Shown here: positions 1-64,000 of the stretch, one piece after another
How the letters are laid out: the number at the start of each line of letters is the position of its first letter
Numbering within the stretch: position 1 is the stretch's first letter
Program-made: the position numbers and the translations under genes
The notes under the pieces: model-generated
Told to the model about the DNA's origin: nothing
What the model saw: the letters and a program-made list of their open reading frames with translations, nothing else
Database searches by the model: none
Assembly: GCA_028715985.1 (NCBI GenBank)
Contig: JAQUQR010000003.1
Location: 1-64,000 of the forward strand
Direction of reading: 5' to 3'
Source of the DNA: Methanocellales archaeon
GTDB lineage: Archaea > Halobacteriota > UBA148
DNA: 64,000 nucleotides

Positions 1-173
1 TATACCTATTCGTAGACACTTACATCCATCCCCTGTTGTCGGTCTTCTGCTATCACTCAGGGGATACTTACTTTTTATAAGAGTTTGCATTAAGCTAGAG
101 TTGAGAGGAAAGGTTTTCTACAGAGCCTAAGATTTAATATAGATTGTTCACCTTAGTAATATGGGGGGATATA

Positions 174-440
174 ATGTCGTCCAAAGAAGATGTTATCAAG
201 CAATGTATTGCTATTTTAGGGCAAATTATAGAGGATGGTTCCATCCCAAGAAATATAAGACGGGCGGCTGATGGGGCTCGGGCCGCCTTATTTGATACAA
301 ATACGCCCCCTGTTATTAGAGCTGCTTCTGCAATGTCGATTTTGAATGAAGTTAGTAATGACCTTAACATTCCACTACATGCAAGAACGTTAATTTGGAG
401 TGTAGCTAGTCAATTAGAGAGAGTTTCTATTGATATTTAG
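174..440 (+). CDS. UPF0147 family protein
   Basis: A small, mostly helical protein of 88 residues whose sequence matches the archaeal UPF0147 family: an N-terminal helix with ILGQIIEDGSIPRNIRR, then RAASAMSILNEVSNDLNIP and a C-terminal helix. No biochemical function is established for the family. I start it at ATG 174 rather than the in-frame ATG at 144, because a GGGGGGAT stretch lies just upstream at 163-170 and the family begins near this residue. It lies beside the predicted origin and reads toward it. The family call is firm; the role is unknown. Confidence 0.85.
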   Translation: MSSKEDVIKQCIAILGQIIEDGSIPRNIRRAADGARAALFDTNTPPVIRAASAMSILNEVSNDLNIPLHARTLIWSVASQLERVSIDI

Positions 441-450
441 TTAACGCTCA

Positions 451-470
451 CCCTATTGTTTCTATTGGAG
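451..470 (-). repeat. origin recognition box, inverted copy
   Basis: Read on the minus strand this is CTCCAATAGAAACAATAGGG, which matches the archaeal ORB pattern CTCCAnTGGAAACnAAGGGG with a few differences. It faces the plus-strand boxes across the AT-rich core. It is probably bound by the adjacent Orc1/Cdc6. Confidence 0.65.
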
Positions 471-597
471 GTATTCCTGAGTTGATTATAATTCTCACTT
501 TCTTTATTCGATAACAACGTTTATATAGTAAAAGTATTATAATCTAACAACAATATGTTAAGTAAATCTAATATATAACTATAATATGCTATAATAA

Positions 598-623
598 TTC
601 CAGTAGAAATAGGGGGGGAGGGG
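598..623 (+). repeat. origin recognition box with extended G tract
   Basis: The site begins TTCCAGTAGAAATAGGGGGG and continues in a purine-rich G string to 623. The TTCCAGTAGAAA half and the G-rich half are the two parts of an ORB, where the G string contacts the initiator winged helix. It bounds the AT-rich core on its right side. Confidence 0.7.
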
Positions 624-762
624 AGCCTGAAACTTTATACACCCGACCTATTTTGATAAAACATCGAGAAAATCAAAAACTAATAAAAAAAGAGATTTTG
701 CTAAAAAAAGCTCATAAAATCCTTTTTGATAAAAGTTGAACTAATGCATAATGAATTGTAAA

Positions 763-786
763 CTCCAGTAGAAATAAAGGGGTGAT
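763..786 (+). repeat. origin recognition box
   Basis: It contains CTCCAGTAGAAATAAAGGGG, sharing the CAGTAGAAAT core with the box at 598 in the same orientation. It is the closest match to the published ORB pattern in this region. Confidence 0.7.
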
Positions 787-810
787 TACCAAAATCATTA
801 TTAGGCATCT

Positions 811-835
811 TTCCATTGGAGTATTTGTGGGAGGG
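811..835 (+). repeat. degenerate origin box next to the orc1 start
   Basis: It begins TTCCATTGGAGTATTTGTGG and ends in GAGGG. The first half fits an ORB, the second half poorly. It lies where Orc1 binding could both load on the origin and repress its own gene. Its 3' end also provides the ribosome binding site of orc1. Confidence 0.4.
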
Positions 836-842
836 AATATGT

Positions 843-2078
843 TTGGAACTCAAACAACTATTCGAGGATTTACTAAGCATCAAACCAATCTTTGTGAATA
901 GGGAGGTTTTGCGCCCATCCTATACGCCTGATTATTTGCCCCACAGAAGAGAACAGATAAATAGAATGGCTGCCACGCTTGTAGTCGCTCTTCGGGGAGA
1001 GACCCCTTCAAATATCCTGATATACGGAAAGAGTGGCACTGGTAAAACAGCCGTAGTAAAAAATGTTGGAAGAGAGCTTGAGATGATAAGCGAATCCAAA
1101 GGAAAACCATGCACCGTTTTGTACATCAATTGTGAAGTTGTAGACACGCAATATCGGGTGCTTTATCACCTGGCAGGATATTTTGATAAGGAAATCCCGC
1201 CGACTGGCTGGCCAACCGACCAAGTTTATGCTGAATTTAAAAATGGAATCGATAACGGGAATAGGGCGGTCATCATCATACTAGACGAAGTTGACAAATT
1301 GGTTAAAAAGGGCGATGAAATATTGTATAACCTGTCAAGAATCAATTCTGAATTAAATCATGCCAAAGTTAGTATAATTGGCATATCCAACGATCTAAAA
1401 TTCATAGAGTTCTTGGACCCCAGGGTCCGTTCGTCTCTGGGGGAGGAGGAAATCATATTTCCACCATATAATGCAGACCAGCTGAGGGATATTTTGGAGC
1501 AAAGGGCGAGTATGGCGTTCAAGTCAGATGCACTTAGCCCAGAGGTAATCCCCCTCTGTGCGGCTTTTGCCGCCCAAGAGCATGGTGATGCGAGGCGAGC
1601 GCTTGACCTACTACGCGTCTCTGCCGAACTGGCCGAGCGCGCCCAAAATAACATCGTTATGGAAGAGCACGTTCGATGGGCGCAGGATAAAATTGAACTG
1701 GACAGGATCGTTGAGGTCGTGCGTACCCTCCCAACGCAATCTAAGCTGGTTTTGTACAGTATGGTCTTGCTTAATAGAAAGAGCCTGACTACGGGCGAAG
1801 TCTATAAGGTCTACAAAGACCTCTGCCACAAGACTGACATGGCTGATCTAACACAACGTCGCGTGACTGATTTGATATCAGAGCTCGATATGTTAGGGAT
1901 CGTCAGTGCCACTGTGGTTAGCAAGGGCCGATATGGGCGAACAAAGGAAATATCGGTTAGTATTCCAATAGATCAGATAAAGTATGTACTGCTTGAAGAC
2001 TATCGGCTTAAGTCACTCGGGGGGGTCCGTCTAAAGTCAGTTAGCATACCTGATACCCAGACCCGATTGTATGGTTAA
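843..2078 (+). CDS. cdc6: Orc1/Cdc6 replication initiator
   Basis: An AAA+ origin-binding protein that recognises ORBs and recruits the MCM helicase. Visible parts are Walker A GKSGTGKT (about residues 62-69), Walker B IIILDEVDKL (about 143-152), sensor-1 region IIGISNDL, the AAA+ lid with GDARRALDLL, and a C-terminal winged helix. The ORF is open from TTG 816. I prefer TTG 843 because GGGAGGG at 829-835 sits 7 bases upstream and the product then begins LELKQLFEDLL. Length (411 residues) is normal for Orc1-type proteins. Its 3' end overlaps the convergent signal peptidase gene by 42 bp. Position beside oriC and the PolD genes supports an origin-proximal initiator. Confidence 0.95.
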   Translation: MELKQLFEDLLSIKPIFVNREVLRPSYTPDYLPHRREQINRMAATLVVALRGETPSNILIYGKSGTGKTAVVKNVGRELEMISESKGKPCTVLYINCEVVDTQYRVLYHLAGYFDKEIPPTGWPTDQVYAEFKNGIDNGNRAVIIILDEVDKLVKKGDEILYNLSRINSELNHAKVSIIGISNDLKFIEFLDPRVRSSLGEEEIIFPPYNADQLRDILEQRASMAFKSDALSPEVIPLCAAFAAQEHGDARRALDLLRVSAELAERAQNNIVMEEHVRWAQDKIELDRIVEVVRTLPTQSKLVLYSMVLLNRKSLTTGEVYKVYKDLCHKTDMADLTQRRVTDLISELDMLGIVSATVVSKGRYGRTKEISVSIPIDQIKYVLLEDYRLKSLGGVRLKSVSIPDTQTRLYG

Positions 2079-2606
2079 GTCTTGGATTGGGTAAGTCATG
2101 CTAAAAATTAATCTAATGCCTAAATATCCTAAATACGGCACTCTAACTCTAACAACACCCACGATCCAGTCTGGTTTTACCGGATCCGTCAAGACAGGTT
2201 GATCATAACCATCATTGTTGTCTCCTTTAGTGATAAATCCTGCATGGGGCGCAGGCTCGCCATTGGGCATCGGCTCTCCTGCATCAACCCAATACATGAC
2301 CCTATGAATTATTGGGATCACCTCAGGATCTCCATTGGGTCTGTATACTACCACGTCACCATACCCACCAAAAGAGGTGTAGCCTGTCTCTGCACCAACT
2401 TGATATGTTTTGATGGTGGTGCGACTAATACCCTGAAGGAATATTAGATCCCCCTTATACATGTTTGGCATCATACTACCCGATGTGATTCCAACCATAA
2501 AAGGCCAGGTTCCTGCGAGGAGATATACAATACCTATGCCTAGGAACACCACGGTTGTTGCAAAGACCAAATCCGTTGCCAATTCAATCCAAAAATTATC
2601 ATTCAT
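2037..2606 (-). CDS. signal peptidase I, archaeal/ER (S26B) type
   Basis: A membrane-bound serine protease that removes signal peptides outside the cytoplasmic membrane. One N-terminal transmembrane segment (about residues 12-35) is followed by the catalytic SGSM (Ser44), then IIHRV (His101, replacing the bacterial lysine) and KGDNN (Asp129). This is the Ser-His-Asp arrangement of archaeal Sec11-like enzymes. A C-terminal RVPYLGYLGIRL segment matches the family end. The gene is convergent with cdc6 and overlaps its last codons. It would process the secreted substrate-binding proteins and lipoproteins elsewhere in this window. Confidence 0.9.
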   Translation of the reverse strand: MNDNFWIELATDLVFATTVVFLGIGIVYLLAGTWPFMVGITSGSMMPNMYKGDLIFLQGISRTTIKTYQVGAETGYTSFGGYGDVVVYRPNGDPEVIPIIHRVMYWVDAGEPMPNGEPAPHAGFITKGDNNDGYDQPVLTDPVKPDWIVGVVRVRVPYLGYLGIRLIFSMTYPIQDLTIQSGLGIRYAN

Positions 2607-2677
2607 TTGTAAACCCCTTAATACACTCTAACGTATAATTTATACCCTACTACACTATTAATATCCTTGTTGATTTT

Positions 2678-4078
2678 ATGGTAGAAGACACTATCCAACG
2701 TTTTGCAGAGGCAGGGCATCAAATACATCCAGATGCGGTTGCAATGATACAAAAGCACGAAGGCTCCATTGAGGCGCTGATGCAAGACATACTGACGTCT
2801 TTGGATGACTCCGTGTTGGTGGTCACTCCGGAACATGTTAGAAAAGCCCTCTCAAGGCCGTCAGCAGGGGTTCGAGTTTTAAGTGACATTACCAGCGAAT
2901 CGACGTGTTTTGGCGGTTATGACGAGTTCGTTTTGTATTTTCGTGATAGATATGCCAAACTAAGCGATATGATCCGAGGAAGGGTAAATGCAAGACCCAT
3001 TGAAAGCCTCAACAAAGTCAGAGGGGATACTGCTGTTATTGGAATGGTATCTGATATTAGGAATACTTCAAACGGACATAAATTGATAGAGCTGGAAGAC
3101 CCAACCGGGACGTTCCCAGTCCTTCTCCAAAAGAATAAGGGCTTACTTGAAGTATCCAATTATGTCATCTTGGATGAGGTTATTGGCGTTACCGGAAATC
3201 TGACAAAAGACGGTAAGCTTTTGATAGCAAGTAATATATTGTGGCCGGACATACCTGTAAAAAACGAGTCCAGAAGAGCATTTGAAAAAGTTTTTGCGGT
3301 GCTGACATCTGACATACATGTTGGGAGTAAGACGTTCTTAGAGGGAGCATGGCTTAAGTTCATCAAATGGTTAAATGGCGATCTCGGAGACGATGATCAA
3401 AGAACGCTGGCCGAAAAAGTAAAATACATAGTAATTGCGGGCGATTTGGTGGATGGGATCGGAGTCTACCCTGACCAAGAAAAAGACCTACTAATCCCGG
3501 ATATTTACGAGCAATATCAAAAGGCTGCAGAGTATCTTAGGGAAGTACCAACGCACATCAAGATCATAATCTTGCCAGGGAATCATGATGCTGTTCGACA
3601 GGCAGAGCCACAGCCAGCTTTGCCAAAGAAAATAACCGATATGTTTTGCGATCTAAATGTGATGTTCTTGGGCAACCCCTCGTTGATAGAGTTGGATGGC
3701 ATTAAAGCACTTATCTACCATGGACGCTCTCTGGATGATTTTGTTGCAGCACTACCAGGGCTATCCTATAAAGCGCCAGACAGAATCATGGTTGAAATGC
3801 TCAGAAGAAGACATTTGTTTCCGATATATGGTGAACGCGTTTCCATAGCACCTGAGAAGAAAGACCATTTTGTGATCGATAGCATTCCTGACATATTACA
3901 TTGCGGCCATGTGCACACCATCGGGCTATCAAGGTATCGTGGCGTTACTTTGGTGAATTCTGGTACATGGCAAGCACAGACCGATTTCCAGAAAAGGATA
4001 AACCTAGAGCCAGTCCCAGCTCATGTTCCAATCATCGATTTAAGTACGATGGAATCCTCGATCTTGAAATTTGCGTGA
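2678..4078 (+). CDS. polB: DNA polymerase II (PolD) small subunit DP1
   Basis: The proofreading and assembly subunit of the euryarchaeal replicative polymerase. The N-terminus (1-60) is a small helical domain, residues about 100-190 form an OB fold (GDTAVIGMVSDIRNTSNGHK), and the rest is an Mre11-like phosphoesterase. Metal-binding motifs are SDIHVGS (about 211), GDLVDGIG (about 255), PGNHD (about 304) and CGHVHT (about 408), all intact, so 3'-5' exonuclease activity is expected. At 466 residues it is short for DP1, mainly because the N-terminal linker is brief. The start is ATG 2678 with no strong ribosome binding site. DP2 follows after a 216-bp gap in which I see no gene. Confidence 0.95.
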   Translation: MVEDTIQRFAEAGHQIHPDAVAMIQKHEGSIEALMQDILTSLDDSVLVVTPEHVRKALSRPSAGVRVLSDITSESTCFGGYDEFVLYFRDRYAKLSDMIRGRVNARPIESLNKVRGDTAVIGMVSDIRNTSNGHKLIELEDPTGTFPVLLQKNKGLLEVSNYVILDEVIGVTGNLTKDGKLLIASNILWPDIPVKNESRRAFEKVFAVLTSDIHVGSKTFLEGAWLKFIKWLNGDLGDDDQRTLAEKVKYIVIAGDLVDGIGVYPDQEKDLLIPDIYEQYQKAAEYLREVPTHIKIIILPGNHDAVRQAEPQPALPKKITDMFCDLNVMFLGNPSLIELDGIKALIYHGRSLDDFVAALPGLSYKAPDRIMVEMLRRRHLFPIYGERVSIAPEKKDHFVIDSIPDILHCGHVHTIGLSRYRGVTLVNSGTWQAQTDFQKRINLEPVPAHVPIIDLSTMESSILKFA

Positions 4079-4294
4079 TGCCAACGTAGGGGATGACGCT
4101 ATCTCCCTATTTATTCTATTGGCGCCCACCAGTTCACTTGAGACAGCCCTTAATGAACCTGGGGGTTTTCACAGTTCTCGCGCAGAGAGCACCCAAACAG
4201 GTCTTAAGTATGTATACTAAACCGCTCAAGAAAACTCCTGTTATAAGATAGGACAATGATGATATATTAATTTAATTAGCATTCCTTATATCAT

Positions 4295-7200
4295 ATGATG
4301 AGCTCTGAGCAAATCCAATCCTATTTTAATTCACTGGAAGCCGAACTAGAGCGCTGTATCAAAATAGCGAAAGAGGCTAAAATGCGCGGCGAAGACCCCA
4401 GTCCAGACCCGGAGATTCTGCTGGCCAAGGATCTTGCTGGCAGGGTAGAAAGCCTAGTGGGCATCAAAGGAGTCGCCCAAAGAATTCGCGAGTTGGAGTC
4501 TGAGGTATCCAGAGAGGAAGTAGCTTTGCATATAGGGCTGGACTTCGCTGAAGGCAAAATAGGTAGCAAATCAGGACTCGATTTGGTAGATGGCGCAATC
4601 AGGACTGCAGTGGCGATACTAACCGAAGGAATCGTGGCTGCCCCAATTGAAGGCATCGCCCGCGTAGGCGTGGGGAAAAACGATGATGGAAGCGACTACC
4701 TGAAAATATATTATTCCGGGCCCATCAGGAGTGCAGGAGGAACCGCCCAGGCATTGTCCGTCTTAGTGGCCGACTATGTGCGCAGAAAAGTTGGCATATC
4801 GGAATATAAGCCTAGAATAGAGGAAGTTGAGCGCTATGCTGAGGAGGTCCTTCTTTATAAGAGGATAACGAATCTTCAATACACTCCCTCCAATGAAGAA
4901 ATTCGCCTGATAGTTAATAATTGTCCCATTTGCATAGATGGCGAACCTACCGAGGAGGAAGAGGTTTCTGCGTACAGAAACTTAGATCGCATAGAGACTA
5001 ACCGGGTTAGGGGCGGAATGGTGCTTGTGCTGGCAGAAGGACTTGCATTAAAGGCGCCGAAGGTCAAGACCTACGTGGAACAACTGGGTTTAGATGGCTG
5101 GGAGTGGTTGGATAATCTGATAATTAAAAAACATGTGGGTGAGAGGGTATCGGGGCGAAAGGAAAAGTTCCTTGAGGGCATTATAGCGGGGAGGCCTGTT
5201 TTCTCGCATCCCTCTGCCAAAGGGGGATTTAGATTGCGATATGGGCGCTCGCGCAATTCGTGTTATGCAACTGCTGGGATCCATCCCGCTACGATGAACC
5301 TGCTTGATGATTTTATCGCCACTGGCACGCAAATGAAAGTTGAGCTGCCTGGAAAAGCGGTTGGCATCACGCCGGTGGACACAATAGAAGGGCCGACCGT
5401 TCGCTTGGTTAATGGAGATGTTTTGCGTATAGATTCAGTAGAGCAAGCCCATGAATTACGTCCGAGCGTTGCAGAGATAATCGATGTTGGGGAAATCCTG
5501 ATAAACTATGGTGATTTTCTGGAGAATGCTCACCCCCTCGTTCCAGCCTCCTATTGTTATGAGTGGTGGATCCAGGAGCTTGAAGAGAAAAATTCCATCC
5601 GAGAAGATCTAAAGGACATCACGCCAGAGAGGGCGTTTGAGTTATCAGAGCAATTTGATGTGCCGTTGCACCCTAAATATACCTACCTGTGGCATGACAT
5701 CACCATCTCAGAGCTAGATTTGTTGGCAAATCACATCTCTGAAAAAGGGAAATATGGTGAAACTCTCACCATTCCAGTTGATCCAAGAGTGAAAGAGATC
5801 CTAGAAACGCTATTGATTCCTCATAAGGTTCGTGGGGACAACATAATTGTCGATCATGCGCTTCCGCTTATTCGATGCCTTGGGCTGGACCAAGACCGGC
5901 ATAAAGGGGACACACCCACATCCTATGAAAAAACGATTGAAGCAGTATCAGCAATGGCTGGTGTACGAATTCGAGAGCGTGCACCGATCCGAATTGGTGG
6001 TAGAATGGGGAGACCGGAGAAGTCAGAAAAAAGGAAAATGCACCCTCCAGTACATGTCTTGTTCCCAACAGGCGGCGAAGGAAGCAGAAACCGCTCATTA
6101 AATGGTAAGAAGGGCGAAATTGAAATCGAGTTAGGAATCAAAAAATGTCCCAATTGCGGCATCACCACGTTCAAAAATCTATGTGATTGTGGTGGTCGTA
6201 CCTTTCCAGTCATGTTCTGCGTAAGCTGTGGCATTTCCTCCGGGGAAAAGGAGCTTTGCCCCCGTTGTGGCAGGAAGACCTCTTCCGTTAGAAAGCAAGC
6301 CATCGATTTTAGTGCCCTTTATGCTCGGTCGCTGGAACGATTAGGTGAACGTGCGCCCGAAGAATTCAAAGGCGTGCTAGGCCTAACCTCCAAAAATCAG
6401 ACCCCAGAACCACTTGAAAAAGGAATTCTGAGAGCCAAGAATGGAACATATGTATTCAAGGACGGAACCATCAGATATGATATAACGGATTTGCCGCTCA
6501 CCCACTTCCGGCCAAGGGAGATTGGTATATCATTAGATCGGCTCAGTGAGCTTGGATATTGCCTGGATATGGATGGCAAAGCCCTCAAAGATGAAAGTCA
6601 AGTGGTTGAACTAAAGCCCCAGGACGTGATCCTCTCAAAAGGTGCTGGAGATTATTTGTTGCTTGTTGCAAATTTTTTGGATGAGTTATTGGTGAAATAC
6701 TATGGTATGGACGCCTATTATAACATCCAATCGGTGGATGACTTGATAGGAAAATTGGTCATCGGGCTTGCGCCCCACACATCTGCGGGAGTTCTGGGGC
6801 GAATAGTTGGCTTCACCAGCGCATCCGTATGCTATGCCCATCCGTTTTTCCATGCAGCGAAGCGTCGTAATTGCGATGGTGATGAGGACTGCATAATGCT
6901 TCTGATGGACGGACTGCTCAACTTTTCCCTTTCATATCTGCCGGATAAACGCGGGGGCAAGATGGACGCACCGATCGTGCTTACCACGCGCATAAACCCG
7001 AGCGAGATCGATAGCGAGGTGCATAACATAGATCTACTGAGGAGGTATCCACTGGAATTCTACGAAGCATCTCTGAAACATGCCGACCCAAAGGACATAG
7101 AGGTAAAAATGGATACAATCGGAGCAAGGTTGGGATCTTCAACGCAATACGAGGGCTTTTACTTCACACACGACACCTCTGATATTGCGGCGGGCCCGAT

Positions 7201-7624
7201 GAATAGTGCATATAAGACATTGGGAACCATGATCGATAAAATGGAGGCGCAACTAACATTAGCAAAGAAGATTAGGGCTGTCGATGCAAGGGATGTGGCT
7301 GAACGCGTCATAGTCTCACATTTCTTACCAGATTTGATCGGCAATTTACGTGCATTCTCAAAACAAAAAATGCGATGTGTTAAATGCAACGCGAGGATTC
7401 GGAGACCTCCACTTAGGGGCACATGCCCCAAATGTGGTGGTAAGGTGATACTGACAGTGCATGAAGGATCTATCAGGAAATATCTGGACATCTCGCTGAA
7501 AACAGCAGAAGAATATGATATCTCCAACTACACAAAACAGCGGCTTCGTTTGATAGAACTTGAAATCAACTCGCTTTTCGCTTCTGACAAAGTCAAACAG
7601 GCAGAATTGGTAGATTTTATGTGA
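4295..7624 (+). CDS. polC: DNA polymerase II (PolD) large subunit DP2
   Basis: The polymerase catalytic subunit with an RNA-polymerase-like double-psi beta-barrel core. The active-site NCDGDED aspartates lie near residue 860, followed by [12 protein letters not shown] zinc-binding region (about 614-665) carries CPNC, CDCG, CVSCG and CPRCG pairs, and a second (about 1028-1052) carries CVKC and CPKCG. The last residues, QAELVDFM, fit a PIP box (QxxLxxF) for the PCNA clamp. At 1109 residues the protein is complete and has no intein, although inteins are frequent in this family. ATG codons at 4295 and 4298 are equally possible starts. Clustering with DP1 and cdc6 is a classic euryarchaeal replication neighbourhood. 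Confidence 0.97.
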
Positions 7625-7800
7625 ACCTTATGTAAACCCAAATGATTTTGTCTTCTGATAGGTCTATCATAGCGAATAGCCGAATAGCGATAATGGGCTA
7701 CTAAAAATGACCAAGAAAGTATTCAAAAACATGAACAGTAGCAGTTTATGAAGAAGGAAGGGAAATTAAAGATAATAAGAATTTTTTAAGAAGGAATGAG

Positions 7801-8529
7801 ATGGCAGCTACAGACGAAAAGATTGACGAAATATTATCCAAAATATTAGATCGTATTTGTCAAAATCCACTTATCTTTGTTTCAGAGACGGACATACATT
7901 TTTTAGTAATGGGAGAATTAATGAAAATTCCAGAATTAAGTTATGATTCGCTACATTCTACAAATTTAACAATTGGTTTGAATAAACAAGGAAAACCCTC
8001 AGAAAATAAATACAAAACAATGGCAGTCCATAAAGAATATGGACATCATGATTTACCTAGGGCAAGAAGCGATATTGTAATTCTTAATCCCAAAGAGATT
8101 GAAAAAATCGATGATCCACTTAATTTAAAAGTCAATGAAAGATGGATAGAACCTGATTATATTTTCGAATTCGGAACTGAAAAAGCTGCTAGAAGTGAAG
8201 ACATTTTTAAGAAACATTTGAATAGCGATATTAAGAAAACAAAAAAAGCAAGAAAAAAAGGTTATGTAATTCATATTCAAAGAAATATTTGTAAATCAAG
8301 AGGTATAAGGCGATCCAAAAATAGAAGTAAATATGAAGGATACTCTGATGTTATTAAACGATCTCTTACTGGAATCGACCCCAAAATTAAAGTTCTTGTG
8401 ATCCTTGTTGATATAGGCAATGAAGGTAGAGGTATATATAAAGAAGGCAAAATAAAAATATTCAAGAATGGTAAATTTATCGGAGTTAATAAAAATAAAG
8501 TTAAAGAAGAAATAAAAAAGATACTTTAA
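7801..8529 (+). CDS. hypothetical protein with PD-(D/E)xK nuclease-like motif
   Basis: I do not recognise a named family. The protein (242 residues) is lysine-rich and its gene is clearly more AT-rich than its neighbours. Residues about 95-140 read RSDIVIL, then PDYIFEFGTEKAAR. An aspartate followed by a beta strand ending E-x(3)-EK resembles the core of restriction-like nucleases, where D and ExK bind the metal. The C-terminal end is KIKIFKNGKFIGVNKNKV. It has a modest ribosome binding site (GGAATGAG) and stands alone between polC and the formate dehydrogenase operon. Composition suggests horizontal acquisition. The nuclease idea rests on one motif only. Confidence 0.55.
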   Translation: MAATDEKIDEILSKILDRICQNPLIFVSETDIHFLVMGELMKIPELSYDSLHSTNLTIGLNKQGKPSENKYKTMAVHKEYGHHDLPRARSDIVILNPKEIEKIDDPLNLKVNERWIEPDYIFEFGTEKAARSEDIFKKHLNSDIKKTKKARKKGYVIHIQRNICKSRGIRRSKNRSKYEGYSDVIKRSLTGIDPKIKVLVILVDIGNEGRGIYKEGKIKIFKNGKFIGVNKNKVKEEIKKIL

Positions 8530-8620
8530 TGTTTGAAAGTGCCCCCACCTCTAAGTTTTAACCCCTGAAATTATTGAGCATAACAAGTATTATGTTCTAT
8601 TAGTGCCATATAAAGTTATG

Positions 8621-10681
8621 ATGGGTATTGGTATTTTTCTTTGCACCTGCAACAATACGTCAAGCATCGATTTCAGGGAAGTCAAGCGGAGCATCGGAAA
8701 AGAAGTGGAGATCGTCGAGGTTCACGACCTATTGTGTCAGGAAGACGGGCTTGCATATATCATAGATGACATTAGACGAAAGGAACTCGACTCGGTCATC
8801 ATAGGCTGTACATTCAAAAAACGAATTTTCAAAGAGCTGGTTGAAGGAATGGGATTCAAAGGCGACGACATCAGCCTGTTAAATCTCAGAGAGCATTGTG
8901 GATGGGTTCATGATGAAAAGGGTGCTACTGAAAAGGCAAAGCGTTTGCTTCTGGCAGCCATCGATCGTATAAAGACAAGACCTAAGGTTGAGAGCTTTGT
9001 CATCGATGTGGGATACGATGTATTGGTGATAGGAAACTCATCCCTCGGGGTAACGCTCGCAAAAAACCTCTCAAAGTTGGCTAATGTACAACTTTTGATG
9101 AACTCTGCCTCAGGACTCACCTCTTTAGAGGATGTGTTGGTTCATATTGGATCTGTAAAAGACGTGAAAGGAACAATGGGCAATTTTTCTGTAGATGTAG
9201 AAATAGTGAAAGGAAAAATCGATCCAGAAAGATGCATCATTTGTGGATTGTGCGAGAATATATGCCCGAAAAATGCAATTCAATCTGGTTTAGTGTATTC
9301 AATAAATGATTTATGCAATGAATGTGGCGACTGTACTGATGTATGCCCCACCGGTGCCATCGATCTAAGTTATAAAAATGAAACACTAAAAGCCGGCCAG
9401 CTCTTGGTAATCGGAGATTGGAAATATCCTGTGCGAGACGGCATTTACTTGTGCGGAGACGATCCATCCTCTGCGGTATTGGAAATCGTTTCAAATCTCG
9501 GAAAAATTAAAAAACGAAAGGTTTTGAGCCTGAACCTAGAAAACTGTGCCGCAGGGAAAAGCGAAATGGTGGGCTGTGAACTCTGTGAGATTGCATGTCC
9601 CTATGGTGCGATAACACGTGCTGGAGATAGAATCTCGTTTGACGAGGTTGCATGCAGGGCTTGTGGAGTCTGCTCTGCTGTCTGTCCAATCTCACTCCCT
9701 CAACTGAGGGAATGCCCAGAAGACGCCATCTATTCGCAGATAGAGGTCTTGCTAGGCAAAACAAAAAAAGACACAAGTCTCAAAGTGCTAATGTTTGCCT
9801 GCTTGGAATGCGAGAAAACTCTGGATTTTGTCGGTAGAAAACGACTTCAATATCACCCTGTTCTCCCATTGTTCGTTTCGTGTGTTGACTCTGTTTCAGA
9901 GGCACACATTCTTCGAGCCTTCGATATGGGTGCAGATGGGGTTCTACTGCTGGAATGTGAAGACTGCCCGCATGATGCTGTGGCAGGAGAATTGGCAGTA
10001 AAATTTGCCAATATGGCTCTGGGCGCATTTGGTCTGGGCGAGCGAGTAAAGCGTATCCAAGTCAATGCAGATGAACCAGGCACTTTCGTGAGTGCTGTAA
10101 TGTCTTTCGTACAAGGTTTGAGTCCATCTCCCATTAAAGAGAAGAAACCAATCAAATTGGACAAAACAGCAAAGAGAGACGTCATATTGGGTTTGGTTCA
10201 TGGTCTCTCGGTTAAGACAGGGATATCGCCAAACTTCGTTGAGGAAGATACGAGATTTCCTTTTGCAGACATCCACATCTCAGAAAAGTGCACCCTATGC
10301 AACGCATGCATGAACATGTGCCCCATGAATGCGATAATAAGAAAAGAGAATAAGGTCAATTTCATCTATGGGTATTGCATCTCATGCGGGTTGTGCGAAA
10401 AAGCATGTCCAGAAGGGGCACTTAGATTGAACAAAGTGCTCGATTTTGCCAAACTAAGCGATCTAAAAGAGATCACTCTAGCTGAGTCGGAGCTTGTTAG
10501 GTGCGAGGCATGTGGTAAAGCGTTTATAACTAGGGCAGCATTGAATCGCACATCAAATTTGATACGCGGGTTAGAGGGAACCGATGAACTCAGTACGGAA
10601 GAGCGTTTGGGGCTGCTCAAATATTGCGAGGATTGCAGGGCCGTGAGGGCGTTAGGAAAGGTTTTGGAGAAAATAAAGTGA
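8621..10681 (+). CDS. HdrA-MvhD-like multi-cluster iron-sulfur protein
   Basis: A cytoplasmic electron-transfer protein. The N-terminus (GIGIFLCTCNN, then a CxxC-free region to about 115) matches the start of HdrA. Where HdrA has a large FAD domain there are only about 80 residues with a degenerate Rossmann signature (GNSSLG). Then come [4Fe-4S] ferredoxin motifs near 205, 232, 318 and 343, an MvhD-like domain (about 387-500; FACLECEK, ECEDCPHDA), two further ferredoxin motifs near 557 and 585, and a C-terminal zinc-ribbon-like pair (CEACG near 627, CEDC near 668). The ORF opens at GTG 8603; ATG 8621 gives the family N-terminus. Its stop overlaps the next gene's GTG, so it is translationally coupled to the formate dehydrogenase genes. 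Confidence 0.8.
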   Translation: MGIGIFLCTCNNTSSIDFREVKRSIGKEVEIVEVHDLLCQEDGLAYIIDDIRRKELDSVIIGCTFKKRIFKELVEGMGFKGDDISLLNLREHCGWVHDEKGATEKAKRLLLAAIDRIKTRPKVESFVIDVGYDVLVIGNSSLGVTLAKNLSKLANVQLLMNSASGLTSLEDVLVHIGSVKDVKGTMGNFSVDVEIVKGKIDPERCIICGLCENICPKNAIQSGLVYSINDLCNECGDCTDVCPTGAIDLSYKNETLKAGQLLVIGDWKYPVRDGIYLCGDDPSSAVLEIVSNLGKIKKRKVLSLNLENCAAGKSEMVGCELCEIACPYGAITRAGDRISFDEVACRACGVCSAVCPISLPQLRECPEDAIYSQIEVLLGKTKKDTSLKVLMFACLECEKTLDFVGRKRLQYHPVLPLFVSCVDSVSEAHILRAFDMGADGVLLLECEDCPHDAVAGELAVKFANMALGAFGLGERVKRIQVNADEPGTFVSAVMSFVQGLSPSPIKEKKPIKLDKTAKRDVILGLVHGLSVKTGISPNFVEEDTRFPFADIHISEKCTLCNACMNMCPMNAIIRKENKVNFIYGYCISCGLCEKACPEGALRLNKVLDFAKLSDLKEITLAESELVRCEACGKAFITRAALNRTSNLIRGLEGTDELSTEERLGLLKYCEDCRAVRALGKVLEKIK

Positions 10682-11322
10682 CAGAGATCGAAGAATTTTT
10701 GAAATTGAGAGAAGATCTATATGCGTTTTTATACCGAATGTACGTAGAGGAGCCACCACGTGAGCTTGCTGAAGACCTGGTTAATAATACGGTTACGATT
10801 CCAGACCTGAAGCCCTTGAACGAGGATATGGCCGAGGGCTTTGAGAAGTTGAGGGAGTTCATGAAAGCGAGCAAAGAGGTGGATGAGGTTCATGAAAGGT
10901 TGACGGATGAGTACACCCGCCTTTTCCTAGGGCCCGGCAGTCCTCCAGTTCCCCCCTATGAATCCATGTATGTAGGTGGAACTATGGGGGGGCCGTCTCT
11001 GTTAAGGCTTAAAAAGGATTATAGGAAAGCGGGAATCGCAAAGTCCAAAGAATATCCAGAACCAGAGGATTACATCGCATTCGAGCTAAAATTCATGTAC
11101 CATCTATGTGAAGAAGCGCTAAAAAAGGGGGAGCGCATGGGGAAATACTGGGAGCTACAAAAGGAGTTCATGGACGAGCATCTGATTAAATGGGTGCCGG
11201 ATTTCTGCGACGACCTGTACAAAAGTGAGCATTCTGATTTCTACAAGAGCATTGCAAAGATCACGAAGGGCTTCATACTTATGGATAAGGATTGGATAGA
11301 TGAATGTGAGGGGGTTTTTTAG
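10678..11322 (+). CDS. TorD-like molybdoenzyme chaperone
   Basis: An all-helical assembly chaperone of the TorD/DmsD/NarJ group, which binds the Tat signal of a molybdoenzyme and holds it until the cofactor is inserted. The signature region is DEYTRLFLGPGSPPVPPYESMY (cut here into EYTRLFLGPG and PPYESMY, about residues 78-100), followed by helices ending in a conserved WVPDFCDDL. The start is GTG 10678, which overlaps the upstream stop as GTGA; in-frame codons upstream belong to the previous gene's reading overlap. It directly precedes the Tat-dependent catalytic subunit, which is its obvious client. Confidence 0.85.
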   Translation: MTEIEEFLKLREDLYAFLYRMYVEEPPRELAEDLVNNTVTIPDLKPLNEDMAEGFEKLREFMKASKEVDEVHERLTDEYTRLFLGPGSPPVPPYESMYVGGTMGGPSLLRLKKDYRKAGIAKSKEYPEPEDYIAFELKFMYHLCEEALKKGERMGKYWELQKEFMDEHLIKWVPDFCDDLYKSEHSDFYKSIAKITKGFILMDKDWIDECEGVF

Positions 11323-11402
11323 TATTTTAATTAATTAATAAACGTAACTGTTTAATAGGATTAGTCGTATAATACTATGAGTTTTAAATTAGGAGGAAAA
11401 TA

Positions 11403-14135
11403 ATGGCGGCAAAATCAAAATCTATCCTCAGTGAACTCAAGATGAGCAGACGCACCTTCGCCAAATTGACTGCACTTGGTGCGGCTGCAACTCTTGGAGG
11501 ATACGCAACTTCCAAGAAGTTTACAGGCAAACTATTTGAAAAAGCTGCAGCAGCACCTACGACAAATCTGGTTAAAACCATCTGTTCTCACTGTGCAGTG
11601 GGTTGTGGTGTGCTCGGAAGAGTAGAGGATGGCGAATTAGTTCGAATGGAACCTTGGACAGATCATCCGATAAATGCGGGTGGAATGTGCTCTAAAGGAA
11701 CATCCATAGCAGAGATGGTAAATTCAGAACGTCGTCTTAGGTACCCCATGAAAAAGAAAGATGGAAAATGGGGGCGCATATCTTGGGACGAGGCATTGAC
11801 GGAGATAGCAAATAAACTAAAAGACGTTAGAAGCAGGTATGGACCAGACTCAGTGATGTGGATGGGCTCTGCGAAGATGACCAACGAGGAATGTTATCTT
11901 TTCAGAAAACTCGCTGCATTCTGGGGGACGAACAACGTTGATCACCAGGCGAGAATATGTCACTCCACTACAGTGGCTGGATTGGCTAACACGTGGGGCT
12001 TTGGCGCTCAGACGAATAATGTGAACGATATGCGGCACTCGAAATGCATATTCTTCTGCGGCTCCAATGCGGCAGAGGCACATCCGGTGAGCATGCAGCA
12101 CATCCTTGAGGCAAAGGACCGGGGTGCAAGGATTATCGTCGCTGATCCGAGATTCACGAGAACTGCTGCAAAGGCAGATCTATTTGTGAGGTTCCGTTCT
12201 GGAACCACCGTTCCACTGCTGATGGGAATATGTAACGTTATAATCAACAACAACTGGCACGATAAGAAGTTCATAGATAACAGGACGATAGGATTCGATG
12301 ACTTCTGGGAGGTTTGTAGAGAATATACTCCTGAGGTCGTAGAGGATATCACCTGGGCTCCGGCTGATCAGATACGGGAAATGGCACGAATGCTTTACGA
12401 GAACAAACCCTCGGCAATCGTCTGGGCGATGGGACAGACGCAGCACACCGTAGGAACGAATAATATCCACATGTCGGGAATCCTAAATCTGATCCTCGGT
12501 CATTCCGCCCAATCAGGAGGTGGATGTCAGCCATTTAGGGGGCATGACAACGTGCAGGGCTCTACCGACGCATGCATTCTGGCAGACAATCTGCCAGCCT
12601 ATTATGGTCTGACAGAAGCTGCATGGAAGCACTGGTGTGCAGTTTGGGGTGTTGATTATGACTGGATGCTGGGCAGGTTCGAGAACAAGGAACTGATGGA
12701 AAAGAATGGCTTTACTGTCTCAAGATGGTACGAGGGCGTTCTGAAGCCAGAAGCTGAAATCGATCAGCCACGCAATCTCAAGGTGGTCTTCGTCTGGGGA
12801 CACTCGTTGAACTCCATTACTCAGATGAAGAAGATGAAAGAGGCTATGGAGAAGATCGATCTAATCGTCAGCGTTGACCCACATTCGACCATTGCTACGT
12901 CCTTGGCAGACAGACCAGACGGCATCATAGCACTTCCAGCATCTACGGTATTTGAGAAGGCGGGGAGCGTTACAACTACCGGAAGGCAGGTACAGTGGAG
13001 ATTCAAACTAGTTGAGCCAAGATACGACAGCAGACCAGACATGGAAATCCTGCTGGAGTTGGCAAACAAACTGGGCTTTGGCGCCGAGTACACGAAGAAC
13101 TTCCGCCAGTACCCGGAGGACGTCCTGAGAGAGATGAACAATGGGATGAGATCAATCGGCATGATTGGACAGACCCCCGAGAGAGTAAAGAGGCAGATGG
13201 AGAATTCAGCCACTTTCACCAATAGAGACACTCTGCGTGCTGAAGGTGGCCCTTGTAAGGGAGAGTATTGGGGTCTACCATGGCCATGTTGGACCGATAC
13301 ACACTGCGGAACGCCCATACTTTACGATTCAAGCAAGCCTGTGAGTGATGGAGGGCATGACTTCAGAGTTAGGTGGGGTGTAGCAGTACCTGAGAACGCT
13401 CATAACAAGCACGTCGGAGAAAGCCTACTTCGAGGAGACAATCCAGTACCCCAATCTGGATATGCCTATGACCTTACTGGTACCGAGATAAACAAATATC
13501 TCGCTGCAGGCAATCCACCTACTGGAAGGGGCAGAGCCAGAATCTGGGCATGGAACCTGCCAGACCCAGTTCCAATACACAGGGAGCCAATAGAAAGCCC
13601 AAGACCAGATCTCGTAGATAAGTATCCAACTTATGCGGATGCCCCAAAATTCTTCAGGGTCATGACAGAATACAAAACCTTCCAGCAGTCCAGGAGGAAT
13701 TTGGTTGAAAGATACCCAATTGTCCTGACTACGGGAAGACAAGTTGAGCACATGGGTGGCGGGGCAGAGACAAGATCCTGTCCTTATCTAGTAGAACTTC
13801 AACCAGAGATGTATGTGGAGATCAATCCTGCCCTGGCAGCAGACCTAGGGGTCAAACACTGGGATATGGTGTGGGTTGAGACGTTGAGAGGAAGGTGCAA
13901 AGTGAGAGCATACGTTACTGAGAGAGTGCCCTATGACGAGAAGAGGAAGCTGGTTTTCATGCCATATCACTGGGCAGGGATTTTTGAGGGAGAATCCTAT
14001 GAGGACAGATACCCCAAAGATACCGCCGAAATGGCACTCGGAGACTCGTGCAACATCATCACAGTCGATGGATACGACAGGGTAACACAGATGCAGGAGA
14101 CGAAAGTCTGTCTCTGCAATGTCTATAAGGCATAG
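11403..14135 (+). CDS. fdhA: formate dehydrogenase-type molybdopterin oxidoreductase, catalytic subunit
   Basis: A DMSO-reductase-superfamily enzyme exported folded by the Tat pathway (SRRTFAKL, residues 15-22, then a hydrophobic stretch). An N-terminal [4Fe-4S] site uses Cys61, Cys64, Cys68 and Cys96. The active-site segment is DHQARICHSTTVAGL, with Cys186 and His187 in the positions of selenocysteine and histidine of formate dehydrogenases (RVUH). The C-terminal cofactor-binding barrel is complete (LTTGRQVEHMGGG onward). The ribosome binding site is TAGGAGG before ATG 11403. The operon also encodes its chaperone, a four-cluster subunit and cytochrome b. Formate dehydrogenase is the best call; the metal could be Mo or W, and substrate is inferred from the Cys-His pair. 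Confidence 0.85.
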   Translation: MAAKSKSILSELKMSRRTFAKLTALGAAATLGGYATSKKFTGKLFEKAAAAPTTNLVKTICSHCAVGCGVLGRVEDGELVRMEPWTDHPINAGGMCSKGTSIAEMVNSERRLRYPMKKKDGKWGRISWDEALTEIANKLKDVRSRYGPDSVMWMGSAKMTNEECYLFRKLAAFWGTNNVDHQARICHSTTVAGLANTWGFGAQTNNVNDMRHSKCIFFCGSNAAEAHPVSMQHILEAKDRGARIIVADPRFTRTAAKADLFVRFRSGTTVPLLMGICNVIINNNWHDKKFIDNRTIGFDDFWEVCREYTPEVVEDITWAPADQIREMARMLYENKPSAIVWAMGQTQHTVGTNNIHMSGILNLILGHSAQSGGGCQPFRGHDNVQGSTDACILADNLPAYYGLTEAAWKHWCAVWGVDYDWMLGRFENKELMEKNGFTVSRWYEGVLKPEAEIDQPRNLKVVFVWGHSLNSITQMKKMKEAMEKIDLIVSVDPHSTIATSLADRPDGIIALPASTVFEKAGSVTTTGRQVQWRFKLVEPRYDSRPDMEILLELANKLGFGAEYTKNFRQYPEDVLREMNNGMRSIGMIGQTPERVKRQMENSATFTNRDTLRAEGGPCKGEYWGLPWPCWTDTHCGTPILYDSSKPVSDGGHDFRVRWGVAVPENAHNKHVGESLLRGDNPVPQSGYAYDLTGTEINKYLAAGNPPTGRGRARIWAWNLPDPVPIHREPIESPRPDLVDKYPTYADAPKFFRVMTEYKTFQQSRRNLVERYPIVLTTGRQVEHMGGGAETRSCPYLVELQPEMYVEINPALAADLGVKHWDMVWVETLRGRCKVRAYVTERVPYDEKRKLVFMPYHWAGIFEGESYEDRYPKDTAEMALGDSCNIITVDGYDRVTQMQETKVCLCNVYKA

Positions 14136-14147
14136 GAGGAATGAAAG

Positions 14148-14687
14148 ATGACAACATACAAGGTCTTACCTATCATAGAGCGATGCATAAAATGTGGGGG
14201 CTGTGAGGTAGCATGCAAGCAGCAGAACGACGTTCCAATGGGCATACGTCGCATTAGAGGTATAACTCTCAATGAGGGAACACCTAACGAGATGAACGTG
14301 CCATTATCGTGCATGCACTGTGCAGACCCTCCGTGTATGGCTGCATGCCCCGCGAGAGCAATATCCAAGCGAGAGGATGGCATCGTCTTAGTTGACAAGG
14401 ACAAGTGCATTGGTTGCGGCTACTGTTCTTGGGCCTGCCCATTCGGAGCTCCACAGTTCCTTGGAGGATTGCCCTTCACTACCAGGGGCAAGATGGATAA
14501 ATGCACTTTATGCGTGACGCCCTTCGAGCAGAAGGATGAGAATGGTGATAGAATTGAGAGAGAGCCCAATCCAAGATGTTCGGCTTTCTGTTCAACCAAA
14601 GCCCTACTCGTCGGAGATGCAGAAGAAATCAGTGCAATCTATCGGGAGAGAGTTGCAGCGAGGCTAAAGCCAGGGACCCTACTGTAG
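14148..14687 (+). CDS. fdhB: four-cluster ferredoxin electron-transfer subunit
   Basis: The electron-transfer partner of the molybdoenzyme, related to FdnH, DmsB and NrfC. Four [4Fe-4S] motifs can be read: CIKCGGCEVAC (13-23), CMHCADPPCMAAC (about 55-67), CIGCGYCSWAC (about 87-97) and CTLC with CSAFC (about 118-148). It has neither its own Tat signal nor the C-terminal membrane helix of FdnH, so it probably rides out with the catalytic subunit and passes electrons to the cytochrome b that follows. A good ribosome binding site (AGGAGGA) and a 12-bp gap place it in the same operon. Confidence 0.9.
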   Translation: MTTYKVLPIIERCIKCGGCEVACKQQNDVPMGIRRIRGITLNEGTPNEMNVPLSCMHCADPPCMAACPARAISKREDGIVLVDKDKCIGCGYCSWACPFGAPQFLGGLPFTTRGKMDKCTLCVTPFEQKDENGDRIEREPNPRCSAFCSTKALLVGDAEEISAIYRERVAARLKPGTLL

Positions 14688-14764
14688 ATAGGACAAAATA
14701 GATATGATAAAGGGGAGACAACACCTTCTATCTACCACCTTTTCAATTACAGGGAGGAAATGGG

Positions 14765-15763
14765 GTGAAAAAAGGTACTGGTAGAAAGATCACGGTCACC
14801 ATAGGCTTACTTGCCATAATAGCAATGTTCAGTGCAATCAGTGCAAATGCCGCTGATGTTAGCGAGATATTGAGTAACATAATGCGACCAGATTGGGAGG
14901 CAGAGGCACAAAGTTTGAATGCGGCCAAAGATCTCTTCGCTCAGGCTTTACCAGTTGTAATAGTTCTTGGCGTCATATTGGGTCTTCTCCGAGGTAGGAG
15001 CGCAAGAAAAAAACCCATGGTTCCAGTCATTGCAAATGGGAAAGTAAAGCGGCACCCATTCAGCATATTGTTCGAGCATTGGACTCACACGATAGGATGC
15101 ATCATGTGCATCATAACCGCGGTTTTTTTGTTACTTGGAACCAGGTTTGGGTGGCTAAAGACATTCTCACCATTTTTGATGGCATACAAGCTGCACTTCA
15201 TCGGTGCAGGCATCTTGGTCTTCGCCAGTCTTTTCTACATAGTGAATCACATAATCGCCGGTGACAGAGAGATCCTACCAGTTATAAGCGATTTTAAGGA
15301 CTCAATAGCAGAGACCATGGCTATTATGGGTGTTATTGGGGATGGAGCCTTCTTCGGAATTAGGGGGTTGTATTTGCCCGAGAAACTCAAGAGACCTCTG
15401 GCCAATCTGCTTGCAAAGATAGGTGTTAAGGAACCACCCCATGCAGGGAAATGGCTTCCTATTGAAAGGGTGGAAACTCCGGCTTGGGCGATTCTCGTGG
15501 GCGCAATCATACTCACAGGAATCGTCAAGACACTCAGATATACGCGGGAACTATCCCCCACCCTCGTACATATTGCGACCAAACTTCATCTCATAGTGGC
15601 TATCCTGATACTGCTTCTCCTGATCGTGCATATCCTCACTGCTGCTGTGATACCTCCATCATGGCCACTTTTCAAGTCCATGCTAACCACTAAGGCATCT
15701 GAAGAGTATGTGAAAGAACATCACCCGGAGTGGTACGAGAAACTGAGGAGAGAGGGTAAGTAG
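14765..15763 (+). CDS. fdhC: formate dehydrogenase cytochrome b subunit
   Basis: The membrane anchor and quinone- or methanophenazine-facing subunit, of the FdnI/cytochrome b561 type. It has a signal peptide (residues 1-28), a short exposed segment, one extra helix (about 55-75), and then the four-helix core. Candidate haem histidines are in the FEHWTH helix, the YKLHFIGAG helix and the KLHLIVAILILL/IVH helix. The start is GTG 14765 with GGGAGG at 14752-14757. At 332 residues it is longer than FdnI (about 217), chiefly from the signal peptide plus first helix and an interdomain loop. The gene symbol is positional; fdhC is also used for formate transporters, which this is not. Confidence 0.82.
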   Translation: MKKGTGRKITVTIGLLAIIAMFSAISANAADVSEILSNIMRPDWEAEAQSLNAAKDLFAQALPVVIVLGVILGLLRGRSARKKPMVPVIANGKVKRHPFSILFEHWTHTIGCIMCIITAVFLLLGTRFGWLKTFSPFLMAYKLHFIGAGILVFASLFYIVNHIIAGDREILPVISDFKDSIAETMAIMGVIGDGAFFGIRGLYLPEKLKRPLANLLAKIGVKEPPHAGKWLPIERVETPAWAILVGAIILTGIVKTLRYTRELSPTLVHIATKLHLIVAILILLLLIVHILTAAVIPPSWPLFKSMLTTKASEEYVKEHHPEWYEKLRREGK

Positions 15764-15782
15764 TTAACTTGCTCTCTATCTA

Positions 15783-15800
15783 TCTTATTTTTATTTTTTT
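15783..15800 (+). terminator. T-rich terminator after the formate dehydrogenase operon
   Basis: A run of T interrupted by single A bases lies 20 bp after the cytochrome stop codon. Archaeal RNA polymerase terminates at such U tracts without a hairpin. mobA follows 60 bp later and so probably has its own promoter, though read-through is possible. Confidence 0.45.
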
Positions 15801-15863
15801 GAATAACTGTATTTATGGGTCGTTTTTAAATCTTATCGAGGCAATAAATAAATAGGACAAGTT

Positions 15864-16460
15864 ATGAGATCAGCCATCATACTGGCCGGTGGCAAAAGCA
15901 CTAGAATTAATACGAACAAGTCCATGGCTCAGATCGGAAAGAAGAAGATGATCGAGCATGTGCTTGATAATGTTTCTGGGATTGTGGATGAGGTGCTCGT
16001 TGTTGTCGGTGACGTAGCTCAGAGAGAAAAAATTTCCCCAGTGATCTGTAGAGCGAGGCTAACCTATGATTCCATCCTAGATTATGGTCCGGTGGCAGGC
16101 ATCTTGGCTGGACTGCAATGCGCAAAAGGCGACTATGTAATGGTAGTTGCTTGTGATATGCCGTTCGTCAATCCAGATGTCGTCGATTTTCTATTTTCTT
16201 TGGCAAAGGGGTATGATGCAGTGGTGCCAAGATGGCCAGATGGCAATATAGAGCCGTTGCATGCCGTTTACAAGAGGAAAAGCACGATCAAGGCCTGTGA
16301 AGGCGCCATACAGAAGGACGATCGCAGGATCATATCGCCGTTAAAAGCTTTGTCAAGGGTTAGATATGTATCAATCGAGAAGATAAAAAAGATCGATCCT
16401 GACCTAAGGACGTTCATCAACGTGAACACCATGGAAGATCTGGAGAGGACATCTAAGTAA
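15864..16460 (+). CDS. mobA: molybdenum cofactor guanylyltransferase MobA
   Basis: Attaches GMP to molybdopterin to make the bis-MGD form used by formate dehydrogenases of this class. The N-terminal nucleotide-binding signature LAGGKSTRINTNKSM is present, and VVACDMPFVNPDVV carries the metal-binding aspartate. At 198 residues it has the usual length. It lies directly after the molybdoenzyme operon, matching the need of that enzyme for a dinucleotide cofactor. MobB is encoded separately 15 kb downstream. Confidence 0.93.
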   Translation: MRSAIILAGGKSTRINTNKSMAQIGKKKMIEHVLDNVSGIVDEVLVVVGDVAQREKISPVICRARLTYDSILDYGPVAGILAGLQCAKGDYVMVVACDMPFVNPDVVDFLFSLAKGYDAVVPRWPDGNIEPLHAVYKRKSTIKACEGAIQKDDRRIISPLKALSRVRYVSIEKIKKIDPDLRTFINVNTMEDLERTSK

Positions 16461-16858
16461 AAGCGTGTGAAGTCTATAAAATACAAATCTATAAAAACCT
16501 TGCAACATTCTTTTACATCATATTATTATATGTGACTTAGATTTAGTCAGCGCTGTGGATATAAGGTGGACACATGGTAACTGAGATCGCGAAGAAGGGT
16601 TTGGAATACCTAAAGAAAAACGAAGTGATAATAGTCGAAAATCTGTATTGTGAAGAGTCGCAATTACTTAAAAAGATTAAAGAATTACAAGCCTTTTAGT
16701 CAAACAAATCTTTGGCTGTAATTACAAAAACGTGGCTTAATCGCCTAGTATTAAATTAATGCCTCGCAATTTATTACGTGGTGGAGAGCGGCTTTTTGGG
16801 TGATGTTTTGGTTGTTTCTGATAATGAAATAGCTATTAAAGAATAAAACATATGCAAA
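16461..16858. other. gap with remnants only
   Basis: No full gene is visible. One short ORF (16574-16699) has a start and ribosome binding site. Further on, 16780-16848 reads VVESGFLGDVLVVSDNEIAIKE and then stops, with no start upstream in frame; it looks like the 3' tail of a decayed gene. The region may be a scar of gene loss or insertion. Confidence 0.4.
16574..16699 (+). CDS. possible 41-residue protein
   Basis: The ORF starts at ATG with AGGTGG 6 bases upstream and encodes a lysine- and glutamate-rich helical peptide (begins MVTEIAKKGLEYLKKNE, ends KELQAF). I do not recognise it. It could be a small antitoxin-like peptide or the 5' fragment of a decayed gene, since gene-like sequence without a start follows it. 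Confidence 0.3.
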   Translation: MVTEIAKKGLEYLKKNEVIIVENLYCEESQLLKKIKELQAF

Positions 16859-16876
16859 TTGTCGGTTAGAAAAATT

Positions 16877-17623
16877 ATGAAAAGAGACATGAGTGTAAGT
16901 TTATGGGAAGTGAAGATACCTATCAAAGGATTGATATCTATACAACATGATGGAGCAGTAGTGGATAAAGTTGAGTTTCATCTCGCCGAAGACGATCTTG
17001 TAGCTAAAACTGTTGTAGAAGGCTCTTTTGGTAACGTGATAGCTAAAGCCATAAAGCGTGTAAACAGAGCACTTGATAAAATAGCGTTAGAGGGGGGCGC
17101 ATCCATACGAATTGAAACAAGTGGAATAAGGGCCAGTCAGGTTAGTAACCCTATCGGAGGGACGAGCAGACGGCTTGGAGGCAGTATGGCACAGATAACA
17201 ATAAAAGTGATGCACCCAATTGATGAAGGTACTTTAAGCAAGGCTGCTAAGTTAAGATCGAATATACGAGATGAAGATAAAAAGCGAATTTTTGAAAAAT
17301 CATTAAGCCACTATAGAAATGGTCTAAATGCCGAGTCTGATGGAAACCCCAGAGGAGCATTCCTTGATTTTTGGGACTCCATCGAAGTGATCGCTACTAA
17401 ATATGGTCAAAAGGGTGGGGATACAAAGGATAAAATCTGTGATTGCTTTGAAAAATATCTTGGGGAAAGAAAAGAGAAAGAAATAAAAGAACTCTGCAAA
17501 ATTAGGCAGGATGCTGCACATGGTTTGAAAGATACAAGCGATCCAGAAGAAGTAAAAATTATGATTGAAAAACCCCCTCAAATGAAAGATTTGGCAAGAC
17601 AATTTTTAATTTCTTTTGGTTAA
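16877..17623 (+). CDS. HEPN-domain protein
   Basis: The C-terminal half (about residues 140-248) resembles HEPN helical domains: GAFLDFWDSIEVIATKY, then KIRQDAAHGLKD, giving the RxxxxH motif that in many HEPN proteins is the metal-independent RNase site. The N-terminal half is beta-rich, with no recognised family. I use ATG 16877; a TTG at 16859 is also in frame. It stands alone, without a visible nucleotidyltransferase or antitoxin partner, beside gene remnants. An RNase toxin or defence effector role is inferred from the motif only. Confidence 0.6.
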   Translation: MKRDMSVSLWEVKIPIKGLISIQHDGAVVDKVEFHLAEDDLVAKTVVEGSFGNVIAKAIKRVNRALDKIALEGGASIRIETSGIRASQVSNPIGGTSRRLGGSMAQITIKVMHPIDEGTLSKAAKLRSNIRDEDKKRIFEKSLSHYRNGLNAESDGNPRGAFLDFWDSIEVIATKYGQKGGDTKDKICDCFEKYLGERKEKEIKELCKIRQDAAHGLKDTSDPEEVKIMIEKPPQMKDLARQFLISFG

Positions 17624-17813
17624 AGTAGAATAATCAAATAAAAGGCGGATATTTCGTTGCAAAGCCCAATCAACGTCGTGGATGCACCCGAATTCATTGC
17701 TGGGTGAAATGGTTAGCCTCATAGCAATATAAAATTCCTTAAACTAAATGGTATCCTCAAGCTACTCGATGGAATAGGTTTTGACTATTTATGTATTTAA
17801 TTACTTAAATTAT

Positions 17814-18134
17814 CTAAAGGCGAGCTTCCTTCAGAGCGCTCTCCAGTTTATGGACCTTATCATAGTATTCTTTTAGCAATCTACGTCCCCTCTCGTTCAG
17901 CTCGGTACTGCCCCCCTCGTTTCCGCCACGCATTGAAATTACGACACCCTCTCCTAACGACTCCTTCATCTTTTGGACGAGGCCCCATGCATGTCTGTAT
18001 GACATTCCAAGTTTTTCTGCAGCCTTAATGATTGAATGCTCTTCGTCTATTGCTTCTAACAATCTTGCTCGACCCTCACCCAATACGGGCAATCCATCCT
18101 TTTCCAGCCATACTTTTGCTTTTAATTCGGTCAT
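17814..18134 (-). CDS. modE: ModE-type molybdate-responsive regulator, DNA-binding domain only
   Basis: A LysR-like winged helix as in the N-terminal domain of ModE: SIIKAAEKLGMSYRHAWGLVQKM is the recognition segment, followed by GGNEGGSTELNERG. At 106 residues it lacks the C-terminal di-MOP (TOBE) molybdate-sensing domains of E. coli ModE. It could sense through another protein or an unknown site; short ModE forms are known in archaea. Its start overlaps the stop of the ABC ATPase gene (18131-18134), so it is the last gene of the transporter operon and its level would track transporter expression. Confidence 0.85.
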   Translation of the reverse strand: MTELKAKVWLEKDGLPVLGEGRARLLEAIDEEHSIIKAAEKLGMSYRHAWGLVQKMKESLGEGVVISMRGGNEGGSTELNERGRRLLKEYYDKVHKLESALKEARL

Positions 18135-19189
18135 TGTTTTAGTATATGGATGGCAGTAGCCTTAAAGGAAACGATAACTTCGTCTCCTTCTTTAAGTCCG
18201 ATATCTTCTAGGGATCGTTTTGTGACCAGCGCAATTATGGGAAAGCTACAATTAACATTCACTTGTATAAGAGCGCCCAAAGGCACTATTTGGGTTATCA
18301 TTCCTTTGAAAGAATTTCTTGCGCTGCTCTTGTCTCTAGAGAGCACAAGTGTGATATCTTCTGGTCTGAGGCACAAACGTACCTTATCGCCGACCGAATA
18401 GTTGGATACAGCCTCTATTCTATGACCTTTAATGCTGACAATGGTAATTCCGTCTTCGTTTGACTCAATCACTCCTTCTAGGATATTCTCCACTCCAACA
18501 AATTCAGCCACTCTTTCGTTTATCGGCTCATTGAATATTTCTCTAGGTGTGCCAACTTGTACAATCTCGCCATCCATCATGATGCCAATTCTATCTGCCA
18601 GAAACATTGCCTCCGTCTGATCATGTGTGACGTGAACCATGGTGATATCCAATTCTTTCTTTATTCGCTTCAGCTCTTCTCGAAGATACTTTCTTGTTCG
18701 TGTGTCTAAGGCAGATAACGGTTCATCCAAAAGTAATATCGGGGGTTCGATGGCAATGGCTCTTGCAATAGCAACCTTCTGCTGCTCTCCGCCACTGAGC
18801 GTATCTGGATACCGATTTGCAAGGTGCGAAATATGCAACAACTCTTCAAGCTCCTCTACCTTACGTTTAATCTTGATTTTGTTCATTTTGCGCAGCTTGA
18901 GACCAAAAGCAATGTTCTCCTCGACCGTCAGAAACGGAAAAAGAGTGTAATCTTGATAGACCATACCTATGTTGCGCTTCCGTGGCGGTATATATGTAAT
19001 GTTTTGATCGTCGATGAATATTCTGCCCTTCTCTGGGCGATAAATGCCTGCTAAAGTCTCCAACAGTACAGATTTACCTGCGCCTGTGGGTCCCAAAATA
19101 ACAAAATACTCGTTATCGTAAATCTCAAGATCAACGTCACGTAAAAAGAACTCACCAAGATCCTTTGAGACGCCCTCTATTTGTATCAT
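18131..19189 (-). CDS. wtpC: molybdate/tungstate ABC transporter ATPase
   Basis: The cytoplasmic ATPase of an oxyanion importer. Walker A GPTGAGKS, signature LSGGEQQKVAIARA and Walker B ILLLDEPLSALD are intact. The C-terminal part has a TOBE/Mop-like segment ending SFKATAIHIL, which in ModC and WtpC homologues can bind molybdate or tungstate and stop transport when the metal is plentiful. ATG 19189 is preferred over GTG 19198 because GGTG precedes it. It lies 24 bp after the permease stop and is coupled to modE. Confidence 0.9.
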   Translation of the reverse strand: MIQIEGVSKDLGEFFLRDVDLEIYDNEYFVILGPTGAGKSVLLETLAGIYRPEKGRIFIDDQNITYIPPRKRNIGMVYQDYTLFPFLTVEENIAFGLKLRKMNKIKIKRKVEELEELLHISHLANRYPDTLSGGEQQKVAIARAIAIEPPILLLDEPLSALDTRTRKYLREELKRIKKELDITMVHVTHDQTEAMFLADRIGIMMDGEIVQVGTPREIFNEPINERVAEFVGVENILEGVIESNEDGITIVSIKGHRIEAVSNYSVGDKVRLCLRPEDITLVLSRDKSSARNSFKGMITQIVPLGALIQVNVNCSFPIIALVTKRSLEDIGLKEGDEVIVSFKATAIHILKQ

Positions 19190-19213
19190 TTTCACCACAT
19201 ATAAGCGTTAAGA

Positions 19214-20014
19214 TTAAAATGCATGAGTAAATCCTCCATACCGTTCAAAAATGAAGAGTGAGACAAGCGATATTATGATGAGAATCGTTGCAGACGCAAT
19301 AGCTAAATTAAGCTCACCACACGACATATTCAAGTATAATGAGATGGGTAAAGTCTCTGTTTTCAATCGTGTTGCACCAGCGACCATAAGTGCAGCGCCA
19401 AACTCTCCTATCCCCTTCGACCATGTTATAACCGAACCTGCTAAGAGTCCATCCTTGGCCATTGGTAGCGTCACCCGCCAAAATGCTTGACTTTCCGTGC
19501 AGCCGAGCGTCTTAGCGACGCGCTCATAACGCGGATTGATTCCTTGAAAAGTCCCTCGAAGTATCCTAAACATATATGGTACGTTGACAAAAAACTGGGC
19601 AATAATGATCCCTGCAGGCATGAAAACAAATACCAGCCCCATTTCAGCAAGCGATTTTCCGAAGTCAGTCGTGCCGAATAGGATCAACAATGCCACTCCA
19701 GCGACCAAAGGCGGTAAAGCTAGGGGGGCATCCAAGAAGGTGTTAACCAAAATCTTGCCCGAGAACTCGTATCTAGCTAGTGCGTATGCCACTGGTATTG
19801 AGATGGCAATACATAGAACGGTGGATACCCCTGAGGTCAGCAAGCTCAATTTTATGGCGAATCGTATTTCCTCTGTAAGCATGCTGTCCATTAACGCCGA
19901 TACCGTAGTGTGCGTGACCAAGCAGATAATTACCGCCAAAATAAAGGCGGTAAGAATTAAACTTGCCGCAATCGTGCTGATTTTAATTTTGGACTCCTTC
20001 AACTCTTCTAACAT
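19214..20014 (-). CDS. wtpB: molybdate/tungstate ABC transporter permease
   Basis: An integral membrane permease with about six transmembrane helices. The cytoplasmic EAA-like loop that contacts the ATPase is visible as RVAKTLGCTESQAFWRVTLP. The segment GEFGAALMVAGATRLKTETL is typical of ModB/WtpB. It lies between the two-headed binding protein and its ATPase with short gaps (29 and 24 bp), so the four genes from 22098 to 17814 form an operon. Confidence 0.9.
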   Translation of the reverse strand: MLEELKESKIKISTIAASLILTAFILAVIICLVTHTTVSALMDSMLTEEIRFAIKLSLLTSGVSTVLCIAISIPVAYALARYEFSGKILVNTFLDAPLALPPLVAGVALLILFGTTDFGKSLAEMGLVFVFMPAGIIIAQFFVNVPYMFRILRGTFQGINPRYERVAKTLGCTESQAFWRVTLPMAKDGLLAGSVITWSKGIGEFGAALMVAGATRLKTETLPISLYLNMSCGELNLAIASATILIIISLVSLFIFERYGGFTHAF

Positions 20015-20043
20015 ATTCTCTCTATTTTTAGTTCTGCTTTTTC

Positions 20044-22098
20044 TTATGGGTTATTTTTCCTTCCCGATATCAGATATGCTACCGCTAGGAGTCCAACGAT
20101 TGCGAAGGCTGCTTCAAATCCCGGTACGCTTGGCTCTGTTAGTGCTGGTGCTGGGGTTAGTATTGGTCTAACTGTAGGTACTGGTGTTGGTTTGGGTGTC
20201 GGTGCTGGTGCAGGAGTAGGTGCTGGCGTTGGCTTGGTTGTTGGCGTTGGCGTAGGTTCTGGTGTCTCTTGTGGGTGCCCTGGGTATGATGGTGTTGGCG
20301 TGGGTGCTGCTATTAGCGTTGGCGTAGGTGTTGACACTGAAATAGCCTCTTCGTATTCTGGATTTGGATAGGCGGTAAAGCCGTGCTTCTCAAAGATGGC
20401 TTTGCCCTCCTCCGAGGCTACGAAATCGACGAACTTTTTCGCCGTATTTGGGTACTTGGTGAAAGTCGTTGTGCCCATAGGTACGATTTGGATCTCATTT
20501 TGTTCTCTGGGTATCTCTATGACATCAATCTCTTTGACAAATTTTACTGTATCCCACCAGTTGATTGATGCATCAGCTTGGCCCATTGCGATCATCACCA
20601 TCACCTCGTTCATGGTAGGCACGGTCGCGATCACATTCGGCCAGACCTTTTCGTAGAGGTTGTTTTTCTTCAATATGTCCACGCCGGTCTTACCCGTTGC
20701 CGCAACCTGAGGATCGCCCCACACGAGTTTTACACCTTTCCTGGCAAGGTCTTCCAGACACATAATATTCGCGGGATTGCCCTTGGGCACCGTAATTACC
20801 GGTATATGGTAGCAGACCATCTGCTGGTAATCGATGAACCCCTTCTCGGCCGCGATTTCGATGTACATGGTCTCCCCAGGCATATAGCAGTCGCCCGCCT
20901 TCGTCAGCTCCATCTGGCTGAGCAGTGCATTGGAGCCAGCATAGTTATACTCTATTTTCACTCCATGTTTCTCATAAAAAATGCTTCCAATCTCGTCCAT
21001 CGGCTTTCGCATCCCGGCGCCGCAATATACCATGAGTGATGTAGCAGTTTCTTCAGGAATGGCTGCAGCTGCCCCGGTCACATAGGGTTTCAGATCCTCT
21101 GGTATACTCCCATTCCCAACAGCAGGCACAATGGCAGGTTGTCCCATATCTGAAAAGATCTTCTGTCCAGGCTTGCTGATGATAAATTTCACGAATTCCA
21201 GACCAAGATCTGCGTTATCTGCATTCTTCGGCACGGTGATGCCGTATACCACCGGCGATCCTATATTTATATTCCCATCCGATGTTTGCAATTTGACCTT
21301 TTTGTAACCATCGGCATGATCCACACTGCTTAGATCTATCTGCACAGGCAAATCGACGAAGGAGAGACCGTGCTGCACGGCTACGCTCCGGTACTCAAAT
21401 GCATAGTCAAGCCCCCCCTCCTCCACAAAGGCCACGAGCTCTACCGATTTAGGTCGTATGTCCACCTTACTGGTGTCTGGTTTCATGTCTTCCGGCGTCT
21501 TTATAAGGTATGTTCCATCCGCCTCCTCACTGATCGTAATTGCAGTTTTGTTAAGGATTAAATCATCGAATATCTGGCCATCACCGTAGTGCAACTCCGC
21601 TAGTTGAAAGACCATTACTGTACGATACCCGCAAGGGTCGAGGTTCGGATTCGAGAAGCCGAATACCACTCCATCTCGACGCAGGATCTCGTACCAGTTT
21701 TCTGGAGTTATTTCTTTTGCATAACTGCTCTTTTCAGGATTGTACGCAAGCACAAGGTCATTAGTCGCGAATCTAACGTCCCAATCGGCAAAATCTGGGT
21801 ACATCATGCTTGGTATGAGTGAGTAATCTGCGGATGCGAGCACTTCTGCTATCTTCCCAACCTCAGTTATCTGTCTTATGGCCTCAACACTGCCATGTGA
21901 CTGGCGTTGCACATCCACTCCTGGGTGCAATGCTTCAAATTGTATAGCCGCCTCTTCCAAAGGCACTGCTAAGCTCCCTGCATGGAAGACCCTTATTATT
22001 TGGGTTCCCTGTGCTCTTGCTGGTATGCAAGGCACTACCAATGTACCCAGAAGTAGTGCGATAACCACCCCTAATATCCTTAATTTTCTTTTTTCCAT
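20044..22098 (-). CDS. two-headed Mo/W-binding protein, WtpA + ModA domains, PGF-CTERM anchor
   Basis: An exported oxyanion-binding protein with two different binding domains. After a signal peptide (about 1-28), residues 30-335 form a WtpA-like domain ([20 protein letters not shown] and AFEYRS hold the carboxylates that make the WtpA metal site six-coordinate). Residues about 350-580 form a ModA-like domain (SLMVYCGAGMRKPMDEIG; YNYAGSNALLSQME). A Thr-Pro repeat linker (about 585-655) leads to [20 protein letters not shown] and a basic tail, the PGF-CTERM signal for archaeosortase anchoring. I start at ATG 22098, because GAAGGG sits well for it; ATG 22104 is alternative. Residues 1-339 are encoded by DNA identical to the gene at 29051. 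Confidence 0.88.
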   Translation of the reverse strand: MEKRKLRILGVVIALLLGTLVVPCIPARAQGTQIIRVFHAGSLAVPLEEAAIQFEALHPGVDVQRQSHGSVEAIRQITEVGKIAEVLASADYSLIPSMMYPDFADWDVRFATNDLVLAYNPEKSSYAKEITPENWYEILRRDGVVFGFSNPNLDPCGYRTVMVFQLAELHYGDGQIFDDLILNKTAITISEEADGTYLIKTPEDMKPDTSKVDIRPKSVELVAFVEEGGLDYAFEYRSVAVQHGLSFVDLPVQIDLSSVDHADGYKKVKLQTSDGNINIGSPVVYGITVPKNADNADLGLEFVKFIISKPGQKIFSDMGQPAIVPAVGNGSIPEDLKPYVTGAAAAIPEETATSLMVYCGAGMRKPMDEIGSIFYEKHGVKIEYNYAGSNALLSQMELTKAGDCYMPGETMYIEIAAEKGFIDYQQMVCYHIPVITVPKGNPANIMCLEDLARKGVKLVWGDPQVAATGKTGVDILKKNNLYEKVWPNVIATVPTMNEVMVMIAMGQADASINWWDTVKFVKEIDVIEIPREQNEIQIVPMGTTTFTKYPNTAKKFVDFVASEEGKAIFEKHGFTAYPNPEYEEAISVSTPTPTLIAAPTPTPSYPGHPQETPEPTPTPTTKPTPAPTPAPAPTPKPTPVPTVRPILTPAPALTEPSVPGFEAAFAIVGLLAVAYLISGRKNNP

Positions 22099-22129
22099 TT
22101 TCATCCCTTCGATATGAAAGTTTTTACTA
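21082..22129 (-). repeat. 1048-bp perfect duplication, copy A
   Basis: Base by base this block matches 30215-31262 (offset 9133). It covers the 5' end and WtpA domain of the two-headed binding protein plus about 30 bp of leader. Identity stops abruptly at the domain boundary on one side and 31 bp before the start codon on the other. A second shared stretch of about 90 bp (20031-20121, differing by one T in a T run) covers the anchor-coding 3' end. Confidence 0.97.
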
Positions 22130-22171
22130 TTCAATGAGCAAAGCAAATTTTGCGCCATTGGGCATAAAGGT

Positions 22172-22254
22172 TTCGGATATCCGAATCATTATGTAATTCG
22201 TTATAAATGAACGGTTTTTATATGGCTTGTTCAACAATATGGCTTGTTCAACAA
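22172..22254 (-). promoter_or_regulatory. promoter and operator region of the WtpA-ModA operon
   Basis: On the minus strand, a TATA box CCATATAAAAA lies at 22213-22223. Just upstream a 17-bp tandem repeat (22220-22236 and 22237-22253) holds two copies of the palindrome TTGTTCAACAA at 22227-22237 and 22244-22254. About 30-40 bp downstream of the TATA box is a perfect 14-bp palindrome, TTCGGATATCCGAA, at 22172-22185, near the expected transcription start. The layout suits an activator site above the TATA box and a repressor site at the start. Binding proteins are unknown. Confidence 0.55.
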
Positions 22255-22297
22255 ACACTTACTTTGAGAGAAAAAATGATTTAGAGTTACTTTACAC

Positions 22298-23353
22298 TCA
22301 TCCACTCACAACGTGCACCGAAGTTGCTTTGAAGGTTGCGTAGACGTCATCACCATTTTGCAGTCCAAGAATCTCACGTGATTGCTTGGTAATAAGCGCA
22401 ACAAGATTGATATCTAGTTTCACCCGGGTTAAAGCGCCTATGCTCTGTAGTTCTCTTATTTTACCACTCATAACGTTCCTAGCACTGCTGTCTCCTTTGC
22501 TTTTTGATATGGTAATGTCTTCGGGTCTAACGAACACTCTCACAGCTCCATCACAATATTCTGTAACAGCGAATATAGTCATGCCAGAATTAATCTCTAT
22601 TTCAGCAATACCATTCTCCTTATTGCGAACATTACCATAGAGTATATTTTCTACACCAACAAAGTCGGCTAATTCTTCGTTCAGTGGTTTGTTAAATATC
22701 TCATAGGGTGTGCCTACTTGCATCAATCGGCCGTTCATCAATACCGCTATCCTATCAGCGAGCACCAACGCCTCCGTCTGATCATGTGTGACGTGAACCA
22801 TGGTGATACCGAATTCTTTCTTCACTAGCTTCAGCTCGTCTCTTAGGTAGTCTTTCGTTCTGGGATCTAAGGCAGATAACGGTTCATCCAAAAGTAATAT
22901 GGGGGGTTCGATGGCAATGGCCCTTGCAATAGCCACCTTCTGTTGCTCTCCGCCACTGAGCGTGCTTGGATAACGATGCGCGAGGTGCGAAATCTTCAGC
23001 CAGTTCATTATATCCTTCAATCTTGCACTATTCGTATTCGATTTTGATGTCCTCTTTAATTTCAAACCGAATGCTATGTTTTGCTCAACTGTCAAATGGG
23101 GGAATAGGGAATAATCTTGATAAATGAAGCCAATTTTCCTCTTTTCTGGGGGAATAAGCGTTACATCGCGCCCCTCAATCCAGACATCTCCTTTATCAGG
23201 GATGTGGAATCCAGCAATGGTCTCAAGAAGTAACGTTTTACCTGCGCCTGTGGGCCCTAAAATAACGAAATATTCTCCTTTTTTTACATCTAGTGTTATA
23301 TCCTTAAGGGAGAACTCTTTCCAATCCTTGCATAAGTCTCTTACTTCTATCAT
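22298..23353 (-). CDS. second molybdate/tungstate ABC transporter ATPase
   Basis: A paralogue of the ATPase at 18131, with Walker A GPTGAGKT, signature LSGGEQQKVAIARA, Walker B ILLLDEPLSALD and a C-terminal TOBE segment ending TFKATSVHV. ATG 23353 overlaps the permease stop as ATGA and has GGAG upstream; the ORF extension to 23401 is unlikely to be translated. The pair 23350/22298 has no binding protein gene of its own; the nearest is the two-headed one 200 bp downstream on the same strand. Confidence 0.9.
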   Translation of the reverse strand: MIEVRDLCKDWKEFSLKDITLDVKKGEYFVILGPTGAGKTLLLETIAGFHIPDKGDVWIEGRDVTLIPPEKRKIGFIYQDYSLFPHLTVEQNIAFGLKLKRTSKSNTNSARLKDIMNWLKISHLAHRYPSTLSGGEQQKVAIARAIAIEPPILLLDEPLSALDPRTKDYLRDELKLVKKEFGITMVHVTHDQTEALVLADRIAVLMNGRLMQVGTPYEIFNKPLNEELADFVGVENILYGNVRNKENGIAEIEINSGMTIFAVTEYCDGAVRVFVRPEDITISKSKGDSSARNVMSGKIRELQSIGALTRVKLDINLVALITKQSREILGLQNGDDVYATFKATSVHVVSG

Positions 23354-24171
23354 TTCTTTCTCCGTTGGGGCATGCGCAATAATATGAATATCACTAGGCA
23401 AATCAGAATCAGCAAAACTGATATGGGTCTTGATGCGCGAAGTCCAAAAGAGGTAAATTTCTCAAATATCAAAATCGGCGCTGATATGGGATGGTATGCA
23501 AGGATCAAAACGGCTGAGAACTCGCTTATTGCACGTCCCCAGCTTAGGATCGCTCCGCTCAGTATGGAAGGAAAAGCAAGTGGGAACGTTATTTCCCGAA
23601 ATGTTCTCCATTGGGATGCGCCTAATGAGCGAGCTACATTCTCTAAACGCGGATCAACCTCTTTAAAACCCTCTGTCGCAGTATCCACTAAATAGGGAAG
23701 GCTCATGAAGAGCATGGCAATCACAATTCCTGAATAAGCATCTGTAACTACAATACTCAACTTTCGAAGCGGTGCACCGATCAATCCATGCCGCATGAAC
23801 ACACCATATAATGCAATTCCGGCGACGACATGCGGGATCATCAAAGGAACATCCACCAAACCCTCTATTATGCTCTTACCCGCGAACTCCTTTCTTGCAA
23901 GAAAATAAGCTAAAGGGACACCGAAAAAGAAAGCGACTAAGGTAGCGATCAGAGCCATGGATATGCTGATACCGATTGACTTTAAAACGACAGGGTCGGT
24001 TGCAGCGGCAGTTAAACCCGAAAAATCTTCCGCTTGTTTGTAAAACATGTTTCCAAGCGTAATAAAAACAAAGGCAACAAGCACTAGTCCTAAAAAAAGG
24101 AAAATGGTAAAAACCCTCTCCTGCTTTATCCTCTCAAATGATAATTTCGAAATTTTTTTCATTGTATTCAT
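23350..24171 (-). CDS. second molybdate/tungstate ABC transporter permease
   Basis: A ModB/WtpB-like permease with about six helices and a cytoplasmic ATPase-contact loop (VARSLGASQWRTFREITFP). The C-terminal helix region ISEFSAVLILAYHPISAPI is the usual family pattern. It is the first gene of the minus-strand transporter run and has its own promoter at 24243-24273. It differs markedly from the permease at 19214, so the two systems are not recent duplicates. Confidence 0.88.
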   Translation of the reverse strand: MNTMKKISKLSFERIKQERVFTIFLFLGLVLVAFVFITLGNMFYKQAEDFSGLTAAATDPVVLKSIGISISMALIATLVAFFFGVPLAYFLARKEFAGKSIIEGLVDVPLMIPHVVAGIALYGVFMRHGLIGAPLRKLSIVVTDAYSGIVIAMLFMSLPYLVDTATEGFKEVDPRLENVARSLGASQWRTFREITFPLAFPSILSGAILSWGRAISEFSAVLILAYHPISAPILIFEKFTSFGLRASRPISVLLILICLVIFILLRMPQRRKK

Positions 24172-24242
24172 TTCCCATACTTTATATCCTTTCTACAATT
24201 TTATCGATATGGGATATTTGTTTCTATTGCATTATCTATATG

Positions 24243-24273
24243 TAATATTTTACCACTCGATAGCTATATAAAC
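24243..24273 (-). promoter_or_regulatory. promoter with candidate Mo/W operator, permease 2
   Basis: On the minus strand GTTTATATAG (about 24263-24272) is a TATA box. It is followed at once by TATCGAGTGGTAAAATATTA (24243-24262). That 20-mer matches the sequence at 31270-31289 below the TATA box of the WtpA-TupA gene in 17 of 20 positions. A shared element directly below TATA boxes of two transporter promoters suggests a common repressor site; ModE is a reasonable candidate. Confidence 0.55.
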
Positions 24274-24377
24274 AAATGACGGCCATATAAACATATTTAT
24301 TCCAAAAGAGGTGAAGTATTTATTTATTACATATCCATTTTATAGCGTTTAAATAGACAACTAATGGGTTATTTATT

Positions 24378-25187
24378 ATGAAAGGCAGGTATGAACTGAA
24401 ATCAAAACTTAAAGGAGAATCCCTTGTCAGAAAAGGGCTGCTGAGACGATACGAAAACCGTGAACAAGTGAGGATTGCACCCAATCTCAATGTCGTCAAG
24501 ATTGGGGGTCATGGCATCATTGATTATGGCGCGCCCGTAGTACTACCTCTTGTAGAGGAGATCGGCGAACTCTCGAAGAATCATCAGCTTCTCGTTGTCA
24601 CGGGGGGTGGTGTGCGTGTCCGTCACATCCTTGACATCGGTCTCGACCTTGGAATGCCGACCGGTGTGCTGGCAGAGCTTGCGGGCAAGATCAGTGAACA
24701 GAATGCGATAATGATGGCGGTCCTTCTCTCAAAGTACACTGCATTGAGAATTCATGTTTCTGATCTTTTAGAGATAACCATGCTACTTGCGATGGGCATT
24801 CTACCGGTCATGCATGGAACTCCTCCCTATGGACTGTACGAATATCCTCCAGAGATCGGGATGATTCCACCTCACCGGACCGATACGGGTACGTTCCTTA
24901 TAGCAGAGGTGTTAGGAGCAAAGAATTGCATACTGTTGAAGAACGTTGATGGGCTTTATACCGAAGATCCTTTTAAAAATCCCGATGCAGAATTGATAGA
25001 GGATATCACCGCACAGGAGCTCATTGAGATGGATATGGAGGACCTCGTTCTTGAGCGAAAGGTTGTTGAACTTCTCCGGGATGCGAATAATATTCATGAA
25101 GTGAAAATAGTCAATGGCCATAAAAGTGGCATGCTTACAAAGGTCCTTCTGGGGGAAAAGGTAGGCACCACCATCAGGTCTGGTTAA
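24378..25187 (+). CDS. molybdenum/tungsten storage protein (MoSto MosA/MosB-like)
   Basis: An amino-acid-kinase-fold protein whose sequence follows Azotobacter MosB/MosA closely: VVKIGGHGIIDYGA, TGGGVRVRHILDIGLDLGMPTG, ILPVMHGTPPYGLYEYPP, GMIPPHRTDTG, LLKNVDGLYTEDP and VKIVNGHKSGMLTKVLLG. MoSto forms a cage that uses ATP to pack polyoxomolybdate or tungstate clusters. Related uridylate kinases lack the PPY and PPHRTDTG features at these places. Only one subunit gene is present, so a homo-oligomer is expected. Its place among four Mo/W transport systems supports storage rather than nucleotide metabolism. Confidence 0.85.
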   Translation: MKGRYELKSKLKGESLVRKGLLRRYENREQVRIAPNLNVVKIGGHGIIDYGAPVVLPLVEEIGELSKNHQLLVVTGGGVRVRHILDIGLDLGMPTGVLAELAGKISEQNAIMMAVLLSKYTALRIHVSDLLEITMLLAMGILPVMHGTPPYGLYEYPPEIGMIPPHRTDTGTFLIAEVLGAKNCILLKNVDGLYTEDPFKNPDAELIEDITAQELIEMDMEDLVLERKVVELLRDANNIHEVKIVNGHKSGMLTKVLLGEKVGTTIRSG

Positions 25188-25215
25188 TTCTTATAAAATT
25201 TGTAAAATTCGTCAT

Positions 25216-25572
25216 TTATGAATCTACCAATTCAATTCTCTTCTGGAGTTCAGTGAAGAGCTCGCTTCCAAGAAGTTCTTCTGTCTGTTCTCTATATTCG
25301 GTCGCCATTTTTTTGATTAATTTGAGGGTACCTTTCAGAGTTGTCGAGATCCCCACTCTTTCAACGCGGGTAATCAAGCCATCCTTCTCCATCATGGCGA
25401 AATAGGGGAGTATATAGTAGTGCGGCACTTCGAGATATTCTGCCAGTTTTCTTGTAGTGGGGAATCTTATTGCGATTGAGCCATCGGTAAAATGGATTGT
25501 AATGCACTTGTCAACACTGAGCATGATCTTTACAGCTGCCTCAAAAATATCCGCTTGGCTAAATGGCTCCAT
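25216..25572 (-). CDS. winged-helix DNA-binding protein
   Basis: A 118-residue protein with a probable winged helix in the middle (TTRKLAEYLEVPHYYILPYFAMMEKDGLITRVERVG, split here at KLAEYLEVPHYY and MMEKDGLITRVERVG) followed by a long helix that could dimerise (KLIKKMATEYREQTEELLG). No metal-binding domain is visible. It sits between the storage protein and the MOT1 permease on the opposite strand, so it could regulate one of these genes. The regulatory target is inferred from position only. Confidence 0.6.
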   Translation of the reverse strand: MEPFSQADIFEAAVKIMLSVDKCITIHFTDGSIAIRFPTTRKLAEYLEVPHYYILPYFAMMEKDGLITRVERVGISTTLKGTLKLIKKMATEYREQTEELLGSELFTELQKRIELVDS

Positions 25573-25620
25573 TCATGTTCACCATTTATTGTAAAAAAAG
25601 GATGGGGTTTTACCCCCCCA

Positions 25621-25854
25621 TCACTCTTCTTTCATGGTGCCTCGTTCCTCTTCAGGCACTGCATGGAGATATACGACCTTAGCACCGACATCCTTTGCGA
25701 TCTGTTCGATCTCGGTCTTTCTGAAGTGTCTCCCCTCAATCTTCAGGTGTGTGTCATCGCCTGTGTTATGAGTTACCGCTACAACCCTGAACATTGGCTG
25801 CCTGACGCCACTTCCTACTTTCATTCTTCCTCGAACATAGATTTTGCTGGCCAT
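25621..25854 (-). CDS. conserved small protein of unknown function
   Basis: A 77-residue protein with a well-placed ribosome binding site (GAGGTGAAAAA) before ATG 25854. It looks like a compact alpha/beta fold: MASKIYVRGRMKVGSG, RVVAVTHNTGDD, then HFRKTEIEQIAKDVGAKVVY. I do not recognise a named family. It shares a short intergenic region with the divergent MOT1 permease, so the two may be co-regulated. Confidence 0.55.
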   Translation of the reverse strand: MASKIYVRGRMKVGSGVRQPMFRVVAVTHNTGDDTHLKIEGRHFRKTEIEQIAKDVGAKVVYLHAVPEEERGTMKEE

Positions 25855-25956
25855 TTTTTCACCTCTTAACAGTTGTTATAACAGTTGGTATATAAAAACT
25901 TACGCTTTTGATGGACAAAAAGATTTTTCTTTATAGTACGAACCAGTTATACCTCG

Positions 25957-27066
25957 ATGGTCCGAATAAAGGATTTTGAATTTAGTTTAGTGGAATTGGC
26001 GGGGGCACTCGGAGATTTCGGTCCACTGAACCCATTTATCATAGGCTACATTGCAGTTTTAGGGTTAGATCCTTCCGGGATTCTCATTGCGATGGGTGTG
26101 ACAAATCTAATTGTCGGTCTAATTTACAAATTACCGTTACCCGTAGAACCTCAGAAGGCAGTCGGTGTAGTGGCTTTAAACGAACACTGGAGCCCTTCCT
26201 TGGTATACGGAACAGGCATAGGGATGGGTCTAATTTGGTTATTTTTAGCCTTCTCAAAATCGATCGGGAAAATTGCAAAAGTGATCCCTCTCTGTGTCAT
26301 CGTGGGTGTGCAGTTTGGCCTCGCTTTAACCTTGCTGAAGGAATCACTTGAACTTATTTGGACCAATATTTTTCTAGCTGCTATGGCACTCATTCTCGTT
26401 ATGTTACTGATTAAAAATAAAAAACTCCCTGCAGGACTTGCTATTTTTTTATTAGGTCTGGCTGTTGTCTTTATCTCCACCCCAGATATCACGTTGGAAT
26501 TTGGATTATATCTACCCAAAATTTATGTGCCTTCTCTTTACGATATGGGGAGAGGTCTTCTGACCGTGGGTATAGCACAGGTGGTTTTAACCCTGTCAAA
26601 TGCGGTCTTAGCTACCAGCCTCGCGGTCAATAACAAATTCCCGGGTAACAGGATTGGAGAGGAGAATTTAGCCAAGAATATAGGATGGATGAACACGATA
26701 TTCCCCTTTTTTGGGGGCATCCCAATGTGTCATGGCGCAGGTGGATTCGCCGCCCAATACTTTTTTGGTGCTCGAACAGGTGGGGCTATGCTGATGGAAG
26801 GCATCTTAGAAATTATTTTAGCCTTTTTCCTGGCAGAATCAGTTTCAACGATCTTTGGTGCCTTCCCCTTATCAATAATCGGCGTGATGCTCTTTTTCGC
26901 CGCGCTGGAACTGGGGAAATTTATGCGGACGCTTGGTAAGACATATGACATGATCATAGCCGTAACGGTTGGTGTAATTTCCCTCTTAACAAACCTTGGA
27001 ATCGGCTTTTTTGCCGGGTTGGCGCTCTGCGTGGTAAGTACAAAATATCTCAAAAAGAGTTTTTAA
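25957..27066 (+). CDS. MOT1-type molybdate/sulfate permease
   Basis: A polytopic membrane protein (about 10-11 helices) of the MOT1 family of molybdate transporters related to SulP. Family signatures are ELAGALGDFGPLNPFIIGY near the start, PLPVEPQKAVG (about 66-76) and GGIPMCHGAGGFAAQYFFGARTGG (about 246-269, cut here for length at PMCHGAGGFAAQYFFG). It lacks the STAS domain of sulfate SulP proteins. It uses no ATP, so it probably covers uptake at a different affinity range from the ABC systems. A TATA-like GTATATAAAAA lies about 60 bp upstream. Confidence 0.85.
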   Translation: MVRIKDFEFSLVELAGALGDFGPLNPFIIGYIAVLGLDPSGILIAMGVTNLIVGLIYKLPLPVEPQKAVGVVALNEHWSPSLVYGTGIGMGLIWLFLAFSKSIGKIAKVIPLCVIVGVQFGLALTLLKESLELIWTNIFLAAMALILVMLLIKNKKLPAGLAIFLLGLAVVFISTPDITLEFGLYLPKIYVPSLYDMGRGLLTVGIAQVVLTLSNAVLATSLAVNNKFPGNRIGEENLAKNIGWMNTIFPFFGGIPMCHGAGGFAAQYFFGARTGGAMLMEGILEIILAFFLAESVSTIFGAFPLSIIGVMLFFAALELGKFMRTLGKTYDMIIAVTVGVISLLTNLGIGFFAGLALCVVSTKYLKKSF

Positions 27067-27102
27067 AATCCCGTATGCGATTGCGCCTTAAGGCATTAAT
27101 TA

Positions 27103-28164
27103 TTACTGATTTTTTACCACATGCACCGAGGTTGCCTTAAAGCTTGCATAGACCTGGTCATCTACCGCGAGTTTGAGCTCTTCTGCTGCCTGTTTTGTAA
27201 TCAGTGCTACGAGCGTATTCTCGAGTTTTACCCGAACCAACGGTCCAACTGGTGTGATCTTCAAAATCGTCGAAGGCAACACATTCCGCAGACTGCTTTT
27301 TCCGAGCTCCTTTGAGAGAATGATACTTTCCGCTCTGAGGCAGAACAGAACAGCTTCTCCGGCAGGGAAGGGAGATACGCAGGTTACTTTAAATCCCCCG
27401 ATATCGACAACCGTTACCCCGCCCTCATTCGACTCCACGACGCTCGGTACGATGTTCTCCACACCGACGAATCTCGCAATCTCTCCATTTTTAGGCGAAT
27501 AAAATATCTCATGTGGCTGCCCAACTTGACTAATCTCCCCTTTCATCATCACCGCGATTCGATCTGCGAGGCGTTGACCCTGCAGTCTGTCGTGCGTAGA
27601 TATAATGATCGTGGTCTTATATTCTCGATTGATATGTGCGATCAATTCTTCTATCTTTTCCGTGGCGATGGGGTCGAGATTCGCAGTTGGCTCATCCAGC
27701 AACAACACTTCAGGCTCTGTTACGATTGCCCTTGCCAGTGCCACTCGCTGGGCCTCGCCCCCTGACAGCGTCGGCGCAATCCTCTTTGCGTAGTCCAATA
27801 GTCCAACTGTATCCAAGGCGTGTTTAACCTTTTTATCGATGCTATATCGCCCAATGCCTCGGAACTTCAACCCATACGTGACGTTGTCATATACACTAGT
27901 TTTGAAGAGGGCAGGTTTTTGGAACAGCATCGACATCTTTCTGCGTATTTCTCTTCTTCTTTTTGAAGATGCATTGGCGCCGTTAAAAAATATCTCCCCT
28001 GATGTAGGCATATCCAGAAGGTCAATAAGACGTAAAAGCGTCGTCTTACCAGAACCGGTGGGTCCAATGATGGTAAATATCTCGCCTTTTTCTATCGTTA
28101 GGTTAATATCCTTTAAAATTTCTTTTTCACCGTATCTCTTGGATAACCGCTTTACTTCTATCAT
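27103..28164 (-). CDS. tupC: tungstate ABC transporter ATPase TupC
   Basis: Walker A GPTGSGKTTLLR, signature LSGGEAQRVALARA and Walker B VLLLDEPTANLDP are intact, and the C-terminal TOBE segment ends SFKATSVHVVK. The N-terminal ATPase part differs from the two WtpC-like ATPases upstream (for example LFQKPALFKTSVYDNV in place of YQDYTLFP). It is separated by 7 bp from the TupB-type permease gene, which gives its specificity assignment. Confidence 0.9.
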   Translation of the reverse strand: MIEVKRLSKRYGEKEILKDINLTIEKGEIFTIIGPTGSGKTTLLRLIDLLDMPTSGEIFFNGANASSKRRREIRRKMSMLFQKPALFKTSVYDNVTYGLKFRGIGRYSIDKKVKHALDTVGLLDYAKRIAPTLSGGEAQRVALARAIVTEPEVLLLDEPTANLDPIATEKIEELIAHINREYKTTIIISTHDRLQGQRLADRIAVMMKGEISQVGQPHEIFYSPKNGEIARFVGVENIVPSVVESNEGGVTVVDIGGFKVTCVSPFPAGEAVLFCLRAESIILSKELGKSSLRNVLPSTILKITPVGPLVRVKLENTLVALITKQAAEELKLAVDDQVYASFKATSVHVVKNQ

Positions 28165-28171
28165 GATCGAT

Positions 28172-28858
28172 CTACCTCTGTTGAACCCGGTTCAGAATTA
28201 TATTTATAACGAACGCTAAGGACATGAGAATAATGCCAAGGGCCAGTGAGAACTCGATATTACCCATCGAGGTTTCGAGTGCGATCGCGGTCGTCAGCAC
28301 CCTTGTGTAGCCCCTTATATTTCCACCAATCATCATTGCAGCACCCACCTCGGATATTGCACGGCTATATCCTGTGATAACGGCAGCTAAAATTGCATAA
28401 CGTGCCTCTTTTATGGTTGCTCGGATGGCCTGAAATTCTGTTGCGCCCAGAGAAACGATCGTATCTCTGATCGTTTTGTCAACTCCACTCAGGGCGGAGA
28501 TGGTTAATCCAGTCATGATGGGGGCTATTAATATGACCTGTCCGATAACCATACCTGTAGGTGTAAAGAAGAATCCAAGAAATCCAAGAGGGCCTGCTCG
28601 TGAAAGTAATAAGAAGACCAGAAGCCCAATGACTACTGTTGGAAGTGCAAAAAGCGTTTGGATGATATTTATTAACCATCGCTTTCCCCGAAATTCATGA
28701 AAATGGATAAAACTCCCGGTTGGGATGAATATTAGAGATGTTATGATCATAGAAGCTATTGAAATACGTAACGTTAGGAGCGTTATATCCATAACCTCTG
28801 GATCAAGTGTGACAATGAGTTCGATTGCTTTTATTAAGCCGTTTATAATCTCGTTCAT
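28172..28858 (-). CDS. tupB: tungstate ABC transporter permease TupB
   Basis: A 228-residue permease with five to six helices. LPTVVIGLLVFLLLSRAGPLG and VSLGATEFQAIRATIKEARY (ATPase-contact loop) are typical of TupB, which is shorter than ModB/WtpB. AISEVGAAMMIGGNIRGYTRV follows. It lies 192 bp downstream of the WtpA-TupA binding protein gene and directly before tupC. Confidence 0.9.
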   Translation of the reverse strand: MNEIINGLIKAIELIVTLDPEVMDITLLTLRISIASMIITSLIFIPTGSFIHFHEFRGKRWLINIIQTLFALPTVVIGLLVFLLLSRAGPLGFLGFFFTPTGMVIGQVILIAPIMTGLTISALSGVDKTIRDTIVSLGATEFQAIRATIKEARYAILAAVITGYSRAISEVGAAMMIGGNIRGYTRVLTTAIALETSMGNIEFSLALGIILMSLAFVINIILNRVQQR

Positions 28859-29050
28859 GTCAAAACCTCAATGAAAAATTGTAATCTTTGATTATTGCAC
28901 CCTCGGATATACTATATATTCTGTTATAAACCCTATGCACATTAAGGCTGCACTGCAAAACAAAAGGCAGATTTTTAAGGTTCCACTATTTTTTTGGAAA
29001 AAAATTAGAAATGGGGGAAGAAACACCTCCCCCTTGGTTCTGCTTTTTTC

Positions 29051-31231
29051 TTATGGGTTATTTTTCCTTCCCGATATCAGATATGCTACCGCTAGGAGTC
29101 CAACGATTGCGAAGGCTGCTTCAAATCCGGGTATACTTGGTGCAGGCGTTGGAGCTGGTGCTGGGGTTAGTATTGGTCTGACTGTTGGCATTGGTGTGGG
29201 TTTCGGTGTAGGTGCTGGAGTTGGCGCTGGCGTTGGAGCAGGAGTGGGTGCTGGTGTTGGTTTGGGTGTAGGTGTAGGCGTTGGAGCAGGAGTTGGTGCT
29301 GGCGTTGGTGCAGGCGTTGTTACAGGATACGTTGCTGGCATCGCACACTCCTCCCATGTTGGGCAGCCGAATAATTCTTTACACGCCCCACCCGAAAGCG
29401 GATAGAAGAGCGGGCTTCCATACGTATCAACACCGTACTCGGCAATGATCTTCTGAGCCTCTTCAGATATCAAGAAGTTAACGAAATTGTTAGCCATGGT
29501 GATGTTGGTATAGGGGTGGGTTTCTGGATTTATTGCGATCACACCATAGACGTTGAGTAGGATATCCCCCTTATCAACAATCGGCACGAGATCTATATCA
29601 CCCTTAAATGCGAGGAATGTGCCAATATCTGACAGTGTGTACGCAGACTTTTCATTTGCCATGATCAGCGTGGGTCCCATGCCACTTCCAGCTTCAACAT
29701 ACCAATTTCCGGATTTTCTGATCTCTTCATAGTCAAAACCAGCATTTGCCCACACAGCCTTCTCCTTGGCGTGTGTGCCAGAGTTATCGCCTCGTGAAAC
29801 GAACTGGATTTGTGGGTTGGCTTTCCCCTTTTCCATTATCGTTTTGAACGCATCCTCAGGCTTCATCCCCTTGACTCCTGCCGGATCGCTTTCAGGACCC
29901 ACGATGACGAAATAGTTGTAGGCGAAGCATCTTCGGTTTATCCCGTGTCCTTCTGCCACGAACTGATCTTCTCTTGCTCTGTCATGTATGGTTAATACAT
30001 CCACATCTCCCCGTTGTCCGAATTCTAGTGCCTTTCCGGTTCCAGCATAAACCATGCGTAGGTCTGCATTGTATTTCTCGTCAAAGACAGGCTTCAATGC
30101 ATCGAGCAGCCCGGTATCGTAGAGACTCGTAGTCGTTGCCAGCATCAAAGTTTGCTTTGGTCCAGTGGATATTGGTACAGGCATTGGCGTTGGTGCTGCA
30201 GATACCTCAGCTAAATAGGGTTTCAGATCCTCTGGTATACTCCCATTCCCAACAGCAGGCACAATGGCAGGTTGTCCCATATCTGAAAAGATCTTCTGTC
30301 CAGGCTTGCTGATGATAAATTTCACGAATTCCAGACCAAGATCTGCGTTATCTGCATTCTTCGGCACGGTGATGCCGTATACCACCGGCGATCCTATATT
30401 TATATTCCCATCCGATGTTTGCAATTTGACCTTTTTGTAACCATCGGCATGATCCACACTGCTTAGATCTATCTGCACAGGCAAATCGACGAAGGAGAGA
30501 CCGTGCTGCACGGCTACGCTCCGGTACTCAAATGCATAGTCAAGCCCCCCCTCCTCCACAAAGGCCACGAGCTCTACCGATTTAGGTCGTATGTCCACCT
30601 TACTGGTGTCTGGTTTCATGTCTTCCGGCGTCTTTATAAGGTATGTTCCATCCGCCTCCTCACTGATCGTAATTGCAGTTTTGTTAAGGATTAAATCATC
30701 GAATATCTGGCCATCACCGTAGTGCAACTCCGCTAGTTGAAAGACCATTACTGTACGATACCCGCAAGGGTCGAGGTTCGGATTCGAGAAGCCGAATACC
30801 ACTCCATCTCGACGCAGGATCTCGTACCAGTTTTCTGGAGTTATTTCTTTTGCATAACTGCTCTTTTCAGGATTGTACGCAAGCACAAGGTCATTAGTCG
30901 CGAATCTAACGTCCCAATCGGCAAAATCTGGGTACATCATGCTTGGTATGAGTGAGTAATCTGCGGATGCGAGCACTTCTGCTATCTTCCCAACCTCAGT
31001 TATCTGTCTTATGGCCTCAACACTGCCATGTGACTGGCGTTGCACATCCACTCCTGGGTGCAATGCTTCAAATTGTATAGCCGCCTCTTCCAAAGGCACT
31101 GCTAAGCTCCCTGCATGGAAGACCCTTATTATTTGGGTTCCCTGTGCTCTTGCTGGTATGCAAGGCACTACCAATGTACCCAGAAGTAGTGCGATAACCA
31201 CCCCTAATATCCTTAATTTTCTTTTTTCCAT
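29051..31231 (-). CDS. two-headed Mo/W-binding protein, WtpA + TupA domains, PGF-CTERM anchor
   Basis: Same plan as the protein at 20044, but the second head is TupA-like. Residues 1-339 are identical to the other protein at DNA level (signal peptide plus WtpA domain). Residues about 355-615 carry [31 protein letters not shown] and [12 protein letters not shown], the oxyanion-binding segments of TupA. A Thr-Pro-Ala repeat linker (about 630-690) leads to [20 protein letters not shown] and the same basic tail, a PGF-CTERM signal. The start is ATG 31231, six bases after ATG 31237. It is followed by tupB and tupC. The TupA head should feed TupBC; the partner of the WtpA head is unclear. Confidence 0.88.
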
Positions 31232-31262
31232 TTTCATCCCTTCGATATGAAAGTTTTTACTA
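30215..31262 (-). repeat. 1048-bp perfect duplication, copy B
   Basis: Identical to 21082-22129. The identity begins where the WtpA domain ends and runs through the start codon into the leader. Promoters above the two copies are unrelated, so the genes keep separate regulation despite identical 5' coding halves. Confidence 0.97.
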
Positions 31263-31269
31263 CTCTTAT

Positions 31270-31295
31270 TAACGTTTTATCACTCGATATAAAAC
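31270..31295 (-). promoter_or_regulatory. promoter with candidate Mo/W operator, WtpA-TupA gene
   Basis: On the minus strand GTTTTATATC (31286-31295) is a TATA box, followed by TATCGAGTGATAAAACGTTA (31270-31289). This matches 17 of 20 bases of the element at 24243-24262. The site is also an inverted repeat, GTTTTAT (31274-31280) and ATAAAAC (31289-31295), overlapping the TATA box. A protein bound here would block TBP, so repression by metal-loaded ModE or an equivalent is plausible. Confidence 0.55.
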
Positions 31296-31610
31296 AGTTT
31301 CGGTTTGGGTGGCGGTTGGAGAAGTACGCTTTAAATTCTAGCTGATGATTGCAACTTCGGCATATAAAAGCCATCGGAATTACGATAAAGGTCCCAAGAC
31401 ATTTTAGAGCGTAGGATTTGTAGAGCGCCCCACAGAAAAAAGAAATGGAGGAACAATAGCGGCATTAGGAGCGCTCTGAATTAACCTACTTTCTACAAAT
31501 TTTATAATCTTTAAACGTACTTCATTTCTAACATCGATATGTTATAATTAACATAATGGTATAAAAAGCTATCGGTCTAAAAAAGTTTTGATTTATTTAT
31601 ATTATATCCA
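31296..31610. other. intergenic region, no gene seen
   Basis: This 315-bp stretch holds no convincing ORF. It contains a distant inverted repeat (31422-31428 with 31471-31477, arms AGAGCGC/GCGCTCT) and a TATGTTA-TAAT-TAACATA palindrome at 31538-31555. Either could be a regulatory site, but both arms are short enough to occur by chance. Confidence 0.35.
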
Positions 31611-32303
31611 TCACCTTCTCAGGATTATCTTGAACTCTCTCGCGCCCTCTGTGCCCTTCAAAGACGAAATCATGCCATTGATTATATTCGCAATCATATC
31701 TCTGGTAAAACCACCTAAAGGAATGCTTTTTCCATCTGCCTCTAAGAAGACCGGTAGCTGTGAAAATGAGCGGCAATCCTCCAATACTCTCTCTTGGGCA
31801 TATATGAGCTCTGCCATTTTCCTGCAATCAAAGCCACATTTCTTGCAATCAATACCTGGTAACTGCCTTAGGATTCTTTCTATATCCAGCTCTCGTTTGA
31901 TGTATTGCAGGATTTCTTCCAGATTATCCTCATATCTAAAAATGGTGTTGGGCCTCTCCTCGATTTGTCCCAAAGCAATTTTTGGTATGCTCTCGTTTTT
32001 ATAACCCTCGACCAAAATCAAATCTGGTTTTGAAATCGTCTGGATCATTTGGAGGATTAAGTTGAGTTGCATCCCCTCGTTTATCATAAACACAGTCTCA
32101 CCGGGAGAACTAGCTACCACAGTGTTTACGCCCGCATTTCTGTATCTCCACGTATCCTTTTTTTCAGTGTCAATCGAAAAACCCTCATGCGGGATGTGCT
32201 TTATCGTAGCAATATCATATCCATCCGCAACCAGTATCTTTAAAAGCTTTTCTATGAAGGTGGTTTTTCCTGATTTTGAATAGCCATAAACGCCAAGTAT
32301 CAT
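31611..32303 (-). CDS. mobB: molybdopterin-guanine dinucleotide biosynthesis protein MobB with Cys-rich insert
   Basis: A P-loop protein that helps MobA make the dinucleotide cofactor. The N-terminus has Walker A GYSKSGKTTFIEK and the MobB core (TIKHIPHEGFSIDTEKKDTWR, then DLILVEGYKNESIPKI, each under the family pattern). After residue 150 a further domain carries CKKCGFDCRKMAELI and a later Cys, a possible iron-sulfur or zinc site found in archaeal MobB proteins but not in E. coli MobB. It is the distal gene of the run of cofactor genes from moaA; moeA ends 14 bp upstream. Confidence 0.88.
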   Translation of the reverse strand: MILGVYGYSKSGKTTFIEKLLKILVADGYDIATIKHIPHEGFSIDTEKKDTWRYRNAGVNTVVASSPGETVFMINEGMQLNLILQMIQTISKPDLILVEGYKNESIPKIALGQIEERPNTIFRYEDNLEEILQYIKRELDIERILRQLPGIDCKKCGFDCRKMAELIYAQERVLEDCRSFSQLPVFLEADGKSIPLGGFTRDMIANIINGMISSLKGTEGAREFKIILRR

Positions 32304-32317
32304 TCGATCACCTTACC

Positions 32318-33526
32318 TTACATCAACAATATGACTTCGACCTCATCACCAGCCTCGATGAGATCCACATCAGCTGGTATGTCCACGTAGCCATCTGCAT
32401 CTGCCATGCTCGTTATAGCTCCGGATTCCTTGAATACTGGGTGGGCAACTTGTCCCTCCAACCTCACCGTTAGGAACTGGCTCCTTCCAAGCGAGGAGAC
32501 CACACGCCTCGATATTCTCGCTTTGACGATTGTAAACCTCTTTGGGGGTAATCTCGCAATTTTTCTAACGGCTGGAAGCAAGAAGCGGTATCCATTACTC
32601 AAACAAGATGTGGGATATCCGGGTATCCCGAAAACGAGCTTTTTGTCAACGATACCACATAAAGTGGGTTTACCTGGTTTTATCTGGACGCCATGGAACA
32701 AAATAGTGCCAACCTCTTCAATCACATTGTGGAGAATATCCCTTTCACCTACGGAGCTACCCCCTGAGAAGGAAATCAAATCGTATTCCAATGAGTTTTT
32801 CACCGCAGCTCGAATGCTCTCGTTTGTATCTGGAACTATCTCAAACTTAATAGGTGCTCCACCGTTCTCTTCTACGATGGATGAGAGAGTGTATGAATTT
32901 ATGTCATAGACTTGACCCTCTTTTAGCTCGCTACCAAGGTCTGCGATCTCATCGCCGGTTGGGATAATCGCCACCCTTGGCTTTTCATAAACATTTATTT
33001 TTTGAATTCCAAGTGCTGCCAAAGCACCGATCTTGCTCGGATTTAGCACTTCCCCCGGCTTTAGTACGATGCTACCCGCCGCTATGTCCTCACCCATGGG
33101 AGAAACGTTCTCTTTGGGGTATACGGGCTTAAACATCTTCACCTCCGCTCCAATTTGATCAGTGCTCTCAACCATCATTACCGCATCTGACCCCGAGGGC
33201 ATTTTGCATCCTGTTGAAATTTGAATGCACTCCCCTCTGTGCACGATTTTATCGCTAACCTCTCCTGCATATATCTCATCAATTTTTCTCAAAATCTTAG
33301 GCTCAAAGTTATTGGCACCATATGTGTCCTCTGCCCTGAGAGCATATCCGTCCATGGCAGCTCTATCGAATGGGGGGACATCTATTTCTGCTATTACGTC
33401 CCCAGACAAAACCCTGCCAAGAGATTTTTTGATGGAGATTGACTCAGTCCGATCAATTGGCTTCAAGGCCTTTTCCATGATTTTCAATGCCTTTTCCAGC
33501 GGAATCAGCGATTTAAATGGCTTCAT
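32318..33526 (-). CDS. moeA: molybdopterin molybdenumtransferase MoeA
   Basis: Inserts molybdate (or tungstate) into adenylylated molybdopterin. Domains in order are the N-terminal beta domain (AEIDVPPFDRAAMDGYALRA), the SGCKMPSG region, the MogA-like domain (IPTGDEIADLGS, SFSGGSSVGERD) and a C-terminal domain with GIPGYPTSC. The start is ATG 33526, which overlaps the moaB stop as ATGA; the ORF continues to 33616 only as frame overlap. At 402 residues the length is normal. Some archaea have separate MoeA copies for Mo and W; only one is seen here. Confidence 0.93.
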   Translation of the reverse strand: MKPFKSLIPLEKALKIMEKALKPIDRTESISIKKSLGRVLSGDVIAEIDVPPFDRAAMDGYALRAEDTYGANNFEPKILRKIDEIYAGEVSDKIVHRGECIQISTGCKMPSGSDAVMMVESTDQIGAEVKMFKPVYPKENVSPMGEDIAAGSIVLKPGEVLNPSKIGALAALGIQKINVYEKPRVAIIPTGDEIADLGSELKEGQVYDINSYTLSSIVEENGGAPIKFEIVPDTNESIRAAVKNSLEYDLISFSGGSSVGERDILHNVIEEVGTILFHGVQIKPGKPTLCGIVDKKLVFGIPGYPTSCLSNGYRFLLPAVRKIARLPPKRFTIVKARISRRVVSSLGRSQFLTVRLEGQVAHPVFKESGAITSMADADGYVDIPADVDLIEAGDEVEVILLM

Positions 33527-34023
33527 TTGTTCGTCTCCCACACCATATGTCCGAGTTCCGGCAGGATCAACTTTTTCATGCCCAGCTCGACGGCATCTAC
33601 GGATCCGGGCATGCATATTACGATTTTATTTTTTATCGTTCCGGCTATAGCGCGGCTCATCATTGCTGCGCTTCCCATGTGCTCATAACTTAGGAACCGG
33701 AATATATCCCCAAAGCCGTCCAATTTTTTATCAAGCAGTTCCGATATGGCCTCTATGGTGACATCTTTTTTCGAGATGCCTGTGCCCCCATTGGTGATTA
33801 TGACCTGTACGTCGGAATCGATTAGATCTTGCACTGCTTTTTGAATTGCCTTTAGGTCATCTTTCATGACTTGGTACGCTACTATCTCATGACCGCTCTT
33901 TACCAGCAACTCTTTGATCAGCTTGCCTGAATCGTCGCTCTCCTCAGTTCTGGAATCGCTGAAAGTCAGAACTGCACATCTCACACTCCTCACATGACTT
34001 TTATGCTCCTCATGCGATCGCAT
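33523..34023 (-). CDS. moaB: molybdopterin adenylyltransferase MoaB/MogA
   Basis: Adenylylates molybdopterin before metal insertion by MoeA. The signature TNGGTGISKKDVTIEAIS is complete, and TFSDSRTEESDDSG marks the N-terminal substrate loop. At 166 residues the length fits. The gene is tightly packed: its ATG shares a base with the moaE stop and its stop overlaps the moeA start. Confidence 0.93.
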   Translation of the reverse strand: MRSHEEHKSHVRSVRCAVLTFSDSRTEESDDSGKLIKELLVKSGHEIVAYQVMKDDLKAIQKAVQDLIDSDVQVIITNGGTGISKKDVTIEAISELLDKKLDGFGDIFRFLSYEHMGSAAMMSRAIAGTIKNKIVICMPGSVDAVELGMKKLILPELGHMVWETNK

Positions 34024-34376
34024 CAGATATCCTCCTTCTCCAGGATCGATCTTTTGATCGTATCTACCACCTCTTTCAAAACAGGGAAGGTGTTCTCGCG
34101 GATATCGCCTGCCACCACGACCAACAGGACATCATCCCCGACGCCAAGCACTCCTTCATTTATGTGAACCTTGAGATCAACTATGCCTGGCTTTTTCTTC
34201 ATCTCATCTATAATTTTTTCCAGTGCTTTTCTGTCTGCTTTGACCCTTAACTTTGAGACCTCCTCTCCACCTCTTGAGAAGCCACGAACAATTCCATTGT
34301 GACATAGAATCATCCCTGCTCTGTCTATTTTTGGGTTGGATTTTACCTCTTCTATCAAATCGTGAATGGTCCTCAT
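34023..34376 (-). CDS. moaE: molybdopterin synthase catalytic subunit MoaE-like
   Basis: A 117-residue protein matching MoaE: GMILCHNGIVRGFSRGGEEV near the start, a middle KVHINEGVLGVGDDVLLVVV (cut at VHINEGVLGVGDDVLLV), and a C-terminal FPVLKEVVDTIKRSILEKED, with lysines where MoaE has its catalytic ones. It is shorter than bacterial MoaE (about 150), as usual in archaea. The sulfur carrier MoaD and the second enzyme MoaC are not in this window. Confidence 0.85.
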   Translation of the reverse strand: MRTIHDLIEEVKSNPKIDRAGMILCHNGIVRGFSRGGEEVSKLRVKADRKALEKIIDEMKKKPGIVDLKVHINEGVLGVGDDVLLVVVAGDIRENTFPVLKEVVDTIKRSILEKEDI

Positions 34377-34385
34377 ACTCTACTC

Positions 34386-35294
34386 TCACCTCCAGAATGG
34401 CTCTCGTAGTAAAATCGCTTTTTTGAACGTTTTTATCAATTCCTCATCTGATGCGTTTTTTCGAATGAGCCCTATTAAATCAACTAGGTTATTGCTTCTG
34501 AGAAGGCAAGGCTTCAGTTTTCCGTCAGCCGTAACCCTCATTCTGGTACAATTACTACAAAAAGTGGTGTTATGCATGGGCTTGACGACCTCTACCTCAC
34601 TAATATTGCCATCGATTTCGATAAAATATTTGCGGCGATGATGCATCTCCCTTTCCTCTACTCGGACAGACCTTTCCTCTAACTCGGCCACGATTGGACC
34701 AATGTCATAGTGATATTTGTCATAGAATTCTTTGTTGAACATCTCAAGCTCGATTAGTTGCAATATCACCCTTTTTTCACTAGCAAAGCGAATCATCTCC
34801 TCGATCTCATCCTCGTTGATCCCCTTCATGATGACCATGTTTAATTTGATTGGTGTTAAATCATTGGCGATTGCAGCGTTTAGTCCGTCAACTACTTTGG
34901 ATAGGCAGTCTGTGCCGGTGATAATCTTATACTTCTCAGCATCCAGCGTGTCAAAGCTGATGTTGACTCTGCGCAGACCAGCACTCTTTAGATCTGCTGC
35001 GTATTTTTCTAACAGGATGCCATTGGTGGTCATCGATATATTCTTCATATGATTGGATGCACGCTGAACTATCTCGCAGATATCCCTCCTAACCAATGGT
35101 TCGCCGCCCGTTATCTTCAGTTGTTTGATCCCAATTTTCTTTCCGATGAAGACGATCCTCTCGATCTCAGATGGTGTCATCTCCTTTTTTGAAGGATTCT
35201 GTCCCTCTTTATGGCAGTAAAAGCAATCTAGGTTGCACCTTTGCGTAACTGATATGCGAATACCTTTGGTCTCTCTCCCAAATCTATCCTGCAT
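34386..35294 (-). CDS. moaA: GTP 3',8-cyclase MoaA
   Basis: Radical SAM enzyme for the first step of molybdopterin synthesis. The SAM-cluster motif CNLDCFYCHKEG is near the start and the substrate-side cluster is given by CSNCTRMRVTADGKLKPCLL near residue 250. ITGGEPLVR is the SAM-binding GGEP motif. I start at ATG 35294 (MQDRFGRE, the family N-terminus) instead of TTG 35306. The C-terminal double Gly of bacterial MoaA is missing, as in other archaea. It heads the moaA-moaE-moaB-moeA-mobB operon. Confidence 0.94.
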   Translation of the reverse strand: MQDRFGRETKGIRISVTQRCNLDCFYCHKEGQNPSKKEMTPSEIERIVFIGKKIGIKQLKITGGEPLVRRDICEIVQRASNHMKNISMTTNGILLEKYAADLKSAGLRRVNISFDTLDAEKYKIITGTDCLSKVVDGLNAAIANDLTPIKLNMVIMKGINEDEIEEMIRFASEKRVILQLIELEMFNKEFYDKYHYDIGPIVAELEERSVRVEEREMHHRRKYFIEIDGNISEVEVVKPMHNTTFCSNCTRMRVTADGKLKPCLLRSNNLVDLIGLIRKNASDEELIKTFKKAILLREPFWR

Positions 35295-35621
35295 GGTGAT
35301 ATGCAATGGTATGTATAATGGTTAAACTTTTCTGTTAGGCAAGCTTCAATGTTACACCCCTCGGGCTCTTTTTGTTATCGTATGCGGTGTCATTGCTAAC
35401 CTAACGGCCGGAGATCGCAGATATGGCTTTGATCTTTATTTAATTTATTTATACTATGCTGTACTGGCGTTGTAGTTGAAGCATGCAGCATGGCAAGTGA
35501 AGAACCAAGCTGGATTTTGAAAAGGAGATGCACTCCAGAAAGAGCTCGAACTTTTTGGAATGCGTAACCCGAGTGTCATAAAAAACGAAAGAATATTTTT
35601 ATCTGAAGACTTCTCGCGTAT
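35295..35621. other. intergenic region, no gene seen
   Basis: The stretch of 327 bp between moaA and the transglutaminase-like gene has only one tiny ORF (35490-35567, 25 residues, no family). The moaA promoter must lie at its left side; I see no clear TATA box. Confidence 0.4.
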
Positions 35622-37601
35622 CTAGCTAAATGACTTAGTGTTAATTAGGATGAGCCCATCTTGTCGCTGAATCTTAAGGTGAGACCCCCCCTGTAAATTA
35701 AGTATTGAGGGGCAGGTCTGGAAATAATATCTATCGTCTTTATTGGAACAATCGATATACCGGAGAGGAAATAATATCGACGGACCCGCTTTATAGTAGT
35801 ATTTACCATCCTTTTCCTCTGGTCCGTAAACTCTCCCGATTTCATCAATAAACACAAGATTGGTGTACTCATATTTCAGATACTCCCCCAAATGCCCTGA
35901 TCCTACATCCACTGTCAACCTACCGATGGTTGTGCTTAGCCAAACTCTAAACATGAGGGAGTAACCGATAAAATCGCCATTTTCGCTGATCACAGGACCA
36001 GCGGCTGATATGCGATAGGAGTAATTTTCACCTAATGTGGGAGGAAGCCAAAACTCTACCATCTCGGACTGATTTTGAGCTCTGTTTATAGCCTGAACGA
36101 ATTCTAGCATAAGGGCAGGAGCATCCCTATAATACGTGTCAAAGAGCAGGGCAAGGGAGTCGATCTCAGGTCTGCCCCAGACCTCGAACTCAGTAACATT
36201 AGATATGCCGATTACGATATTGGTTTTTACGTCAAGGTCGTATTTTTCGATTAGTTGTTTTATTGAAAGCACAGCAAACAAATCAAGTATCGGAGGTGTC
36301 TCTGCTTGTTCTAAATACATCTCCTTTCCTAGGTTTTCACTGGGAACGGTGTCGAAAATACAAAGAACCTTTGGATCTGAATTAAGCAGCGACCCCTCTA
36401 AACGCCTCCAAGAGACAATGGCATTGGGCACATCTTCAAACGGCTCGATATATTGTCTGGGAGTGTATACCAACTCGCCGTCAGGTGCTTCTACGAGAAA
36501 TCGTGGAAGATCCTCGAGGAAGACCACGAGAACGTCCTGGGTGCTAACGTCCTCCTCAATGCTCATGGTGGCGCTTAATAAGGATTCCATAATTTGTCTG
36601 CCGATCCTATTTCGCTCCACTGATGATTTTTCATTCTCCCACTGAAAAAGTAATTCTTTTGCCTGACTTACGTTTTCCTCTAAATCCCGTGCAGATCCTA
36701 TTGTATCTTGTGCCTCAGTAATCATTTGTTCGATGACACATCTATTGTATCCGAGTGTTAGGTCTAATCGGTCGTAACCGTATCCCTCGAAGGCATAGTA
36801 GGGCGGTTCAACAAACACATCGGCCATATTTGTTAAGTTAAGCTCTCTAAGGTCCGAATATGTTATGAAACCATCCTCATCATGATCTAGCAGGCCTGAG
36901 GAAGCGACATCTACCCAACTCCCCTCAACGTATGCTTGTGCCCAGGCATGATTGATTTGCTTGGACCAAACCAACCTTGCAGGTATCCCCACTGATCTGC
37001 AAAGTGTAACAATTAACTTGGACTTCTCAACACACCCACCCTCTTCATTTTCGAGTGTATTCTTGAGCGTCGGACGTTGTGTTGGAGCGTATTTTATGGC
37101 ATTTTTTTGCCACTCCTGAATTGCTTTCACGGCCTGAGTGTCGTTACTGGACATGGTCGTGATTCCCTTTGCTAAGGGGATTATATCACTTTCCAAGTAT
37201 TCAACATCCACGTGGTGAGCGAAATCACTTCGCTGACCATCTTCGATGCCTAGCCATAAAATAGCATAGAGTAGGGGCTCTCCTGAGAGGTTGCTCATTC
37301 TGGGGTTTGATTTGTAGATGTCTAATACCATCCTGATGTAATCCCTGTCCTCTACGAATGCCGAGGGTTTAAAAATCCTCTTCAATGCCCAATCCAGCTC
37401 TGGCAAATTTTTCAGTTCAAGGGTGAGTTCATCCTCCTCTATTGTTGGCGTTGTCGTTTCAGTTGACGTCAGAGTCGGAATGGGTGTTGTGGCGGGACCT
37501 GAATCTAATTTTACGCATCCTAAAGAAGATACAACTAATAAGTTCAATACTAAAGTAATAGCGATCGTTTCCTTTATCAACCCCCTTCGAATACTAGACA
37601 C
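35622..37601 (-). CDS. transglutaminase-like lipoprotein with EF-hand loop
   Basis: An exported protein with a lipobox (VVSSLGC, Cys29) and a Thr-Pro-rich stretch behind it, so it should be tethered outside the membrane. Residues about 150-235 form a transglutaminase/protease-like domain: GGCVEKSKLI (Cys190), NHAWAQAYV (His218) and WVDVAS (Asp231), a complete triad. Directly after, DHDEDGFITYSD (239-250) is a canonical EF-hand calcium loop. The remaining 400 residues have no family I recognise. Substrate and role are unknown; peptide cleavage, cross-linking or cell-surface processing are possible. Confidence 0.7.
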   Translation of the reverse strand: MSSIRRGLIKETIAITLVLNLLVVSSLGCVKLDSGPATTPIPTLTSTETTTPTIEEDELTLELKNLPELDWALKRIFKPSAFVEDRDYIRMVLDIYKSNPRMSNLSGEPLLYAILWLGIEDGQRSDFAHHVDVEYLESDIIPLAKGITTMSSNDTQAVKAIQEWQKNAIKYAPTQRPTLKNTLENEEGGCVEKSKLIVTLCRSVGIPARLVWSKQINHAWAQAYVEGSWVDVASSGLLDHDEDGFITYSDLRELNLTNMADVFVEPPYYAFEGYGYDRLDLTLGYNRCVIEQMITEAQDTIGSARDLEENVSQAKELLFQWENEKSSVERNRIGRQIMESLLSATMSIEEDVSTQDVLVVFLEDLPRFLVEAPDGELVYTPRQYIEPFEDVPNAIVSWRRLEGSLLNSDPKVLCIFDTVPSENLGKEMYLEQAETPPILDLFAVLSIKQLIEKYDLDVKTNIVIGISNVTEFEVWGRPEIDSLALLFDTYYRDAPALMLEFVQAINRAQNQSEMVEFWLPPTLGENYSYRISAAGPVISENGDFIGYSLMFRVWLSTTIGRLTVDVGSGHLGEYLKYEYTNLVFIDEIGRVYGPEEKDGKYYYKAGPSILFPLRYIDCSNKDDRYYFQTCPSILNLQGGSHLKIQRQDGLILINTKSFS

Positions 37602-38467
37602 CTATGTTGCTCCTCTATTTTTTATCGCTATCGCACTTGCTTTTCAACAAAAGACCCAACTTATGGTTTGATTTAGTCTATTGCCCCATTTCATCGCATC
37701 GATATGAATTCATTTCTTATCTTTCTTTATCCTTCCTTTGTGGAAGTTTTGATGTTAAACACTCAGATGCTAATGTTAAGTTAAATGTTTAAATTTCAAT
37801 CGTCATATCATAAATATTTTGTCCAAAAAAATAACGATAGGTCTCACAGCTTTCTGTTGCCTAAGCTTGTAGCGATTGCTTGGCTTAGTTTCGAAATTTT
37901 TGTTTCATTTCTTATTATTTTTTTGTTTGAGTTGGGAATCTAAGTGATTATATATGAGATTAGATTTTTGAAGCAAAATTGACTGAAAAGATAAATCCTG
38001 CGGAAAGAAATTCTTGCTACTTTGATTGTAATTTTAATGGTAATCCCTGTTATTGGCTTTATTGGGACTGAGGTGAGAAAATTTCCATCCCGATCACTCT
38101 GGTGACATGACCTCATCGATTATGTACCTGTAAAAATACCCTTATCAACACCAACTTCCCGACATGTGACCTTTAAAAATGAGGTTGGAAAAATAATCTA
38201 TGGGGTCTTTTGACATTTATGTTATGTAATTTAACATAGGGCAGGAGTGGTTAAGGCAACCACCATTATCCACCTCAACACGTGTATCAATCAACAGCAC
38301 AGAAACACACTTTGGGATATCATAGTGATAAATGCGATATGCCCGCAGGGTTAAAAAATTTCTTAAGTTTTCTAGACCATGCTAACCCTGCTACTGAAGT
38401 GAAGTAGGGTATCTCCAGTATTGGTTAACATGGTATTGCTTTCATTAGTAACTTTAAGTTGATTTGT
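37602..38467. other. 866-bp gap with no clear gene
   Basis: No ORF of convincing length is present on either strand. At 38001-38105 the plus strand reads RKEILATLIVILMVIPVIGF and then a short tail, which looks like a signal peptide or membrane start of a decayed gene, with CTG as the only possible initiator nearby. A TATGTTA/TAACATA inverted repeat sits at 38218-38238. Both are weak signals. Confidence 0.4.
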
Positions 38468-38791
38468 TTAGCTTGTATAGCCATACTTTTTCAAAATATC
38501 TGGCTCAGTTACTCTCTCAGCATGTCCACATGTACTACAGACCCACATCAGTACACCAGACTGGTCTTGAAGTCTCATGAAGCCGCTACATACTGGACAG
38601 TTTTTCTCTTCTGTACCCACATCAAAAAATTTTTTAGTTGCCTGCTTTGATGTTGGTGTTGATTTGGGCGTTGGTGTTGGTGTCGGAGTTGGTGTGAACT
38701 CTGGAGTTGACACACATCCAGAAAAACCCATAGTTGCTATGGCCCCTGCAAATGCGATAGACTTGAGAAACTTGCGTCTCCCCATCTTCAT
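38468..38791 (-). CDS. Tat-exported lipoprotein with zinc ribbon
   Basis: The N-terminus MKMGRRKFLKSIAFAGA is a twin-arginine signal followed by a lipobox (GFSGC), so the protein should be exported folded and lipid-anchored. A TPTP linker follows. The C-terminal 50 residues hold CPVC, 20 residues of spacing, and CSTCGHAE: a four-cysteine zinc ribbon (or rubredoxin-like iron site) resembling transcription-factor-S-type ribbons. Metal-loaded folding before export explains the Tat route. I use ATG 38791; ATG 38785 is possible. Function is unknown. Confidence 0.65.
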   Translation of the reverse strand: MKMGRRKFLKSIAFAGAIATMGFSGCVSTPEFTPTPTPTPTPKSTPTSKQATKKFFDVGTEEKNCPVCSGFMRLQDQSGVLMWVCSTCGHAERVTEPDILKKYGYTS

Positions 38792-39021
38792 GGATCTTAT
38801 TTTATGCAAACATATAATATAAAGTTTTTCGTGCCTTTTTCCAGTGCTACCTCTATATACACCATTCTAGCTGTGAAAACGAGAATAAAAAAGAATCTAT
38901 GTGAATATAAATGAGTGTTTAAAAAATATACAAGATAACTAGATGATTTCATGAACACTACTAACAGAGAACCTTTTTGGATATTGGTTTAGTTTAGTTA
39001 GGAACAATTTAATTGATACTT

Positions 39022-41331
39022 TTAAATGCTAACCATTACATTATTATCAGCCATCAAGCTGGCTATAATCGCTTGTCCCAGGGATACCCCCCCATCTCCG
39101 GTTGGTATCTTGTCTTGTCTGATGAACGTGAAGTCACTCGCTTCCACGATTTCTTTCACTCTTGTGGTTATGTGTTCGTTATATGCAACACCTCCACTGA
39201 GGCCGATCGTCCCAATGCCTCCTTTTTCAGCAGCATTTATGGCAAGTTCTGCCAGGCCGGTTGCAATGGCATCCTCTGCAGAAAATGCCAGATCTGACCT
39301 GGAATGGACATCTAAGTTTTCATAAATATCCAATACGATTTGGGTCGTATCGAGCACCACTCTATTTTCAGACCCCAGTCGTTCTGTCTTGAATCTCAAG
39401 GGTATTTCCACGCTCTTACCCTTTCTGGCCATGCTTTCCAATTTCATTGCAGGCTCTCCCTCATAGCTCCTATGGTGTGTTATGCCCAGAAGCGAGGATA
39501 TCGCATCCAGCACTCGGCCAGTGCTTGTTGTGGGTATTACATTGACATTCCGCCTTAGTTGCTCGATGACGATTCCCCCCTCTTCGTAATGTTTAAATCG
39601 CAGTTTAATCTTCGCCAATTCATCATCGCTCAAGACTTTGCTCAGGATTCCAAGAACCATGCGTGAGGGATAATATGCAGCAGCGTCTCCGCCCGGCATT
39701 GGTTGGGTTTCCAGGCTCGCACATCGCCTGAAATCATCATAACCGACTTCCAGGATTTCTCCCCCCCAGATAGTTCCGTCTGTTCCATAACCAGCTCCAT
39801 CAGCAGCGATTCCTATGATCTTTACATCTCTAGGAAGCATAGCATCAGCCATGAGTGAGACCAGATGTGCATGATGATGTTGCACCTTCATCGTTTTTTC
39901 TGCATTTTCCAAGGCATAGTGAGTTGTATTAAAGCTGGGGTGAAGGTCGCAGCCCCATATAAGGGGGTTTATTCCGGTCAATTGTTTTAGATGGTCCACG
40001 ACTTCATTGTGGTATCGCAGCGTCTCTATCTTTTTTGTATCTCCGATATACTGGGATACATATGCTTGATCCCCCCTCAAGACGGTCACTGTGTTATTTA
40101 TTTCAGGGCCGACACCCAGCGTATCTGTCTCAAAGGTAAAAGGCATGGTGATCGGCTCTGGAACATACCCCCTCGATCTCCTGATGAAACTCGTTTTATC
40201 TCCTATCACCCTAACAACGGAGTCATCGGCTCGGTTTGCTATCCTTCTGTTGTGAAGCAGGTAGTAATCTGCGATCCCATCCAATTTCTCAAAAGCCTCT
40301 GCATTGCTCGTTATCATCGGCCTCCTTGGCAGGTTTGCACTGGTCATCACACATGTCGGCTCCTCGAGAGCTCTGAATAGCAGATGATGCAGGCCTGCAT
40401 AGGGTAAAAAAACGGCGATGTTGTGTAGCCCAGGGGCGACATATTGGGAAAGATGGTACACCCCGCTCTTTTCTAAAACCACTATCGGCTTTCTGTAGCT
40501 GGTCAGAAGCTCTTCTTCGATGGGCTTCATCAAAGTGAAGTTCCTTGCAGTTTCCACATCTCTGGTCATGACCGCAAAAGGCTGCTCAAGCCTCCCAAGA
40601 TTTTTCCTTAGGCGTAGTAATGGCTCGTCATCAGTGGCTTTTGCAGCTATGTGCACTCCACCGATTCCTTTGATTGCAACTATACTTCCATCATCCAGAA
40701 GTTTTGCAGTTTTGAGGATGGCTTCGTTACTATGGTTTTCTAGGACCAGCTCTCTTTTATCATCATATAACATCATCCTCGGACCGCAATCACTGCAACA
40801 TATCGATTGTGCATGATGCCTTCTATCCCTGGGCGAGGTATACTCTTCATTGCATCTTTTACAAAGAGGAAAATCGACCATCGTCGTATTTTGCCTGTCA
40901 TAGGGCAAACAAGAGACGGTGGTATACCTGGGACCGCAGTCCATGCAAACGGTGAAGGGGTAATGATATCTGCGGTCGCTCGGATTGAACATCTCGCTGA
41001 GGCAATCATCGCAAATGTCGACATCCGGGGGGATTATTGAAGATTTGATGCTGCTGCTTTTTTTGCTCTTTTTTATCGTGAAATCCTCAAAACCCTTCTC
41101 AGGTGCATTTTCAATGACCATCTTGTCGATTTTTGAAAGGGGAGGACTCTCTGTCTTCAGGTCGTGAAGGAATTCGTCCATCTTTTCATCGTCACCTTCG
41201 ATCCAGATCTCAACGCCATTTCCGAAATTAAGTACGTACCCTCTCAATCCATGTTCATGGGCAATTCTATACACAAAAGGGCGAAATCCTACACCTTGAA
41301 CGATCCCATAAACGTGAATTTTTTTGCTCAT
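39022..41331 (-). CDS. hypF: carbamoyltransferase HypF
   Basis: Makes the thiocarboxamide from carbamoyl phosphate that becomes the cyanide ligand of NiFe hydrogenases. The domains in order are acylphosphatase (GIVQGVGFRPFVYR, 1-90), two zinc fingers (CDDC with CMDCGPRY; CKRC with CSDCGPRM, about 105-190), a YrdC-like domain (about 200-380) and a Kae1-like carbamoyltransferase domain with VQHHHAHLVS (about 475). At 769 residues the protein is full length. ATG 41331 is preferred over TTG 41340. It is divergent from hypC, so both share a 75-bp promoter region. Confidence 0.96.
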   Translation of the reverse strand: MSKKIHVYGIVQGVGFRPFVYRIAHEHGLRGYVLNFGNGVEIWIEGDDEKMDEFLHDLKTESPPLSKIDKMVIENAPEKGFEDFTIKKSKKSSSIKSSIIPPDVDICDDCLSEMFNPSDRRYHYPFTVCMDCGPRYTTVSCLPYDRQNTTMVDFPLCKRCNEEYTSPRDRRHHAQSICCSDCGPRMMLYDDKRELVLENHSNEAILKTAKLLDDGSIVAIKGIGGVHIAAKATDDEPLLRLRKNLGRLEQPFAVMTRDVETARNFTLMKPIEEELLTSYRKPIVVLEKSGVYHLSQYVAPGLHNIAVFLPYAGLHHLLFRALEEPTCVMTSANLPRRPMITSNAEAFEKLDGIADYYLLHNRRIANRADDSVVRVIGDKTSFIRRSRGYVPEPITMPFTFETDTLGVGPEINNTVTVLRGDQAYVSQYIGDTKKIETLRYHNEVVDHLKQLTGINPLIWGCDLHPSFNTTHYALENAEKTMKVQHHHAHLVSLMADAMLPRDVKIIGIAADGAGYGTDGTIWGGEILEVGYDDFRRCASLETQPMPGGDAAAYYPSRMVLGILSKVLSDDELAKIKLRFKHYEEGGIVIEQLRRNVNVIPTTSTGRVLDAISSLLGITHHRSYEGEPAMKLESMARKGKSVEIPLRFKTERLGSENRVVLDTTQIVLDIYENLDVHSRSDLAFSAEDAIATGLAELAINAAEKGGIGTIGLSGGVAYNEHITTRVKEIVEASDFTFIRQDKIPTGDGGVSLGQAIIASLMADNNVMVSI

Positions 41332-41406
41332 ATTTGTCAATAGTATTGTTTATTAACTAACTAAATAAAATAAACACTTATTCAATTAATTAATTGAGGT
41401 CATGCA

Positions 41407-41688
41407 ATGTGCCTTGCAGTTCCGGGAAAAATTGTGAAGATCGATGAGGCCCAAAAGGTCGCAATAGTTGATTTTGGGGGCCTTAAACAGGAAGTGAGGT
41501 TGGACCTTGTTGACGTAAATGAGAGCCATATAGGCCATTACGCATTAGTGCATGTCGGCTATGTCATCCAGATCATGTCACCTGAACAGGGTGAGGAGAC
41601 CCTCGGATTATTTCGTGAGTACGCCGATGCGGTGGAAAAGGATATCCTAGCTGAGCAACTTGCACTTAGGAAAAAAGGTCTTGGTTAG
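41407..41688 (+). CDS. hypC: hydrogenase maturation factor HypC
   Basis: A small chaperone that with HypD carries the Fe(CN)2CO unit. The N-terminal MCLAVPGKIVKI has the essential Cys2, and the beta-barrel body and the C-terminal helix have the usual length (93 residues). It is the first gene of the plus-strand hyp operon and has GAGGTC upstream. HypD, its partner, is not in the window. Confidence 0.96.
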   Translation: MCLAVPGKIVKIDEAQKVAIVDFGGLKQEVRLDLVDVNESHIGHYALVHVGYVIQIMSPEQGEETLGLFREYADAVEKDILAEQLALRKKGLG

Positions 41689-41700
41689 GGTAATATAAGA

Positions 41701-42078
41701 ATGCACGAGTACAGCGTAGCGATGGAAATATGTGAGGTTGTCTTGGAAACAGCTAGGAATAATGCTGCTAAAAAAGTAACTTCGATAGATATAGATTTGG
41801 GCGAGCTAACTCATATAAATCCAGACCAGCTGACCTTTTGCCTTGAAATTCTGGCCAAGGGGGGCCTGATGGAGGGTGCCAAGCTGAATATCGTGAGCAC
41901 CCCCTCAAAGATAAAATGTGATTGTGGTTATGAAGGTGTTTTGTCTACTGATAGACCTCCCATGATATCTGATTTGGCATTTAATCTGGCCTGTCCGGAA
42001 TGTGGAAATCCCGTTCCAAATATCATTTCGGGCAAAGGGATAAACGTTAGAAACATCAAAATTGAACTGGATGATTGA
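41701..42078 (+). CDS. hypA: hydrogenase nickel insertion protein HypA
   Basis: The nickel-delivery protein. MHEYSVAMEI begins with the nickel-binding MHE motif. The zinc loop is CDCGYEG and CPECGNP, three cysteines plus one in the first pair, slightly changed from the usual CxxC/CxxC. At 125 residues it is normal. It is separated by 12 bp from hypC and overlaps hypB. Confidence 0.95.
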   Translation: MHEYSVAMEICEVVLETARNNAAKKVTSIDIDLGELTHINPDQLTFCLEILAKGGLMEGAKLNIVSTPSKIKCDCGYEGVLSTDRPPMISDLAFNLACPECGNPVPNIISGKGINVRNIKIELDD

Positions 42079-42080
42079 TT

Positions 42081-42743
42081 ATGTGTGAGATCGAAGTTGA
42101 AGTGGGGCATGATGTTTTAGAGGCAAACGAAGAACTCGCCTTGCGAAATCGTCATTTATTAAATGGTTTTGGCATCATTGCTTTTAACATCATGGGCGCT
42201 ATAGGTTCTGGAAAAACGACCTTGATAGAATTGGCGATCGAGAGGCTTGGCTGCAGGTATCGCATAGGCGTGATTGCAGGGGACATAGTGGCAGACATTG
42301 ATGCAAACCGTTTTAAGCGGTATGGTGTGCCGGTCATCGCTATGAATACAGGAAAAGAGTGCCATCTGGACGCTCTTTTGGTTAAAAATGCTTTGGATCA
42401 GTTGCCCTTGGAGGATTTGGACATTTTGTTAATAGAGAACGTTGGCAACCTGATCTGTCCTGCGGACTATTCGCTCGGAGAGTCTAAAAGGGTCGTTATC
42501 GTCAGCGTCAGCGAAGGCGACGACATAGTGGAAAAACATCCGATGATATTCAGGACTTGCGACTTAGCTATCGTGAACAAGGTGGACATCTCTGAGGCTG
42601 TAGGAGCTGATGCAGATAAGATGGTCTCTGATGCCCTCAGGTTAAATCCGTCCATCAAGGTCCTGAAAACGAGCAAGAAGGTCGGAGAAAGCATCGACGG
42701 TTGGATCGAGTTCATTGAGGAGAGCGTAGATGCATACGGGTGA
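42081..42743 (+). CDS. hypB: hydrogenase maturation GTPase HypB
   Basis: The GTPase that drives nickel insertion. Walker A is NIMGAIGSGKTTLIE, followed by the metal-site CHLDA (equivalent to the Cys-His pair that binds Ni/Zn at the dimer interface), the ENVGNLICP switch region and NKVDI base recognition. There is no histidine-rich nickel-storage tail. I start at ATG 42081, giving MCEIEVEVG, rather than at TTG 42075. Its end overlaps hypE by 14 bp. Confidence 0.95.
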   Translation: MCEIEVEVGHDVLEANEELALRNRHLLNGFGIIAFNIMGAIGSGKTTLIELAIERLGCRYRIGVIAGDIVADIDANRFKRYGVPVIAMNTGKECHLDALLVKNALDQLPLEDLDILLIENVGNLICPADYSLGESKRVVIVSVSEGDDIVEKHPMIFRTCDLAIVNKVDISEAVGADADKMVSDALRLNPSIKVLKTSKKVGESIDGWIEFIEESVDAYG

Positions 42744-43764
42744 AGCAGACCTCTCTGAAAAAACCATCACCCTTGCGCATGGTGCTGGCGGGGTCCTCAT
42801 GCAGGAGTTGATATCCCAAGTCCTCAAGAACATATCGCCCCACAGTGTTGGCAGCGTTGGCTTATCTGATCTTGATGATGGTGCAACCGTTTTCATAGGT
42901 GATAGGGAGGTTGTGCTCACCACAGACAGTCACGTTATCAAGCCATTATTCTTTCCTGGCGGCGATATTGGTAAAATTGCAGTTTGTGGAACCATAAACG
43001 ATCTGGCAGTCATGGGTGCCCGTCCCATTGCTTTAACCAGTAGCATTATCGTAGAGGAGGGTTTCTCCATTGCAAAACTGGAACGGATCGTCCGGTCCAT
43101 GAATGAAATTGCCAATGAGGCAGATGTAGCGATCATCACCGGCGACACCAAGGTCATGGAAAAGGGTGCACTGGACAATTTGGTACTCAACACCTCTGGT
43201 ATCGGGGTTGCCAATGAAGTAATACGTGACTCCGGTCTAAATGTTGGCGATAAGGTTATCGTCACGGGAACGATCGGTGACCATGGCATATCGCTCTTAG
43301 CGTTCAGAGAAGGATTCTCCTTTGAGACTGAGTTGGAGTCCGATGCAGCGCCCTTGTGGGGCACGATCAAGGCAGCATTGGATGTTGGAGGAGTCACTGC
43401 GATGAAAGATCCCACAAGGGGTGGGTTAGCTTCTGCTTTAAATGAGATGGCAAAGAAAAGCTGCGTTGGGATATTAATTAGGGAGGATCAGATTCCCTTT
43501 AGAGATGCAGTTCGGGCAGCATCAGAGATGCTTGGCATTGATCCTTTAGAGGTGGCGAATGAAGGCAAAGCCATAATCGGTGTGAAGCCCGATAATGCCG
43601 ATCTCGTTCTAGAAGCCATCCAAAAGACAAAATATGGTCGAGAAGCGAGAATAATAGGGGAAGTCACCGAAGAGCACAAGAAAAAGGTAGTATTGGAAAC
43701 AGGACTTGGTGGAAAGAGATACGTTGAAACGCCTCTGGGGGAACCAATTCCAAGGGTCTGCTAG
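42730..43764 (+). CDS. hypE: hydrogenase maturation protein HypE
   Basis: Dehydrates the carbamoyl thiocarboxamide on its C-terminal cysteine to thiocyanate. ITLAHGAGGVLMQELI is the N-terminal pattern; GDTKVMEKG and DPTRGGLASALNEMA belong to the PurM-like ATP-binding fold. The protein ends PRVC, with the catalytic Cys as last residue. At 344 residues the length is normal. The next gene starts directly after its stop codon. Confidence 0.96.
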   Translation: MHTGEADLSEKTITLAHGAGGVLMQELISQVLKNISPHSVGSVGLSDLDDGATVFIGDREVVLTTDSHVIKPLFFPGGDIGKIAVCGTINDLAVMGARPIALTSSIIVEEGFSIAKLERIVRSMNEIANEADVAIITGDTKVMEKGALDNLVLNTSGIGVANEVIRDSGLNVGDKVIVTGTIGDHGISLLAFREGFSFETELESDAAPLWGTIKAALDVGGVTAMKDPTRGGLASALNEMAKKSCVGILIREDQIPFRDAVRAASEMLGIDPLEVANEGKAIIGVKPDNADLVLEAIQKTKYGREARIIGEVTEEHKKKVVLETGLGGKRYVETPLGEPIPRVC

Positions 43765-44223
43765 GTGGTACTTCTGAGAACCGTTGTCTTATGCTGTGGG
43801 AATCCCTTGATGGGTGATGATGGGGTTGGTTTTTACATCTTAGAGAAGCTTAGGAGTAAGGACCTGCCTGTGGAGCTGATAGATGCTGGTACTGGCGGTC
43901 TTGGCATTCTCAGTTTTCTGGAACATGTCGACAGGGTAATCATCATCGATGCCCTGAGTTCAGGAGGGGAGATTGGTAAGATACATAGGTTCACCTACAA
44001 AGACCTTCCAGATCCTGCTTCGATGCACTTCTCATTGCATGAGCTTGGCTTAGTTGACGTGCTAAAGATCGGAGAAAAAGTCATGTCGATGCCAGATGAC
44101 ATCCTCATCATAGGGGTTGAAATTGAGAGATCAAACCAAATCACCGTTGGGCTGACACCGAAAGTGAATGAAGCAGTGCCAAAAGTGGTGGAAATGGTAT
44201 TGGACGAGCTATCTATCGAATAA
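43765..44223 (+). CDS. hydrogenase maturation protease
   Basis: A HycI/HyaD-family endopeptidase (152 residues) that removes the C-terminal peptide of the hydrogenase large subunit once nickel is in place. CCGNPLMGDDGVGF carries the metal-sensing Asp, IIDALSSGG the second, and SLHELGL the histidine. The start is GTG 43765, immediately after the hypE stop. Which hydrogenase it serves is not visible; F420-reducing, Mvh-type or energy-converting are open. It overlaps the convergent AAA gene by 15 bp. Confidence 0.93.
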   Translation: MVLLRTVVLCCGNPLMGDDGVGFYILEKLRSKDLPVELIDAGTGGLGILSFLEHVDRVIIIDALSSGGEIGKIHRFTYKDLPDPASMHFSLHELGLVDVLKIGEKVMSMPDDILIIGVEIERSNQITVGLTPKVNEAVPKVVEMVLDELSIE

Positions 44224-45831
44224 CCTCGGAAGAATGCTCTCTCTTACCTCCTCCGGAGAGGAATCCTTTAGCATCCTCACAGTCAGCTCTTCAATCATGA
44301 TCTCAATGGCCATATTCAATGCCCTATCATCGACCAAGAGTATGCGGTGGCTGGGAGTTTCTGTGGCCTTGGCAGTGAAATAAAACGGCAATGTCAATGT
44401 AGATGCGAGTTGGAGGCATTTATAGATGGATCGAGGCGATGCCTGTATGAGCTTGTCCTCCCCCATATATTCCTCTGCGAAGATTCTGATCGCCGACGTG
44501 ATGGTGCTTATTTGCCCCTCTGAGAACTGGACCTTTGAGGGCTTATAATCCTTGATTATGCCGGTATTGATCGAGTAGATCAGGGTTGCATGGTCCCTTA
44601 TCTGGTCAGGGCTGATCTCCATTTCCCTGTGCTTGCCCAGTGTATGCTTTTCGATGGACTCGATGATGTCTAAAAACCTTTGCTTCGTCATCTTATGGAG
44701 CCTACAGAAGCACCTATCTTCGATGGCGTTAAAGTTGGGATCTGAAACGGTGAGTCTGTACCCTTTTTTCTTTATCTTGACGTTATAGTTCGCATTGAAG
44801 AAGGAGGTAAAAACATAAGGTCCGATGGTTTCGTGAGCGGACTCATACTTCAGGGGTTTTTGCTCCATCGCTAACTTCAGCCTCTCTACCATTCCTTTCT
44901 CATGAAAGAACCAGTCGTTGAACTCCGGAACGAGGAATACCATCTTTTCCCCCTCGTAGTACTGCCCCATGTGAATGAACATGTAGGGAGTTATGCCACC
45001 ACAGTATCTGTATCTTCCGGGAATACCATGGGGTTCCAGTCCAATCCTCTCGTTCCCCATAACGAAATCGATGCTTGAATATGTCTTCCCGGTTCCAACA
45101 TCACCGAAGTATGCCAGATGAAAGCCGGTAGTGGTCAACTTCTCGCCATTAGGCTTCAGCACCTCTACGTCTGCAATCCCGAAAAGCTGAGCCCAGGACA
45201 ATAAAACATCTACGGATGCCAGACCTCCATATTCTTCAAAGTACTCACAGAGAGAATTAAGTTGCATGGACTTGGCGAAGTTCTTGACCTCTTCTTCCCT
45301 GGAGATCAAGCCTTTTAAATAGTTCATTAGGGAGTCTTCCATGTCTCTTGCAGTTTCTTTTTCTGTTAAGTCTTTTGCCTCTTCACTGCTTCTCCCTTTC
45401 CTTATCTGCTCCAGCACGCTTTCAGCATTTGGCACGATGTATTTTATGAAATAATGCTTGCTGTTCTCAACCGGTAAGACGGTGACCTTGTACGAATTCA
45501 CCCTCTCCTCAATGGATGTCAAGAACCAGTAATCGTGCGAATGCAGGAGGCTGGCAATTGATTTTTTTATCAATTCTTCATCAGAATAGGTTTTGTTTGT
45601 TTCTATTATGATTTCATCCTGGGATATCTTTTCAACGTCCATTATGATGTTCCACCCTATGGACATCCTAGCTCCTCTAACCAAGCGCCCCCACCAGTTA
45701 CGCCCAAAATAAGACTCTCCCTGGTCATCCCAATAACTTCGCTTCGCCAGATCCTCTACCGTAAAAACCCCTATGCTACCAAGCTCTTTTTCTTTTTTTG
45801 GTCCTATACCGGGTATTTTAACAAGTTCCAA
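44209..45831 (-). CDS. HhH-AAA ATPase of unknown function
   Basis: A 540-residue protein combining an N-terminal helix-hairpin-helix (IPGIGPKKEKELGSIGVFTV, residues 6-25) with a P-loop ATPase domain (YFGDVGTGKTYSSIDF, Walker A 243-250; FLVPEFNDWF as a Walker B-like strand; TSFFNANYN as sensor 1; EDRCFCRLHKMTK near 370 as an arginine-finger region). The C-terminal 150 residues are helical. The arrangement of ATPase motifs is reminiscent of MCM/RuvB-like AAA+ proteins, but I cannot place it in a family. DNA binding through the HhH is inferred. It is convergent with the hydrogenase protease and divergent from the restriction enzyme. Confidence 0.65.
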   Translation of the reverse strand: MELVKIPGIGPKKEKELGSIGVFTVEDLAKRSYWDDQGESYFGRNWWGRLVRGARMSIGWNIIMDVEKISQDEIIIETNKTYSDEELIKKSIASLLHSHDYWFLTSIEERVNSYKVTVLPVENSKHYFIKYIVPNAESVLEQIRKGRSSEEAKDLTEKETARDMEDSLMNYLKGLISREEEVKNFAKSMQLNSLCEYFEEYGGLASVDVLLSWAQLFGIADVEVLKPNGEKLTTTGFHLAYFGDVGTGKTYSSIDFVMGNERIGLEPHGIPGRYRYCGGITPYMFIHMGQYYEGEKMVFLVPEFNDWFFHEKGMVERLKLAMEQKPLKYESAHETIGPYVFTSFFNANYNVKIKKKGYRLTVSDPNFNAIEDRCFCRLHKMTKQRFLDIIESIEKHTLGKHREMEISPDQIRDHATLIYSINTGIIKDYKPSKVQFSEGQISTITSAIRIFAEEYMGEDKLIQASPRSIYKCLQLASTLTLPFYFTAKATETPSHRILLVDDRALNMAIEIMIEELTVRMLKDSSPEEVRESILPRLFDR

Positions 45832-45982
45832 GAATAAGCCCCTAAATCCAAATTTTTGAGTTCATGTTTGATTTATGAAAAGATAAGACTTGCTGTTTTT
45901 TTTGTAAAAAAATTCACTTATAGGCAAAATTTTGGCAATGTATATTTAAGAAAGATAAGAAGTAATATGTTCATGATGGCCT

Positions 45983-48900
45983 GTGAAGAGTGATTTAGAC
46001 TTAAAAACCTATGAAAGAAATATCTACGAAAGAATCGATTTGCTTATTCGACATTTTCATGCTGTTTCTGATAAACTGGTAGATGAAGAAGACGTTAAAT
46101 CGAGTATTATCGACAGGTTTATCGATATTTTGGGTTGGGATTTAGGCGATACCTTAGAGGTCAAAAAAGAGCAAAAAACCGAGGGCAGAAAAAAGGCGGA
46201 TTACGCCCTAAAAGTTGGCGGGAAAACAAAAATTTACATCGAAGCAAAAAGTCTCGACAAAGACTTGGAAAAAGGATTCGATAAGACACCCGGCGAGGGA
46301 AAGAGGACATACATTGAACAAACCATCAACTACGCTTATAACAGTGGCGTAAGCTGGGCGCTACTCACAAACGGAAAACGATGGATATTATTCAATGCCT
46401 ATTGGAAAGGGACTCACAGGGACAGAATTGCTTTCGATCTCGAAATCGAGGATTTCCTAAAGGACAACAATTTTGACAAAATCAAGCTTCTTGCCAAGGA
46501 ATATGTTGTAGCTGGAAAATTAGACGAGTATTTCAAAGAGAGGCCTTTCAGAAATCCTGTTGATGAAGAGGTTGTAGCCTTCCTGCTTGAATGCCGAAGA
46601 GCCTTAACGGAATCCGTAATTAAAAATAACGAGGGCAAATACACCACCGACCAATTAAGAGAGGGTATACATCGCATTTTGGACAGGTTGGTGTTTTACA
46701 AGATTTGTGAGGATAGAGACATCTTGGATTATGGCAGGATCAAGAAAACTTTTGATATATTCCGAGAGGATAAATCCAGTCAATCTTTCGTAATTGGATT
46801 AAAGTCGTACTATGACTGGTTCAATAGAATCTATGATGGCGAAATGTTCGGTCCGCATTTTTGTGAAGAATTCATCGTGGATAACAGTGTCTATGAAATG
46901 CTGGTGGACGGATTATACCAATACGATTTCGCAACGATCGATGCTGACATATTAGGCAGAATCTACGAAAATTATCTCGGCAACACCCTGCAGGAACTGG
47001 AAAAAGGCTTGAAGTGGGTTATCGATAGCAAAGAACGAAAGAGATTCGGACAATACTACACTCCGCAGTACGTTGTCGACTACATCATCGATAATGTTGG
47101 GATCACCAGAGACTCCAAAATACTGGACCCTTCCTGTGGCTCTGGCGCCTTTCTGATAAAAGCCTATGACAAGTTAAAACTTCTAAATCATGAGCATGTA
47201 AAGCGAATAGCAACGAAGAAAAAACACAACATATCGGAAGAGGATTTCAAAAAATGGCAGGAGGAAGAGCTGCCGAAGATAGAGTCAAAAAGCATCAATC
47301 AAATTTTAGCGCGAAACATACATGGTGTAGACCTCAATCCTGAATCGGTAGAGCTGACAAAGATCAATTTGTGGCTCAGAAGCATCCAGAAAGACACCCC
47401 TCTGAACAAACTGGAAAATAACATCGCATGCGGTAACAGCCTGATTTCTGGCACAGAAGAGGAATTGAGAAAATATTTCGGGGATGACTGGGAAGAAAAG
47501 CGACCTTTTGATTGGGAAGAAGAATTTAAAGATATTTTTGATAAGGGTGGGTTTGATGTTGTGATGGGAAATCCGCCTTATATTCGATTTGACAACCTGA
47601 ACGAAGATGAACGGGAATATCTTTTCTCGAAATACAAGTCGGCAGTCCAAAAGTGCGATATTTTCTCATTCTTCATAGAAAGAGGGATTCAAAATCTAAA
47701 AGAAAGAGGATTTCTTGGATTTATTGTTTCTTCATCGTGGTTTTCCCAACATAGTTTCAGCAAACTCAGAAAATTAATTCTTGATGAATGTGCCATAAGA
47801 CAAATTATTTTAACGCCGGAAGATACTTTCAAAGATGCCGCAGTTCAGACCGTAATAATTATTCTTCAAAAAACAAACTCGAAAGAAATAAGAGACAAAA
47901 ATCAAATAACCGTTTGCCGATTCGCTAAGGATATATCTATCAATAACAAGCACTTGATACCGCAGAATATCTACCTTGAAAACAAAGAAAATCTCTTTAT
48001 CTTGGATTGGACCCCATCCCATAGAAAGATGGATAAGAAATTTGCCATTGCAACTGAAGAGCTGAAAAATGTAGTTGATTTGTCGTTTGGCATAATGACT
48101 GGCGATGACTCCAAATTCACATATTCTGAAAAACAACATCCGACAGAAGATAAACAAGTGCTTCGCGGGGGAAACGTTAAACGTTATAGAATATCTTGGA
48201 GTGGCGAATATGTCTGGTATGTTCCAGATGTCATGCGAAAGCATAAAGACACTGCGAGACCAGGCGAATCGGCCAGATTTGAAACGGAAAAACTTATCAT
48301 AAAACGTGAAGGAGCAGGCTCTATAACCGCTGCGATAGACTACGATGGATATTATACAATTGGCTCAACCTTCATAGTGAATAAAAAAGATCCGCAGTAC
48401 GATCTCAGATATATATTGGGACTTTTGAACTCTAAACTTCTGAATTATTGGTATGGACAGCGCTATAAAACAGTGACGCAGTCGATAAATTCCTATCAGA
48501 AAATTCCTGTGAAAAAAGCATCTAAATCCGAGCAGGAGCCAATAATAAAACTCGTCGACAAAATGCTCTTCCTCCACAAAGAGCTTCCAAATATTAACAC
48601 CAACTTCTTTGATTATGTCGATCTGCGCCCCAAGTTGAAGGATACCAACCTCGGCTATTACTTCAACCTGCTTAAAATGAACGACAAAAAAGTGCTGAAC
48701 AATGCCAATGGCCTAAAAGGTAAAATCAAGAAGGTCAAAGCAAGAGAAGAAGGCGAATGGCTTATCGTTTCTGTGGATTATGGGGATGAGAACAAGAAGT
48801 CGGTTGAAGATTTTGATGTCTTAAAATGCCGATTTGAAAATCTAACCTTCACTAAATTTATCAAGCATTGCATACTGGATTATGGCAAGAGCATCGGCGA

Positions 48901-49138
48901 GGGAAATATCTTGGACCGAATTTTGAAGATGGAAAACATACCGATTTTTGATAACAAGAGCGATGTCAAGAATCAGCAAGTCATCGATGAAATCATGGGT
49001 TCGTTCTTGCCTGCATCAGAACGGAAGGAGAAAATAGAGAAGGAAATCGAAGAGACGGATAAAACGATCGATCAAATGGTTTATGAGTTGTATAGTCTAA
49101 CCGAAGAAGAAATTAAAATCGTTGAAGCCTCTGCTTAA
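45983..49138 (+). CDS. single-chain restriction-modification enzyme (type IIG, Eco57I-like)
   Basis: One polypeptide of 1051 residues with an N-terminal nuclease domain (ADYALKVGGKTKIYIEAKSL, D and ExK, about 71-90), a helical connector, an adenine-N6 methyltransferase domain (motif I DPSCGSGAF near 382, motif IV NPPY near 529) and a C-terminal target-recognition domain (SFGIMTGDDSKF, LRYILGLLNSKLLNYWYG, IPVKKA). All catalytic residues are intact. The start is GTG 45983. No separate methylase, specificity or helicase genes adjoin it, as expected of a self-contained type IIG system. Confidence 0.88.
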   Translation: MKSDLDLKTYERNIYERIDLLIRHFHAVSDKLVDEEDVKSSIIDRFIDILGWDLGDTLEVKKEQKTEGRKKADYALKVGGKTKIYIEAKSLDKDLEKGFDKTPGEGKRTYIEQTINYAYNSGVSWALLTNGKRWILFNAYWKGTHRDRIAFDLEIEDFLKDNNFDKIKLLAKEYVVAGKLDEYFKERPFRNPVDEEVVAFLLECRRALTESVIKNNEGKYTTDQLREGIHRILDRLVFYKICEDRDILDYGRIKKTFDIFREDKSSQSFVIGLKSYYDWFNRIYDGEMFGPHFCEEFIVDNSVYEMLVDGLYQYDFATIDADILGRIYENYLGNTLQELEKGLKWVIDSKERKRFGQYYTPQYVVDYIIDNVGITRDSKILDPSCGSGAFLIKAYDKLKLLNHEHVKRIATKKKHNISEEDFKKWQEEELPKIESKSINQILARNIHGVDLNPESVELTKINLWLRSIQKDTPLNKLENNIACGNSLISGTEEELRKYFGDDWEEKRPFDWEEEFKDIFDKGGFDVVMGNPPYIRFDNLNEDEREYLFSKYKSAVQKCDIFSFFIERGIQNLKERGFLGFIVSSSWFSQHSFSKLRKLILDECAIRQIILTPEDTFKDAAVQTVIIILQKTNSKEIRDKNQITVCRFAKDISINNKHLIPQNIYLENKENLFILDWTPSHRKMDKKFAIATEELKNVVDLSFGIMTGDDSKFTYSEKQHPTEDKQVLRGGNVKRYRISWSGEYVWYVPDVMRKHKDTARPGESARFETEKLIIKREGAGSITAAIDYDGYYTIGSTFIVNKKDPQYDLRYILGLLNSKLLNYWYGQRYKTVTQSINSYQKIPVKKASKSEQEPIIKLVDKMLFLHKELPNINTNFFDYVDLRPKLKDTNLGYYFNLLKMNDKKVLNNANGLKGKIKKVKAREEGEWLIVSVDYGDENKKSVEDFDVLKCRFENLTFTKFIKHCILDYGKSIGEGNILDRILKMENIPIFDNKSDVKNQQVIDEIMGSFLPASERKEKIEKEIEETDKTIDQMVYELYSLTEEEIKIVEASA

Positions 49139-49139
49139 A

Positions 49140-49214
49140 ATGTCCAATCAAAAGCCTAAAAACACCAATTCTTATCTGGTTACGAGTGAAGTGATTATAG
49201 AAATGAATGATTAA
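49140..49214 (+). CDS. possible 24-residue peptide after the restriction gene
   Basis: ATG follows the restriction gene stop by one base and the ORF runs 24 codons (MSNQKPKNTNSYLVTSEVI, then IEMND). It has no family. Given the tight junction it may be translated by coupling, or may be the start of a gene lost downstream; the next 160 bp hold nothing clear. Confidence 0.2.
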   Translation: MSNQKPKNTNSYLVTSEVIIEMND

Positions 49215-49376
49215 TCCAAACATCTGCAAAAGACATAGGGCGATTAAACTACCCCCCCACATATTTTATCGCATCTCGCTTGTGATCACAAGATTGAAAA
49301 TCAATTTTTACTTTAGGAACTAATGAAAGCACAGCAAGTATTATCTAGTTACGGTGAAATGGGAATTGAAAATCAT

Positions 49377-50465
49377 TTAGTCAAAAATTTCTGGTTGGAT
49401 TTTTACTTTGCGATCTGCTGTTGATTTAGTCTCTTCATCTTTCTCTTTTTGATTCATTACCAAGTCTCTAAACATGACAAACAGATGATACGTAAATATA
49501 TTTTGAAGTTGGAGAACTGCGAAAACCAATGCACTCGTTTCTTTGACTAAATTTATAAATTCAAAGTACGATAGTAGAACTTTATTGTTACGATCAATAA
49601 AATCAATTCTTTTGTCTAAAATATCAATTTTATACGTTCTGTGAGAAATAGCGTTTCTAACTTTCCTATTAAAGCCTTCCGTTAATATTTTATAATGTTT
49701 TTCTTTTTCCACTTTTTGAATGTTTTTGTATAGATCTTTTTTCCTTATATTTTCATAGTCTGGTTTTTCGTCTTTCTCTAATATTTTCAGCAGTCCTACA
49801 ATCACCCGCAATTGTTTTTCGTAACACCCTGACAATTCTGAATATATTTCTATATATTTCTTAATCTGTTGTTTTCGTATATATCTATGCTCTTTTTGTA
49901 AGTATTTATAATGACCAACTAGGGGATCACACAAGGTATGAGCGATAATATATGCATCATCGCTTTCGCTAACGTCATCTAAAAAATCACGCACAAGGTA
50001 TGTTTTTCCTTTTGCCTTAAGTTCTAGTGATAATTTTTCAATGAGCGATATATATTCAAGATATCTCGTATTTTTTAAATATTCTAAGCCAGATGGAATT
50101 TTGGGTCTCAAAAACTCGATGCCATCCTCTACTGCATGTATTTCTTGAGGGATTTCTGGGATCGCTATGCGTAACAGTTTATCAATGAGACAATAAGTGC
50201 GAGAGATTTTTTCTGTTTGAGATATCTGGGCAGATTCTAATATATCTATCTCTTTTAAACCTTCCAAAAAGTTCCTTGATTTTTCGTATAGTTCATCTTC
50301 AAGCTTTTTATCAAGCACTTTACCCTTACGCAAATCCTTTCCCAAGAGATTCGAAAAGAATTTAGGCATTTCCGTCGTTAATACTTTAATAACATTTCTA
50401 AGCTCTTTTTCACTAAGCTCTTTTTCCGTTATACCAGATTGTGACATAGTTTTACACAATACCAT
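49377..50465 (-). CDS. HEPN-like helical protein
   Basis: An AT-rich gene for a charged, almost wholly helical protein of about 360 residues. Near residue 285 it reads GFNRKVRNAISHRTYKID: RNAISH is an RxxxxH motif in the context seen in HEPN and abortive-infection (Abi) type proteins. No other domain is recognised. It faces the restriction gene convergently and lies beside a tRNA, a gene remnant and the restriction enzyme, which suggests a small defence locus. The start is uncertain (ATG 50465 or 50447). Confidence 0.5.
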   Translation of the reverse strand: MVLCKTMSQSGITEKELSEKELRNVIKVLTTEMPKFFSNLLGKDLRKGKVLDKKLEDELYEKSRNFLEGLKEIDILESAQISQTEKISRTYCLIDKLLRIAIPEIPQEIHAVEDGIEFLRPKIPSGLEYLKNTRYLEYISLIEKLSLELKAKGKTYLVRDFLDDVSESDDAYIIAHTLCDPLVGHYKYLQKEHRYIRKQQIKKYIEIYSELSGCYEKQLRVIVGLLKILEKDEKPDYENIRKKDLYKNIQKVEKEKHYKILTEGFNRKVRNAISHRTYKIDILDKRIDFIDRNNKVLLSYFEFINLVKETSALVFAVLQLQNIFTYHLFVMFRDLVMNQKEKDEETKSTADRKVKIQPEIFD

Positions 50466-50513
50466 ATTTGGCGAAAGCAATAAAAGCTCCGATTAAGTAG
50501 AATCTCAAATATA

Positions 50514-50645
50514 CTAACTTGCCATCATCTCAGTCAATCGTTCTATCAAATAGGTGTTAGTGACAAAATCATCATACGAAACACCCCTCCAAATCTCATC
50601 TGGCCAAGAGTGACCAAGTCTTATCGGCTTACGAACATCTTCCGA
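50514..50645 (-). pseudogene. 3' gene fragment next to tRNA-Glu
   Basis: On the minus strand 43 codons are open and end in a stop: SEDVRKPIRLGHSWPDEIWR, then GVSYDDFVTNTYLIERL and TEMMAS. The composition is protein-like, but there is no start codon and a stop precedes it. It begins 10 bp beyond the tRNA 3' end, the usual place for integrated elements and their leftovers. I do not recognise the parent gene. Confidence 0.3.
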
Positions 50646-50654
50646 TCATCTATA

Positions 50655-50752
50655 TGCTCCGGTGGGGATTTGAACCCCAGTCGCAGGAGTGAGAGTCCTG
50701 CATGAATGACCTTCAGTTCTGGCTGAATTTGGCCGGACTACACTACCGGAGC
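50655..50752 (-). tRNA. tRNA-Glu (CUC) with 23-nt intron
   Basis: On the minus strand the acceptor GCTCCGG pairs with CCGGAGC, the discriminator is A (50655), the T arm is TGGGG-TTCAAAT-CCCCA, and the anticodon stem-loop is CAGGA-CTCTCAC-TCCTG with anticodon CTC (Glu). The CCA end is not encoded. The D arm is interrupted by 23 extra bases (50706-50728); removing them gives GGCCAATCATGC, the normal tRNA-Glu D-arm sequence, and a 75-nt mature tRNA. Exons are 50729-50752 and 50655-50705. Confidence 0.93.
50706..50728 (-). other. tRNA-Glu intron at a non-canonical D-arm position
   Basis: The transcript folds as GGCC/GGUC (4 bp, exon 1 with intron), AAA bulge, UUCAG/CUGAA intron hairpin, and AUU bulge on the other strand. 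This is the bulge-helix-bulge substrate of the archaeal splicing endonuclease. Cleavage after the second base of each bulge yields exactly this intron. The outer exon helix is weak, so the motif is of the relaxed type. In standard numbering the site is near 21/22, not 37/38. Confidence 0.85.
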
Positions 50753-50826
50753 GTTAACTTTCAAGTAGAACTAACACCTATATATATCTTAAGCTGTAAC
50801 TTCCATTCATAGGGGATGGGTGCCTT

Positions 50827-51795
50827 TTGAAGAAGCTGGTCGATCTGGGTGTATTGCCAATACGCAGTAGGAGCTCTAAAGGATATACCCCACATCTGTT
50901 GATCTCATTCAGGTCAGAAAAGCTACATGCATTTGGAATCGATACCACGCCTCACGAAGATTCCCAAGCCCTTTTGATAACCCATGCGCATTCGGATCAT
51001 CACGGTGGCTCTGCGATGCTCTCCCCAAGCTCTGTAGCATCTGAAAAAACCGCGAAAGCGCTTGAGATCCTATATGGAAGAAGATTTGTTGGGACGACCT
51101 TTAACGTGGGTGATTGTGTGGATATGGATGGTGTTAGGATTCGAACGCATCCGACAGGACACACCATAGGTGCCACAGCCTTTTCTTGGGAAAACGAGGT
51201 CGGGACCACCATTCTGGTAACTGGAGACGTCAAGGATGCATCCCATCTTCCAAGATGCGATGTTCTCGTTACGGAAGCGACCTACGGGGACCCTTATGAT
51301 CCACAATGCAGGTTTAAGGACGATATAGATGCCTTCAAGGATGCCATTAGAGAGAACGTTGCATTCGGTGCCTATTCATTTGGTAAGGCCCAAAGGGCGG
51401 TCAAACTACTTCGTAGCCTGGGGTACAAGGACGAGATCGGCATGGACAGTAAATCCTTGGAATTGACCAGGGAATTGATGGAACACATGGGGTCGCTGGT
51501 AAGCTTGGAAGAAAATGGCAAGATGAGCATCGTTCCACCACGGGATTTGCATCGCTTACCAGATCATCTGGATAAATTTGTATTAACCGGGCGAAGTTGT
51601 TCGCATCAGCGAATCAAGATAAGCGATCATCTCGATTTCAATGGCCTGATAAAGATGGTGCGCGATTGTAAACCCGAGGTTACGATCCTCTATCATCCTC
51701 TTGGAAGCAGGCCGTCAAAACTCGCCCAATACCTTAACGAGAATGGATTTACAGCTATTTCAATAGATGCAATCACGAATGTGATGATTCACTAA
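50827..51795 (+). CDS. metallo-beta-lactamase fold nuclease-like protein
   Basis: A 322-residue zinc hydrolase. THAHSDHHGG (about 52-61) is the metal motif HxHxDH; HPTGHTIGATAF gives the next histidine; LVTGDVKD the aspartate; and LYHPLGSR a late histidine. The order resembles the beta-CASP/mRNA 3'-end exonuclease group, but the CASP insert is short. RNA or DNA processing is likely. The start is TTG 50827; no ATG or GTG fits the frame near it. The 3' end overlaps the convergent DUF116 gene by 23 bp. Confidence 0.75.
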   Translation: MKKLVDLGVLPIRSRSSKGYTPHLLISFRSEKLHAFGIDTTPHEDSQALLITHAHSDHHGGSAMLSPSSVASEKTAKALEILYGRRFVGTTFNVGDCVDMDGVRIRTHPTGHTIGATAFSWENEVGTTILVTGDVKDASHLPRCDVLVTEATYGDPYDPQCRFKDDIDAFKDAIRENVAFGAYSFGKAQRAVKLLRSLGYKDEIGMDSKSLELTRELMEHMGSLVSLEENGKMSIVPPRDLHRLPDHLDKFVLTGRSCSHQRIKISDHLDFNGLIKMVRDCKPEVTILYHPLGSRPSKLAQYLNENGFTAISIDAITNVMIH

Positions 51796-52438
51796 CGATT
51801 TTATCTACTTTTGCCGTTTTATAAAGAATATCCCAATCTAAAGCAGTGGAAATACACCCATCCGTTTCCAATTGAATGCCAATGGCCGGTACCCCAAATC
51901 TATGACATAAGTCCTGTCCATCTTTCACTTCTGAAATGCAACCAACACCCAAGATCGCCTCTGGTTTATATTTTAACATCATTCGCTTGATGAAGCTTGA
52001 TCCCGGGACGACGAAAACTATGTAACCCATGGACTCTAATTTCTTTTTCGCCCCCCCGATGTTACACCGACCGCAGTTGATGCATTGGATGCCCTCGGGT
52101 GAGAGCTTCGCCGGGCAGTCCACTGAGCGAAGACACTGGGGCAGGAATATCGCCTTCTTTTCAAAGGGAAGACTCTCAAACCTTTTCAATGAGACCTTGT
52201 TTCTCACTCGAATGACGACATCATCCACTATAGAGTCATCCACCTTGAACAATCGGAAGAGTGCCTTGACAGACCCCTCCAAAGCCAATATGCCTGATAG
52301 CACCACATTTGGGAAAGGGAAAGTACCAGTCCTGAATGAATATATCACAAATATCGCGATGAATACTGTCGTTACTACGGTTATTAAGAGGAAATAGACG
52401 ATGATTCGTCCAATCACCGAGTAAAGGGAATCTAACAT
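51773..52438 (-). CDS. DUF116 membrane protein
   Basis: Two N-terminal transmembrane helices (about residues 8-60) are followed by the DUF116 domain: LPQCLRSVDCPAKLSPEGIQ, CINCGRCNIGG (a cysteine cluster suited to an iron-sulfur centre), YIVFVVPGSSFIKRM and GVGCISEVKDG. DUF116 proteins are widespread in methanogens and anaerobes, but their function is not established. ATG 52438 is preferred over 52456. Confidence 0.85.
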   Translation of the reverse strand: MLDSLYSVIGRIIVYFLLITVVTTVFIAIFVIYSFRTGTFPFPNVVLSGILALEGSVKALFRLFKVDDSIVDDVVIRVRNKVSLKRFESLPFEKKAIFLPQCLRSVDCPAKLSPEGIQCINCGRCNIGGAKKKLESMGYIVFVVPGSSFIKRMMLKYKPEAILGVGCISEVKDGQDLCHRFGVPAIGIQLETDGCISTALDWDILYKTAKVDKIVSESSHS

Positions 52439-52479
52439 GCATATCGTTATAAGCAAACATAACTTAATAATACCACTGC

Positions 52480-53355
52480 TTGGATAGGTCTTTGCACGAA
52501 CAGGAGGGGGAGGTCAATATCCAAAATAAAATAAATACGATCGTTACAAAAAAAGAGCTAGCTCCAACCATCAAATTATTTGAGGTATTCGCTCCACTGG
52601 TTGCCAGGAAAGCTAAGCCAGGACAATTTATAATCTTGCGAATAGGTGAAAAAGGAGAGAGAATACCATTGACCATTGCTGATTTTGATGCTCAAAAAGG
52701 GACGATCACCATCATATTTCAAGAAGTTGGAAAGACCACCAAACTATTAGGGCTTCTAAAAGAGGGTGACCGCATCTCGGATTTTATGGGTCCCTTGGGA
52801 AATCCCACAAAGATCGAAAAATACGGGAGAGTTGTCTGTATCGGCGGTGGGGTTGGCGCGGCTTCTCTCCCCCTTAAGGCCAAGGCATTAGGAGAAGCCG
52901 GAAATGAGGTCATCTCCATCATCGGAGCCAGAACCAAAGAATTGTTGATATTAGAAGAAGAACTGCAGAAAACAAGCGATGAACTTTACATAACGACGGA
53001 TGACGGCTCCAAAGGACATCATGGTTTCGTTACAGACATTCTGAAAAAGCTGATCGATGAGCGAAAAAATATCGATCTGGTGATAACCGTCGGACCGGTC
53101 ATAATGATGAAGGCAGTGGCCAATGTTACGAGACCACACAACATAAGGACGATGGCGAGTCTAAATCCGATTATGGTGGATGGAACGGGAATGTGTGGCT
53201 CTTGTAGAGTGAGGGTAGATGGCGAGACTAAGTTTACCTGTGTGGATGGGCCGGAATTTGATGCCCATAGGATTGATTTCGATCATTTGATGACCAGACT
53301 GCAAAGATACCTGACAGAAGAAAAGTTGTCCTTGGAGAGGGCAGGGATGGGTTAA
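52480..53355 (+). CDS. NfnA/SudB-type flavoprotein reductase subunit
   Basis: A ferredoxin-NADP reductase-like subunit: an FAD-binding barrel (KPGQFIILRIGEKGERIPLTI, cut at FIILRIGEKGERIPLT), a nucleotide-binding half (RVVCIGGGVGAASLPLKAKAL, here VCIGGGVGAASLPLK) and a C-terminal [2Fe-2S] site (GTGMCGSCRVRV ... FTCVDGPEFD). With the next gene it forms an NfnAB-, SudBA- or GltD-like complex moving electrons between NAD(P)H, ferredoxin and possibly sulfide. The start is unclear: TTG 52480 opens the frame, yet the strong AGGAGGGGGAGG at 52502-52513 has no ATG, GTG or TTG after it in frame. Confidence 0.85.
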   Translation: MDRSLHEQEGEVNIQNKINTIVTKKELAPTIKLFEVFAPLVARKAKPGQFIILRIGEKGERIPLTIADFDAQKGTITIIFQEVGKTTKLLGLLKEGDRISDFMGPLGNPTKIEKYGRVVCIGGGVGAASLPLKAKALGEAGNEVISIIGARTKELLILEEELQKTSDELYITTDDGSKGHHGFVTDILKKLIDERKNIDLVITVGPVIMMKAVANVTRPHNIRTMASLNPIMVDGTGMCGSCRVRVDGETKFTCVDGPEFDAHRIDFDHLMTRLQRYLTEEKLSLERAGMG

Positions 53356-54735
<1,380 letters not shown>

Positions 54736-54782
54736 CATGGGTCTCTTTCTTAAACTAAAAATATTAAGGATAAGGACATTTT

Positions 54783-55388
54783 TCAGTATCTATGCCCATA
54801 GTTGTAGAATCTGTATACGCCCTCCCGTCCAACGCCATTTTTCTTGAAATAATAGCCAAACACAAGTCCTGCAACCAGCCCACCCAAATGTGCTTGCCAT
54901 GAAATAGAGGGCATTAATGACAGTACTAAGAAACCGCCAATCACTGCAATCCAGAGTGGTATTGGGATGGGAAGGGGGATAATGAACACCCTTAGATTAG
55001 GTCTTAACACGGATAGCGTACCTCCTAGCGCGAATATTGCACCAGAGGCGCCAACTGCGATCGAATCTGGGGCTGCCAAAAAAACAACGAGAATATTGCC
55101 GAGTATGCCGCCAACGAAATATAGTTTTAGCAAATCTCTTCCACCTATTAGACCTTGGAGGTAATTGCCGAAGAAAAACAGCGTAAACATGTTGGCAAAT
55201 AAGTGCCAAAGGCCACCATGCAGGAACATGGAGGTAACCAATGTCCAGGGCCTTTCAAAGGCTAAAGAAGGCTGAAGACCCAGATTATTTATTATCAAAT
55301 CCGGATTTATCAATGTGATGATGAACATCACTGCGTTGGCTATTATTAATTTCTCTATCACACTCGTATCATAACCAAGAACTCTCAC
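54783..55388 (-). CDS. rhomboid-family intramembrane serine protease
   Basis: Six transmembrane helices with the rhomboid motifs HGGLWHLFANMF (about residues 57-68), GASGAIFALGG (catalytic Ser, about 116) and QAHLGGLVAGLVFGYYF (catalytic His, about 167). At 201 residues it is a minimal rhomboid without extra domains. Client proteins are unknown. Confidence 0.93.
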   Translation of the reverse strand: MRVLGYDTSVIEKLIIANAVMFIITLINPDLIINNLGLQPSLAFERPWTLVTSMFLHGGLWHLFANMFTLFFFGNYLQGLIGGRDLLKLYFVGGILGNILVVFLAAPDSIAVGASGAIFALGGTLSVLRPNLRVFIIPLPIPIPLWIAVIGGFLVLSLMPSISWQAHLGGLVAGLVFGYYFKKNGVGREGVYRFYNYGHRY

Positions 55389-55431
55389 TAATCATACCTC
55401 TCTAACTTCCTGCTTTTTAGTTTATCCTATA

Positions 55432-55911
55432 TTAAACTCTGGCAAACATTATTGTTGTGGGTCCGCCTTGTTTTTCCCAGCATTTCGGACAATTCGTGAC
55501 CCAGGAGTAGATCCTGACTGGCTTCTTTCGCTCCTTATTTTCAACAAAATCTATGAGTTCGGTTATCTCTTTTTTCAAACCCTTGAATGGGCCGTGATAA
55601 TATTTTGAATAAAGAGCTGTAGGGCCCCACACTTCCACATCAGGATCATTTTCTGGAATTTCTTCTATGGCAATCAACATGTTTGCAGAAAAGAATCCGG
55701 TTTCATCATCGAGCATCATGTAGGGTGGTTTGACCCTATATCCATTTTCTTCGATTCTATCCATGCCCTTTTTGATTGCTTTACTAATGCCAATCGGCAT
55801 GTGAAGAAACAAGAAATGCTTTGTTCTATAGAAGGCTCTTTGATCCCAATCATGTTTCTTAAGGTCCCAATCCCGTTTATCCAATATTGGGCAATTGCAA
55901 TCGTTTTCCAT
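55432..55911 (-). CDS. hypothetical protein, possible GyrI-like fold
   Basis: A 159-residue soluble protein with no name I can give. A repeated-looking arrangement of strand-helix units, the segment VEVWGPTALYSKYYHGPFKG followed by a helix (LKKEITELIDFVE), and NCPKCWEKQGG near the end recall GyrI-like small-molecule-binding proteins. Two cysteine pairs (CNC near the start, CPKC near the end) could bind a metal. ATG 55911 has GGTGG upstream; ATG 55938 is possible. The family call is tentative. Confidence 0.5.
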   Translation of the reverse strand: MENDCNCPILDKRDWDLKKHDWDQRAFYRTKHFLFLHMPIGISKAIKKGMDRIEENGYRVKPPYMMLDDETGFFSANMLIAIEEIPENDPDVEVWGPTALYSKYYHGPFKGLKKEITELIDFVENKERKKPVRIYSWVTNCPKCWEKQGGPTTIMFARV

Positions 55912-56150
55912 TTTTAGGCCACCTTTTTTATTTGCCATATCTTTTCTAACTAATCTGATAAAATGTTTTATTTTCTTTTGGTTTTAGTTAGTTATTTATT
56001 TGGATTTCAACGTTTTTACCATTTCCCTCAAGTCCATACGCTACTATCCATTATTTTGACCAGATAATCCATCTATATGTCTTTTTTAGTAAATAAGAAC
56101 TTGAAAAATAGCCGTTTTTCATCTTGAAAGCTCTCTTTCTACCACTTTTT

Positions 56151-57116
56151 TTAGAAAAAAGTCCTATTGATTTTTTTATTCAGAATCCTGCTGAAGAAGA
56201 TCTCTTCCATCCTTGCTGAAATTTCAAATACTTCCCTTTTTTCAAGCTTAAGGTTTTCCCACCATTCGAGGCCAGAGGCTATTTTTTGATGTATATATTC
56301 ACTAAATCTGGATTCCTCTTCGTTTAAATTTGGATTAACATATTCTGGTCCGTAAGATCTCAAAAATACTTTATTAGTTAAGATTGTTAAGTCCCTCCAG
56401 TGATCCATTACAAAGTGCAAATTATTGAGTGAGGCCCCAATCGTTTCCATATCCTTTTCTGTAATTGGAATGTAGCTACAGTTTATAAAATTCATTCTTA
56501 TGTTTTCAAATTGTGTTGCCTCCTTTTTTTGTTGGGAAGTTAATTCTCCCTTAAGTCTCCAAGGGTCGCACATGGGGCGCGTTATAGCGGGCTTCCTTTC
56601 ACTCTCTGTCTGGGAAGTGCATATCGCGCTAAATGGAAAAGCCTTACATTGCGTGGGTCTATAGCTTTTACCAAAAATTTCGCATTTCTTCTCCTTCGGC
56701 TCAAAAAATACGCAGGCGAAAACCGGTATATTGAACCCATCATCAGTCTCGTAGAGCATTACGATATGCCGAAATCTAAATATTGATACCAAAACTTTCT
56801 GGTGTTCAAAGAGGTCTCTAAGGTGTGTAAGATCCATTTTTTCCAGAAATATATCCAGATGGGCACTTGGTGGCACAAATGTACGATAAGGTGCTAAGGC
56901 GTGTGAAAGACCAGCTTTTAGCAATTCCTGAATTTCTTGTTTAGAAACGACCAATCCCGACCTTACGATATCTTTCGTAATTACGCCGATGTCTCTGCAC
57001 CTCATTAATTCGTTATTCAGGAGCTCTCTTGTTTTAGTATCCCTTATATGGCTTACTACAATTTCATTAATCGGGGAGAAGCAGCAATATCCGCATCCAG
57101 AGCAATCGACATCCAT
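56151..57116 (-). CDS. YkgJ/UPF0153-like CxxCxxCC metal-binding protein
   Basis: The N-terminus MDVDCSGCGYCCFSP is the CxxCxxCC motif. In the middle, CVFFEPKEKKCEIFGKSYRP, then TQCKAFPF, completes the zinc/iron-chelating domain of this family. The 320-residue length exceeds the core by a long C-terminal helical region of unknown role. A metal centre is expected, probably iron-sulfur; the reaction is not known. Confidence 0.75.
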   Translation of the reverse strand: MDVDCSGCGYCCFSPINEIVVSHIRDTKTRELLNNELMRCRDIGVITKDIVRSGLVVSKQEIQELLKAGLSHALAPYRTFVPPSAHLDIFLEKMDLTHLRDLFEHQKVLVSIFRFRHIVMLYETDDGFNIPVFACVFFEPKEKKCEIFGKSYRPTQCKAFPFSAICTSQTESERKPAITRPMCDPWRLKGELTSQQKKEATQFENIRMNFINCSYIPITEKDMETIGASLNNLHFVMDHWRDLTILTNKVFLRSYGPEYVNPNLNEEESRFSEYIHQKIASGLEWWENLKLEKREVFEISARMEEIFFSRILNKKINRTFF

Positions 57117-57591
57117 TATTTTGTCCTCACCAATTTATCATCAATCTCACTATTATTTATCTTCTGGGCTTTCTGCTGATATCTATAATATCGATAATAA
57201 ACTCCAATCTTCTGCTTTAGCATCTGATATCATTAATACCTTTAAAAACTTAAAGGCGTCTTTTTAGTTAACTGTATATAAATTTCGTTCTTTGGTCTTA
57301 TCTTATTTTTCCAATTTTATCGCTTGGTCTATCAGGCTTTCTTATCCTTATTTTTACAATTTCTTTTTGAACTCATTTCAAAATCAATTAATTCACTTTA
57401 AATTTCGCTATGGTACATCTTTGAATGTAAATTAAGAAACTTACATCAAAAGTAAGAAAATGAGCAGAATTATCTTTGTTTAACTAGAAATAATGTCTTA
57501 GCACTATATACACTATACTTAAGAAAGATTAGATGAAACTAAAATAAGAGTAAACTAAAGGTAGACCTACCTTATAGATGAGGAGAAAACC
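57117..57591. other. AT-rich gap, no gene seen
   Basis: The stretch of 475 bp is AT-rich with stops in all frames at short spacing. The only structure is promoter-like: a weak AGGAGAAAA ribosome binding site at its right end belongs to the next gene. It may be a remnant boundary of the AT-rich block that includes the following gene. Confidence 0.4.
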
Positions 57592-58728
57592 ATGAACGAA
57601 TTATTACAGTTTTTGTTACGAGTTCTTTGGTTTTTAGCTGTTCTAGGATCAATGTTTAAAGCCTTTAGTATGGGAAGACTTCTTTTATCTATAAACGCCG
57701 ATAAAGAAATGAAATTACCAAAAAGTATTAGCAATCGGATTTATGGATTGATTGTTATTTTAGGTCTAATTATTTCAGCCGATTTATCAATAAATGGACT
57801 AACATTGAGATCTTATATATTACTAATCATTGCTGTTTTCTTTGGTTTATTTAGTATATCTGATTTTTTTAATAGACAATTTCTTTATAACATAACGGTA
57901 ATTTTTCCTTTATCCGCTTTCCTAGGGCACTGGACTGGACTTTTGGCTGCCCAAGTAGAGTCTCCTGCTTATTTAGAGTTAGCTATAATTACGATTCCAT
58001 TTATTTTACCATATACTCAATATAAGCTAATTTTTAGGAAAGAAAAGTTAGCAGAATACATCAGCGAATATATTCAATATATTCAAAATCAATCTTTCCA
58101 AACCCAAGAAATTAAAAAGTTTACTAACCAACTTAAAGAGTTCATCCATCTTTATCGGGAGTATTTATCTAGTTCTTCCGAATTAAAAAGCTTGGAAAAA
58201 AACTTATATCTCAAAGTATTGCTACAACCAAAAAAGACGAGTATTTTCAATAATAAAAAATATGACGAACTAAAAAGAAAAATTAAGATTTTTGATATTC
58301 TACTATCTGCTTATACTGAAATATCAAGTGTTTTAAGTGGCGTTTTAAGTGGTGGAACTTTTGTGGGAAGTTCTGGTGAAGAGAGTATATTGATAGCAAT
58401 AGGTCATTTTAATGATTATTTATTTTATCCTCACAAAAAACATTCAAAATTTAATATTTATTCAGAATTTACAAAGGGAAAAAGTACGATTTTGGAAAGA
58501 CTATGTGTAAATTATTATTTAATGTTTTATCTCACGTATGTATCTAATAGTGATAATTATCCTACTTATTTGGAGAACTGCAGAAAATGCCTTCAAAGGC
58601 GAAAATTGGCTTTTAACGAAAGAAGGAAGTTTATACCAGCAACTGAATCTCATAAAAAATTTATCGAAAAACCTATTGATAAGCTTGATGATATAGAAAA
58701 TAAAATCAAAGAAGAAAATAAAAATTAA
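57592..58728 (+). CDS. AT-rich membrane protein of unknown function
   Basis: The protein (378 residues) has about five N-terminal transmembrane helices (residues 5-30, 48-70, 72-90, 98-118, 125-145) and then a long lysine- and asparagine-rich cytoplasmic part with coiled-coil tendency (LKEFIHLYREYLSSSSELKS). No family is recognised. The gene is markedly more AT-rich than the surrounding housekeeping genes, which suggests lateral origin. A ribosome binding site (GAGGAGA) precedes ATG 57592. Confidence 0.55.
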   Translation: MNELLQFLLRVLWFLAVLGSMFKAFSMGRLLLSINADKEMKLPKSISNRIYGLIVILGLIISADLSINGLTLRSYILLIIAVFFGLFSISDFFNRQFLYNITVIFPLSAFLGHWTGLLAAQVESPAYLELAIITIPFILPYTQYKLIFRKEKLAEYISEYIQYIQNQSFQTQEIKKFTNQLKEFIHLYREYLSSSSELKSLEKNLYLKVLLQPKKTSIFNNKKYDELKRKIKIFDILLSAYTEISSVLSGVLSGGTFVGSSGEESILIAIGHFNDYLFYPHKKHSKFNIYSEFTKGKSTILERLCVNYYLMFYLTYVSNSDNYPTYLENCRKCLQRRKLAFNERRKFIPATESHKKFIEKPIDKLDDIENKIKEENKN

Positions 58729-58784
58729 ATCAACATTGGCATCTATTTTAATAGGCATGTAAACTAGAAAATTATCGATAATTC

Positions 58785-59411
58785 ATGCAATCCACAAATA
58801 TGATCGAAATTTACAACAAACTTCTGGAGAAGTTGGGCGCACAGCAATGGTGGCCCGCAGAAACCCCTTTTGAGGTGGTGGTTGGAGCCATACTGACCCA
58901 GCGAACGAAGTGGGAGAATGTGGAAATGGCAATTCACCATCTGAAGGAACACAATCTGCTGGATCCCGAAGCACTCGCCAAGGTCGATAGGGAAAAACTG
59001 GAGTCTCTGGTTAAATGCACGGGCTTCTACAGGCAAAAGGCAGAGCGAATACAAATTGCTTCACGATATTTTGCTGAAAACCGTTTGATGTCTCAGATTT
59101 CTCTTGATCATTTAAGGAACGAGCTGCTCTCGCTAAAAGGCATCGGAAAGGAGACTGCGGATAGCATCCTTCTCTATGCACTGAACAGGCCGAAATTCGT
59201 CATTGATGCATACACGGTTCGCATGTGTAATTGTTTGGGTATATCAGGAGGATACGATCTGTTGCAGGAACGGTTCGAGGGCGAGTTACCCCCAAATATA
59301 ACTCTATTCAAAGAGTTTCATGCTCTGATTGTCAAACATGGGAAAGAATTTTGTAATAAGCATAAATGTGATGAATGCGTACTTACTTCTAGCATAGTAT
59401 CCAAAGACTGA
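58785..59411 (+). CDS. HhH-GPD DNA glycosylase, MagIII/EndoIII-like
   Basis: A base-excision repair glycosylase. VVVGAILTQRTKWENVE is the EndoIII-like helix; LKGIGKETADSILLYAL is the HhH; and FVIDAYTVRM holds the catalytic aspartate. The lysine that makes EndoIII bifunctional is replaced by Glu (GIGKE), as in MagIII-type 3-methyladenine glycosylases, so a monofunctional enzyme is expected. The C-terminal cluster region has only three cysteines (FCNKHKCDECVL), so an intact [4Fe-4S] cluster is doubtful. Substrate is inferred. Confidence 0.8.
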   Translation: MQSTNMIEIYNKLLEKLGAQQWWPAETPFEVVVGAILTQRTKWENVEMAIHHLKEHNLLDPEALAKVDREKLESLVKCTGFYRQKAERIQIASRYFAENRLMSQISLDHLRNELLSLKGIGKETADSILLYALNRPKFVIDAYTVRMCNCLGISGGYDLLQERFEGELPPNITLFKEFHALIVKHGKEFCNKHKCDECVLTSSIVSKD

Positions 59412-59427
59412 ACTAGGGCGAGGAAAT

Positions 59428-60393
59428 ATGGTGAACAAAAATCAGTTCGTCAAAGACCTGAGAATATGGGACAACGTGGATACCCTCTTCGCGGTCAAGT
59501 ACAAAAAGCCGCCAAGAGAATATGCATCTGGGTTTTGGTTTGAGTTTAGGGTTGGCGATAATAGCGGTGAGATCACGGCAAAATACTGGGGGGACAGGGA
59601 CGAAGAACATGTAAAGGAAATCTACGAGATATTCCAAACGAACGACATAATCCACATCACAGGTAGAGTTAGCGAGTTCAGAGACAGACGGGAGATAGCC
59701 CTGGATACAACGAGCACCATAAGGAGGTGCGAACCCTCTGAGTACGATATAGGTGATTTTGTAGCGAAAACGAGCAAAGACATGGATCAGATGATGCGGG
59801 AACTTCTGGAAATCGTCGATTTTGTGAAGAACCCGCACCTGAAGTCTCTTCTGCATTCCTTTTTCGATGACCTGGAATTCGTCGGGAAATTCAAGAATTG
59901 CCCGGGATCCATGCATAGACATCAAAATTACATCGGCGGGTTGCTCGAGCACACGCTGAATGTGGTCAAATTATGTAGTGCAATGTATACGCTTCATCCT
60001 TCCTTGGACAAGGACTTGCTTTTGACTGGCGCGATCCTCCATGACATAGGGAAGATAAAAGAATATGATGTAACGACAAGCATAGATATCTCCGAAGAAG
60101 GGATGCTGAGGGGTCATCTGATAATGGGAGAGCAGATGGTGCTGGACAGGATAGAAAAGCTTGAGAATTTCCCGGATATCCTCAGGCTGAAGTTGGCACA
60201 CATCCTCCTGAGCCATCATGGGCATAACGAATACGGATCGCCGAAGAAACCGCAATTTCCAGAGGCCCTTGCGATATATCATGCAGACGAATGTGATGCA
60301 AAGGTAGATTATTGCCTTCGTCTTAAGAAGGAGGCCGAGACAGAAGACCCCTGGATATACACCAAAGATTTCGAGCATATCTATCTTCGCTGA
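59428..60393 (+). CDS. OB-fold/HD-domain 3'-5' exoribonuclease, YhaM-like
   Basis: An N-terminal OB fold (about 15-105; GEITAKYWGDRDEEHVKE) binds single-stranded nucleic acid and a C-terminal HD domain (about 160-310) holds the metal site: GGLLEHTLNVVKL, ILHDIGKIKEYD, LSHHGHNEYGSP and HADECDAKVDY. The same order is found in bacterial YhaM/CBF1 exonucleases. It is 16 bp from the glycosylase gene and 12 bp from metE, so the three are probably co-transcribed. Confidence 0.85.
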   Translation: MVNKNQFVKDLRIWDNVDTLFAVKYKKPPREYASGFWFEFRVGDNSGEITAKYWGDRDEEHVKEIYEIFQTNDIIHITGRVSEFRDRREIALDTTSTIRRCEPSEYDIGDFVAKTSKDMDQMMRELLEIVDFVKNPHLKSLLHSFFDDLEFVGKFKNCPGSMHRHQNYIGGLLEHTLNVVKLCSAMYTLHPSLDKDLLLTGAILHDIGKIKEYDVTTSIDISEEGMLRGHLIMGEQMVLDRIEKLENFPDILRLKLAHILLSHHGHNEYGSPKKPQFPEALAIYHADECDAKVDYCLRLKKEAETEDPWIYTKDFEHIYLR

Positions 60394-60405
60394 TGGGAGG
60401 CCAAA

Positions 60406-61434
60406 ATGGAGCACATCACTTCTGATGATATAGGAAGTTTTCCACTTCCCAAGGGTGTGGCAAGACAGGACATAGGGAAGATGGTGATCAGCGATCCTGA
60501 TCGGTATGAGCGATTGGTGCAGGATATCATGCGAATGAAAATGTTATCTGGAATTGAAGTTCTAACATATCCACAGCTACAAGATATGATCTCTCAGTTT
60601 TTGGATCCCATAGCAAATCCAAAGAACTGGGGTGATGAGCCCTTGGTGATTAAAGAGGGCAAAGCGAAGATCAACGAGCTCAGTGCCATAGAGCCTGTTG
60701 CAAAGGAGCATCATGATGCATCGGGCGAAGCCTTGGGAATAAGGGTCTGCATTACAGGGCCGGTCGAACTGCATATCAGGGGCTATGGACCTGTGATCTA
60801 TGCTGACGTGTTAGAGAGTTTGACAAAAAGTTTGTCTCATTTCGTGAAAAATTGCATTCTGAGAAAAAAACATCTTGAGACACGGGTTATATGTATCGAT
60901 GAACCCAGTCTGGGAGTCGATCCCCAATTGATCTTAGAGGATGACGAATTGCTGACTGCCCTGGAGCAAGTGTCCGATCCAGCGAAGGGAATGGACATGC
61001 AAATTCATCTCCACTCCCCCTTGGAGGCTGAGAAAATATATGAAGTGGAGGGCATAAACGTCATTGGCATTGAATCCGCATCGACGCCAGGCAGTATGGA
61101 TGTGATACCGAAGAGCGATCTGGACAAATATGATAAGTTTTTACGCGTTGGCATCGCTAGAACTGATATAGATGCTATGGCAGCTGAATATAGGGATGCG
61201 ACTGGAATTGATATATGGAGAGATACAAGTAAAGCGCACCAGATGATCAACGAGATCGAGAGTTTAAAGATCATGACGATGAGGCTCGAAAGTGCATCCA
61301 AGAAATTTGGTGACAGGATAAAATATGCTGGTCCTGACTGTGGTCTGGGCGGATTCATTCATCAAGAGCTCGCTCTAAAATTACTCAAAAATGCAGCCGT
61401 GGTAATCTCACGGTTTAATATGGGTAATGGGTAA
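60406..61434 (+). CDS. metE: archaeal core methionine synthase MetE
   Basis: A cobalamin-independent methionine synthase-like protein of the short archaeal type (342 residues, only the C-terminal catalytic barrel of bacterial MetE). DIGSFPLP, CIDEPSLGVDP, QIHLHSPLEAEKIYE (zinc His) and AGPDCGLGG (zinc Cys) are visible. Archaeal core-MetE enzymes take the methyl group from a corrinoid protein rather than from folate. A ribosome binding site (GGGAGG) is close to ATG 60406. Confidence 0.88.
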   Translation: MEHITSDDIGSFPLPKGVARQDIGKMVISDPDRYERLVQDIMRMKMLSGIEVLTYPQLQDMISQFLDPIANPKNWGDEPLVIKEGKAKINELSAIEPVAKEHHDASGEALGIRVCITGPVELHIRGYGPVIYADVLESLTKSLSHFVKNCILRKKHLETRVICIDEPSLGVDPQLILEDDELLTALEQVSDPAKGMDMQIHLHSPLEAEKIYEVEGINVIGIESASTPGSMDVIPKSDLDKYDKFLRVGIARTDIDAMAAEYRDATGIDIWRDTSKAHQMINEIESLKIMTMRLESASKKFGDRIKYAGPDCGLGGFIHQELALKLLKNAAVVISRFNMGNG

Positions 61435-61621
61435 ATGGGGCGTGACGTTGCACCAACACAGCGATTGGCATTTCATCAGGGATTTAATCGGTATTAAGCT
61501 GATAAGTTAAGTTCATTGACATAGGGATTGTGTTAGGCTAGATTAGATTGGATTAGTTAATACGGATTATGATAACGCTGGCTAAGTCGCTAAAGCTGCA
61601 GAAAAGGCGGTAAAACTCACC

Positions 61622-62038
61622 TTAGCAAAGGCTTTCTATCAAGGCTTGGATCCATTTATCCAAATTATTGCAATATTCTGGCACACACTCCCCTCCACTG
61701 CAACAAACGCATGGAGAGAACATGCCATCTGCCATCATCAACTCGTATTTTGAATAAGGGGATCTCCTGAAATCCTTTACTGATCTGCCACCTTTTTGGA
61801 TAATTCTATGAATAGTTCTTGGGTTAAGTCCCCTCTCCTCAGCCAACTCTTCTATTGATTTGTCTTTGAGCAAATCAAAAGAAAACCACTCCGGGAGTTT
61901 TCTCATCTTGGTAATCCTTGATCTTTTTTTCTTGATGCTTGCCCAAGATCGGTCGGGAAACAATTTTATTAATTCGTCTTTTGATGATGAAGCGTGCCCT
62001 CTAAGCAGCTTGATTTCATCTTCGGTCCAACCTTTCAT
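61622..62038 (-). CDS. SANT-like/HTH DNA-binding protein with Cys cluster
   Basis: The N-terminal 45 residues look like a Myb/SANT domain: WTEDEIKLLRGHASSSKDEL with FPDRSWASIKKKRSRI. A second helix-turn-helix follows (SIEELAEERGLNPRTIHRII). The C-terminus has CVCCSGGECVPEYC, a possible zinc site. Such a combination fits a sequence-specific DNA-binding protein; I know no named family. It lies 6 bp downstream of the LSm gene and so is likely its operon partner. Confidence 0.6.
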   Translation of the reverse strand: MKGWTEDEIKLLRGHASSSKDELIKLFPDRSWASIKKKRSRITKMRKLPEWFSFDLLKDKSIEELAEERGLNPRTIHRIIQKGGRSVKDFRRSPYSKYELMMADGMFSPCVCCSGGECVPEYCNNLDKWIQALIESLC

Positions 62039-62044
62039 ACCATC

Positions 62045-62269
62045 TCACTCATTGACTGGGTTTACAAGGATGATGTTGTTTCCGCGTACCAATACTGATC
62101 CTAGAACTCTTGATCTTTCTCCATCTACGATCTCTGTCGTATTTATTAAATGGAGGTTTAGGTATTCATCTACAATTTCTAATGTGCCCTCAAGTGTAAA
62201 TTTTTCGCCTTTCATCTCAATCTGAACTTTTGAGCCAATTAAGCTTTTAACTTTGTCATTCGGGAACAA
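62045..62269 (-). CDS. LSm (Sm-like) RNA-binding protein
   Basis: A 74-residue Sm fold: IGSKVQIEMKGEKFTLEGTL is Sm1 (beta1-3) and VLGSVLVRGNNIILVNPV is Sm2, including the RG-like RNA-binding turn. Archaeal LSm proteins form six- or seven-member rings that bind U-rich RNA. In Sm1 the typical D-N pair for RNA contact appears as NLHLINTTE. It comes first in a two-gene operon with the SANT-like protein. Confidence 0.85.
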   Translation of the reverse strand: MFPNDKVKSLIGSKVQIEMKGEKFTLEGTLEIVDEYLNLHLINTTEIVDGERSRVLGSVLVRGNNIILVNPVNE

Positions 62270-62352
62270 AATATAATCCTCTGTACATTATTTGCCATTA
62301 ATTACCTATAAGTTTTCCGCTGTTCGTATCGTATGCCAAGCCAACACACCAA

Positions 62353-62425
62353 TAGCCCGGTACGGATTCGAACCGCAGTCACAAGGTCCAGAGCCTTGTA
62401 TGATTGACCACTACACTACCGGGCT
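62353..62425 (-). tRNA. tRNA-Gln (CUG)
   Basis: On the minus strand AGCCCGG pairs with CCGGGCT, the discriminator is A, the D arm is GTGTAGTGGTCAATCAT, the anticodon loop is CTCTGGA on a CAAGG/CCTTG stem with anticodon CTG, and the T loop is TTCGAAT. There is no intron and no encoded CCA. Total length is 73 nt. Confidence 0.96.
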
Positions 62426-62620
62426 GCTATTGTATCTATTCTACCAAGGTGTGTATTAACCTAATGATACCTAATAAATATCCATTCCATTATGAATAAC
62501 TCTATACTTATAAAGAACCTTATTATGTCTAAAAGGTGAATTCCAACTAAAATTGACAAGATACTAGCTAATAAATATTAATAAAGATAATTCTACGGTA
62601 AGAATATGTAAAAAGAATGT

Positions 62621-63397
62621 TCAAGACTTAGGCTGAAAGACGCTCATGTATATACACTCTTCTGGTGGCAGGCCCATCTCTTGTTGCGGTTCCTCCGTAA
62701 ATTTAATTGGGGCGCCCCTTATGAGCACCATTGGAATTTGTTCATCGGCTTCCCCCATGAGGATTTGTGCTGCAGAAACCATGTCATCAGCTATCGCCCT
62801 AAACGTCACCTTCAATTTCTTTCCAAATATGTCTTCCCTTCCCCTGCAGTCTTCTACGGGCTCTATACCTGCAGTTGCAAGTGCAACGCCTATCACCCCT
62901 CTTTTAAGCGGAATAACTCTACTATCTCCTATGACTATCCCTATCTTCTTTCCAGCTTTCTTTTCGACATCTTTTCGTATCCTATCTGCTGTTTCTTGGG
63001 GGTCCTTTGGCAGCAGTACCACACAATCCTCAGGAGCATTGGAGGAGTCCACCCCCGCATTGACAACGAACAATCCATCTTTCTTGGTTAACAACACGCC
63101 TCTCGTCCCTCCGTAGACCTCATTGGCTTCTTGGAGAACGACCTCTACAATCTTGGGATTAAGATCATATTTTTTAGCAATTCTCATTGCATCTTCAGAT
63201 GGATTCACGCGATCCAATTTTTTTATTCTACCTTGGGAAGTGGCAACTGCGCTTTCTGCGATCACTATGACATCCCCATCCTCTAAGGGCAACTTCTCCT
63301 TCTCCAACACATTCAGCATCACTTTTGCAATATCATCCCCGGGCCTAATTATCGGTGTCTCGAGAGGGTATAACATCATCTTTTTCAAGCATTTCAC
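62621..63397 (-). CDS. cofE: coenzyme F420-0:L-glutamate ligase CofE
   Basis: Adds glutamates to F420-0, giving the deazaflavin hydride carrier of methanogenic and related pathways. The sequence contains PIIRPGDDIAKVM, ESAVATSQGR, NEVYGGTRGVLLTKKDG, NAGVDSSNAPEDCVVLLP, IGIVIGDSRVIPLKRGVIG and DCRGREDIFGK, all as in archaeal CofE. GTG 63397 overlaps the stop of the upstream gene (GTGA), so the pair is translationally coupled; ATG 63379 is the alternative start. Length (258) is normal. Confidence 0.93.
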   Translation of the reverse strand: MKCLKKMMLYPLETPIIRPGDDIAKVMLNVLEKEKLPLEDGDVIVIAESAVATSQGRIKKLDRVNPSEDAMRIAKKYDLNPKIVEVVLQEANEVYGGTRGVLLTKKDGLFVVNAGVDSSNAPEDCVVLLPKDPQETADRIRKDVEKKAGKKIGIVIGDSRVIPLKRGVIGVALATAGIEPVEDCRGREDIFGKKLKVTFRAIADDMVSAAQILMGEADEQIPMVLIRGAPIKFTEEPQQEMGLPPEECIYMSVFQPKS

Positions 63398-64000
63398 CTG
63401 TAAAGATATTTTACGTCCTTTTCCCTTTCAAGTGCATCTCTGATCAAGTTGCTTATCAGGGGCAGGTTGAAAGATTGTGTCTTTAACTTCCTTATCAAAT
63501 CGTTGATTTGTAATATAGTGCCGATGACGATGATGTCCGCTCTTTTTATCTCGCCGGACATCGCTCCCATGGGTATGGCTGCATCCCCTCCCCTGGCGAG
63601 CATTTCCTGTTTTATGATCAGAGCCTCTGGGGCTGTTACGTTTTTGATGAGCATGACCCGAGACACGGTCTTTTCCCTCATTATCTTTGTGCCCGCCTCA
63701 GTCACATCAAGAGACCTCATCAGCTCGACTGAATCTTCTGGGTTTTTCAGGTAATCGATCTTGATGACCTGATAGGCTCCATCATCAGTCATGATCTGTT
63801 TTCCTCGTATAGCTGTTGCCATTCTGATCACATCCCTTGTCTCCTTTATGTCATGTGTTCTCACTATATGCGCTCCTTTATACACGGCGATGGCAGTGCA
63901 TGCTAAAGTGCCCGCCAATCGATCAGAAGGCTCTGCTATGCCTAAGACGTCGCCGATAAAGGATTTGCGGGATATGGCCACTAGGATGGGTTTTCCGAGT
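63394..64000 (-). CDS. dihydropteroate synthase-like protein, 5' part outside window
   Basis: The frame is open to the right window edge (LGKPILVAISRKSFIGD at the edge), so only the C-terminal part is seen. SRKSFIG, RLAGTLACTAIAVYKGAH and VRTHDIKETRDVI form the pterin-binding end of dihydropteroate synthases. The following 130 residues (MTDDGAYQVIKIDYLKNPED and on) are an archaeal extension without a known role. In methanogens such proteins are thought to take part in folate or methanopterin synthesis. It is coupled with cofE. Confidence 0.85.
   Translation of the reverse strand, partial: LGKPILVAISRKSFIGDVLGIAEPSDRLAGTLACTAIAVYKGAHIVRTHDIKETRDVIRMATAIRGKQIMTDDGAYQVIKIDYLKNPEDSVELMRSLDVTEAGTKIMREKTVSRVMLIKNVTAPEALIIKQEMLARGGDAAIPMGAMSGEIKRADIIVIGTILQINDLIRKLKTQSFNLPLISNLIRDALEREKDVKYLYR

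Follow-up and report, generated by a model that had tools for sequence, protein, structure and literature searches.

The window analysed here comprises 64,000 bp of a Methanocellales genome (positions 1 to 64,000 of contig JAQUQR010000003.1, assembly GCA_028715985.1) and contains two intact genes for two-headed oxyanion-binding proteins, both located on the minus strand. Fused gene 1 (20044–22104) encodes a protein of 686 aa with a signal peptide, a WtpA head, a ModA head, a Thr-Pro linker and a PGF-CTERM, and fused gene 2 (29051–31237) encodes a protein of 728 aa with the same arrangement and a TupA head in the place of ModA. Both genes are best started at the ATG that opens MKMEKRKL (22104 and 31237); the length of protein 1 is counted from this codon within a reading frame that opens at 22158.

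Domain searches with Pfam and NCBIfam models bear out the order of modules that an earlier note had proposed for both proteins, including the assignment of the second heads as ModA-like and TupA-like, and the matches to solved structures agree with it head by head. The WtpA heads (21082–22005 and 30215–31138, minus strand) score 443 and 437 bits with the NCBIfam WtpA model NF003196 (cut-off 355) and 380 and 375 bits with TIGR03730 (cut-off 243), and the WtpA structures 3k6u (359 bits for gene 1), 2onk and 3cij are their PDB matches. The ModA-like head of protein 1 (20359–21042, minus strand) exceeds the cut-off of the modA model TIGR01256 (98 vs 62.5 bits) and has weak matches to the ModA structures 8zj6 and 4kd5 (57 and 50 bits). 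The TupA head of protein 2 (29372–30157, minus strand) matches TupA 3lr1 with 215 bits and reaches 200 bits with NF041772, thus missing the model's cut-off of 400. This cut-off seems too strict for archaeal TupAs, because stand-alone archaeal representatives encoded beside tupBC score just 190–199 bits, level with the window head. PGF-CTERM surface proteins carry a Thr-rich linker followed by a C-terminal PGF motif, a hydrophobic stretch and a basic end. The corresponding regions of the window proteins (20068–20343 and 29075–29329, minus strand) score 28 and 29 bits with PF18204 (cut-off 18.8), and that of gene 1 also has 27 bits with TIGR04126. Structure prediction, based on alignments of the window proteins and one further ModA only, was uninformative for both fused proteins (pLDDT 33 and 32), and the models were left unused. 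Both proteins are genuine two-headed fusions with two complete binding domains of different families on each chain.

The fused genes are embedded in a set of molybdate and tungstate transport genes. Downstream of fused gene 1 follow, all on the minus strand, a ModB-type permease (19214–20014; TIGR01581 251 bits, cut-off 210), an ABC ATPase of the WtpC type with a TOBE domain (18131–19198; NF040840 467 bits) and a ModE-like DNA-binding domain (17814–18134; TIGR00637 73 bits, below the cut-off of 98.5). Fused gene 2 is followed on the same strand by a TupB-type permease (28172–28858; NF038017 248 bits; NF041773 176 bits, below cut-off) and an ABC ATPase in the TupC position (27103–28164), in the same order as in two relatives, G001 and G003. 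Between the two units lie a MOT1-type molybdate transporter (25957–27066, plus strand; PF16983 145 bits), a homologue of the molybdenum-storage protein MoSto (24378–25187, plus strand; 196 bits to 2ogx_B), a WtpB-type permease (23350–24171, minus strand; NF040839 300 bits, below the cut-off of 340) and a WtpC-type ATPase (22298–23401, minus strand; NF040840 453 bits). This WtpB is the sole one of the genome, and no wtpA or other binding-protein gene directly precedes it. A third WtpA, 50% identical, is encoded on another contig (C15) with no permease nearby and could instead serve WtpBC.

Both the WtpA and the TupA heads of the window have kept their binding-motif residues. In A. fulgidus numbering, we take the ligand positions of WtpA to be two Ser, Asp153 and an acidic residue at Glu218 or close to it. 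The window head has both Ser and the Asp; the position of E218 is occupied by Ser, and a Glu within an F-E-Y motif, found 17 columns further on in the sequence alignment, is the candidate substitute. Octahedral geometry can accordingly not simply be assumed for this head, because Glu is absent from the E218 position. The ligand features described for Desulfovibrio alaskensis TupA, i.e. the TTTS motif, R118, T124 and D170 (PMC5517513), all have their equivalents in the window TupA head (4/4); the second head of protein 2 is thus called TupA-like on the basis of the model score and TupA on that of its motif and gene neighbourhood. The ModA head is a member of a divergent clade of ModA proteins (GAGMRKPMDEI). 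In a by-eye comparison with the E. coli ModA residues (PMC7604516) it retains the second ligand Ser and has Gly in place of the first, as do the stand-alone members seen of the same clade. Because of this divergent affiliation, its putative ligand was deduced from the neighbouring ModB. All heads show a dN/dS of about 0.1 relative to their stand-alone relatives, and most of the divergence measured may predate the fusions.

A comparison with four relatives of the same genus (G001 to G004) reveals collinearity in all of them and the window from mobB as far as the genes that follow modE. The order is mobB-wtpA-wtpB-ATPase-modE in G004 and G002, mobB-tupA-tupB-tupC-modE in G001, and mobB-tupA-tupB-tupC-...-MoSto-(80-residue ATPase remnant)-modE in G003. 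The window has the order mobB-[WtpA::TupA]-tupB-tupC-MOT1-...-MoSto-wtpB-wtpC-[WtpA::ModA]-modB-ATPase-modE. One signal peptide is common to the WtpA of G002, the TupAs of G001 and G003 and both window fusions; it was found nowhere else in the genomes of G001 to G003 and the window or in seven other genomes of the order. Moreover, a stretch of the linker is common to the TupA of G003 and the WtpA of G002. The synteny and the occurrence of the same signal peptide in front of different heads indicate that the heads change inside a constant frame of signal peptide and anchor, which substantiates the modular build suggested before. In another family (f8), one operon (L086) reads wtpA-wtpB-wtpC-modA-modB-modC, which corresponds to the window order without the tup block and the additional WtpA copy. 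The closest stand-alone relative of the window ModA head (78% aa identity, G072) is found in the same family.

The WtpA module is present as an exact direct repeat of 1,048 bp with zero differences (21082–22129 and 30215–31262, both minus strand), which starts 25 bp ahead of the ATG and ends with the final codon of the head. The earlier note had placed a WtpA domain in both proteins but missed that the two heads are one identical sequence and not two versions of WtpA. At the 3' end, a module covering the end of the linker, the PGF-CTERM and the stop codon (20031–20208 and 29037–29218, minus strand) is 90% identical over 182 bp. By contrast, the two ATPases encoded in the wtp and mod operons are separated by a dS of about 2, so that the identity of the WtpA module is indicative of recent copying or conversion. 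The direction can be deduced from the leaders: that of fused gene 2 is homologous to the leaders of the wtpA of G002 and the tupAs of G001 and G003 in the same slot, and that of fused gene 1 is unrelated to them beyond 25 bp. Copy 2 thus appears to lie in the ancestral slot and copy 1 to be the recipient, so that the WtpA module was most likely copied out of the mobB-side slot into the modA locus. Assembly collapse could be part of the reason why the repeat is perfectly identical, but it would not easily account for the fusions themselves. Programmed inversion or phase variation mediated by the repeats was also considered and dropped, because recombination between direct repeats would lead to a deletion of 9.1 kb and not to an inversion, and there are no other signs of a programmed system.

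The distribution of such fusions was investigated in 247 genomes of the phylum and in two families (f8, 51 genomes; f13, 100 genomes). WtpA-TupA proteins occur in G034 and G043, where they are located before wtpB-wtpC, as well as in G087, and a three-headed WtpA-TupA-TupA is present in G339. WtpA-TupA is spread over two other families (f8/f9), one of which harbors the three-headed type. The reverse order TupA-WtpA was found at full length in 28/100 f13 genomes from eight genera, and at most of the loci read it lies beside tupB-tupC; some of the respective genomes additionally hold a separate wtpABC (L070, L095). A WtpA::ModA protein was detected in the window and in no other of the 247 phylum genomes or in the 51 f8 genomes. 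Hence, of the fusions of WtpA to TupA or ModA for which a search of archaeal genomes had been proposed, those with TupA recur in at least three other families and that with ModA was seen only here among the genomes searched. A scan of genome contigs with the fused protein gave a single match, to ModA, in a record titled Actinomycetota. In the TupA tree the window head groups with the stand-alone TupAs of its own genus (99), the f8/f9 fusion heads form one distant clade and the f13 heads another group, and in the WtpA tree the window heads group with the WtpA of G002 (support 99/95). The minimum number of changes between the fused and the stand-alone state is six on the TupA tree and four on the WtpA tree. 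Based on these groupings and counts, the fusions can be read as at least three independent histories.

The reading that we rate slightly better than even is that the window proteins are anchored binding proteins of Mo/W ABC importers whose C-terminal heads load ModB or TupB and whose WtpA heads load WtpBC, and that WtpA was joined first to TupA and then copied to ModA. In the proposed course of events, the tup block came to sit between wtpA and wtpB, which would have left the mobB-side slot with a WtpA-TupA fusion; such an insertion would explain the joining of these two heads, and the orphan WtpB fits it. The WtpA module with leader, signal peptide and head would then have been copied very recently onto modA, replacing ModA's own signal peptide. 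Each head would bind its oxyanion, the C-terminal one would dock on and load the adjacent permease, ModB or TupB, and the WtpA heads would load the WtpB-WtpC pair that has no adjacent binding protein. A single anchored chain would thereby keep two oxyanion-binding sites close to the membrane and supply two importers. A broader generalization, which we put forward tentatively and hold with less confidence, is that multi-headed Mo/W-binding proteins represent a recurrent class of archaeal uptake proteins in which one anchored chain loads several ABC permeases, and that species retune their Mo/W uptake by shuffling heads between shared signal and anchor modules.

A different function of the extra head is conceivable but rather unlikely, namely that it is tethered as a buffer, a selectivity filter or a sensor of occupancy, which would enrich the oxyanion locally or remove the competing one, while only the cognate head docks. 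The best argument for buffering or filtering rather than delivery comes from the older fusions, in which the binding motif has diverged in the non-cognate head, i.e. the one whose type differs from that of the permease downstream, and the cognate head is intact: the TupA heads of the f8/f9 fusions have ATGS in place of TTTS, and the acid of the F-E-Y motif is lost in 6/16 fused WtpA heads of f13. The position of the f13 fusion beside tupBC, the separate wtpABC in some of these genomes and the loss of the acid suggest that in this family WtpBC may not be supplied by the extra head. In the window, however, WtpA and TupA retain their motif residues and WtpB lacks an adjacent WtpA, both of which speak against such a buffering role here.

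It is less probable still that the fusions arose as tolerated by-products when repeated DNA of the signal peptide and the Thr-Pro linker recombined, with heads that work as if they were alone and a linkage that has no role. Active recombination is documented by the sharing of modules and the exact 1,048-bp copy, and fused and single-headed forms alternate among the species of the genus. Yet the f13 TupA-WtpA has been kept at 50–60% identity across the eight genera, and similar fusions arose several times, both of which are hard to reconcile with a neutral by-product. Finally, an assembly artefact, with the repeat misjoined or two diverged wtpA copies collapsed into one in a genome of 19 contigs with a perfect repeat on a single contig, is very improbable, and misassembly is rejected as the source of the fusions, because the reading frame is kept across both junctions, which coincide with domain boundaries, the flanks are syntenic with three relatives, mis-resolved direct repeats would swap flanks rather than create fusions, and WtpA-TupA fusions exist in unrelated genomes. 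A collapse could still account for the repeat copies being identical.

The two-headed proteins bear on the questions of how archaea discriminate between molybdate and tungstate and of why three ABC systems for two near-identical ions are present in many of them. Binding proteins that physically join these systems make both questions testable, the genus provides a rare view of binding domains that are swapped and joined within a fixed surface-protein frame, and the single-headed relatives at the same locus represent natural controls. The literature searched, which mostly excludes subscription papers, agrees with the earlier note in that it contains no description of such fusions: the publications within this scope that cover ModA, WtpA and TupA jointly make no mention of them, and those on tandem or fused substrate-binding domains comprise GlnPQ-type work and no Mo/W fusions.

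A comparison with the known single-headed systems shows what has been retained. As in WtpABC, the first head has the conserved Asp and Ser positions, and both the model and the solved relatives identify it as a full WtpA, but it is joined to a second head and differs by the Ser at the E218 position and the Glu in F-E-Y. The TupA head resembles that of TupABC in its TTTS, R118, T124 and D170 equivalents and its location beside TupB and TupC, and it carries an N-terminal WtpA head where TupA has a bare signal peptide. Likeness to ModABC is evident from the TIGR01256 score and the adjacent ModB permease; the differences are the divergent clade, the absence of the first E. coli ModA ligand Ser, the fusion to WtpA and the WtpC-like ATPase. 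Another archaeal fusion with a Mo/W-related periplasmic-binding-protein domain is MoeA1, which is likely a cytoplasmic cofactor enzyme with one such domain and not a surface binding protein (PMC11733289). The nearest mechanistic parallel is GlnPQ of Lactococcus, in which each of the tandem binding domains can bind on its own and delivers to a single permease (PMC8025302). A chain with two binding domains of different specificity that a linker keeps at the membrane is common to both systems. The GlnPQ domains are fused to their own permease and serve this one importer, whereas the proteins reported here have a PGF-CTERM anchor, their permeases are separate genes and their heads, unlike those of GlnPQ, stem from different transporter families, which sets them apart from GlnPQ-like tandem importers. 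Tandem binding domains as such are already known; their combination, anchor and recurrence seem to be new.

In the window, genes for uptake and storage lie in a single island together with cofactor genes. The tup and wtp operons flank the gene of a molybdenum-storage-protein (MoSto) homologue (24378-25187, plus strand; 196 bits to 2ogx_B); the same-genus relative G003 has such a homologue as well. A MOT1-type molybdate transporter (25957-27066, plus strand) is encoded inside the ABC cluster; MOT1 genes likewise occur near the TupA-WtpA fusions of family f13. Beyond modE, a molybdopterin oxidoreductase (11403-14135, plus strand), which is flanked upstream by an Fe-S/FlpD-domain protein and downstream by a cytochrome b561-type protein, is a likely user of the imported metal.

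In WtpA, as illustrated by the two heads of the window (21082-22005 and 30215-31138), L009, L014, AF0094 and MA0280, the glutamate seems to occupy one of two positions. Of 50 sequences, ten combine Glu at the position of E218 (A. fulgidus WtpA numbering) with Ile in the F-I-Y motif 17 columns later, and 34 have Glu at the F-E-Y position together with Ser or Gly at 218. At least four switches between the two types are required on the WtpA tree, and the type in the window is unlike that of the sister genome G002. The glutamate looks like a candidate metal ligand that shifts between two sites.

At 3009-5563 of locus L032 (G000:C15), the genome of the window encodes a third, single-headed WtpA (50% identical) with no permease beside its gene. 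Its neighbors are two predicted exported or membrane proteins, neither of which matched any NCBIfam model. Elsewhere, a three-headed WtpA-TupA-TupA protein of 887 residues (L085:2003-4663, G339:C147) ends in a hydrophobic, anchor-like C-terminus. In three f13 loci (L089, L090 and L095) the TupA-WtpA fusion gene is adjoined by a stand-alone TupA gene.

Follow-up and report, generated by a model that had tools for sequence, protein, structure and literature searches.

The gene at 24378–25187 (+) of a 64,000-nucleotide stretch from a Methanocellales archaeon (contig JAQUQR010000003.1, positions 1 to 64,000; hereafter the window) encoded a protein whose sequence placed it in the molybdenum storage protein (MoSto) family, nearer to MosA/MosB than to other amino acid kinases. 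It is probably a single-chain molybdenum/tungsten (Mo/W) storage protein, which would form an ATP-using homo-oligomeric cage and act together with a partner protein under winged-helix control. The evidence obtained comprised the sequence family, the separation from UMP kinase, the gene context, the co-occurrence of genes, and a palindrome. A literature search, which did not cover subscription papers, turned up no account of MoSto from archaea or Geobacter, and the single-chain module with its partner, which occurs in methane-associated archaea and in iron-reducing bacteria, is apparently undescribed so far. The features of the window are listed in Table 1.

Table 1. Positions of the MoSto-type gene and of related features in the window.
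Feature	Position	Strand	Basis or remark
Formate-dehydrogenase-like Mo/W-bisPGD catalytic subunit	11403..14135	+	profile matches
ModE-type DNA-binding domain only, without TOBE domain	17814..18134	-	72.7 bits, under the 98.5-bit cut-off
WtpC-type ATPase, second	18131..19198	-	profile matches
Mo/W ABC transporter permease	19214..20014	-	profile matches
Substrate-binding protein, WtpA + ModA domains, PGF-CTERM	20044..22158	-	fusion may be an assembly artefact
Mo/W ABC transporter ATPase (WtpC)	22298..23401	-	profile matches
Mo/W ABC transporter permease, WtpB-like	23350..24171	-	300 bits, under the 340-bit cut-off
Single-chain MoSto-type protein, amino acid kinase fold	24378..25187	+	269 aa; ORF, homology and fold
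118-aa winged-helix protein	25216..25572	-	downstream of the partner, same strand
77-aa basic partner protein	25621..25854	-	family without Pfam or NCBIfam match
Candidate operator ATAACAGTTGGTAT	25878..25891	.	one mismatch from ATACCA-NN-TGGTAT
MOT1-type molybdate transporter (PF16983)	25957..27066	+	Pfam
Mo/W-type ABC ATPase, third	27103..28164	-	profile match
TupB-like permease	28172..28858	-	176 bits, under the 320-bit cut-off
Substrate-binding protein, WtpA + TupA domains, PGF-CTERM	29051..31237	-	fusion may be an assembly artefact
MobB, MoeA and MoaB/Mog-type Mo/W cofactor genes	31611..34023	-	profile matches

The MoSto-type ORF was complete and uninterrupted, started with ATG, and contained all three sequence blocks quoted in the initial annotation. 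A sequence search of the PDB set with the window protein showed that the 11 top matches were all molybdenum storage protein subunits. Similarity was full-length, with 196 bits for MosB (E 8.6e-57) and 174 bits for MosA, while the best UMP kinase reached 51 bits; the reading as an archaeal MoSto-type protein, made earlier for exactly this ORF, was borne out. The only Pfam assignment was to PF00696, the broad amino acid kinase family. No NCBIfam equivalog was matched at its own cut-off, the best being the archaeal UMP kinase (72 vs 158 bits). The single-chain AlphaFold2 model had a mean pLDDT of 82.9, with an unreliable loop at 151–165 (below 50), and a fold search with this predicted structure matched MoSto entries with E values of about 1e-22; the best UMP kinase reached 1e-13. 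Orthologues in relatives were 88–95% identical to the window protein. The initial annotation had regarded the blocks as specific to MosA/MosB, which held in part: IPP[HY]R[TA]D[TA]G and PPY were common to MosA and MosB and missing from the UMP kinase of the same genome, but H146 (in 'HGTPPY') and H248 (in 'VNGHKSG') were present in neither MosA nor MosB.

Only one strong match was found in the genome, in line with the single subunit described before. The only other relative (C3:85161-85823) was a canonical archaeal UMP kinase with 295 bits against the cut-off of 158, so a genome lacking any other UMP kinase gene, raised earlier as grounds against the MoSto assignment, was not what was found. 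The window protein shared the Pfam superfamily and the overall fold with archaeal UMP kinase (TIGR02076), but scored far below that cut-off; UMP kinase identity was ruled out by this low score and by the separate 295-bit gene.

The phylogeny against UMP kinase and MosA/MosB that had been proposed as a check separated the two families: in a tree of 78 rows, the MoSto and UMP kinase rows were split with support of 98/98. In the tree without UMP kinases, the single-chain rows formed one side of a branch (100/97), with the MosA, MosB, and Desulfobacterota-pair rows on the other. An AU test in which the window protein was constrained with the UMP kinases gave p 0.55, in an unrooted tree whose long outgroup could be attached anywhere within MoSto. 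The root of the MoSto family was not placed because the outgroup was very long and the tree unrooted. A grouping of MosA with the first genes of the Desulfobacterota pairs was not rejected (AU test, p 0.29-0.47). The Geobacterales rows were nested inside the archaeal branch, and this nesting suggests that the gene has been transferred.

Alignment of the single-chain rows with MosA and MosB showed that K41, G43, G44, R80, R82, H83, N109, P149, P164, R167, D169, and G171 were common to all. Both the amino acid kinase fold and the conserved nucleotide-site lysine were present in the window protein; this Lys41 occurred in 166/166 single-chain rows and was aligned with beta-Lys42, the residue changed in PDB 6RIS. 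MosA residues Glu129, His130, His140, and His156-158 were not kept in the single-chain rows. Glu129 and His156 are covalent Mo8 ligands in Azotobacter vinelandii MosA (PMC4504029). In the window protein, His126, Gly152, and Leu136 were aligned to the ligand positions Glu129, His156, and His140, respectively. Judged from the alignment, the fold and the nucleotide site are kept and the cluster site known from MosA is rebuilt; with its ligands replaced, any stored cluster would be held differently. In the archaeal/Geobacterales branch, H45 was present in 137/145 rows (otherwise Tyr), H248 in 143/145, and H126 in most. H146 was common to most single-chain forms, and H146 and H166 were also frequent in the Desulfobacterota single-chain rows.

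The system thus compared resembles A. vinelandii MoSto (MosA/MosB; PDB 2OGX/4F6T/6GU5) in full-length homology, amino acid kinase fold, the IPP[HY]R[TA]D[TA]G and PPY blocks, the invariant nucleotide-site Lys, and a family distinct from UMP kinase. It differs in having one gene instead of the mosB-mosA pair, in His45 and His248, which are specific to the single-chain archaeal/Geobacterales branch, and in its surroundings, where Mo/W uptake genes and the 77-aa partner adjoin and no nitrogenase does. Compared with the MosAB heterohexamer of diazotrophs, the second subunit, the MosA ligands, and NifH were all missing from the window protein or genome.

In the window, three Mo/W ABC transporter sets surrounded the MoSto gene, and the start of the WtpB-like permease gene lay 206 bp from that of MoSto, in divergent orientation. 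An independent contig (L056) from a congener supported this gene order: it had the MoSto, winged-helix, partner, and Tup-type transporter genes of the window and, next to them, MobB/MoeA/MoaB; in contrast to the window, no MOT1 gene lay between partner and transporter. Both substrate-binding proteins (20044–22158 and 29051–31237) had an N-terminal WtpA part, fused to ModA and TupA, respectively, and shared a 1,048-bp block of 100% identity; TupA of L056 was unfused, with its own signal peptide. The fusions reflect either recent gene conversion or fusion, or an assembly chimera. A further cluster (8603–15763, +) encoded an Fe-S/FlpD protein, a nitrate-reductase-delta-like chaperone, the Fdh-like catalytic subunit, an Fe-S subunit, and a cytochrome b561-like protein, which probably constitute a membrane formate-dehydrogenase-type complex. 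Its catalytic subunit (11403–14135) is a likely user of the stored metal.

The Mo/W context was compared between 71 distinct MoSto loci, each flanked by 5 kb or more of sequence on either side, and 21 control loci, mostly out of MoSto-bearing genomes; because many of the 71 shared a genus, the counts were not independent. Only Mo/W-specific markers were counted, because generic ABC ATPases were matched in 3/21 controls. Such a marker was found within 5 kb of MoSto in 58/71 loci and in 0/21 controls: TupA in 44 of the 71, MOT1 in 30, ModA in 15, WtpA in 11, and MoeA in 6. The context recurred in three unrelated groups; at some loci, including several distant Desulfobacterota loci, none of the tested markers lay within 5 kb. 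Among the Mo/W binding proteins encoded near MoSto, TupA (tungstate-type) was the most frequent, and its presence in 44/71 loci therefore makes tungstate plausible as at least one cargo. The MOT1-type transporter, found here in an archaeon and beside MoSto in 30/71 loci, was listed in eukaryotes only by a 2018 survey of molybdenum use based on comparative genomics; the words storage, MosA, and MoSto were all missing from the text of that survey.

The window genome (1.5 Mb, 96% complete) encoded formylmethanofuran dehydrogenase (FwdB) elsewhere; mcrA was not found in it, nor was NifH at E<=1e-60, which agrees with the lack of nitrogenase remarked on in the initial annotation. In the phylum, a strong NifH match occurred in 9/65 MoSto genomes and 67/323 others (Fisher p 0.23, kinship ignored). 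A link to nitrogenase was ruled out for the window genome by the missing NifH, and as a rule for the phylum by these proportions.

Clustering of neighbouring genes gave a seemingly conserved family of antisense ORFs (25492–25869, +), which was an artefact and was discarded. After its removal, the real 77-aa ORF (25621–25854, -) came out of the clustering. Its profile detected a member in 158 MoSto loci, including Geobacterales and a deep Desulfobacterota branch, and in 0/21 controls. Among 382 genomes of the phylum, 67 had the partner, namely all 64 MoSto genomes (64/64) and three without detected MoSto (Fisher p 9e-70, uncorrected for relatedness). Those three were incomplete MAGs of one genus; MoSto was not found in the stretches examined, one contig broke off immediately behind the partner gene, and one of the partner copies contained internal stops. 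The 77-aa family and its co-occurrence with MoSto are new here.

No significant match to the partner was found among Pfam, NCBIfam, PHROGs, PADLOC, and PDB profiles, and no relatives were found in viral contigs or, with a Desulfobacterota member as the query, in plasmids. The predicted pI of the partner was 9.5. In a diverse alignment, K4, I5, R8, R10, G16, P20, H43, R45, A58, and L63 were invariant and E48 nearly so, a set of residues compatible with contact to an oxyanion or nucleotide. At most archaeal loci, the partner and winged-helix genes form a putative operon.

The product of the latter gene (25216–25572, -) had a predicted winged-helix structure (pLDDT 93.4) that weakly resembled folds of the DtxR/GntR/MarR type. 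It was present in 62/388 genomes, 59 of which had MoSto, and is a probable regulator of the MoSto module. A search made without prior assumption revealed ATACCA-NN-TGGTAT as the top shared dyad between the divergent MoSto and partner genes. When up to one mismatch was allowed, the 1.2 Mb of MoSto loci contained 60 copies of the palindrome, and 45 of these lay upstream of MoSto; the 418 kb of controls contained none. The window site (25878–25891) lay between the partner/winged-helix operon and MOT1; matches with two mismatches occurred in the window at chance level. The palindrome was absent from the Geobacterales loci, which also had no winged-helix gene, and neither element was detected in the Geobacterales and Desulfobacterota with MoSto and partner. 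In archaea, the winged-helix protein and the palindrome complete the module, which they may regulate.

In phylum-wide genome samples, relatives of the window protein were found in 67/394 genomes and 28/136 genera at the threshold of E<=1e-25. A contig scan found 157 relatives, of which 80 were kept: Methanocellales-labelled MAGs (95% identity), Methanoculleus, Methanolinea, Methanoregula, Methanospirillum, Methanocalculus, Asgard Borrarchaeota/Sifarchaeum, Geobacterales, and one Anaeromyxobacter MAG. MoSto-type proteins occurred in 4/119 genomes of the Asgard sample and in 18/247 from the Geobacter phylum; some of the latter belonged to a deeper branch, at 41-50% identity.

Tandem MoSto pairs were present in three of these 18 genomes (L161, L162, L163). 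Their members were 49-54% identical, and the partner was not found in the stretches examined beside them; they are possible intermediates to, or parallels of, MosAB. Tandem MoSto-partner modules were also seen in one methanogen genus (L050, L051, L174, L175), with a partner of its own beside each MoSto copy. These copies were 80-84% identical, and the modules are a recent duplication, separate from MosA/MosB.

A. vinelandii MoSto is an ATP-driven store of Mo/W oxyanions (PMC6448029). By analogy, the window protein would build a cage of identical subunits, probably six of them as a counterpart of (alpha-beta)3 MoSto, and would use ATP to concentrate molybdate and/or tungstate supplied by the neighbouring Wtp/Mod/Tup/MOT1 transporters. 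The partner would work with this cage, perhaps at the point where oxyanions enter or leave or in a role of the second subunit, and the winged-helix protein would control the module via the ATACCA-NN-TGGTAT operator. The metal would be handed back to cofactor assembly for enzymes of the formate dehydrogenase type and for formylmethanofuran dehydrogenase, and not for nitrogenase; these pterin enzymes are proposed as recipients because the Fdh-like subunit and FwdB were present and NifH was not found. Mop/Tub TOBE-domain stores offer a comparison: Tub of E. limosum is likewise a small intracellular tungstate/molybdate store for tungstoenzymes, but has an unrelated TOBE fold, subunits of about 7 kDa, and 8 oxyanions per hexamer, and the available part of that source reports no ATP use (PMC11980592).

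Other functions were weighed against this proposal. A Mo/W-responsive ATP-binding sensor or signal protein would bind few oxyanions and report the metal level to the transporters or the winged-helix protein via the partner, with no bulk store. The loss of the MosA cluster ligands, the cotranscription of partner and winged-helix genes at most archaeal loci, and the complete co-occurrence of the partner with MoSto would all suit such a role, but it seems unlikely: in Geobacterales and Desulfobacterota the core pair was independent of that regulator, and the similarity to MosA/MosB spanned the full length. High-affinity uptake and cofactor synthesis genes without export genes in the neighbourhood speak against a sink that detoxifies surplus tungstate or molybdate in place of a reserve, which was judged improbable; storage and buffering are, however, not exclusive, MoSto shields the nitrogenase of A. 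vinelandii from tungsten (PMC6448029), and E. limosum Tub may detoxify tungstate (PMC11980592).

It would be very surprising if the protein were a nucleotide or small-molecule kinase (a UMP kinase paralogue or one with a new substrate) that merely adjoins transporters. It does belong to PF00696, and close plasmid homologues are annotated 'uridine kinase', but the genome had a separate canonical UMP kinase, the score of 72 bits lay below the cut-off of 158, the MoSto-specific blocks were conserved, and the Mo/W context recurred in unrelated groups. An ATP-driven Mo/W oxyanion store that feeds pterin enzymes would be the best explanation and the most economical reading of these data.

On a broader scale, we tentatively suggest, as a possibility and not an expectation, a distinct and widespread Mo/W storage class. 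In this class a homo-oligomeric MoSto cage would depend strictly on the basic 77-aa protein, which would take over tasks of the second subunit (gating of oxyanions or nucleation of clusters), and would hold its clusters with other residues than MosAB; it would mainly serve Mo/W pterin enzymes, not nitrogenase, and in archaea would have a dedicated winged-helix regulator with the ATACCA-NN-TGGTAT operator. The MoSto family was common in methane-associated archaea, present in Asgard and Geobacterales, and tied to Mo/W uptake, not to nitrogen fixation. If storage is the true function, it would show how CO2 reducers dependent on W/Mo enzymes buffer scarce metals. The partner protein and the palindrome are directly testable handles. 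The results also correct the 'uridine kinase' annotations of MoSto relatives. On Azospirillum plasmids (L136, L137), where the partner was not found in the stretches examined beside mosBA, the beta subunit was annotated as uridine kinase or UMP kinase.
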